Part shown: in pieces, positions 1 through 32,383 of the stretch
How positions within the stretch are numbered: the stretch's first letter is position 1
Layout of the letters: each line of letters begins with the position of its first letter
Source: Candidatus Dormiibacterota bacterium
GTDB taxonomy: Bacteria; Chloroflexota; Dormibacteria; Dormibacterales; Dormibacteraceae
Assembly: GCA_955652675.1 (NCBI GenBank)
Contig: CATPBP010000142.1
Span: forward strand, 1-32,383
Direction: 5' to 3'
Length of the DNA stretch: 32,383 nt
Program-made: the position numbers and the translations under genes
Notes under the pieces: model-generated
Databases searched by the model: none
What the model was told of the DNA's origin: nothing
The model's input: only the letters and a program-made list of their open reading frames with translations

Positions 1-99
1 ACTTGGCTGCCCAGAACGCTAAGGTCGGGGCAGACGAGCAGCACTGGGTAGTGCCTCTACTAGTAAGTGCAACACGGACAAGACTTCTGCCTACGTGCT

Positions 100-1338
100 T
101 TAGCACACCACCGGCAAGGACACCAGCCCACGGAGCGAGACGCCTGCCCGCCAGCGCAGCTGTTCCGGCGGCACGGTCAGACGGAGGTCCGGGAAGCGCC
201 GGATCAGCGAGCCGATCGCGACGCGGCCCTCCAGCCTGGCGAGCGGCGCGCCCAGGCAGTAGTGGGGGCCGAGGCCGAACGCGACGTGGTGGTGGTCCTC
301 GCGGGCGAGGTCAAGGCGCTCCGGCTCCTCGAAGCGCGCATCGTCCGTGTTCGCCGAGACGATCCCGACCAGCACCAGCGAGCCGCGGGGGAGGGCGACG
401 CCCGCCACCTCCACGTCCTCGCGCGCGTAGCGCTCGGTCGCGACGTCGACGGGGGAACCAAGCCGCAGGAGCTCCTCCACCGCCGGCCCCATGAGCTCGG
501 GGTCCTGGCGCAGGCGAACGAGCTCGTCGGGATGCGTCAGCAGCAGCAGCGTGCCCGTCGCGATCAGGTTCACCGTCGTCTCGTAGCCCGCGATCAGCAG
601 CAGCGCCACCATGGCCAGCAGCTCGTTCCCGGTCAGCCGGTCGCCGTCCTCGCCGGCGCCCGCCAGCCGGCTCACCAGGTCGTCGCGAGGCCGCTCCCGC
701 CGCTCCGCCACCAGCCGGCGCAGGAAGCGCATCATCGCCAGGATGTCCGGGAGCTTCAGGAGCAGGCGGAGGCTGGTGCTGCCCAAGGCGCTGGCGGCGA
801 CCAGCGAGTTGAACCAGCGGCGGAAGCGGAGGCGGTCGCGCTCGTCCACGCCCAGGATCTCGGAGATCAGGGTGAGCGGCAGCAGCAGGGCGTAGTCGGC
901 GACCAGGTCGGCCTTCCCGGCCGCGGCCATGCGCTCCAGCAGCTCGCCGGCAACCTGCTGCACCCGCGGCTCGAGCTGCGCAACGTAGCGGGGCGCGAAC
1001 GTGTCGCGAACCAGGCCCCGCAGCCGGTGATGCTCCGCCCCGTCGTTGTCCAGCATCGTGTGCATGAGTGGCTTCAGCGCCCCGGGCACCCACGGCCGGC
1101 GCAGGTTCCCCGGGTCCCGAGCGTTGCGCACGTCCTTCACGAACCGCTCGTCCCGGAGCACGGCGGCCGCGTCCTCGTAGCGGGTGACCAGGTAGGCCTC
1201 GCCGGAGACGCCCGGCACCGATACGCGGGCCACGGGCTGCTCCGCTCGCAGGTGAGCGCACGCCGGAAGCGGGTCAGCCTTGAACGCCGCCGAGACGATG
1301 TCCGGGGCGACAGCGCGGTGCGTCTCGGTCGTGGACAT
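100..1338 (-). CDS. Cytochrome P450 monooxygenase
   Basis: A complete 412-residue soluble bacterial P450. The I-helix oxygen-activation motif AGYETT lies at residues 250-255, the K-helix ExxR is E289-R292, and the haem loop FGLGPHYCLG carries the thiolate ligand Cys361. Length is normal for a class I bacterial CYP, so it needs separate ferredoxin and reductase partners, neither of which is in the window. The ATG at 1338 is chosen because GGGAGGTGA stands just upstream; an open frame continues further 5' but overlaps the regulator gene in another frame and has no family similarity. It starts 5 bp after the TetR gene, so the two form an operon probably controlled by that repressor. The substrate cannot be read from sequence. 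Confidence 0.95.
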   Translation of the reverse strand: MSTTETHRAVAPDIVSAAFKADPLPACAHLRAEQPVARVSVPGVSGEAYLVTRYEDAAAVLRDERFVKDVRNARDPGNLRRPWVPGALKPLMHTMLDNDGAEHHRLRGLVRDTFAPRYVAQLEPRVQQVAGELLERMAAAGKADLVADYALLLPLTLISEILGVDERDRLRFRRWFNSLVAASALGSTSLRLLLKLPDILAMMRFLRRLVAERRERPRDDLVSRLAGAGEDGDRLTGNELLAMVALLLIAGYETTVNLIATGTLLLLTHPDELVRLRQDPELMGPAVEELLRLGSPVDVATERYAREDVEVAGVALPRGSLVLVGIVSANTDDARFEEPERLDLAREDHHHVAFGLGPHYCLGAPLARLEGRVAIGSLIRRFPDLRLTVPPEQLRWRAGVSLRGLVSLPVVC

Positions 1339-1343
1339 GTCGT

Positions 1344-1943
1344 TCACCTCCCTTCGGAACCCAGACCGTCGAACCAGAGATGCGCCAGGAACGCGGGAAG
1401 TTCCTCCCACCTGGCGTCGACGACTGGATCGCCCAGCACGTCGAGGACGAGGAGGCCGACGACCGTCGCGGCCGCCACCCTCGTCAGGAGGCCGGGGTCG
1501 AGCGGCGGCAGCTGGCCCGCCTCTATGCGCCGGGCCAGCTCGACCTCCGCGGCCTCGAACGCGGGCGCGGCCTGCGCGGCCTGCGCGGCACGCAGGCCGG
1601 GGTCGGCCAGCACCTCCGGGAACACCGCCGCGAAGAGCTGCCGCCACTCGCGCAGCTCGGCGAAGCGCCGGCGCAGGTACGCGTCCATGAATGCGCGCAC
1701 GTCGATCCCGGTCAGCTCGGCGAAGTCGGCGCGGCGCTCTCCGACCCGGCCGACCTGTCCGAGCAGGGCAAGCAGCAGCTCCTGCTTGCTCGCGAAGTAC
1801 AGGTAGATGGTGCCGTCGGCGATCCCGGCCTCGCGCGCGACCTCGCGCACCGTGGTCCGGTGAAACCCCTTGCGGGCGAAGACCCGGCTGGCCGCCTCCA
1901 GGATCTGCGCTCGCCGCCGGTCGATCCGCTCCTGCTCGGACAC
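1344..1943 (-). CDS. TetR/AcrR family transcriptional regulator
   Basis: A 199-residue TetR-type repressor. The N-terminal helix-turn-helix is clear (FARKGFHRTTVREVA, then GIADGTIYLYFASKQELL), followed by an all-helical ligand-binding domain. It is first in an operon with the P450 gene, whose start is 5 bp beyond this stop. The GTG at 1943 is preferred because TGAGGG sits 8 nt upstream and a candidate -10 (TACACT, 1961-1966) would start transcription downstream of the alternative ATG at 1958. The ATG start would add only five residues. The gene's 5' end lies inside a perfect palindrome, so autoregulation is likely. The ligand is unknown and may be a substrate of the P450. Confidence 0.9.
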   Translation of the reverse strand: MSEQERIDRRRAQILEAASRVFARKGFHRTTVREVAREAGIADGTIYLYFASKQELLLALLGQVGRVGERRADFAELTGIDVRAFMDAYLRRRFAELREWRQLFAAVFPEVLADPGLRAAQAAQAAPAFEAAEVELARRIEAGQLPPLDPGLLTRVAAATVVGLLVLDVLGDPVVDARWEELPAFLAHLWFDGLGSEGR

Positions 1944-1964
1944 TGAATGAACCCTCATTCAGTG
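1941..1964. promoter_or_regulatory. Palindromic operator at the TetR/P450 operon start
   Basis: A perfect inverted repeat: CACTGAATGA, a 4-base spacer, TCATTCAGTG. It covers the start region of the TetR gene and overlaps a candidate -10. TetR-family repressors often bind TGAATGA...TCATTCA-type sites, so this is very probably the autoregulatory operator. That binding is inferred from position and symmetry. Confidence 0.75.
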
Positions 1965-2027
1965 TAAGGGACCAGGCTATCGCCGGCCAGAGCTCCGGCG
2001 CCAGCTGGGCTTCCTGACCGGCGAAGA

Positions 2028-2102
2028 GTCACCGCCTGACCGCCCAGGCAAACCCGTCAGCTGACATAAAGAAAACGGGCCGGGATCAACACCCGGCCCG
2101 TT
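2028..2102. repeat. Direct repeat copy 1 (with terminator hairpin)
   Basis: A ~75 bp element beginning gtcaccgcctga and ending in the hairpin described at 2074-2102. A nearly identical copy in the same orientation lies at 3801-3873. The copies differ by a few substitutions and a 2-base length difference in the middle. Together they bracket the TetR/epimerase gene pair. I see no terminal inverted repeats or transposase. Confidence 0.8.
2074..2102. terminator. Rho-independent terminator-like hairpin
   Basis: An 11 bp perfect stem (AACGGGCCGGG paired with CCCGGCCCGTT) around a 7-base loop. On the minus strand the A-rich flank (AAAGAAAA on the plus strand) becomes a T-rich tail, so it fits best as terminator of the leftward TetR gene that ends at 2188. 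Confidence 0.65.
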
Positions 2103-2187
2103 CCGTCCGCTGGCTCGACCCGTCTAGGGCGTGTCCCGGTGTTGCCGGATGTCCAGGGGTCTCTGATCGAGGATCAGCTGTCGCTGA

Positions 2188-2754
2188 TCATCTGCCTGCG
2201 GTCACGGCTTTGAGATCGTCGAGCGACTCTCGGATGAATTGCGGCAAGTCTCGCTGGCTGCTTTCGTTGATCCAGCGGTCGAACGCGATCCTGAAGACAG
2301 CGATCCCGGCCTCGGCAGTCAGACTCGCGGCCGGGTCTCTGACGCCACGCCGGCGCAACGCCTCAGCCATCGCCGAGGCCAGCGATGCGAGCTTGATCAG
2401 CTCGCGCTCTTGGAGCCCCGTGTTCGCAGCGATCACGGCCTGGCGCTTTAGGGAGAATTCGCGGCGCTCCTGAAGCAGGGCACCGGCGGCCTCGAGGGCC
2501 GCGGCGACCGCGTCGATCGGCGCCGCGGAATCAGGCGCGCTGGCGAGGGTGCCCACGAGGAACTCCTGCAGTGAGCCCGCGCCCCAGAACAGAACCTCGC
2601 GCTTGTCGGCGAAGTACCGGAAGAACGTTCGCTCCGTGAGCCCTGCCCGCTTAGCGATCTCCGCCACCGTGGTCTGCTCGAACCCGCGCTCGGCGTAAAG
2701 AGCGAGGGCTGCCTGCTCCAGCCGGCCGCGCGCGTCTGGCTCCCATCGACCCAT
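2188..2754 (-). CDS. TetR family transcriptional regulator
   Basis: A 188-residue TetR-type regulator. The DNA-binding helices are clear (LYAERGFEQTTVAEIAKRAG, then LTERTFFRYFADKREVLF), followed by a helical effector domain. I chose the ATG at 2754, giving MGRWEPDARGR, a start typical of this subfamily. The upstream ATG at 2787 lies inside an operator-like site and would add an unlikely N-terminus. The gene is divergent from the epimerase-like gene at 2842, with two operator-like repeats in the shared promoter region, so it probably represses both. A GATCAGC/GCTGATC hairpin overlaps its stop. Confidence 0.88.
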   Translation of the reverse strand: MGRWEPDARGRLEQAALALYAERGFEQTTVAEIAKRAGLTERTFFRYFADKREVLFWGAGSLQEFLVGTLASAPDSAAPIDAVAAALEAAGALLQERREFSLKRQAVIAANTGLQERELIKLASLASAMAEALRRRGVRDPAASLTAEAGIAVFRIAFDRWINESSQRDLPQFIRESLDDLKAVTAGR

Positions 2755-2769
2755 GCTCAGATCGTAGTT

Positions 2770-2788
2770 GATAGCAGCGACTGACATC
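2770..2788. promoter_or_regulatory. TetR operator-like site, copy 1
   Basis: A 19 bp imperfect palindrome, GATaGCAGcgaCTGaCATC. It matches the site at 2801-2819 at 17 of 19 positions. The centres are 31 bp apart, about three helical turns, so both sites face the same side of the helix. Copy 1 covers the -35 region of the rightward promoter. Binding by the adjacent TetR protein is inferred. Confidence 0.6.
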
Positions 2789-2794
2789 CCCCGC

Positions 2795-2800
2795 TATAGT
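2795..2800 (+). promoter_or_regulatory. Candidate -10 element of the epimerase gene
   Basis: TATAGT lies between the two operator-like sites and about 40 bp upstream of the ATG at 2842. It would place the transcription start inside the second site. No good -35 match is visible at 17-18 bp. Confidence 0.4.
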
Positions 2801-2819
2801 GATGGCAGCAACTGACATC
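2801..2819. promoter_or_regulatory. TetR operator-like site, copy 2
   Basis: GATGgCAGcaaCTGaCATC, a cleaner palindrome than copy 1. It overlaps the predicted transcription start of the rightward gene, so a bound repressor would block it. Confidence 0.6.
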
Positions 2820-2841
2820 ACTTGTCTACCTGGAGGTTACC

Positions 2842-3795
2842 ATGCACGTTTTCGTCACCGGCGCGTCCGGCTGGATCGGCTCCGCCGTCGTACCCGAGCT
2901 CATCGGCGCAGGTCATCAGGTCACCGGTCTCGCCCGCTCGGATGCCTCGGCCGCCGCTCTCACCGCAGCCGGGGCAGAGGTGCTTCGCGGCACTCTTGAT
3001 GACCTCGACTGCCTGCGGAGTGCAGCAGGCGCGTCGGATGGCGTGATCCACCTCGCGTTCAAACACGACATCGCCTTCTCGGGGGGCTTCCAGGACGCGG
3101 CCGACGCGGATCGCCGCGCCGTCGAGGCATTCGGCGAGGCGCTGGCGGATTCTGATCGACCGTTCGTCATCGCCTCCGGGACGCTCGGGCTCGCACCGGG
3201 GCGTGTGGCGACCGAACGGGACGGGCTTGGTCCCGCCTCGGCTACGGCGCATCGGAGCGGGGGTGCGCAGATTCGGATGGCCACTGCGCAGACGACGCTC
3301 TCGCTCGCATCGCGCAGCGTCCACTCGTCGGTTGTGCGACTCCCCCCGACGGTTCACGGCGACGGAGATCACGGCTTCATGGCGGCCCTGGTCGGCATCG
3401 CCCGCGACAAGGGCGTCTCGCGCTACATCGGCGACGGGTCCAACCGCTGGCCCGCCGTGCACCGGCTCGATGCAGCCCACCTCTTCCGCCTGGCGCTGGA
3501 GAAGGCCCCGGCGGGATCGGTGCTGCACGCGGTCGCCGACGAGGGCGTGCCGATCCGCGACATCGCCGAGGTGATCGGGCGGCATCTCGACCTCCCGGTT
3601 GGCGCCATCTCCCCCGAGGACGCAGCCGAGCACTTCGCATGGCTGGCCGGCTACCTCGCGATCGACAGCCCTGCCTCAAGCGAGCTGACTCGCGAGCTCC
3701 TGGGGTGGCACCCGACCAATCCCGGGCTCATCGAAGACCTCGACAAGGGCCACTACTTCCACGGCACCCCTAAGACCGAAGCCGCAAAGACATAA
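2842..3795 (+). CDS. NAD-dependent epimerase/dehydratase family (atypical SDR)
   Basis: A 317-residue extended or atypical short-chain dehydrogenase. The N-terminal Rossmann strand and glycine motif TGASGWIG is at residues 6-13, and the conserved VVRLPPTVHG segment follows mid-protein. The usual YxxxK catalytic pair is not obvious; the equivalent region reads ATAHRSGGAQIR, as in some atypical SDRs, so the reaction cannot be assigned. The start is supported by GGAGG 7-8 nt upstream. It is divergent from, and probably repressed by, the TetR gene at 2188-2754. Regulator-plus-SDR pairs of this kind often respond to small reactive or xenobiotic compounds, which is a general expectation and not seen here. 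Confidence 0.9.
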   Translation: MHVFVTGASGWIGSAVVPELIGAGHQVTGLARSDASAAALTAAGAEVLRGTLDDLDCLRSAAGASDGVIHLAFKHDIAFSGGFQDAADADRRAVEAFGEALADSDRPFVIASGTLGLAPGRVATERDGLGPASATAHRSGGAQIRMATAQTTLSLASRSVHSSVVRLPPTVHGDGDHGFMAALVGIARDKGVSRYIGDGSNRWPAVHRLDAAHLFRLALEKAPAGSVLHAVADEGVPIRDIAEVIGRHLDLPVGAISPEDAAEHFAWLAGYLAIDSPASSELTRELLGWHPTNPGLIEDLDKGHYFHGTPKTEAAKT

Positions 3796-3800
3796 CACGG

Positions 3801-3873
3801 GTCACCGCCTGATCGCCCAGGCACCCCGACACCTGACATAACAAAACGGGCCGGGATCAACACCCGGCCCGTT
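3801..3873. repeat. Direct repeat copy 2 (with terminator hairpin)
   Basis: The second copy of the ~75 bp element at 2028-2102, in the same orientation, starting 5 bp after the epimerase stop codon. The final 30 bases, containing the hairpin, are identical between the copies. Confidence 0.8.
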
Positions 3874-3875
3874 TT
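3843..3875. terminator. Rho-independent terminator
   Basis: A 13 bp perfect stem (AAAACGGGCCGGG with CCCGGCCCGTTTT) around a 7-base loop. The T-run follows the stem on the plus strand and also on the minus strand. It ends the epimerase transcript and may work in both directions. Confidence 0.8.
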
Positions 3876-3897
3876 GAGCTGTGCCGTCCGGAGATAG

Positions 3898-4032
3898 GAC
3901 TCGGAAATTGCCTGCCGTATCGAGACCGTCTTCGGCTGGGTGGTCGGTGTCGACAAGATCAAGCCGATCGAGATCGTGGGCCGCGACGTGATCCCGGAAG
4001 TGACGGAGTTCCCAGCCTCTCCCTCGACCTGA
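3898..4032 (+). pseudogene. Remnant C-terminus, possibly a luciferase-like flavin oxidoreductase
   Basis: A 44-codon open stretch preceded directly by an in-frame stop (TAG at 3895) and with no start codon of its own. It ends in TGA and reads like a protein tail: ...VDKIKPIEIVGRDVIPEV.... The IEIxGRDVIPE pattern resembles the last helix of F420/FMN-dependent luciferase-like monooxygenases. With so little sequence the family is a guess. It begins 23 bp after the terminator, which suggests that the body of a gene was lost when the repeat or its neighbours arrived. Confidence 0.35.
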
Positions 4033-4076
4033 TCAGCGTTGCGGCGAGGCTCGCCCGGACCTCTAGGTTCGGAATT

Positions 4077-4152
<76 letters not shown>

Positions 4153-4392
4153 ACAGCTACGGACGCCTCATCATACCGGGCAGGGCTTCGCCGCCCCTCC
4201 TCCCGCCTGAGGGCCTGCCTGGGAAGGCGGGAGCCGATTCTGCCCTCTGAACCGGCGTCATCTTCACGCTTCACGCCCGCCTGATTGGGCACGACCATAC
4301 ACCTTTCGAGGTCCATCGGTATAACATGTTTAGTGATAGCGGTAATGCAATGAATTCCCTGAAGCGGCTGAACGCTTCGAGGAGGAGGAGAT

Positions 4393-4959
4393 ATGAGTTC
4401 GACAGTCCTCGTGGTCGTGGTCGTCATCCTGATCGTGGTCGTGGCGGCCATCGTCCTCTTCGCCATGCAGGCGCAGCGGCGGCGGCAGCTGCAGGAGCGA
4501 TTCGGGCCTGAATACCAGCGCACCGTGACCGAGACGGGTGACACCAGGAAGGCCGAGCGCGTCCTGGGCGATCGCGTGAAGCACCGTCAGGAGCTCGACA
4601 TTCAGGAGCTCGATCCCGCGGCCCGCACCCGCTACGCGGAGTCCTGGCGAGTGATCCAGACCCGTTTCGTCGACGATCCGAGGGGCGCCGTGCGAGAGGC
4701 GGACGTGCTGGTCACGTCCGTGATGCGCGACCGCGGGTACCCGACTGATGGCTTCGAGCAGCAGGCGGAAGTCGTCTCGGTGGACCACGCCCCGCTTGTC
4801 GACAACTACCGGAACGCGCACCGCATCTCCACCGCCGACGCGGCCGGAAATGCGAGCACGGATGACCTGCGGCAAGCGATGGTTCACTATCGCGCGCTGT
4901 TCAACGACCTGTTGGGGCAGTCCGCCACCCAGGGCGGGCGCCGCGAGGAGATGAAGTAA
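4393..4959 (+). CDS. Single-pass membrane protein of unknown function
   Basis: A 188-residue protein with one strongly hydrophobic N-terminal helix (residues 4-24) followed by a basic stop-transfer (QAQRRRQLQ), so the rest should be cytoplasmic. The soluble part contains a helical module with RYAESWRVIQTRFVDDP, then an ADVLVTSVMRDRGYP stretch and a YRALFNDLL end. The same module recurs in the next gene. Proteins of this type are widespread in soil actinobacteria and relatives without a known function. The start has a very strong ribosome site (GAGGAGGAG). The stop overlaps the next start as TAATG, so the two are translated together. Confidence 0.85.
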   Translation: MSSTVLVVVVVILIVVVAAIVLFAMQAQRRRQLQERFGPEYQRTVTETGDTRKAERVLGDRVKHRQELDIQELDPAARTRYAESWRVIQTRFVDDPRGAVREADVLVTSVMRDRGYPTDGFEQQAEVVSVDHAPLVDNYRNAHRISTADAAGNASTDDLRQAMVHYRALFNDLLGQSATQGGRREEMK

Positions 4960-5816
4960 TGGAAAGGTCAGACGAGAGGCCGAGGGCCAACCTGGAGCCT
5001 GAGCAGGTTCCCGGACAGACCGACCCCCTGGACACGACCGCGGAGCGGCGTCCTGAGGACCTTCCGGAAGGCTCCCAGCAAGAGCAGGAAACCGCCGGGG
5101 GGTACCGGAGTCGAGAACAGCAGGACCGGCCTCGCTACGAGGACACGCCGGCGGCCGACAGCCAGGACCCAGCGATGAGCGGGGCCTCGGCCTCCCGCAC
5201 CGACGAGACGGGCGGCCGCTACGAGAACGCTGGCGACCGACGCGACTACCACCAGACCGGTGACCGTCGCGACTACGAACAGGCGCCAGAGGGCCAGGAC
5301 TACGGCCGCCAGCCGGCCGCGGCGGCCCCTGAGGGCGCAACCGCCGGCACCTACGGCACGACTGCCGAGGGCCAGGCCGCGCAGGGCCAGGCCGCCGCTT
5401 CCTACGACGAGGCGGCCGAGCGCAAGGCGGTCCAGCCGGCCGGCGGAGCAGGCACCTCTACGCTCGATCCGTCCGACACCCGCGACCAGTCCGCTCCGAT
5501 GAGCAACACACCAGAAACCGCCGGAACAGCTGGCACGGCTGGCAACGAGGAGCAGCCCGGCGTGCTGCCTCGCCAGGACGCCCAGGGTTTCCAGACCCGG
5601 TGGGAGGCTGTCCAGGCCGTCTTCGTGGATGATCCCCAAGCGGCCACCGAGCAGGCCGACGCCCTGGTCGGTGAGGTCATGGACCAGCTGCTCCGTCTGC
5701 GGCAGGAGTATCTGACGCAGCTACGCGGCGCCGTCGGCGACGGCGCCGACACTGAGGCGATGCGAATCGCCCTCCGGCGCTACCGCGCCTTCTTCAACGT
5801 CCTGCTGGGGACCTAG
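4959..5816 (+). CDS. Disordered-N-terminus protein sharing the FVDDP module
   Basis: A 285-residue protein. Residues 1 to about 200 are low-complexity and hydrophilic (Gln, Glu, Asp, Arg, Ala, Gly), with repeated tyrosine-centred units such as RRDYHQTGDRRDYEQ, so they are probably disordered. The last ~80 residues repeat the helical module of the upstream protein (RWEAVQAVFVDDPQAATEQADALVG, then RRYRAFFNVLLGT). It has no signal peptide or membrane segment. Overlap with the upstream gene and the shared module suggest that the two products interact at the membrane, one being the anchor. Function is unknown. Confidence 0.82.
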   Translation: MERSDERPRANLEPEQVPGQTDPLDTTAERRPEDLPEGSQQEQETAGGYRSREQQDRPRYEDTPAADSQDPAMSGASASRTDETGGRYENAGDRRDYHQTGDRRDYEQAPEGQDYGRQPAAAAPEGATAGTYGTTAEGQAAQGQAAASYDEAAERKAVQPAGGAGTSTLDPSDTRDQSAPMSNTPETAGTAGTAGNEEQPGVLPRQDAQGFQTRWEAVQAVFVDDPQAATEQADALVGEVMDQLLRLRQEYLTQLRGAVGDGADTEAMRIALRRYRAFFNVLLGT

Positions 5817-5840
5817 CACAACCGCGCACCGTCCCTTCTG

Positions 5841-5890
5841 GCGGGGCTTTCGCACCCGGAGACGGGGAGCGAGAGCCCCGCGTTTTAATT
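5841..5890. terminator. Rho-independent terminator between convergent genes
   Basis: A 13 bp stem, GCGGGGCTTTCGC with GCGAGAGCCCCGC (one G-U pair), followed by GTTTTAATT on the plus strand. It ends the two-gene unit at 4393-5816. Confidence 0.8.
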
Positions 5891-5913
5891 CTCGATCCGG
5901 CCGGTGGGAGGCC

Positions 5914-6336
5914 TCAGGCCACGCCCCGGTTGTCGATGGAGAGCGCACCAGGGCCGTTGAAAGCGAGCTCCAGGTTGCCCAGAACCAGCAGGTAGTAGAC
6001 CCACCGATTGACGATGCTGGGCTCGACGAAGGCAACGGTCAAGGCGAGGTAGATGGCGAGCGCGCTGCCGACGATCGCAGCCGGCCTGGTGAAGAGGCCC
6101 ACGATCAGCAGTCCGCCAACCGCCACCTCCCCGGCCGTCTGGACCAGCGCGAACCAGGTGAAGTTGGGGAGCACCACAGTGACCAGCACCTCGTGGATGC
6201 CGGGCACCGGGTTGGTCAGGAAGCCGCTCTGCACGACCGCCGGACTCACTCCATGGCCGGTCCAGTTCTGATAGGCGAAGAAAAGCCAGAAGAAGCCGAC
6301 GCCGATCCGGAAGACCGACTGCCAGAAGGCGCTCAT
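5914..6336 (-). CDS. DoxX family membrane protein
   Basis: A 140-residue protein with four predicted membrane helices. It shows DoxX-type features: an N-terminal RIGVGFFWLFFAYQNWTGHG segment and an internal GEVAVGGLLIVGLFTR turn. The DoxX/SURF4-like family comprises small quinone- or thiosulfate-linked membrane proteins of mostly unknown role. I use the ATG at 6336 because the family homology starts there. An upstream in-frame ATG at 6420 would add 28 residues that are not hydrophobic. Neither start has a good ribosome site. It converges on the module-protein pair across the terminator at 5841-5890. Confidence 0.82.
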   Translation of the reverse strand: MSAFWQSVFRIGVGFFWLFFAYQNWTGHGVSPAVVQSGFLTNPVPGIHEVLVTVVLPNFTWFALVQTAGEVAVGGLLIVGLFTRPAAIVGSALAIYLALTVAFVEPSIVNRWVYYLLVLGNLELAFNGPGALSIDNRGVA

Positions 6337-6498
6337 CGCGTGGGTGGACGAGCAGCGGCCACGAAGGCCCTTGCCAATGAGTGTGAATGCAGCTTTCGCG
6401 GCATGATTGGAATGGCGCATTTAGTATCGCAGACCGGCCCTGAAAACGCACCGGTAGACTCAAACAGCCAGGAAAGCTGTCATCAGGAGTTGTCCGAC

Positions 6499-6735
6499 AT
6501 GCCAGCGAGCAGGAACGGCGAGAGCGACGTCCCGGGGACGCTGCAGCGATCGCCGGCCAAGGCCCAGCGAACGTATAAAGAGGTTCACGACCGGGCCGTG
6601 GAGACCCATGGAGAGGGCGAGCAGGCGCACCGCGTCGCTTTTGCGGCTCTCAAGCACTCTCGGAACCTGGGCGTCAAAGGAGCCTCGCGTATGACCAAAG
6701 AGCAGCTCGGCGAGGCCATCGCCAAGAAGCAATAA
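6499..6735 (+). CDS. ChaB family protein
   Basis: A 78-residue protein. Residues 10-55 match the ChaB fold pattern (DVPGTLQRSPAKAQRTYKEV, then EGEQAHRVAFAALKHS). ChaB was named as a putative regulator of the cation antiporter ChaA, but its biochemical role is not established. The C-terminal tail (MTKEQLGEAIAKKQ) resembles the end of a small SAP/Rho-N-like helix pair, often seen after ChaB in GC-rich bacteria. The start at 6499 has AGGAG 9 nt upstream; the longer upstream frame overlaps the DoxX gene and is not credible. Confidence 0.85.
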   Translation: MPASRNGESDVPGTLQRSPAKAQRTYKEVHDRAVETHGEGEQAHRVAFAALKHSRNLGVKGASRMTKEQLGEAIAKKQ

Positions 6736-6747
6736 GTTCACCAAGAC

Positions 6748-6766
6748 CCCTCCCCGCAGAGGAGGG
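6748..6766. terminator. Weak terminator hairpin
   Basis: A short CCCTCC/GGAGGG stem between the convergent ChaB-like and small membrane genes. It is followed by a mixed TTCTC tract only, so its strength is doubtful. Confidence 0.35.
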
Positions 6767-6777
6767 AGATTCTCTCC

Positions 6778-6987
6778 TTAGTTCCTAGGATCTCTTTTGC
6801 GGCGTTCGGTGTTCGTGGCGACCAGGAGGAGGATGGTCAGGACGGCGCCTTCGATGATCCCGTAGAGGATCGAGCGCCAGACCGGCTGCGCGAACACGCT
6901 CAGGTTCACGAAGAAGAGAAGGAGCCCGAAGAGCGGAAACGCCACGGCTGCCTGGGCTAGGGTCGGCAGCGACTCCCAGCGCCGCAT
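6778..6987 (-). CDS. Small two-helix membrane protein
   Basis: A 69-residue protein with two predicted membrane helices (roughly residues 12-34 and 39-59) and a basic tail (TERRKRDP), giving a hairpin with both ends likely cytoplasmic. I do not recognise a family. The ATG at 6987 is used; a GTG at 7011 would add eight residues. It lies 50 bp downstream of the pseudokinase gene on the same strand, so the two may be cotranscribed. Confidence 0.6.
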   Translation of the reverse strand: MRRWESLPTLAQAAVAFPLFGLLLFFVNLSVFAQPVWRSILYGIIEGAVLTILLLVATNTERRKRDPRN

Positions 6988-7037
6988 CACGGCCCCAGCA
7001 TAGGTCGGCACCGAGGACGCAGAAGGGGACTAAGAGG

Positions 7038-8840
7038 TCAGGGGCAGTGAGTGACGCCCAGAGGGGCAAGCGAGGAGGAGGCGCGGCCAGGACTGTCTGT
7101 CACCGCCACCAGGACCTGGGCGACACTTCGCGGGATGGTGACGGTGCTGAGGCCGATCACATGGCTCCAGCCGGGCTGGGCCGTCACGCTCACCGACGCC
7201 AGCAAGATTGGCGTGCCAGTGCAGAGGTCGATCGAGTCCAGGGTCCAGGTGACGTTGCGCCGGCTGGGGACTGGCTGCAGCGTGACCTCCACGCTGATGG
7301 TGCAGGCGGAGCCGGCCACGCAGCCCGAGATGTCCACCGTGACAGAAGAGATTCCCGCTGCCGTGGGAGGCGGCAGGTTCGCGACGGACAGCGTCGGCGC
7401 GCCGGGCCCTCTTGGGGCGGCGCTCTGGGTCGTCGCCTGGGCCCGCGGGACGGCGGTCACCGGCGTGGTCACCGGCACGTCCCCGTAGGCGGGCGCCGGG
7501 GCCACGACGGGGGCGGGATCCGTGGTGGGCCGCGGCTCGCCGACGATCTGGGCCGTGGGCGCCGGCCTGGCCGGGGCGGGTGCTCGTTTCCGTGGCGGAG
7601 AGGCCGAGGAGATGACCATGGCCAGGCACAGCACCAGCAGCCCGATGGCGGCGGCGAGCGCGAGCACAGTCCGGTGCCTTCCGGTCCTCTGCGGCTGCGG
7701 CCTGGTCGGCACCGCGGCCGCAGCGGGCGCTGCGGCCGGTATCGGGGCCGCGGCCGGGGCAGGCGCTGGAGCGGGTGGCGTGAGCATCCAGGGGGGAGCC
7801 TCGGCCGCCGGCGGGGGCGGAGATGGAAGCTGCTCGAGTAGCGGCGGCCCGAGCGGCTCCACGGCCGCCACCGGGGCGGCCATGGCGGCTTCGTCCGGGC
7901 CAGGGGTAAGCGAGGCGTCAGACTCGGCCGGACCGCTCAGCGAGGGAACCTGCCGCCGTGTCCGGGAGGCCTGGGGCACCCGGGGCGGCCGGACGACCGT
8001 GGGTCGAGCAGAGCCCATGGCCTCCGTCACCATGGCGGACAGGTCCTGGCGTGCCTGGGCCTGCCGGCGGCTGGTCGCCATCTTGCGCGCCGCCTCCCAG
8101 AGCGTGAGGCTGGCGTGAGCCGCCTCGTACCCGGCCGGAAGCTTCCGGGGCGGTCCCGCGATCGCCTTGGCGGCGAGACCCAGCGGACTGCTCGCCACCT
8201 TGAGCGCCTGGCGCTGCCCGGCCACCGGACCGCTCTCCAGCGGCACCCTCAACATCGCGCAGATCAAGGCGCCGGCCCCCCGCACGTCCGCCGCCCGGAG
8301 GGTGGCGGCCGACTGTCCGGAGGGAGCCGGGGTCAGTCCGTGGTCACCGAGACGCGCTATGCCGTCCATGTCGACGTGCACATTGCGGGCGTGCACGGAG
8401 CCATGCCAGAGTCCGGCCTGGTGCAGCGCCGTCAGGCCGCTCAGGATCCCCATGCCTACGGCTACAGCGCTCCCCGAGCGCATGCGTCCAGACTTGAGAA
8501 GCGTGCTGAGCGGGACGCCGTCCCCGAGCCTTGAGATCACCCAGAGCTCGCCGTTCTCGTCCACCGCCCGGAACACGTCCAGCAGGTTGGCGTGATGAAC
8601 CTCGGCCACCCTCTCGAGACGTTCAAGGAAGGCTGCGCGGTTCTCACCCACGGTGGCCAGGCGTTTCACGGCGACGCGGGTTCCGTCCGCCAACCTGGCG
8701 CGCCAGGTGCTGCCATGGGCGCCCCGGCCAAGAAGCTCTTCCAGCTGCAGTGGCGTGAGCGGCCGCGCGACCGCATCCGGGGGCCGAACTAACGCAAAGC
8801 CATGCTCGCTGGTCGGGTTAGCGACCAATGTGGAAGACAC
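7038..8840 (-). CDS. Transmembrane Ser/Thr pseudokinase with exported C-terminal domain
   Basis: About 600 residues. Residues 34-250 have a protein-kinase fold: glycine loop LGRGAHGSTW and VAVK with Lys59. The catalytic HRDLKPEN loop is replaced by HGSVHARN (146-153), so the catalytic Asp is Ser148 and Lys is His150; Asn153 and Asp166 (DHG in place of DFG) remain. A Pro/Ala-rich linker leads to one membrane helix (391-411), another Pro/Ala stretch, and a ~110-residue beta-rich outer domain with four cysteines. It is probably a signalling or scaffolding pseudokinase rather than an active enzyme. The start is uncertain: GTG at 8840 or TTG at 8828. The frame stays open to 9710, but that part is antisense to the permease gene. 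Confidence 0.82.
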   Translation of the reverse strand: MSSTLVANPTSEHGFALVRPPDAVARPLTPLQLEELLGRGAHGSTWRARLADGTRVAVKRLATVGENRAAFLERLERVAEVHHANLLDVFRAVDENGELWVISRLGDGVPLSTLLKSGRMRSGSAVAVGMGILSGLTALHQAGLWHGSVHARNVHVDMDGIARLGDHGLTPAPSGQSAATLRAADVRGAGALICAMLRVPLESGPVAGQRQALKVASSPLGLAAKAIAGPPRKLPAGYEAAHASLTLWEAARKMATSRRQAQARQDLSAMVTEAMGSARPTVVRPPRVPQASRTRRQVPSLSGPAESDASLTPGPDEAAMAAPVAAVEPLGPPLLEQLPSPPPPAAEAPPWMLTPPAPAPAPAAAPIPAAAPAAAAVPTRPQPQRTGRHRTVLALAAAIGLLVLCLAMVISSASPPRKRAPAPARPAPTAQIVGEPRPTTDPAPVVAPAPAYGDVPVTTPVTAVPRAQATTQSAAPRGPGAPTLSVANLPPPTAAGISSVTVDISGCVAGSACTISVEVTLQPVPSRRNVTWTLDSIDLCTGTPILLASVSVTAQPGWSHVIGLSTVTIPRSVAQVLVAVTDSPGRASSSLAPLGVTHCP

Positions 8841-9116
8841 TTTATTGGGTCTCTGGGCGAAGTGCAACACAATATCTGGGACCTTAGCCCTAGACTCGGG
8901 CCTGCAAGTCCCGGGGTCTGGGCGAAAGTCCCGAGCTCCGACCGATCCCATCGCCGTTCTCGACCGTCCGTACTCACTGAGAAGAATTCCAACGCCGGGG
9001 GTCAGAAACTTTGCTTTGTAATCGTTGGAGACTAAAATCCCCCCAAACTGTTCCAGGACAGGGAGGGCGACCTCGTCAGAGGGTCCTGTCACATCGCGTT
9101 GAGGGAGGGATGAAAC
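8841..9116. other. Divergent intergenic region
   Basis: This 276 bp stretch separates the leftward pseudokinase gene from the rightward permease gene and must hold both promoters. It has a few short GC-rich pairing tracts (around CGGGCCTGCAAGTCCCGGG), but I could not match a known riboswitch core. GAGGGAGGGA at 9101-9110 is the permease ribosome site. Confidence 0.4.
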
Positions 9117-10829
9117 GTGGCGGTTGCTGAATCCGGAGCACGAGCCCCGGCTGCGGGCCAGAGAAAGTTGCGGCGCGAGGTCGGCCTGGTGGGCCTGCTG
9201 TTCGCGTCGGTCGGCTCGATCATCGGATCCGGCTGGCTGTTCGGCGCGCTGAACGCGTCCAAGATCGCGGGCCCCGCGGCACTGATCTCGTGGATCATCG
9301 GCGGCGCGGCGGTCGTCCTGCTGGCCCTGATCCACGCCGAGCTGGGCGGCATGTACCCCGTCGCCGGCGGCAGCGCCCGCTTCCCCCACTTCGCCTTCGG
9401 CAGCCTGATCGGCTTCTCGAGCGGTTGGTTCGCCTTCCTGGGAGCCGTGACGACGGCACCGATCGAGGTGGAGGCGGCGCTCACCTACGCGGCGGGCTAC
9501 GTCACGCAGTACCTGCACGTCGACCTGATCGACAAGGCCGGGCTGGTCACCGGGCCGGGCTTCGCAGTCGCGGTCGTGCTGATGCTGATCTTCTCGGCCA
9601 TCAACGTGATGGGCGTCAAGTGGCTCGCCGAGACCAACAAGATCACGGTCTGGTGGAAGATCGCCATCCCGGTCCTCGCAGTCATCGTCCTGCTGATCGT
9701 CGCGTTCCATCCGAGCAACTTCACAGCCAGCGGGGGATTCCTTCCCTTCGGATGGAAGGGCGTATTCACTGCGATCCCGGCCGGAGGCGTCATCTTCGCC
9801 TACCTCGGCTTCGAACAGGCGATCCAGCTGGGCGCCGAGACGCAGAACCCGAGGCGCAACATCCCGCTCGCCGTGATCGGCTCCATGATCCTGGGCGTCA
9901 TCCTCTATGTCGGCCTGGACCTGGCCTTTGTGGGAGCGCTGAACCCCAAGGAGCTGTCGAAGGGATGGGACAACATCGCCTTCAGCGGCACCTACGGGCC
10001 CTTCGCTGCGATCTTCGAGTCGCTGGGACTGACCTTCTTTGCCGTCCTCATCTACATCGACGCCGTGATCTCGCCTGGAGGCACCGGGCTTCTCTACGTG
10101 GGCACGTCGTCGAGGCTCACCTTCGCGCTCGGCCGGAACCGCTACATCCCTGACATCTTCGCCCGCCTCAGCACCAGAGGCGTCCCGATCTACGCGATCG
10201 CGTTCTCGTTCATCGTCGGCATCTTCCTGTTCCTACCCTTCCCAAGCTGGGCGGCACTGGTCGGCTTCATCTCCTCGGCCACGGTCATCGCCTACGCGAT
10301 GGCGCCGCTGGCGATGGGCGCCCTTCGGCTGCAGGAGCCGGACCGAAATCGACCATTCAAGCTCTGGGGTGGCTCGGTTCTCGCCCCGCTCGGCTTCATC
10401 GTGGCCAACGAGATCATCCTGTTCTCGGGCTGGGCGGTGGTCTGGAAGCTGATCTTCGCGATCGTGATCGGGTTCATCCTCCTCGCCATCTCCTCGGCAA
10501 CCAGCAGTGCCGAGCGGCGGCCGTCGCTCGACTGGCGGGCCGGCGCTTGGGTCTGGCCGTACGTCCTCGGCCTGGGCGTGATCTCCTACTACGGATCGTT
10601 CGGACCGGCGGACCGGCTGCCGGTCGTCCTCCTCAAGGGGGCCAAGGGCGACCTCCCCTACGGCATCGACATCCTGGTCATGGCGCTGTTCAGCCTCGCG
10701 ATCTACGCCATGGCCATGTGGCTGCGCCTCCCCAACGAGCGAGTGCACGAGTACGTCGGCGACCTCACCGCCGAGGCAGAGGAAGAGGAGGCCATCATCG
10801 GAGACGCGATCCCGGCGAAAGGGCACTAG
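9117..10829 (+). CDS. APC family amino acid permease
   Basis: A 570-residue membrane transporter of the amino acid-polyamine-organocation superfamily. The first helix carries the substrate-binding glycine motif SVGSIIGSGWLFG, and the conserved GFEQAIQLGAETQNPRRNIP segment lies mid-protein after helix 6. There are about 12-14 hydrophobic segments and an acidic cytoplasmic tail (AEAEEEEA). The start is GTG with a GAGGGAGGGA ribosome site. Length and motifs are normal; the transported amino acid cannot be assigned. The last 35 bp overlap tail-to-tail with rsmI. Confidence 0.92.
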   Translation: MAVAESGARAPAAGQRKLRREVGLVGLLFASVGSIIGSGWLFGALNASKIAGPAALISWIIGGAAVVLLALIHAELGGMYPVAGGSARFPHFAFGSLIGFSSGWFAFLGAVTTAPIEVEAALTYAAGYVTQYLHVDLIDKAGLVTGPGFAVAVVLMLIFSAINVMGVKWLAETNKITVWWKIAIPVLAVIVLLIVAFHPSNFTASGGFLPFGWKGVFTAIPAGGVIFAYLGFEQAIQLGAETQNPRRNIPLAVIGSMILGVILYVGLDLAFVGALNPKELSKGWDNIAFSGTYGPFAAIFESLGLTFFAVLIYIDAVISPGGTGLLYVGTSSRLTFALGRNRYIPDIFARLSTRGVPIYAIAFSFIVGIFLFLPFPSWAALVGFISSATVIAYAMAPLAMGALRLQEPDRNRPFKLWGGSVLAPLGFIVANEIILFSGWAVVWKLIFAIVIGFILLAISSATSSAERRPSLDWRAGAWVWPYVLGLGVISYYGSFGPADRLPVVLLKGAKGDLPYGIDILVMALFSLAIYAMAMWLRLPNERVHEYVGDLTAEAEEEEAIIGDAIPAKGH

Positions 10830-11526
10830 ATGAGGCCCGCCGCTCCGCTCGGGTGAGCGGCGCTACGAGGACGGTCACCTCGCCCCGGGCGGGGCTGGTC
10901 GATAGCTGCTGGTGCAGCTCGGCCAGCGTGCCGCGGTGAACCGCCTCGAACTTCTTCGTCAGCTCCACGCAGACGCAGGCAGCGCGGTCTCCGTAGACCT
11001 CGAGGGCCTGCTCGAGGAGAGCGGCCAGCCGGTAGGGCGACTCGAAGAAGACGAGTGTGTGCGGCGAATCCCGCTCCGTCTCCAGGAACCTCCGCCGAGG
11101 CCCCGGACGGCGCGGCGGGAAGCCCTTGAAAGTGAAGCTGGAGACGGGCAGACCGGAGACGGTGAGGGCGGCCGTGACGGCGCTGGGGCCGGGGATGACC
11201 TCGACCGGGTGGCCGCGGTCGATGGCCTCACGGAGTGTCGGATAGCCGGGGTCGCTGATCAGGGGCTGGCCCGAGTCGGAGCAGATGGCCACGTCGACGC
11301 CGCTCTCGAGAAGCCCCAGGACGCGCCCTTTGGCCCGCTCCTCGTTGTGCTCGTGCAGCGAGAAGAGGATCGCCGGCGTCTTGATGCCGTGGCGGGTGAG
11401 CAGCGTTCGCGTCCGCCGCGTGTCCTCACAGGCCAACGCTTCCACCTCGGCCAGCACCTTGAGGGCGCGCAGCGTGATGTCTTCCATGTTGCCGATCGGC
11501 GTGCCGACCAGGTAGAGGGTGGCCAA
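10795..11526 (-). CDS. rsmI: 16S rRNA (cytidine(1402)-2'-O)-methyltransferase RsmI
   Basis: A 243-residue tetrapyrrole-methylase-fold enzyme that methylates the ribose 2'-O of C1402 in 16S rRNA, using SAM. Diagnostic segments are LYLVGTPIGNMEDITLRAL at the N-terminus, CEDTRRTRTLL, SDSGQPLISDPGY and VEVIPGPSAVTAAL. It lacks the C-terminal extension found in longer homologues such as the E. coli enzyme, which is common in GC-rich lineages. The start must be TTG at 11526, just before the conserved LYLVGTP; no ATG or GTG lies in frame nearby, and there is no clear ribosome site. The stop lies inside the 3' end of the permease gene. Confidence 0.92.
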   Translation of the reverse strand: MATLYLVGTPIGNMEDITLRALKVLAEVEALACEDTRRTRTLLTRHGIKTPAILFSLHEHNEERAKGRVLGLLESGVDVAICSDSGQPLISDPGYPTLREAIDRGHPVEVIPGPSAVTAALTVSGLPVSSFTFKGFPPRRPGPRRRFLETERDSPHTLVFFESPYRLAALLEQALEVYGDRAACVCVELTKKFEAVHRGTLAELHQQLSTSPARGEVTVLVAPLTRAERRASSSALSPGSRLR

Positions 11527-11826
11527 GCTGTCAGCAGAGGTTAGTACGTGATGGCCGGATCGGACAGCGACCCTCCACGACCGACGAGGACGTGGTGCGC
11601 GGGCCACCGCCGATCCGGACCAGTGCTCGACCCTGGCCGCACGACGCCTCCCCATGGCAGGCACCGGCCATCGAGTTGGGACAGTTAAAGTCCTCCTCCC
11701 CTCGAGCGTCAACAGGGCTCTTTGGCCCACCGGGGCGATCCGAGGACGCGCCGCGCGGGTCAGACTGGAGGCGTGAGGCGATCCCAGCGCAGGACCCACA
11801 ACCAGGTGAGCGAGAGGAGTGAACCA
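11527..11826. other. Intergenic region between rsmI and cutA
   Basis: A 300 bp non-coding region carrying two divergent promoters. It has a 9 bp inverted repeat with a long spacer (CCGGATCGG at 11555, CCGATCCGG at 11610). No RNA gene or conserved protein is seen. GAGAGGAG before 11827 is the cutA ribosome site. Confidence 0.4.
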
Positions 11827-12177
11827 GTGGCCGAGAGCTACGTCCAGGTGAGCACGACGACGGACAGCCGGGCAGAGGCCGGACGGTTGGCAGAGCTGGT
11901 GGTCGAGCGGCGCCTGGCCGCCTGCGCACAGATCCTCGGTCCGATGCACAGCACCTACCGGTGGAAGGACGCGGTCGAATCGGCTGACGAGTGGCTGGTC
12001 CTCATGAAGACCGTGGGACGTCACACGGAGACGCTGATGTCCCTGCTCAAAGATGAGCACGGCTACGAGACGCCGGACATCGTCGCAACTCCGATCCTGA
12101 CCGGCCATCCCGCCTACCTGCGCTGGATCGCCGAGGAGACAGAACAAAAAGGCCCAGGGAGCGAGACGCAGAGCTAG
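11827..12177 (+). CDS. cutA: Divalent-cation tolerance protein CutA
   Basis: A 116-residue CutA1-family protein, a small trimeric ferredoxin-like fold. Recognisable are the N-terminal YVQVSTTTDSRAEAGRLAEL strand-helix, the RRLAACAQILGPMHSTYRWK strand pair, and the HGYETPDIVATPI segment before the final helix. The family is tied to copper and divalent metal tolerance, but its molecular role is still debated. The GTG at 11827 with GAGAGGAG upstream is the start. It is convergent with the GH5 gene across a strong hairpin. Confidence 0.93.
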   Translation: MAESYVQVSTTTDSRAEAGRLAELVVERRLAACAQILGPMHSTYRWKDAVESADEWLVLMKTVGRHTETLMSLLKDEHGYETPDIVATPILTGHPAYLRWIAEETEQKGPGSETQS

Positions 12178-12187
12178 CGGCGAAGCC

Positions 12188-12226
12188 GTCCTCCCCCCGC
12201 GCGCGGCCCGCGGGCGGGGGGAGGAC
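12188..12226. terminator. Strong bidirectional terminator hairpin
   Basis: GTCCTCCCCCC pairs perfectly with GGGGGGAGGAC, and inner GC-rich bases extend the stem. It lies between cutA (rightward) and the end of the nine-gene leftward operon. The T-tract is poor on both strands, so termination may need other factors. Confidence 0.6.
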
Positions 12227-12231
12227 GAAAA

Positions 12232-13554
12232 TCAGGCGCGCCTGGCGGCTTCTCGGAGGACTAGGGAGGACTGATAGGCGGTCGCTGGAGCCGCTCCGGG
12301 GTCGTCGATTATGTCGTAGTGGTCTCCGTTGTCCTTTGCGTAGCCGCGTAGCGGGTCGTTCTCGGCCTCGGGGAAGTTCCTGGTCGGCGCCGGCTGCACC
12401 CTTCCCACCAGCCGCCAGAAGATCCAGCCGGCCGAGTTGGGATCGTTCGCGACCCCCTCCAGCCAGCTCCGGTAGACGTTCGGCTGCTCCAGCTGCTGAG
12501 AGCTGTAGCCGAACTCCTGCAGCACCACCGGCTTGCCGGCCGCCGCGGCCGTCTCGCCGTGACGGCGGATCAGGTCGCCGACCTGTGGGAGCGTGACGCC
12601 ACGGTAGCCGGCGTACAGATGCCAGCTGGCGAAGTCGAGCCCGGGCAGCGCCGCCTCCGTCGCGGGATCGATCATCTCCTGGCGCCCGTAGAAGCCGTCG
12701 CCTCCGGAGGTCAGGAGGTGGCGGGAATCGATCGACTTCACGTGCGCCGCCATCTCCCGGAGCCAGCTCTCCGCCAGGGGCGCGCCGTCGGCGGCGCGGG
12801 CGGTGTTGTCGATCTGGGGCTCGTTCATCAGGTCCCAGGCGAAGATCGTGGGGTCGTCCTTGTACTTGACGCCCGTGATGGTGTTGGTCCGGTTCAGGAC
12901 GTGGGCCACCCAGCTCTTGTAGACCTCCTTGGGAGCCGGGTCGCTGAAGAAGAAGGTGCGCAGCCGGGGATCCGATTTCGGGTCGTAGCCCGGCAGGAAC
13001 CACGACGCTATCTGCTGGGCGCCACCCTCCCACTGCCAGAAATCGAGCAGGGACAGGTTGAGCTTGAGACCCAGCCGGCCGGCCCGATAGAGGACGTAGT
13101 CCCACCTGCCCAGCCCGTTCACGGTGCTGTCGTTCCAGGCCCAGGTGTTGCGCCGGCTGTCCCAGTAGAGCAGGTAGACCCCGTGCACGTCGTTGGCCGA
13201 ATCCTCGCGGCCGTGCCAGTCCCAAAGGGGAGGTTTCGTCTTGCCGTCCAGGGACCCTGCGACGCAGCTCATGATCGAGCGCACCACGTTGAAGCCCATA
13301 CTGTGGGCAGTGGTGAGGACGTCGTCGACCTCGCGGCGGGCTGCCCAGCCGAGATAGTGGTTGTTGGCTCCCGCCACATTGAAGTTCTGGGCGCCGAGCT
13401 TGAACCTCGTCCCCGACGTGGTGACGAAGAGACCCTTCTGCGTCTGGGGGATGGCCTGGCCGGTACCGCAGGCCGAAAGGGCCGAGATCGCCCCGCCGGA
13501 GGCGGCGCCGGCCCCGACCAGGGCAGATAGCCTCAGGAACTCGCGCCGCGTCAT
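12232..13554 (-). CDS. Tat-exported lipoprotein glycoside hydrolase, GH5-like
   Basis: A 440-residue protein. The N-terminus has a twin-arginine signal (TRREFLRLSALVG) followed by a lipobox-like ISALSAC with Cys29, so it is exported folded and probably lipid-anchored. The (beta/alpha)8 catalytic domain has WDLMNEP with acid/base Glu245 and VVLQEFGY with nucleophile Glu347, the arrangement of GH5 beta-mannanases and related endo-glycanases. It is the last gene of the nine-gene operon; its ATG overlaps the preceding stop as ATGA. In that context it may trim or release the glycan made by the operon, or act in uptake. The polysaccharide substrate is not determined. Confidence 0.9.
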   Translation of the reverse strand: MTRREFLRLSALVGAGAASGGAISALSACGTGQAIPQTQKGLFVTTSGTRFKLGAQNFNVAGANNHYLGWAARREVDDVLTTAHSMGFNVVRSIMSCVAGSLDGKTKPPLWDWHGREDSANDVHGVYLLYWDSRRNTWAWNDSTVNGLGRWDYVLYRAGRLGLKLNLSLLDFWQWEGGAQQIASWFLPGYDPKSDPRLRTFFFSDPAPKEVYKSWVAHVLNRTNTITGVKYKDDPTIFAWDLMNEPQIDNTARAADGAPLAESWLREMAAHVKSIDSRHLLTSGGDGFYGRQEMIDPATEAALPGLDFASWHLYAGYRGVTLPQVGDLIRRHGETAAAAGKPVVLQEFGYSSQQLEQPNVYRSWLEGVANDPNSAGWIFWRLVGRVQPAPTRNFPEAENDPLRGYAKDNGDHYDIIDDPGAAPATAYQSSLVLREAARRA

Positions 13555-14486
13555 GCCCGGGAGGGCAACCGGGCGGACGCGTTGCCGAGCAGGAATCCGG
13601 CCGCCGCTGCCGCCACTCCCGCGATGATGGCGGCGCCCCTGAGGAGACCTCCGAGCTGAAGCCGGCGCGCGCCCTGGAGGGCGTCCAAAGCGGCGCTGCG
13701 GGGCAGCGTGCGCAGCACGTGCCTCCGTTCTGCCTGGGTGGCGTCCCGGCCTCCCACAAAAGACGCCAGCTTTGCCTTGGAGAGCCCCTCGCCGAAGCAG
13801 CGAGAGACGTAGTAACGCACGCGTGCACGTTCGCGCGATACATGGTGGGATATGCGGGCCAGCGGCTCATAGACGATCTTCTGTTCGGGCCAGCGCTGGC
13901 GCATCCGGATGCAGAGCTCGGTCTCCTCGCAGCCGACCGGCCTGGTGCCGACCCGGCCCATGTCCTCTCGAAAGCCACCCACCTCTCTGACCAGGTCGGT
14001 GCGGAATGCCATGTTGTTTCCGATCACGTTTCGGACCTCCGCGGCGGCCTCCGGCAGACCGCGGTAGCTGCCGCCGACCACCCAGTCGAACTCGACCGGG
14101 AACCAGTCTGGCCTGCCGACTTCCCAGATCGACTCGGTTCTGCCGCCCACTGCCATCACCGCCGGGTCCGAGAAGTGAGCCAGCAGCCGGGCGATCCAGT
14201 CCGGTCTGGCCGCGGCGTCGTCGTCCAGGAAGGCCACCAGCTCGCCCCGGCAGGCCTCGAGCGCCTGGTTCCGGGTCCCGGAGAGCCCGGGCGTCCTGCC
14301 GCTCTCGATCAAGACGACTCCGGGCAGGGCGTCGCGCAGCTGCCCGAGAAGCTCTGGGCTGTGATCGACGACCACGATCACCTCCAGCGGCTCGAAGGTC
14401 TGCTGCCGCAGCGAGCGCACGGCGGCCAGGAGCAGGGCCGACCGAGCCTTGCTGTAGGTGGAGATGACGACGGAGACACCGCTCAC
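13551..14486 (-). CDS. Glycosyltransferase family 2
   Basis: A 311-residue GT-A fold transferase. VSVVISTYSKARSALLLAAV opens the nucleotide-sugar domain, ESGRTPGLSGTRNQAL follows, and the metal-binding DDD is at residues 88-90 (FLDDDAAARPDW). A GCEETELCIRMRQ segment supplies the acidic ED-type residues of the acceptor side. A hydrophobic stretch near the C-terminus (about 282-303) may tether it to the membrane. It overlaps both neighbours by 4 bp (ATGA), as eighth of nine genes. The role is probably adding one sugar to the lipid-linked glycan; donor and acceptor are unknown. Confidence 0.92.
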   Translation of the reverse strand: MSGVSVVISTYSKARSALLLAAVRSLRQQTFEPLEVIVVVDHSPELLGQLRDALPGVVLIESGRTPGLSGTRNQALEACRGELVAFLDDDAAARPDWIARLLAHFSDPAVMAVGGRTESIWEVGRPDWFPVEFDWVVGGSYRGLPEAAAEVRNVIGNNMAFRTDLVREVGGFREDMGRVGTRPVGCEETELCIRMRQRWPEQKIVYEPLARISHHVSRERARVRYYVSRCFGEGLSKAKLASFVGGRDATQAERRHVLRTLPRSAALDALQGARRLQLGGLLRGAAIIAGVAAAAAGFLLGNASARLPSRA

Positions 14487-15778
14487 AGCGCCCGCTCCGC
14501 CTCCGGGACGACGACGGCAGCGTCGGTCGAGGTGTCGGGCGCTCCCTGGCTGAGCAGGGAGGCGTACATGGCTTCGATGTCCGGCACGACGCGGCTGGTT
14601 GTGAAGCTGCGCGCCCGGCTCCGAGCCTCGGCACCCAGCCGGCGCCGCAGATCGGGGTCGTCGAGAAGGAGCTTCAGGGCATCGTGGAGCTGGGCCGCGT
14701 CACCCGGGCGCACCATCAGGCCGCTCTCCCGGTCGGCCACTATGTCCTTGATCCCTCCCGTCGAGGTGGCGACGAGGGGGCTGCCGGCGGTCATGGCCTC
14801 GAGAACGACAAGCCCGAAGGGCTCCGGCCAGACCGAGGGAGCGACTGCCGCCAGGCAGCGGCGAAAGGCGTCCATCACCACGGGGTGCGGGCAGCCGGCC
14901 AGGACCCTGACGCCCTCCGGAAGCGTTTCCGGGGTGTCCTTGCAGCGCCGTCCCATCATCACCAGCGGCGGCCTGCGACCCAGCCGGGTGTAGGCCTCGA
15001 GCAGCACGTGGACGCCCTTGTCGCGGCTCAGGTCTCCGACGAAGAGCAGGAAGGGCTCAGCCGGCAGGCGATCGTCCAGCGGCTCTCCGACCAGGGGCTC
15101 TCCAGACCGCTCCCACAGGGAGTCCGGGATGAAGTTCGGGATCACCCGCACGGGGACACGAGTCTTGGGGGAAGAGAGACCGTTGCCTTTGGCCACCGCC
15201 GAGCTGACCGCGATCACGGCGTCCAGCGCGCGCTCCTTGAGGCGCGCTGCGGGCGCGGTGCTCAGGGCGGTTACGGTGCCGGCCGCCGGGCCGTAGTGCT
15301 GGGCGGCGCAGCTGACGCACTTCAGGAGGCCCGGTCCGCTGCAGGGGACTCCCTCGCGCATCAGGCGCTTGACCGCGCAGACGTGGCTGTAGTCGTGGAG
15401 CGTCAGGACCATGCGCGCCTTGGTCCAGGGCCGCAGCGGCAGCAGCGAGTTGACGATCCAGTTGTGAGCGTGGATGACATCAGGCTTCTCCGCCCTGACG
15501 ACGCCGGCAAGACCCGCGACCAGCTCCGGATCCGGTGTCGGCGAGGCATGCGGGCGCCCGCCGTCGCTGTAGATCATCGGCAGGCGCTGGGCGGTGGTCC
15601 GCAGGCGGTGGACCCTGACGCCGTCCTCGATCCGGGTGCCGAAGCTGTCCGGCGAACCGATCGTCGCCACCGAAACGGTGTGGCCGCGGGCGGTCAGCGC
15701 CTGGGCCAGCGTGGCCACGTGGCGCTCCTCGCCGCCGATCACCGGCGGGTAGAACTGGCTGAGCATGAGGATCCTCAC
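14483..15778 (-). CDS. Glycosyltransferase family 4
   Basis: A 431-residue GT-B fold enzyme. The N-terminal domain starts MRILMLSQFYPPVIGGEERH with the glycine loop, and DVIHAHNW and TLHDYSHVCAVKRLM follow. The C-terminal nucleotide domain contains FVGDLSRDKGVHVLL and the EX7E motif Glu319-Glu327 (EPFGLVVLE). A cysteine group (CSGPGLLKCVSCAAQH, residues 146-161) is common in one GT4 subgroup and may bind a metal. The GTG start at 15778 overlaps the preceding stop as GTGA; the longer open frame upstream is antisense-like noise. Confidence 0.93.
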   Translation of the reverse strand: MRILMLSQFYPPVIGGEERHVATLAQALTARGHTVSVATIGSPDSFGTRIEDGVRVHRLRTTAQRLPMIYSDGGRPHASPTPDPELVAGLAGVVRAEKPDVIHAHNWIVNSLLPLRPWTKARMVLTLHDYSHVCAVKRLMREGVPCSGPGLLKCVSCAAQHYGPAAGTVTALSTAPAARLKERALDAVIAVSSAVAKGNGLSSPKTRVPVRVIPNFIPDSLWERSGEPLVGEPLDDRLPAEPFLLFVGDLSRDKGVHVLLEAYTRLGRRPPLVMMGRRCKDTPETLPEGVRVLAGCPHPVVMDAFRRCLAAVAPSVWPEPFGLVVLEAMTAGSPLVATSTGGIKDIVADRESGLMVRPGDAAQLHDALKLLLDDPDLRRRLGAEARSRARSFTTSRVVPDIEAMYASLLSQGAPDTSTDAAVVVPEAERAL

Positions 15779-18234
15779 TGCGGGCACACCTCGGGCCGGC
15801 GCCGAAGTCCCTCGTAGAGTGCGGCCAGCTGATCGACGCAGGCTTGCCAGTTCGGCAGCCTGACGGCCGCCTTCGGGGCCGGCCGCCGGAGCTGGTCCAG
15901 CATGGCGCGGCCGATCTCCTGGTCGGAGCAGCTGAGCGGCACCTCGCCGGCGAGGCCCTGCTCGGCCAGCTCGTGAAGGCCTGAGTTCTGGGCGACCAGC
16001 ACCCGGCGGCCCATCCCGACGGCCTCCATCACGGAGACCGGGTGTGCCTCGTACTCGCTCAGCAGCGTGACCAGGTGAGAGCGTCCGATCAGCTCCGCCA
16101 GCTCTTCCCGGCGATCGGGCGGGAAGCTGGCGAAGTGGATGCTCGCAGCGGCGGGGCCGGCGGCGGCCTGGCGCCTCAGGTGTTCCTCGTCGGGTCCCGC
16201 ACCCACCACGTAGAGCTGCGCCGCCGGACACGCCTGGAGGACCGTGTCCATCGCCGCGATCACCCGCCGGTGGCCCTTGTAACGCTCCAGCCGGCCGATG
16301 GAGAGGATCACGGGAGGGCCGGACGGATCGCCGTCCGAGCTCTTCTTCCGCCCCGGCATCTCGAAGCCGTTGCGGATGACCCGGAACCGGTCGCGGGAAA
16401 GGCCGAGGGACTTGCCGAAGAGCTCCGCCTCGTACTCGCAGACCGCCACCAGCCCACGGGCCTGGGTCAGGAGGGGGCGCAGCAGCCGCCACTGCAGCGG
16501 GCGAATGGCGCTACGCAGCCGGGAGGAGTGCCCACCGGTGTGGAACGTGACCACGTAAGGGAGGCCACGCCGCCGGGCCGCCGCCATCACCATCGGCGCC
16601 ACCAGGGTGTGGACGCCCTGGACGTGGACCAGGTCCCAGGGCCCCTTCGCAACCGCCGAGCGCAGGCCGGGTGCGAACTGCAGGTCGCCAAGCCAGGACC
16701 AGGCCCGGCGGCGCCGGACCACCACTCCGTCACGCTTCTCCCAGGCGGGCAGCCGCCGGGTGCTGTCCGCGGTGAGGACCGTGACCTCCACGTCGCGGGC
16801 GGCCAGCCGGGTGGCCACCTCGTGGACGTGGGTCTCGATGCCGCCGGTGAAGGGGTGGTAGCGAGGCGTCACCATGGCAACCCGAAGGGGGCGCCGTGCC
16901 GGGCCCCCGGCGGGCTCCGAGACGTGCTCCAGAGGGCCGGCCTGGTCGAGCCGCGGCGGCTGCTCAGGCCTGGCCCGAGCGGCTCTTACCACGCTGGGCA
17001 GGACCATGGCGGCCTGCAGGCAAGCCGCCACCAGCCATCCGGCCGCGGCGCCGCTGACCCCGCCATGGAGGACTCCGAAGGTCACCAGCCCGAGCTCGAG
17101 CAGGCCTCCCGCCACGCAGTACACGATGCCGGTGCCGAGGCGGTCCCAGATCCGGACCAGCGCGACGTAGTGCAGCTTGATCACCTGCGGGAAGACCGAC
17201 AAGCCTAGTAGGAGAAGAGCAGTCTGTGACCCCAGTGCGTAGTTCGGTCCGAACAGCCGGAGCACCGTGCCGCCCAGAAGGAAGCAGGAGGCGCTGGCGA
17301 GCACGCCCCAGCCAAGCGAAAGCAGGAGGCTGAGACGAAGCGGCCTGGCCAGCGGCTGCGACGGCTTGGCGGCGACCGAGTAGAGGACCATGCTCAGCGC
17401 GATGGGGCCCACGAAGACGAAGCCGGCCACCGTCCAGGCAAGGTAGAAGTAGGCGTTCGCCGTCGCCGAGAGGAGCACCGTCACGATCAGCGGCAATATC
17501 CAGTTGGGGGCGGCGAGCCCCAGGTTGAAGAGGTGGTGCGCGAGTGCCGTGAGGCGGAGGCCGCGCAGCAGCCGGAGCTTGGGCAGGGCCAGGACGGCGC
17601 GGCCACGCAGGCCCAAGACCAGGGCCGCGAGCACCAGCAGCGAAACCGTCTGCCCGACGCACCAGGTCGCGTAGATCGCCGAGGCGCTTCGGTCGGTCAG
17701 ATAGATTCCGGCCGCGAATAGGGCGGCCAGCTTGGCCAGCGCGAAGACGGCGCTGCGCAGGAAGAGCAGATCTCCGCGCAGGAGACCGATCAGGGCCTGG
17801 TCGAGGACCAGCGTGAGGGCGCTCAGGCTCACGCCGGCTGCGAACAGGAGGATGGCGGTCGCGCCGCTTCCCGGCAGCCCCAGACCGTCGTGGAGCCGGC
17901 CGGTGACCAGCTGCCAGAGGCCGCCCAGGACCAGCCCCACGATGCCGACCGCAAGCAGCGCGGTGATGAGCAGCGCGGCCTTCTGCTCGTTGCCGCCGGC
18001 CAGCCTGGGCACGAGCGCGGTGCCGAAACCGATGGTGCCCACGAACCCGAGCAGCGTCATGGCGCTGATCACCGCGCCGGCCAGGCCGACGGAGGCGATC
18101 GGGAACTGGTGCGCTGCCAGCCACCAGTAGGCGGCCCCCAGCCCCGAGGTGACCGCGGTGGAGGCCACGATCGATCCGGAGTTGAAGGTCATGGCGATCG
18201 TGGAGGCCGCGACCTTGCCCAGGCGGTGCTTCAA
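15775..18234 (-). CDS. Flippase-GT4 glycosyltransferase fusion protein
   Basis: An 819-residue two-part protein. Residues 1-420 are a multi-spanning (about 12 helices) polysaccharide-flippase-like domain of the MOP/Wzx type. Residues 421-449 are a Pro/Gly/Arg linker. Residues 450-819 form a GT4 transferase: RVAMVTPRYHPFTGGIETHV, LSIGRLERYKGHRRVI, and EX7E at Glu729-Glu737. The frame is continuous with no stop. The start is TTG at 18234, overlapping the previous stop as TTGA, in the same style as the neighbouring junctions. Wzx flippases move lipid-linked glycans across the membrane. Fusion to a transferase suggests that the last cytoplasmic sugar is added at the transporter itself. Confidence 0.87.
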   Translation of the reverse strand: MKHRLGKVAASTIAMTFNSGSIVASTAVTSGLGAAYWWLAAHQFPIASVGLAGAVISAMTLLGFVGTIGFGTALVPRLAGGNEQKAALLITALLAVGIVGLVLGGLWQLVTGRLHDGLGLPGSGATAILLFAAGVSLSALTLVLDQALIGLLRGDLLFLRSAVFALAKLAALFAAGIYLTDRSASAIYATWCVGQTVSLLVLAALVLGLRGRAVLALPKLRLLRGLRLTALAHHLFNLGLAAPNWILPLIVTVLLSATANAYFYLAWTVAGFVFVGPIALSMVLYSVAAKPSQPLARPLRLSLLLSLGWGVLASASCFLLGGTVLRLFGPNYALGSQTALLLLGLSVFPQVIKLHYVALVRIWDRLGTGIVYCVAGGLLELGLVTFGVLHGGVSGAAAGWLVAACLQAAMVLPSVVRAARARPEQPPRLDQAGPLEHVSEPAGGPARRPLRVAMVTPRYHPFTGGIETHVHEVATRLAARDVEVTVLTADSTRRLPAWEKRDGVVVRRRRAWSWLGDLQFAPGLRSAVAKGPWDLVHVQGVHTLVAPMVMAAARRRGLPYVVTFHTGGHSSRLRSAIRPLQWRLLRPLLTQARGLVAVCEYEAELFGKSLGLSRDRFRVIRNGFEMPGRKKSSDGDPSGPPVILSIGRLERYKGHRRVIAAMDTVLQACPAAQLYVVGAGPDEEHLRRQAAAGPAAASIHFASFPPDRREELAELIGRSHLVTLLSEYEAHPVSVMEAVGMGRRVLVAQNSGLHELAEQGLAGEVPLSCSDQEIGRAMLDQLRRPAPKAAVRLPNWQACVDQLAALYEGLRRRPEVCPQ

Positions 18235-19070
18235 GCGGTGTTCGCCCCCGTCGAGAGCTGCACCTTGCGGTACACCGTCGTGGGATGGTCCGAGCGGTAC
18301 ACGACCAGCTCGGTCACTCCCTGCCCCCGAGACTGGGGAAGGCTCAGCTTGGTGGACCACTGTTGCCCCGGCTCGAGCCGGACGTCCCGCCACTCGTTGA
18401 CTGGACGCTTGTCCACGGTCAGCTGCAGGCGGTAGGTCTCCGCCTGGAGCTCGTCGTTCTCGAGTCCGATGTCGACCACTCCGGCCTTCGCGTCCTGCAT
18501 GTGGATCCAGGACTGCGTGAAGCCGGTGCCTCGCGGTCGCAGGGCGCTGTGCGCGGAGTAGGCGACGGCCGACGCCACGATCGCCACGGCGACCCCGAAG
18601 AGGAGCGCGTGGCGCCACTTGAAAGATGCGAACGGCCGCGGGGCTCCGCCCGCTCCCGGCTCGGTGCGGCCACCGCGCGCCCGGAGATCACGGAGGAGCA
18701 CCGCGACGATGGCGACCAGGGCCACCAGCCCGAGCAGGAGGGTCTGCTGACCGCCGCCGATGCCGAGCGGAGTCCAGTCCAGCAGGAGGGCGCTGAGCGC
18801 CGCCAGCGCCAGGCTGATCCCGATCGAGAGCACGGCGCGTTCCGGGGCGCCCAGCTGGTGCCGGCCCCAGAGAAGGGCGGTCAGCGCGTAGCCGGGAATG
18901 ACCAGGATGAGGGGAAGCCCGAAGAGCGTTCGCAGAGGCACGCTGCCGTCCGCGAGCACGATCACGGCGAGGGCGACCTCAACGAAGGCGCCCAGGGCCA
19001 GCCACCACCAGGTGGCATGGCGGGCACTGGAGCTGGTGCCCGGCGGGACCGTCCGGATGTTGACGCTCAT
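18231..19070 (-). CDS. DUF1616-like membrane protein
   Basis: A 279-residue protein. The N-terminal half holds four membrane helices with PLRTLFGLPLILVIPGYALT, the signature region of DUF1616. One further helix (around residue 155) precedes an extracytoplasmic beta-rich domain of ~110 residues (QSWIHMQDAKAGVVDIGL to the end). DUF1616 proteins are often found in surface-polysaccharide loci of bacteria and archaea, with no proven function. Both junctions are 4 bp overlaps. It could help the adjacent GT-C protein or anchor the assembly. Confidence 0.8.
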   Translation of the reverse strand: MSVNIRTVPPGTSSSARHATWWWLALGAFVEVALAVIVLADGSVPLRTLFGLPLILVIPGYALTALLWGRHQLGAPERAVLSIGISLALAALSALLLDWTPLGIGGGQQTLLLGLVALVAIVAVLLRDLRARGGRTEPGAGGAPRPFASFKWRHALLFGVAVAIVASAVAYSAHSALRPRGTGFTQSWIHMQDAKAGVVDIGLENDELQAETYRLQLTVDKRPVNEWRDVRLEPGQQWSTKLSLPQSRGQGVTELVVYRSDHPTTVYRKVQLSTGANTA

Positions 19071-20959
19071 CGGAGAAGACCTCCCAGGTCGTAGATGCGG
19101 ATGTCCCCGTTGTCGTAGATGCGGCTGGCGCCGGGGAGGGAGTCGAACTTGTCAAGCCACGAGGGCGGAATCGGGCGCCCGGCCGGCTGGGTGGCGGGCT
19201 CGCCGTCCTCGAAATACACGCCGATCAAGGGCCTGGCGGTGCCGAGGCGGCGGTCGACCAGGATGTAGCGGACCTGGCCCTGGCGAAGGAGCGCCAGCTC
19301 GCCGTCGGAGAACGTCGGTGAGAGCTCGAGGGGGGCGGTGGCGACCCCGTCGTTGAAGTAGGTGACGGGGTCCTGGTAGCCGTAGCTGCCGAGCAGGTTG
19401 CGATTGGTAACGTCGGCCACGAACCGGTTGCGGTTGCCGAGGTGGTCGCCGGTCCAGGTTGCGGCCGAGACGCCGACGGGGTCCACCGACCGGCCGTCGG
19501 CGCCGACCAGGTAGGGTCCGGGCAGTTGCTGGGAGGGCTGCCAGCCCACTATCACGCCGCCCAGGAACACGACTGACAGCCAGGTCGCCAGCAGGACCGA
19601 TCGCGCCCGGCCCCGTGCCCGCTCGGGCCAGACCCGGTCGATCGAGAAGGCGATGACGCCGGCGACCCCAAGGAAGACGAAGGGGGACGTCCGGGCCGCG
19701 AACCCAGCTCCACCGGGCGCCAGGTGCAGCCCCAGACTGCCCACGTAGGCCAGTGCCGCGAGCGCCAGAACCCAGATCGCGGCGTGGCGGCGCCTCTGCT
19801 TCCAGGCAGCGATCGCTCCCAGCGGCAGCGTGAGCACCACCAGGACGGCCGAGCCCAGTCCGAGGAGCTGCCAGGCGAGCGGTGTGGTCAGGCCGTTGGA
19901 GGCCTGGAACAGGTGCCGGCTGGCTGACCGGTACTGCAGGAGGTCGGCCGCGTCCTGGGCCGCCTGCAGCAGGTCCCCCGAGAGGTAGTCCAGCGTCCGG
20001 CGCCCCGCCACCGCGAACCAGAGCACGTCCGCGACCAGCACCACCAGCGTCAGAGCCAGCAGCCCCCGGTTGTCTCGGCCAGAGCGGCCGAGGAGGGCTG
20101 AAGCGATGAGCCAGACGCTGAGGAAGGCGAGCAGGGCCAGGGCGGTGACGTGATGCGTGAGGGCGAGCGCCAGGGCCACCGGCGCCGCGATCAGAAGCGA
20201 TCCCACCCGGGGCGCCGTACTGCTGGATCGGCGCGCGGCGAGGAAGAGGACGGCGGCCGCCAGCCCCAGTGCCATCGACTCGTAGGCGAACTGGCTGTCA
20301 AAGAACACGAAGCCGGGGTTGGCGATGTAGACCGCGGTTCCGGCGGCGGCCCTCCTGGAGGTCCCGGTCGCCTGCTCCAGGAACAGGTAGAGGGCAAGGA
20401 CCATGAGCAGCTTGGCCGTTCTCACCACCAGCTGGGCGGCCACGACGGCCGGAAGGCCGGTGGCACCGATCAGCGCGGCGGTCGCCGACTCCAGGCCCGG
20501 GTAATAGGCGCTGATCCCGAGCAGTGGGTTGGGGCCGAAGAGGTGGCCGCTGCGCTCCAGCTCGATCAGGCTCCGCCAGTGCATCAGCTCGTCGTAGTAG
20601 GTGAGCGCCGCCGGCTGCATCAGCACCTTGACCAGGGAGAGGAGAACTGCCAGCGCCGCGAGCAGGGCGATCCGCTCCTGGCGCGAAGCGCCCGGGGCGA
20701 GCGCCCGGAGGGCGAGCGGCACGTAGGTGACCAGCAGTCCCGCGAAGAACAGGAGCTGTGCGCCGGGCACCGAGTCCCGCGCCAGATCGTCCGCCAGGGC
20801 CACCAGCAGCACTCCCGCCGCCCCGACCACCAGCAGGGGGAAGAACAGGCCCCACTCGGCCGCCTTCTCGGTGGTCTGCGCGTCGGCTCGGGTGCCGGTG
20901 CCCTGATGGGCAGGGGTCCGAGCGGGAAGAGCCGGCTGCAGATGCCGTCCGGTCAGCAC
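19067..20959 (-). CDS. Multi-spanning GT-C-like glycosyltransferase
   Basis: A 630-residue integral membrane protein with about 12 hydrophobic segments and a soluble C-terminal ~120-residue domain. After the second or third helix, an extracytoplasmic loop holds YYDELMHW (Asp123-Glu124), the position and form of the catalytic acidic motif of GT-C transferases such as ArnT/PMT, which use polyprenyl-phosphate sugars. The start is GTG at 20959 with GGGAGG 4 nt upstream. It overlaps the NRPS end by 7 bp. Directly following a DPM1-like domain, which would make the polyprenyl-phosphate sugar, it is the natural consumer. The GT-C assignment is moderately sure. Confidence 0.78.
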   Translation of the reverse strand: MLTGRHLQPALPARTPAHQGTGTRADAQTTEKAAEWGLFFPLLVVGAAGVLLVALADDLARDSVPGAQLLFFAGLLVTYVPLALRALAPGASRQERIALLAALAVLLSLVKVLMQPAALTYYDELMHWRSLIELERSGHLFGPNPLLGISAYYPGLESATAALIGATGLPAVVAAQLVVRTAKLLMVLALYLFLEQATGTSRRAAAGTAVYIANPGFVFFDSQFAYESMALGLAAAVLFLAARRSSSTAPRVGSLLIAAPVALALALTHHVTALALLAFLSVWLIASALLGRSGRDNRGLLALTLVVLVADVLWFAVAGRRTLDYLSGDLLQAAQDAADLLQYRSASRHLFQASNGLTTPLAWQLLGLGSAVLVVLTLPLGAIAAWKQRRRHAAIWVLALAALAYVGSLGLHLAPGGAGFAARTSPFVFLGVAGVIAFSIDRVWPERARGRARSVLLATWLSVVFLGGVIVGWQPSQQLPGPYLVGADGRSVDPVGVSAATWTGDHLGNRNRFVADVTNRNLLGSYGYQDPVTYFNDGVATAPLELSPTFSDGELALLRQGQVRYILVDRRLGTARPLIGVYFEDGEPATQPAGRPIPPSWLDKFDSLPGASRIYDNGDIRIYDLGGLLR

Positions 20960-23900
20960 GCTTCCTCCCTCCAGGCGGAGGCCGTGGTCCTGGCGGCCAG
21001 CGCTGCCGGCGGCCTGGCCGGCGGCAGGCTCGGGCCCCAGACCTCGCGCGAAGGCTGGCCCCGGCGCGGGTCGCGGCGAAGGCGCTCGGCGACGACCGTC
21101 TTCAGGACCCGCCAGCCGTCCGGCACCGCTCGCAGGCTGCTGCTGCCGGTTATCCGTACGCGCTCGAAGCTCGGTACCTCGAAGACCTTGAGACCCCGGG
21201 CCAGGGCCCGAGTGTTCAGCTGTGCCTCGATTTCGAAGCCCGGCGCCTCCGGCTGCAGCACTGGCAGCACCCGCCGCCAGAAGGCCGTGTAGCCGTAGCA
21301 GAGGTCGGAGAAGCGGTTCCGGTAGAGGAGCCGCACCACTGTGGTGAGCGCCAGGTTGCCCAGCGAGCGGAAGAGCGAGAGGTCGGCGCTGCCGCCGCCC
21401 TGGATGTAGCGCGACCCTCTCACGAAGTCCGCGCCGCCCTGCAGGGCGCCCACGAAGAGAGGGATCTCGGCCGGGTCCGTCGATCCGTCCGCGTCCAGGG
21501 CCACGACGATGTCGCCGGTGGCGGCCTCGAATCCCTGACAGAGGGCATCGCCCTTCCCTTTGCCGTCCTGGCGGATGGTCGTGATGCCTGGCCAGAGCTC
21601 GCGGGCGACTCGCACTGTGTCGTCCGTCGAGTTGCCGTCGACCAGGATCAGCTCATCCACCCAGTGCGGGATGCGGGGCAGGACGTGGGGCAGGTTTGCC
21701 GCTTCGTTGCGCGCCGGAATGACGACGCTGACGCGGTAGCTCGCAACCGTCTCGGAGGCGGATGCAGGCCTCAGAAGCGAGCCTCCCGGAACGGCAGGCC
21801 CGATTCCCACCGGGCGGCCGGGGCCTCCCGGGGCACCGCGGCCCGAGTCCGGTAGGACCGCCTCGAGGCGGGTCGTGAAGCGGGCGGCGAGCTCGTTGAC
21901 GTGAGGCTCCTGGAGCACGGAGTTGTGGTCGCCGGGCACGATCTCGACGCCGATCTGGCCGGCGTGAAGGCGGCGCCAGCCGAGCGACGCTTCGCGGGCC
22001 CAGCGCTGGTACCAGTGGCTGCCGATGACCGTCAGGGGTGCGTCGCAGGCGCGCATCCGGTGATCCCGGATCGCCGAAGCAGCTCCCTCCAGGTCGACGG
22101 CGGCGGTCTCCGGGGAGGCGCCGGCGCCGATTCCGAGGAGGCGGCGGAGTCTGGCGCGGAGCGCTGCCGGCCAGCGCCGGGGATCCGTCATGAGCTTCTC
22201 GCGGAGCCGGCCTCGCACGGTGTCGGAGTCCTCGATCAGACGGAGCGAGATGTCCGGCGCCATGGTGTCGAGCAGGCCCAGGAAGGCGACTTCCTCTCCC
22301 TCCTCCCGGAGACGGCAGGCGATCTCGTAGGCGATCAGACCGCCGAGGCAGAAGCCGGCGAGCCTGTAGGGTCCGTGCGGCTGCTCGGCACGGAGAGCGT
22401 GCAGCAGCTCGCCGGCCATGGAGTCCAGGCCCCTCCCGGCGTCGAACCTCCCCTCCTCGGTGCGAGGCACGATGGCCGTGACCGGCTGGTCCTCGTCGAG
22501 GCGGTTCAGAAAGTGGCGGAGCGCCAGCAGCCCGTTCTGGTCCGGCTGGATCACGAAGAGCGTCGCCATCGACCCGGCTGTGCGGACCGGGACCACCAGC
22601 GGGGAGGCCGGTGAGGTCGGGGCCGCCGGTGCCTCGGACTCCTCGAGCAGGCTCGCCAGTCCGGCGATGGTGGAGCCCTGCTGGAAGATCGCCGAGAGCG
22701 GCACCGAGCGGTCGAACCGCCTGCCCACCTCGGCCATCAGCCGCACCGCGAGCAGCGAGTGCCCGCCCAGTGCGAAGAAGTCGTCCTGCCTGCTCACCTC
22801 TTTCAGACCCAGGACATCCGCCCAGATTTCGGTCAGATCCGCCTCGACCTGCGAACGTGGTCTCTCTCCAGCCGCCGGCTGACTGGAGCGCGGCTCGGGG
22901 AGCGAGCCGCGGTCGAGCTTGCCGTTGGGCGTGCGCGGAAGCGCGTCCAGGCTCAAGAAGGCGGAGGGCACCATGTAGTCCGGAAGGCGCGTGCGAAGCC
23001 GGGCGCGCAGCTGGTCGGTGTCCGGCGCTGCGCCTTCGGCGGACACCAGGTACGCCGCCAGGCGGGGGTCGCCGGGCGAGAACTCGTGGCTGACAACAAC
23101 CGTCTCGCGGATCGCGGGATCTTCGAGTAGCACAGCTTCGATCTCACCGGGTTCGATGCGGTAGCCGCGCACCTTGACCTGCTGGTCGATGCGGCCCAGG
23201 TGCTCGACCTCGCCGGTGGCGAGCATTCGGACCAGGTCCCCGGTCCGGTAGAGGCGGTCCCCGCCTCCCGGGGCGAAGGGGTCCTGGATGAAACGCTCTG
23301 CGGTCAGCTCCGAACGTCCCAGGTATCCCCGGGTGACGCCGGCGCCGCCGATCCAGAGCTCACCCGGGACGCCGAGCGGCAGCCGGCTTCCATTCCGGTC
23401 AACCACGTGGAGCCGGGTGTTGGGAATCGGGCGGCCGATGGTGATCCGCTCTCCCCTCTCGACCTTCGCGAGGGTCGAATAGATCGTGGTCTCGGTCGGG
23501 CCGTAGCCGTTCCAGACCGCCTCGCAGCGCTCGAGCAGCCGATCGGCCAGGTCGGGCGGCAGCGGCTCTCCGCCGCTGAGGGCACGCAGCCCCGGGGCTC
23601 CCTTCCAGCCGCTTTCGATGAGCAGCCGCCAGCTGCTGGGAGTGGCCTGAAGCAGGGTGGCGCCGGAGCGGCTGATCAGGGCGGCCAGCTCCTCGGGATC
23701 AGAGGCGGCTCGTTGGCCGCCTATCAGCAGCCGGCCGCCGGTCGCCAGCGGCAAGAAGAGCTCCAGGACGGAGATGTCAAAGGAAAGCGTGGTGACCGCG
23801 AGCAGAAGGTCGTCGGGGCCGAAGTCGAGGGTTGAGGCGAACGTCTCGACCACGTTGACGGCGCCGCGGTGAGGTACCTGGACGCCCTTGGGCCTGCCCG

Positions 23901-25881
23901 TGGAACCTGAGGTGTAGATCACGTAGGCGAGGTCGTCGGGCGAGGCCACGCCGTCAGGGCGAGATGCTGGAAGGCGGGCCAGCTGCTCCTCCTCTTCGTC
24001 CAGGCACAGCGTCTGGACGGCTGGGTTCTGCTGGGACCCCGCAAGGGGGAGGGAGACGATCAGATCTGACTGTGTCACCACGATGCTGGTCTGGGAGTCC
24101 TCGATCATCAACGCCAGGCGATCGTGGGGATGGTTCGGGTCGAGAGGCAGGTAGGGCGCGCCGGCCTTGAGGGTGGCCAGCACCGCGACCACCATCTCCA
24201 GGCCTCGCTCCAGGCAGATCGCGACCGGCCGGTCGGTCTCGGCACCCAGGTCACGGAGGCGGTGGGCGAGCCGGTTGGCTCGCTCGTCGAGCTCTCGGTA
24301 GCCGAGCTGCAAGCCCTCGAACTCGGCGGCCACCGCGTTGGGGCGGCCCGCGGCCTGGCGCTCCACCAACTGGTCGAGGGAGACCGCGGGGATCTCCGCC
24401 TGGTTCGAGTTCCAGGCGTCAAGCCGGGCGGTCTCCGCCTCGGTCAGCATGGGCAGCTCGGAGATCGGTCGCTCCGGATCGGCGACGGCCGCTTCCAGCA
24501 GGGTCTGGAAGTGCCCAGCCAAGCGCTCGATGGTCTCGCCGTCGAAGAGGTCGCTGTTGTAGGTCAGGCGGCCGGCGAGACCGGCCTGGCGCTCGATGAG
24601 CTCCACCGAAAGGTCGAGCTTCGCAGCCCCGTTGTCGACGGCGTTCTGGAGGACGTCCCAACCGGCCGGCAGCTGCGGCACCGGCGGCTGCAGCGTGAAG
24701 AGGACGTCGAAGAGCGGATTGCGGCTTGGATCCCGCTGCGGCTGCAGCTCCTGCACCAGACGCTCGAAGGGCAGGTCGTCGTTCGCCAGCGCCGTCAGAG
24801 CCACCTCGCGCACGCGACCGAGCAGAGCGCGGAAGCTGGGGTCGCCCGAGAGGTCTGTGCGAAGCGGCACGCTGTTCTGGAGGTAGCCGAGCATGCCGTC
24901 GAGCTCGGGCAGCTTGCGGCCGGAGCTCACGGTGCCCACGACCAGGTCGTCCTGGCCGCTGTACCTGTGCAGCGCCACCTTGAACGCCGCCACGGCTCCC
25001 ATGAAGAGCGATGCGCCCTCCTCGCGGCCGAGCCGCCTGAGACCGTCCGCAGCCTGACGCGAGACCGCGACCGGCCGGTAGCCGCCGCGAAAGGTCTGCA
25101 TCGAGGCCCGGGGACGATCGGTGGGCAGCTGAAGAGTGGGAAGGCCGCGCAGCTGCTCGCGAAGGCTGTCGAGCTGCGCCTGCGCCTCGGGCCCTTCGGA
25201 CCAGTTCCGCTGCCAGATCGCGTAGTCGGGGTACTGGATCGGAAGCTCGGCGAGCGGGGAGGTCCTGCCCTGGCTGAAAGCCTCGTAGAGCGTGGTGAGC
25301 TCCGCCACCAGCAACTGGTCCACCGATACCCCGTCGAAGATGGCGTGGTGCAGGGTCAGGTGCAGGCGATGTCCGAGGCCGCCGAGGTCGAAGAGAGTCC
25401 CCCGCCAGAGCGGGCCGGCCCCGAGGTCGAAGGGCCGGCGGGCGTCCTGTTCGGCCAGGCGCCTCGCCTCCACCCCCCGGTCATCCTCGGGCAGCCCGGC
25501 CAGGTCTACCTGCCGCAGGCGATGGATCTGGGGAGGCAGCACCACCTGCAGCAGGCGGCCGCCGTCCTCTCGGAAGACGGTGCGCCACGCCTCGTGCCGT
25601 CGCAGGACCTCGTCGAAGGCGCGCTGCAGCGCCTCCACGTCGAGGTTCGGCGGGCACTGTATGGCCATCGACTCGTTGTAGGCAGTGGTCCCCGGGACCA
25701 GCTGGGAAAGGAACCAGAGCTGCTCCTGGCCGTACGAGGCCGGCGTGGGGACGCCGGCGTGGCGGACCGGGATCGCCTGACGCGTGCCGGGCGACTTGAG
25801 CTGCCGGTGCAGCTGCTTTTCCAGCAGCGCCCGCTTGGCGGGTGAGAGCTCGAGCGTGTCAGCGGTCTGGAGGTCTTTCAT
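20953..25881 (-). CDS. NRPS (C-A-T-TE) fused to a DPM1-like GT2 glycosyltransferase
   Basis: A 1642-residue protein. Condensation domain at about 45-480, with HHAIFDG at 178-184. Adenylation at 500-995: YTSGSTGRPKG 656-666, NGYGPTETT, YRTGDL and NGKLDR. Carrier domain with LGGHSLL and phosphopantetheine Ser1042. Thioesterase at about 1090-1345, with GFCLGG where Cys1178 replaces the usual serine; Asp1205 and His1319 complete a likely triad. After a Gly/Pro linker, residues 1382-1605 are a polyprenyl-phosphate-sugar synthase-like GT2 (VSVVIPARNEAANLP, VDGNSTDDT, DAD at 1463-1465, GSRYIQGG), with no C-terminal membrane helices. The A-domain pocket reads DILQLGGIY plus Lys, close to a glycine code. 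The ATG overlaps the P450 stop by 1 bp (TGATG). Each domain is certain; why they are joined is unknown. Confidence 0.93.
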   Translation of the reverse strand: MKDLQTADTLELSPAKRALLEKQLHRQLKSPGTRQAIPVRHAGVPTPASYGQEQLWFLSQLVPGTTAYNESMAIQCPPNLDVEALQRAFDEVLRRHEAWRTVFREDGGRLLQVVLPPQIHRLRQVDLAGLPEDDRGVEARRLAEQDARRPFDLGAGPLWRGTLFDLGGLGHRLHLTLHHAIFDGVSVDQLLVAELTTLYEAFSQGRTSPLAELPIQYPDYAIWQRNWSEGPEAQAQLDSLREQLRGLPTLQLPTDRPRASMQTFRGGYRPVAVSRQAADGLRRLGREEGASLFMGAVAAFKVALHRYSGQDDLVVGTVSSGRKLPELDGMLGYLQNSVPLRTDLSGDPSFRALLGRVREVALTALANDDLPFERLVQELQPQRDPSRNPLFDVLFTLQPPVPQLPAGWDVLQNAVDNGAAKLDLSVELIERQAGLAGRLTYNSDLFDGETIERLAGHFQTLLEAAVADPERPISELPMLTEAETARLDAWNSNQAEIPAVSLDQLVERQAAGRPNAVAAEFEGLQLGYRELDERANRLAHRLRDLGAETDRPVAICLERGLEMVVAVLATLKAGAPYLPLDPNHPHDRLALMIEDSQTSIVVTQSDLIVSLPLAGSQQNPAVQTLCLDEEEEQLARLPASRPDGVASPDDLAYVIYTSGSTGRPKGVQVPHRGAVNVVETFASTLDFGPDDLLLAVTTLSFDISVLELFLPLATGGRLLIGGQRAASDPEELAALISRSGATLLQATPSSWRLLIESGWKGAPGLRALSGGEPLPPDLADRLLERCEAVWNGYGPTETTIYSTLAKVERGERITIGRPIPNTRLHVVDRNGSRLPLGVPGELWIGGAGVTRGYLGRSELTAERFIQDPFAPGGGDRLYRTGDLVRMLATGEVEHLGRIDQQVKVRGYRIEPGEIEAVLLEDPAIRETVVVSHEFSPGDPRLAAYLVSAEGAAPDTDQLRARLRTRLPDYMVPSAFLSLDALPRTPNGKLDRGSLPEPRSSQPAAGERPRSQVEADLTEIWADVLGLKEVSRQDDFFALGGHSLLAVRLMAEVGRRFDRSVPLSAIFQQGSTIAGLASLLEESEAPAAPTSPASPLVVPVRTAGSMATLFVIQPDQNGLLALRHFLNRLDEDQPVTAIVPRTEEGRFDAGRGLDSMAGELLHALRAEQPHGPYRLAGFCLGGLIAYEIACRLREEGEEVAFLGLLDTMAPDISLRLIEDSDTVRGRLREKLMTDPRRWPAALRARLRRLLGIGAGASPETAAVDLEGAASAIRDHRMRACDAPLTVIGSHWYQRWAREASLGWRRLHAGQIGVEIVPGDHNSVLQEPHVNELAARFTTRLEAVLPDSGRGAPGGPGRPVGIGPAVPGGSLLRPASASETVASYRVSVVIPARNEAANLPHVLPRIPHWVDELILVDGNSTDDTVRVARELWPGITTIRQDGKGKGDALCQGFEAATGDIVVALDADGSTDPAEIPLFVGALQGGADFVRGSRYIQGGGSADLSLFRSLGNLALTTVVRLLYRNRFSDLCYGYTAFWRRVLPVLQPEAPGFEIEAQLNTRALARGLKVFEVPSFERVRITGSSSLRAVPDGWRVLKTVVAERLRRDPRRGQPSREVWGPSLPPARPPAALAARTTASAWREEAC

Positions 25882-27095
25882 CAGAAGGTCACCGGTAGGG
25901 CTGAAAGGCCGCGAAAACCGAGGTTGTCGCGCCAGGCGAGCGGGGTGTCTTGGTTCAGGTGTAGTCGCGGCATCCGGCGCAGCAGCGTCCGGAAGGTGAC
26001 GCGACCCTGCAGCCGAGCCAGCGGCGCGCCGAAGCAGAAGTGCGCACCCCAGCCGAAGGCCACGTGCCGGTTGTCCTGCCGGCGGAGGTCCAGGCGGGCC
26101 GGCTCAGGGAAGTGGTCCGGGTCTCGGTTGGCGGCGCCAAGCATGGTGATGACCGACTGACCGGCGCCGATGGTGCGGCCGCCGAGCTCGGTGTCCTCGG
26201 GCGCCGTGCGGATGGTGTGCTGGCTCGGGCTCTCGTAGCGGAGCAGCTCCTCCACGGCGGAGGCGCCCAACGAGGGGTCATCCCTCAGCGCCGCGAGCTG
26301 ATCGGGGTTGCGGAGGAGGGTGAGAATGCCGTTCCCGATCAGGTTGGTGGGGGCCTCGAGGCCGCCCGCCGTGCACAGGATCAGGTTGGCGACGATCTCC
26401 TCCTCGGTCAGCCGGTCGCCCTTGGCGTCGGCCCTCGCGAAGGCGTCCACCAGGCCTTCGCGGGGGCTCTCCGACTGGCGCCGGACCTGATCGCCGAAGT
26501 AGGCAGACATCTCGTCCAGGGAGCGCCGCACGGCGGCCACCCGATCCGGGTTGTACTGGAAGTTGCCGAGGACGCTGCCGAAGTCGGCAGCCCACCTGAT
26601 CAAGAGAGGCCAGTCCTCGACCGGCACCCCGAGCAGCTCCGCCATCACGATGGACGGCAGCGGCCGGCCGAGGTCGGCGATGACGTCCATCGCGCCCCGC
26701 TCCTGAGCCTCGTCCAGGAGTCCGTCGACGATCTCCTGGATGTGGCTCTCGAGCTGCTCCACACGCCGAGGCGTGAAGGCGCGGGAGGCCAGCGTGCGGA
26801 CGCGCATGTGGACCGAGGGGTCGAGGAAGCGCATCTGACGAACCATCACGGTCAGGATCGGAGCCATGTCTTCCATCCCCATCGCGCTCAGCTCCTCGGG
26901 TGTGTGCTTGAGGGTGGCCGAATAGCGCTGCAGGGCATGGACGACGTCGTCGTAGCGCGTGACCACCCAACCTCGGAGGTAGGGATCCCAGTGGACCGGG
27001 TCCTCGCTGCGCAGCAGGTCGTAGAGGGGGTAGGGGTCGGCCAGCACCTCTTGCTCGAAGAGGCGGTTGAGGCTCAGCTCGGTGGCGGACTTCAT
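25881..27095 (-). CDS. Cytochrome P450, probably acting on a carrier-bound amino acid
   Basis: A 404-residue P450. K-helix ExxR is E283-R286; the haem loop FGWGAHFCFG has Cys354. The I-helix reads AGGLEAPTN (243-251), so the usual Thr after the acidic residue is Ala248. Natural P450s with this change exist (P450eryF), in which the substrate helps deliver protons. The gene sits between an A-T didomain gene and the NRPS, overlapping both. In novobiocin and nikkomycin clusters an A-T protein plus a P450 beta-hydroxylates a tethered amino acid, so this role is inferred. Redox partners are not in the window. Confidence 0.92.
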   Translation of the reverse strand: MKSATELSLNRLFEQEVLADPYPLYDLLRSEDPVHWDPYLRGWVVTRYDDVVHALQRYSATLKHTPEELSAMGMEDMAPILTVMVRQMRFLDPSVHMRVRTLASRAFTPRRVEQLESHIQEIVDGLLDEAQERGAMDVIADLGRPLPSIVMAELLGVPVEDWPLLIRWAADFGSVLGNFQYNPDRVAAVRRSLDEMSAYFGDQVRRQSESPREGLVDAFARADAKGDRLTEEEIVANLILCTAGGLEAPTNLIGNGILTLLRNPDQLAALRDDPSLGASAVEELLRYESPSQHTIRTAPEDTELGGRTIGAGQSVITMLGAANRDPDHFPEPARLDLRRQDNRHVAFGWGAHFCFGAPLARLQGRVTFRTLLRRMPRLHLNQDTPLAWRDNLGFRGLSALPVTF

Positions 27096-28951
27096 AGGAG
27101 GAGCCCCTTGGCCTCCTCTTCGCTCATCGTCTCCAGCCGGGCGATCAGCAGCCCCTCCACGAGGGTGGAGATGCCTTCGATCGTGCGGGCGTTGAAGAGG
27201 TTCCGAAGCGGGACCTCGACCCCGTAGTCCTCGCGGATGCGGGCGATGATCTGGGTAGCCAGCAGGGAGTGGCCCCCGAGAAGGAAGAAGTCCTGGTCGA
27301 TGCCGACCTGCTCGAGCTCGAGCAGGCCGGCCACGATCTCAACCAATCTCTCCTCGACGGGGGTCCGGGGGGGTGCGAGCTCTCCTTCCGAGGCAACTCG
27401 CGGTTCCGGTAGTGCTTCGCGATCGAGCTTCCCGTTGACGGTCAGCGGGAGCGACTCTATATGCGTGAAGGTGGCGGGGATCATGAAGGCGGGAAGCCGC
27501 TCTTCAAGGAAGGACCGAAGCTCGGCGGCAGGCGGACGCGTGCCCTCGATGGGGACGACGTAGGCGTTGAGCCGCCGCTCGTTCCCATCCTCGCTCACGG
27601 TCAGGACCGCGGAGCGAACGAGGGGATGCTCGTCCAGGACCGCCACGACCTCGTCCAGCTCGACCCGACTGCCGCGGATCTTGACCTGGTTGTCGAGCCG
27701 GCCGAGGAACTCGATCTCGCCATCCCAGCGCATCCGCACGAGGTCGCCGGTCCGGTAGAGCCGGGCCTCGGGGCGATCGGCGTAACGGTCTGCGATGAAG
27801 CGCTCGGCGGTGAGGTCCGGCCGGTTGCGGTAGCCACGGGCCAGGCTGGCGCCGCCTACGAAGAGCTCACCCACCTGGCCCTCGGGGACAGGCTGGAGCT
27901 CCTCGTCGAGCACCCGGACGTACGCGCCGGGGATCGGACGCCCGATCGTGGGCAGGCGATCACCGCGCAGCTCCCGGGGCACCACGCCCGAGCTGGTGAC
28001 GACCGTGTTCTCGGTCGGGCCGTAGTTGTTGACCAGGTCGAAGGGCAGGCCGGCCGGAGTGAAGCGATGCAGGACGTCGCCGCCCGTGTGCAGGTAGCGC
28101 AGGGCGGTGCCGGCGGGCCACTGCTGATCCAGGATGGCCTCCGCCAGGACCGTGGGCAGGAAAGCGCTGGTGATGCGCTTCTCGACCAGCCAGTCGCGCA
28201 TCCGGTCGGCTGAGAGCCGGACCTCATCGGGCGGTACGTGGACGCTGGCGCCAGTGCTCAGGTAGGGCCAGAGCTCGTTGACCGCCGGATCGAAGGCCGG
28301 GCTGATGGCCTGAGTGCCCCTGTCCTGGGCTGTGATCTCGAAGGCGTCGCGGTGCCAGGCACAGAGGTTGAGAAGACCTCGATGGGTGACCTCCACGCCC
28401 TTCGGCCGTCCGGTCGAACCGGAGGTGTAGATGACGTAGGCCAGGTCGTCCACCGCCGGACGATGTACTGGCGGAGCCGGTTCCATCCGCCCCGCGGGCG
28501 CGATCGACGTCAGCACCATCGGCTGCCATGGCCCTTGCGGCAGCCGGGCCGCCAGGTCCTGTGTCGTGAGGACGACCGGGCAGCCGGCGTCCTCGAGCAT
28601 GAAGGCGACCCGGTCAGCCGGATAGTCGGGGTCCAGCGGCAGGTATGCGCCCCCGGCCCTCATGATGCCGAGCGCTCCCGCCACCAATCGCGCCGACCGC
28701 GGGAGGAAGACACCGACGACGACCTCTCGGTCGACGCCGCGAGCGCGGAGGACGCGGGCGATGGAGGCTGCCCAGCGGTCCAGATCGCTGTAGCTGAGCG
28801 ACATCTCCGGGTCGGTGACCGCAACCGCATCGGGATGGGCCGCGGCGAGCTGTTCCACGAGCTCGGGAACTGTCGAACCGATGACACTTTCGGGGGACGC
28901 GTCGACTGACGCACGAGTGGGCATGGAGAACGTCTCCACGGTCTGGCTCAC
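27092..28951 (-). CDS. NRPS adenylation-thiolation (A-T) didomain protein
   Basis: A 619-residue stand-alone loading protein. The adenylation domain spans about 25-515: YTSGSTGRPKG at 175-185, NNYGPTENT, YRTGDLVR 399-406 and NGKLDR 506-511. A carrier domain follows, with LGGHSLL and phosphopantetheine Ser562. There is no condensation domain. Pocket residues in the standard order read D-P-N-F-H-G-N-V-V plus the C-terminal Lys (Asp221, Pro222, Asn225), a combination I cannot match to an amino acid. The start is GTG at 28951 with AAGGAG at 28962-28967; an upstream GTG at 29014 has no ribosome site. It is the first gene of the nine-gene operon and its stop overlaps the P450 ATG (ATGA). Confidence 0.92.
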   Translation of the reverse strand: MSQTVETFSMPTRASVDASPESVIGSTVPELVEQLAAAHPDAVAVTDPEMSLSYSDLDRWAASIARVLRARGVDREVVVGVFLPRSARLVAGALGIMRAGGAYLPLDPDYPADRVAFMLEDAGCPVVLTTQDLAARLPQGPWQPMVLTSIAPAGRMEPAPPVHRPAVDDLAYVIYTSGSTGRPKGVEVTHRGLLNLCAWHRDAFEITAQDRGTQAISPAFDPAVNELWPYLSTGASVHVPPDEVRLSADRMRDWLVEKRITSAFLPTVLAEAILDQQWPAGTALRYLHTGGDVLHRFTPAGLPFDLVNNYGPTENTVVTSSGVVPRELRGDRLPTIGRPIPGAYVRVLDEELQPVPEGQVGELFVGGASLARGYRNRPDLTAERFIADRYADRPEARLYRTGDLVRMRWDGEIEFLGRLDNQVKIRGSRVELDEVVAVLDEHPLVRSAVLTVSEDGNERRLNAYVVPIEGTRPPAAELRSFLEERLPAFMIPATFTHIESLPLTVNGKLDREALPEPRVASEGELAPPRTPVEERLVEIVAGLLELEQVGIDQDFFLLGGHSLLATQIIARIREDYGVEVPLRNLFNARTIEGISTLVEGLLIARLETMSEEEAKGLLL

Positions 28952-29331
28952 GGGTAAATCACTCCTTGGGGATTCGGTCGTGTTCGGGCTTTGACGCACC
29001 GATGTGCGCTGCACGACTGGACTCTTTTCTCTCCTCGACTTGCGCTTGGGTTTTCGCAGTCACGGGCCACCGTACCGAGCACCCTCCAGCGCATCAATGA
29101 GGCACATGGAGGGGCCGTATTCGTTTCACGCCGCTGCATGAGGCGCTTGATCCACGAGGATTTCCAAGGGTCAGCCTGGAAACTCTCGCGGTCCGGCACC
29201 TGCGGTAAAAACGGATGCCTTGTGCTGGTTTTGCTGCTGATGGACGACATCGCCCTTTGAGACACCCGGGGACCGGAGTGATTACGGTCTAACCCGGTCG
29301 ATTCCTCGAACTGGGCTATCCTTGACCGCCG
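28952..29331. other. Intergenic region upstream of the nine-gene operon
   Basis: A 380 bp region between the leftward NRPS operon and the rightward acetyltransferase. It is less GC-rich than the flanking genes and holds the operon ribosome site (28962-28967). An imperfect inverted repeat, TTTCCAAGG/CCTGGAAA, lies at 29161-29182. For the rightward gene, TATCCT (29317-29322) lies 9 nt before the ATG, which would give an almost leaderless mRNA. I see no known riboswitch and no small gene. Confidence 0.45.
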
Positions 29332-29961
29332 ATGTCGACAGAGCCGGCCGTCCGTCCAGGGGTCAGCATCCATCCCTCTGCTGAGGTTTCAGGGGACGCC
29401 CGGATCGGCGCCGGCACCCGGATCTGGAGCCAGGCCCAGGTGCGCGAAGGGGCCGTGATCGGCTCCGAGTGCATCCTGGGAAAGGGCAGCTACATCGACT
29501 TCGACGTGAGCATCGGCCATCGCTGCAAGCTGCAGAACGGGGTCTTCGTCTTCCACGGCTTCAACCTGGAGGACGGGGTCTTCCTGGGACCCGGCGTCAT
29601 GCTCCTCAACGACCATGAGCCTCGCGCCATCAATCCAGACGGAACGCTGAAGACGGCCGAGGACTGGACCGCCAGCCCGGGCCTGGTCGAGCATGGCGCC
29701 TCCGTGGGCGGAGGAGCCGTGGTGCTGCCGGGGATGCGGATTGGACGTTTTGCACTGGTCGGCGCCGGGGCGGTTGTAACCAGGCACGTTCCCCCCCACG
29801 GCATGGTGTACGGCAATCCCGCACGCCTGCGCGGCTTCGTCTGCACCTGCGCCCACCCACTCCCCACCGGAGCCATCACCGCTCCCCTGGACGCCGACCT
29901 GGAGATCACCTGTGAAGCCTGCGGCCGCACCGTTCGCATCGAGGCCGCCTGGACCCGCTAG
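29332..29961 (+). CDS. Hexapeptide-repeat sugar N-acetyltransferase (WlbB/FdtC-like)
   Basis: A 209-residue left-handed beta-helix acyltransferase. Hexapeptide turns run from VSIHPSAEVSGDARIGAGTRI through GASVGGGAVVLPGMRIG to FALVGAGAVVTRHVPPHG. The YGNPARLRGFVCTC end is typical of acetyl-CoA transferases acting on 3-amino nucleotide sugars (WlbB, FdtC). The C-terminal CxC...CxxC set (Cys171, 173, 194, 197) looks like a small zinc site, also common there. It is divergent from the NRPS-glycan operon and may supply an acetamido sugar to it; this link rests on position alone. Confidence 0.88.
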   Translation: MSTEPAVRPGVSIHPSAEVSGDARIGAGTRIWSQAQVREGAVIGSECILGKGSYIDFDVSIGHRCKLQNGVFVFHGFNLEDGVFLGPGVMLLNDHEPRAINPDGTLKTAEDWTASPGLVEHGASVGGGAVVLPGMRIGRFALVGAGAVVTRHVPPHGMVYGNPARLRGFVCTCAHPLPTGAITAPLDADLEITCEACGRTVRIEAAWTR

Positions 29962-29974
29962 ATGGCCCGGGCCC

Positions 29975-30991
29975 CTACCGGATGCCGCGCTTGGTGAGGT
30001 CGATGACCTTGGCGGCGGTGTCTTTGAGGACCAGCGCCGGTCCCGTCAGCACCGGCTGGCCGCCGCCCGGCATGAGCAGCAACAGCTTGTAGAGCGTGAG
30101 AAAGAGGACCGGCAAGTAGCCCTGCAGGTATTGCTGCTGATCGATCGCGAAGAGCATGTTGCCCTGGTCGATGGCGGTCAGCACATCCGCAGATAGGTCG
30201 AAGGTCGCCATCTTGACCTTGCCCAGCTTGCCGCCGTCCTGGAGCGCCTTCATCGTGGGGGTGGCGCTCGTCGCGCCGAGGGTCATGATGCCGTCGTAGT
30301 TGCGGGTCAGTGCGGCGGAGATCTTCTGCTGGGTGTCGGTCGGGTTCTTGAGGTCGACGACCAGGGTGGTCGAGGTCCCGCCGGACTTGCTCAGCCCCTC
30401 CTGGAAGCCCCTGGCCCTGAGATCGAGCGACGAATTGCCCGGCCCCGGGCTCACGACGAGTCCGTTCCTCACCCCGGCCGCGCCCATCCTCTCTCCGCCC
30501 GACTGCCCGGCCAGCGCCTCGGTCTGGCCAATGTAGGTGAGGATCCCGAGCTGCTTGTAGACGTCCGAACCGGAGTTGATGGAGATCACGGGGATGCCGG
30601 CTGACACCGCCGCGGTGATGGACTTGCCGAGCGCGCCGGCGTCGGGCAGGGAGACGATGAGGCCATCCGGCTTCTTCGACACCCGGGCGTCTATCAGCTG
30701 GCTCATGGCAACCATGTCCAGGGTTGGCGGGGCGTCGTAGGTCACGCCCGTGCCCGTGTCCCTGGCCGCCTGGTCGACGCCTTTCTTGACCACCGACCAG
30801 AACGGGTCGGAGGTCTGGCCGTGGGTGACCATGGCCAGCTTGACGTTTTGGTTCTGAGTGCCGCCGCTCGGCGCGGCGCCAGCCTGCGGACTGGAGCAGG
30901 CTTCGAGAAACGCCGCCAGTCCGGGGATGGCGGCCAGGCCCGCACCGCCCATCGCGGACTTCTTGAGAACGTCGCGTCGCGTCAGGTCCAT
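29975..30991 (-). CDS. Tat-exported sugar ABC transporter substrate-binding lipoprotein
   Basis: A 338-residue protein. The N-terminus MDLTRRDVLKKSAMGGAGLA is a twin-arginine signal, followed by a lipobox region FLEAC with Cys32 and a Ser/Gly/Pro spacer. The rest is a type I periplasmic sugar-binding fold (LAMVTHGQTSDPFWSVVKKG, PDGLIVSLPD, GIPVISINSGSD, YIGQTE). Such proteins deliver sugars to an ABC importer, but no permease or ATPase gene is nearby, so it is an orphan here. The ATG at 30991 has GGAGAGGAC upstream; the longer frame is rejected. It ends 13 bp from the convergent acetyltransferase stop. Confidence 0.9.
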   Translation of the reverse strand: MDLTRRDVLKKSAMGGAGLAAIPGLAAFLEACSSPQAGAAPSGGTQNQNVKLAMVTHGQTSDPFWSVVKKGVDQAARDTGTGVTYDAPPTLDMVAMSQLIDARVSKKPDGLIVSLPDAGALGKSITAAVSAGIPVISINSGSDVYKQLGILTYIGQTEALAGQSGGERMGAAGVRNGLVVSPGPGNSSLDLRARGFQEGLSKSGGTSTTLVVDLKNPTDTQQKISAALTRNYDGIMTLGATSATPTMKALQDGGKLGKVKMATFDLSADVLTAIDQGNMLFAIDQQQYLQGYLPVLFLTLYKLLLLMPGGGQPVLTGPALVLKDTAAKVIDLTKRGIR

Positions 30992-31111
30992 GTCCTCTCC
31001 ATCACCTGAAGCGGATAGGAATTCAGCGGAGAAACAGATACTCTCACCAGACTGACAGTGCCCGTCCACCGCCCCGCGGAGCCAAACATACAGTTCAGCG
31101 CCAGGTCCAAG

Positions 31112-31130
31112 CAGACAGGGGTTGTCTGCC
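31112..31130. promoter_or_regulatory. Inverted repeat, possible operator
   Basis: GCAGACA, 5 bases, TGTCTGC: a perfect 7 bp inverted repeat in the shared promoter region between the sugar-binding protein gene and the gene at 31209. Its position suits a regulator of either gene; no regulator is encoded nearby. Confidence 0.4.
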
Positions 31131-31208
31131 CCGCGACGGGTTGCGTAGCTCAAGTTGGGGGAGGCCGGATGGCGGCGGTCACCTCATAAAAAGAAGGAGG
31201 GGGCGATC

Positions 31209-31895
31209 ATGGCTCTCCCGATCAAGGGCTCGGCAGAGGGTGCGTGGGAAGCGATTCAAGGGCTGAAGGCGACCAGCGCCCGGCGCCCGGCGCAGACGGC
31301 GGCGGACCTGGACCGCATCTTTCGGGCGGGCGCACCGCCGCAGGGGCTGAACGGTCGCCACGAAGGGATTCTGGTCATGACGACCCAGGGTCCGCTCGAC
31401 GGCCTGGCGCGGAGGCTGGCGTCCCTGTGGATGCCCTGGCTCGGGAAGCGGTTCGACCGGCAGGCCGCCACCGGTGACAACCTGCTGACGAAGGGCGCGT
31501 CGACCACTGCCCGGTTCGTGTGGAGGCGCTACGCCTTCCGCCCCGTGGAGCCGGGTGTGCTCTCGGCATTCGACTTCCGCACCTACACCGGCCCCGGGCT
31601 GGTCGACTCCGATCGCCTGGTCCTGAAGATCGACTACGACCTCGACAGCAACCCCCGCTTCCTGATTCGAAGCATTGTCGACGAGCTGGTCGCGGTCGGC
31701 CCGATGACCTATCTCGGAAAGGTTCATATGAAACGCGGCCGGGACTGGAAGATGGTGGGCTACTTCGCGCTGCGACCAGACCCCCTCCAGCCGCAGGACG
31801 AGTTCGCGATCTGGGACTCGGCCGAGGTGACACAGGAGCCCGCGCCGGCCACCGGGCGCCGCAAGAGCCGGAAGCGAAGCGCCGAGACGGGCTGA
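31209..31895 (+). CDS. Unrecognised 228-residue protein
   Basis: A soluble protein with no signal peptide or membrane helix. It has an N-terminal helical part (GSAEGAWEAIQGLKATSARR), then an apparently beta-rich middle (FVWRRYAFRPVEPGVLSAFD, LVLKIDYDLD, YLGKVHMKRGRDWKMVGYF), perhaps a small barrel, and a basic tail (GRRKSRKRS). The start at 31209 follows GAAGGAGGGGG at 7 nt, a strong site. I do not recognise the family. Codon use matches the neighbours and both ends are clean, so the gene is real. Confidence 0.8.
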   Translation: MALPIKGSAEGAWEAIQGLKATSARRPAQTAADLDRIFRAGAPPQGLNGRHEGILVMTTQGPLDGLARRLASLWMPWLGKRFDRQAATGDNLLTKGASTTARFVWRRYAFRPVEPGVLSAFDFRTYTGPGLVDSDRLVLKIDYDLDSNPRFLIRSIVDELVAVGPMTYLGKVHMKRGRDWKMVGYFALRPDPLQPQDEFAIWDSAEVTQEPAPATGRRKSRKRSAETG

Positions 31896-31901
31896 ATTAA
31901 C

Positions 31902-31936
31902 TTCCCTCCCCCGGCCTGCGCCTGCGGGGGAGGGAA
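31902..31936. terminator. Bidirectional terminator hairpin
   Basis: An 11 bp perfect stem TTCCCTCCCCC/GGGGGAGGGAA with a 13-base loop. Flanking GAATTA and TAATTC extend the symmetry. It lies between two convergent genes. Confidence 0.75.
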
Positions 31937-31944
31937 TCTCTAAT

Positions 31945-32383
31945 TCAGGTCGCTGAGGCTACATCGGGGGGGACCACGAACCACTTTCCGCCTACGTTCT
32001 GGCCGTAGGCGTCCCCGTCGTCCTTGTCCTTGGCGTAGTAGTAGAGCGGCCAGCCGTTGTAGGTCACCTGCGGACCCTGGGGGTTGCCCACCGTCGCCAG
32101 CTTGCCGGTCACACCGGAGGCGCCGGTGGGAGAGGTCGTGCCGGAGGGCAGGAGCAGCGGCGGCCAGGCCTGGAGGCAGGCGGCGGTGCAGGTCACGGTG
32201 CCGCCCTTGTCGGACAAGAAGTAGTAGAGGGTAATGCCCTTGGCGTCGACAAGGATCGTCTCCGACTTCCCGGCCACCGTCTTGGAGGCCGTCTTGACCG
32301 TGGTCTCAGCCTTGGGGGTCGGCGAGGCGGCGCTGCTCGGAGCACCCGAGCTGGAGCTGCCCCCACAGGCCGCGACCACAAGC
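31945..32383 (-). CDS. Secreted-repeat lipoprotein, 5' end beyond the window
   Basis: The C-terminal ~145 residues of a lipoprotein; the start lies outside the window. The visible part begins LVVAACGG, a lipobox with the lipidated Cys, followed by a Ser/Ala/Pro linker. Two copies of the COG4315/PF03640-type secreted repeat follow: GITLYYFLSDKGGTVTCTAA with CLQAWPPLLL, and GWPLYYYAKDKDDGDAYGQ with GGKWFVV. The family is common in actinobacteria and Chloroflexota, and its function is unknown. A cysteine pair in the first repeat (CTAAC) is typical. Confidence 0.88.
   Translation of the reverse strand, partial: LVVAACGGSSSSGAPSSAASPTPKAETTVKTASKTVAGKSETILVDAKGITLYYFLSDKGGTVTCTAACLQAWPPLLLPSGTTSPTGASGVTGKLATVGNPQGPQVTYNGWPLYYYAKDKDDGDAYGQNVGGKWFVVPPDVASAT

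Follow-up and report, generated by a model that had tools for sequence, protein, structure and literature searches.

Association of NRPS and glycan genes in an overlapping nine-gene operon of Chloroflexota

Background

Biffamycin carries mannose on a 3-hydroxy residue and requires a polyprenyl-P-mannose synthase together with a transferase (PMC13285481). In the biffamycin (BifO/BifP), ramoplanin (Ram29) and mannopeptimycin (MppH/I) systems, an NRPS is found near a polyprenyl-phosphate-sugar synthase and/or a GT-C enzyme (PMC13285481, PMC4635501), as in the operon described here, which lies in a window of 32,383 bases (the whole stretch of DNA analysed); the sugar on the beta-hydroxylated residue of biffamycin (PMC13285481) is also similar to what is proposed below. 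However, compared with these three systems, the operon adds three GTs, a putative flippase, a DUF1616 protein and a mannanase-like GH5, and its NRPS is only bimodular, with a GT2 fused to the TE and a P450 as putative hydroxylase.

A second likeness concerns polyoxypeptin, in which discrete A, PCP, P450 and TE proteins make 3-hydroxyleucine (PMC3943440). As in the polyoxypeptin PlyC/Q/R/S and nikkomycin NikQ type, the operon has an A-T loading unit accompanied by a dedicated P450, and among its relatives a stand-alone TE is present in some and a Leu code in the 17 that were read. The window differs from this type because A and T form one protein, the pocket and the P450 I-helix have diverged, and the neighbours are glycan genes.

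Two reports (PMC11127046, PMC8035078) describe three-component extracytoplasmic glycosylation as the work of a GT-A polyprenyl-P-sugar synthase, a flippase and a GT-C. This system (see also PMC13390465) resembles our operon, where a DPM1-like GT2 and a GT-C occur together and a putative flippase is present. Here, however, the putative flippase is of the Wzx/MATE type and not of the GtrA type, it is fused to a GT4, and NRPS genes are added. In teichoic acid D-alanylation (Dlt), an adenylation domain and a carrier provide the amino acid that is put on an exported glycopolymer, a role that the A domain and carrier of the operon would resemble. Pfam found no MBOAT (DltB-type) match among the nine operon genes, which distinguishes them from Dlt, as do their condensation and TE domains, and neither an initiating phosphosugar transferase nor a Wzy polymerase, which distinguishes them from Wzx/Wzy clusters.

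Each part is known, and the full combination matched no described system in the open-access papers searched, where we found no described NRPS plus exopolysaccharide locus in Chloroflexota and no described DUF1616 cluster system. The initial annotation, which could name no cluster matching the combination, agrees with this literature.

Results and Discussion

Organization of the operon

The window is a complete contig of a draft genome (4.2 Mb, 283 contigs, 92% complete). Nine genes run from 28951 to 12232 on the minus strand (Table 1), with all nine frames open and overlaps, in transcription order, of 4 (ATGA), 1 (TGATG), 7, 4 (ATGA), 4 (TTGA), 4 (GTGA), 4 (GTGA) and 4 (ATGA) bp; the nine genes and eight junctions overlapping by 1-7 bp reported in the initial annotation were thus confirmed. 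Overlap at 8 of 8 junctions across 16.7 kb shows a coupled operon. The annotation had also called this tightness unusual. Genes in GC-rich operons often overlap by 1 or 4 bp, and the arrangement is unremarkable alone. A scan for promoters gave 1 match against 0.6 expected and a scan for terminators 3 matches against 4.1 expected (both scans are weak at 70% GC); as these matches are not above chance, they give no argument for internal units in the operon.

The Pfam order from gene 1 to gene 9 is A-T, P450, C-A-T-TE-GT2, polytopic, DUF1616, GT4, GT4, GT2 and GH5. The gene contents listed earlier were recovered through domain matches, through a fold match for the GT-C and through relatives for the flippase half. 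Intact motifs include HHxxxDG of the C domain, LGGHSL of the carrier, the P450 heme motif, DAD of the GT2, and NEP and EFG of the GH5. The divergent sugar acyltransferase gene on the plus strand is a possible partner of the operon.

Table 1. Features of the window, with the evidence for each assignment
Feature	Position	Strand	Evidence
Gene 1, A-T didomain (loading module)	27092..28951	-	AMP-binding, AMP-binding_C, PP-binding
Gene 2, cytochrome P450	25881..27095	-	p450 domain
Gene 3, NRPS part, C-A-T-TE	21850..25881	-	Pfam domains, HHAIFDG and LGGHSL motifs
Gene 3, C-terminal GT2, in frame behind TE	20953..21760	-	Glycos_transf_2
Gene 4, GT-C glycosyltransferase (by fold)	19067..20959	-	Fold match, invariant Asp-Glu pair
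Gene 5, DUF1616 membrane protein	18231..19070	-	DUF1616 2.2e-16
Gene 6, putative Wzx/MATE-type flippase (N-terminal half) fused to GT4 (C-terminal half)	15775..18234	-	GT4 domains
Gene 7, GT4 glycosyltransferase	14483..15778	-	
Gene 8, GT2 glycosyltransferase, AglG-like	13551..14486	-	NF041394 1e-61, below cut-off
Gene 9, GH5 mannanase-like, predicted Tat-exported lipoprotein	12232..13554	-	Cellulase domain
Divergent sugar acyltransferase, NeuD/PglB/VioB-like hexapeptide family	29332..29961	+	TIGR03570 5.4e-29, below cut-off

NRPS of gene 3 and its GT2 tail

The NRPS domains of gene 3 are complete and motif-intact. The pocket of its A domain, DILQLGGIY, is glycine-like and near DILQLGMIWK, which is among the glycine codes (PMC12283262). 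The TE has a Cys nucleophile (motif GFCLGG), and Cys at this site (GxC[NL]G) occurs in nearly all the TEs read in the window and its relatives; in one genome, G157, the stand-alone TE did not show it.

The top PDB match of the GT2 tail is the dolichol-phosphate mannose synthase 5mlz (1.4e-20), and on sequence grounds the tail can be assigned, at family level only, to the polyprenyl-phosphate-hexose synthase type (DPM1-like). The fusion with the NRPS is read from an assembled draft-genome contig; in relatives the DPM1-like GT2 is a separate gene, 50-62% identical to the tail. The sole candidate for an internal translation start, a GTG at residue 1358, was rejected for its poor Shine-Dalgarno spacing (by eye), and synthesis as an NRPS fusion is preferred.

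P450 and A-T didomain across Chloroflexota

Gene 2 adjoins the A-T didomain of gene 1 and belongs to a P450 clade (support 100/100) that pairs with A-T didomains. One copy, with 58-63% identity to gene 2, is present in each of 19 other genomes, and the clade is sharply bounded, the next-best P450s reaching at most 50% identity. In 17 or more of these 19 genomes the clade P450 has an A-T didomain as its neighbour. We call the A-T didomain together with this single P450 clade module B; it occurs in at least 17 other Chloroflexota genomes, and probably in all 19. The A-domain codes of 17 relatives (DAWFLGNVV in 15, DAWFLGNVL in 2) read as Leu codes, DAWFLGNVVK being among the most frequent Leu/Ile/Val codes (PMC12283262) and also carried by the domains that activate Leu for the scytocyclamides, which contain 3-hydroxyleucine (PMC7524897). 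Genomes G267, G281, G157 and G319 have a smaller set consisting of A-T, P450 and a stand-alone TE, and in G267 and G319 these minimal sets, without any C domain, adjoin glycan genes. Such sets fit the supply of a hydroxy amino acid and not a peptide antibiotic. In the P450 clade tree the glycan-linked copies are ungrouped (5 changes, against 5.6 when shuffled), so that either repeated gains or losses of co-location took place or the tree resolves it poorly.

Concerning the window itself, gene 1 was rejected as a hydroxyleucine loader, having the pocket DPNFHGNVV(K) and not the Leu code DAWFLGNVV(K). The P450 retains its heme motif (FGWGAHFCFG), sits on a long branch of the clade tree, and has GGLEAPTN in the I-helix where 19 of 19 relatives have GGQETTTN, so that the acid-alcohol Thr, invariant elsewhere in the clade, is absent. 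As pocket and I-helix have both diverged, hydroxyleucine is not to be assumed, and peptide hydroxylation appears a safer reading for the relatives than for the window. In P450eryF the acid-alcohol Thr is also lost, and the substrate's own hydroxyl assists; by analogy, we hypothesize that the more polar pocket of gene 1 would suit a substrate bringing its own hydroxyl.

The long branch and the replacement of ETT by EAP, in a draft genome of 283 contigs, could also be read as signs of a partly decayed or misassembled copy, with an altered P450 and with fusions produced by lost stop codons or assembly error. We regard this as very improbable, because nine frames are open through 16.7 kb with all junctions overlapping, and because the heme Cys, the carrier Ser, HHxxxDG, the TE Cys, the GT-C acidic pair and the GH5 motifs are all kept.

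Glycan genes and their distribution

In Pfam, gene 4 has only a sub-threshold match to DUF6541, and a PDB profile search by sequence, with the GT-C alignment as query, gave no match. Its predicted structure (pLDDT 79.5, pTM 0.81) has 22 PDB matches with an E-value of 1e-3 or lower, all of them GT-C enzymes, among them oligosaccharyltransferases, AftA, DPY19 and ArnT, and D123 and E124 are invariant in an alignment of 15 relatives. The identification of gene 4 as a GT-C is therefore supported by its modelled fold, and so is the pairing of a DPM1-like domain with a GT-C enzyme, which had been pointed out from the beginning. The gene 5 type adjoins the GT-C gene in most relatives. The N-terminal half of gene 6 (440 residues) is without a Pfam match above threshold, and three relatives of this half (~38-42% identity) match Polysacc_synt/MatE above cut-offs. 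Gene 9 has its best PDB matches among GH5 endo-beta-mannanases (5.5e-47), together with a twin-arginine signal (TRREFLRL) and a lipobox (LSAC); from this mannanase likeness, mannose would be the most plausible candidate for one or more of the sugars.

Relatives of gene 4 are present in 30 of 400 sampled Chloroflexota genomes, surrounded by a DPM1-like GT2, a gene 8-type GT2, gene 6/7-type GT4s, DUF1616 and a flippase. We call this block (DPM1-like GT2, GT2, GT4s, GT-C, DUF1616 and flippase) module A. It is also found in Actinomycetota and in two alphaproteobacteria, Roseomonas and Bradyrhizobium, the latter including a GH5 relative. In G306, G344, G319 and G267 the GT-C is replaced by another polytopic protein, whose model is poor (pLDDT 42), so that no fold is claimed for it; compared by hhalign with the GT-C family, it gives a weak match (probability 6, E=0.006).

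The trio of NRPS, polyprenyl-P-sugar synthase and GT-C, as in PMC13285481 and PMC4635501, the position of the P450 next to the NRPS and the fusion of the GT2 to the TE are all consistent with a small secreted glycopeptide, in which the DPM1-like GT2 and the GT-C would glycosylate the hydroxylated residue of a short peptide outside the membrane, on the model of biffamycin, ramoplanin and mannopeptimycin. NRPS genes are, however, absent from most module A loci, indicating that the usual acceptor of these GT-C and GT2 families is not a peptide; moreover, a peptide with a single sugar would not call for three extra GTs, a putative flippase and a glycosidase, and the operon is without a dedicated peptide exporter or resistance gene. 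We consider such a glycopeptide rather unlikely.

Co-location of the two modules

Within the stretches fetched, modules A and B occur together in 5 of the 19 module B genomes (G306, G344, G319, G267 and G101), and module B is without module A in 14, some of them on short contigs. At control loci of the same genomes, module A genes were found at 0 of 20 P450 loci and 1 of 20 NRPS loci, the one positive (G267:C46) having NRPS-TE, DPM1-like GT2, GT2, flippase, polytopic and DUF1616-like genes in one tight run. The association (5/19 against 1/40; Fisher test, p=0.011; genus level, p=0.008) is moderate. Module B loci had somewhat longer flanks than the controls, and length alone gives p=0.036. The neighbourhood comparison that the initial annotation had proposed thus finds NRPS and glycan genes together elsewhere. 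The joining of the two that it had claimed recurs in other Chloroflexota beyond controls; a strict dependence does not follow, as the modules are apart in most genomes and neither strictly needs the other.

G306 (from a class whose 47 genomes in the collection were all sampled) and G344 share much of the window's gene content in a different order: A-T, P450, NRPS-TE, DPM1-like GT2, GT2, flippase, polytopic, DUF1616-like and GT4. In G080 an A-T-TE is followed by the DPM1-like GT2. In the tree of the DPM1-like GT2s, the NRPS-linked copies of G319, G267, G080, G306 and G344 form one group (91/96) and the window copy falls in a separate half (95/93), so that the tree requires two or more label changes. 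According to this tree, the placement of an NRPS-TE directly upstream of a DPM1-like GT2 would have arisen at least twice. A functional link finds its best argument in this repeated placement, which in one case is a fusion.

An operon of this kind could also serve two products from one transcript, namely a hydroxy amino acid or dipeptide (acting as a signal, a protectant or a metallophore) and, apart from it, a polysaccharide needed at the same life stage. This would agree with the separation of the modules in most genomes, and with G101 and G319, where they are divergent or ~10 kb apart and not in a single operon. Co-regulation alone would hardly explain the TE-GT2 fusion and the direct adjacency of TE and DPM1-like GT2 in at least two lineages, and we judge two products a fairly improbable outcome. 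Altogether, the link between NRPS and glycan genes is supported as a genomic association, with the limits given above.

Proposed product and pathway

With some reserve, and at a little under an even chance, we propose that the operon makes one product, an exported glycan, located at the surface or extracellular, that bears a nonribosomal amino acid or dipeptide. Gene 1 would load amino acid 1 onto its own carrier, where gene 2 would oxidise it; gene 3 would condense it with amino acid 2, for which the pocket is glycine-like, and its Cys-type TE would release or pass on the (di)peptide. The C-terminal half of gene 6 and genes 7 and 8 may assemble an oligosaccharide on a lipid carrier, to be flipped by the N-terminal half of gene 6. 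The GT2 tail of gene 3 would produce a polyprenyl-phosphate hexose, mannose being the best guess, to be used outside the membrane by the GT-C of gene 4 with gene 5 as its partner, and gene 9 would trim the chain. The oxidised aminoacyl or dipeptidyl group would end on the exported glycan, likely joined through a peptide hydroxyl or amino group, either by the TE fused to the GT2 or by the GT-C acting on the hydroxylated residue (cf. the biffamycin proposal, PMC13285481). The covalent joining of peptide and glycan, the acceptor and every substrate are what we infer.

In favor of a peptide-decorated glycan are the overlapping junctions with the in-frame NRPS-TE-GT2 fusion, the co-location of the modules elsewhere beyond controls, the two or more label changes in the GT2 tree, the C-domain-free sets adjoining glycan genes in G267 and G319, and the biffamycin precedent (PMC13285481). 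The strongest objection is that no peptide-to-glycan joining enzyme (MBOAT, ligase or aminoacyltransferase) is recognisable among the nine genes. The predominant separation of the modules with only a moderate statistic, the long branch and altered I-helix of the window P450, and an operon that yielded neither an initiating sugar transferase nor a polymerase also speak against it. A narrower version, in which a Cys-type TE, fused or adjacent to the polyprenyl-phosphate-sugar synthase, transfers a dipeptidyl or hydroxy-aminoacyl unit onto a sugar carrier in the membrane ahead of export and the modules were joined at least twice in Chloroflexota, is in our opinion unlikely.

Conclusions

NRPSs are commonly regarded as producing diffusible small molecules and exopolysaccharide pathways as handling sugars only, and the chemistry of the host phylum is little known. 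A recurrent NRPS-glycan locus would allow one to test whether assembly-line peptides enter surface glycans. Concerning the P450/A-T cassette, Leu specificity appears conserved in the relatives, and the window would provide a natural variant useful for studies of carrier-bound hydroxylation. If the narrower version given above is true, NRPS chemistry would be written into a cell-surface polysaccharide, and glycans decorated in this nonribosomal way would form a new class.

Variation at the NRPS-glycan loci and neighbouring genes

Concerning the Ktedonobacteria-type loci, the place of the GT-C glycosyltransferase is occupied by an unnamed polytopic family, whose lineages are 46-49% identical to each other; neither of the two members tested had a Pfam match. 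Related proteins near NRPS-glycan loci, also without a Pfam match, are possibly glycosidases. Several of them carry lipoprotein-like signals.

A further NRPS-glycan pairing is found in genome G092, where the GT-C/DUF1616/flippase block adjoins a large NRPS (2300 aa, TE of Cys type) and an Asp/Glu racemase. In G101, sugar activation genes separate the A-T/P450/NRPS genes from the GT-C block.

In the window, the operon shares its upstream region with a divergent acyltransferase gene, whose product might act on the same glycan. The second P450, which has a TetR-type regulator upstream, has no link to the operon, and no transporter genes adjoin the substrate-binding protein gene.

Compared with all relatives, both the A-domain pocket and the P450 I-helix are altered in the window, and this joint change suggests an altered substrate.

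Features of the window (bare coordinates) and of loci in compared genomes (L-numbers)
Feature	Coordinates	Strand	Remark
A-T didomain	27092-28951	-	
P450	25881-27095	-	
NeuD/PglB/VioB-like sugar acyltransferase	29332-29961	+	divergent from operon
Second P450, TetR-type regulator upstream	100-1647 and 1344-1958	-	
Rhizopine-type substrate-binding protein	29975-31153	-	Tat signal
Polytopic family	L108:4782-6683		
Polytopic family	L080:7940-9835		
Polytopic family	L115:7675-9636		
Polytopic family	L156:10773-12782		
Related protein	L115:3418-4938		
Related protein	L107:9338-12746		
Related protein	L112:6051-7664		
Large NRPS, Asp/Glu racemase	L075:1350-9022		G092
GT2, nucleotidyltransferase, GHMP kinase	L062:14656-17762		G101; sugar activation
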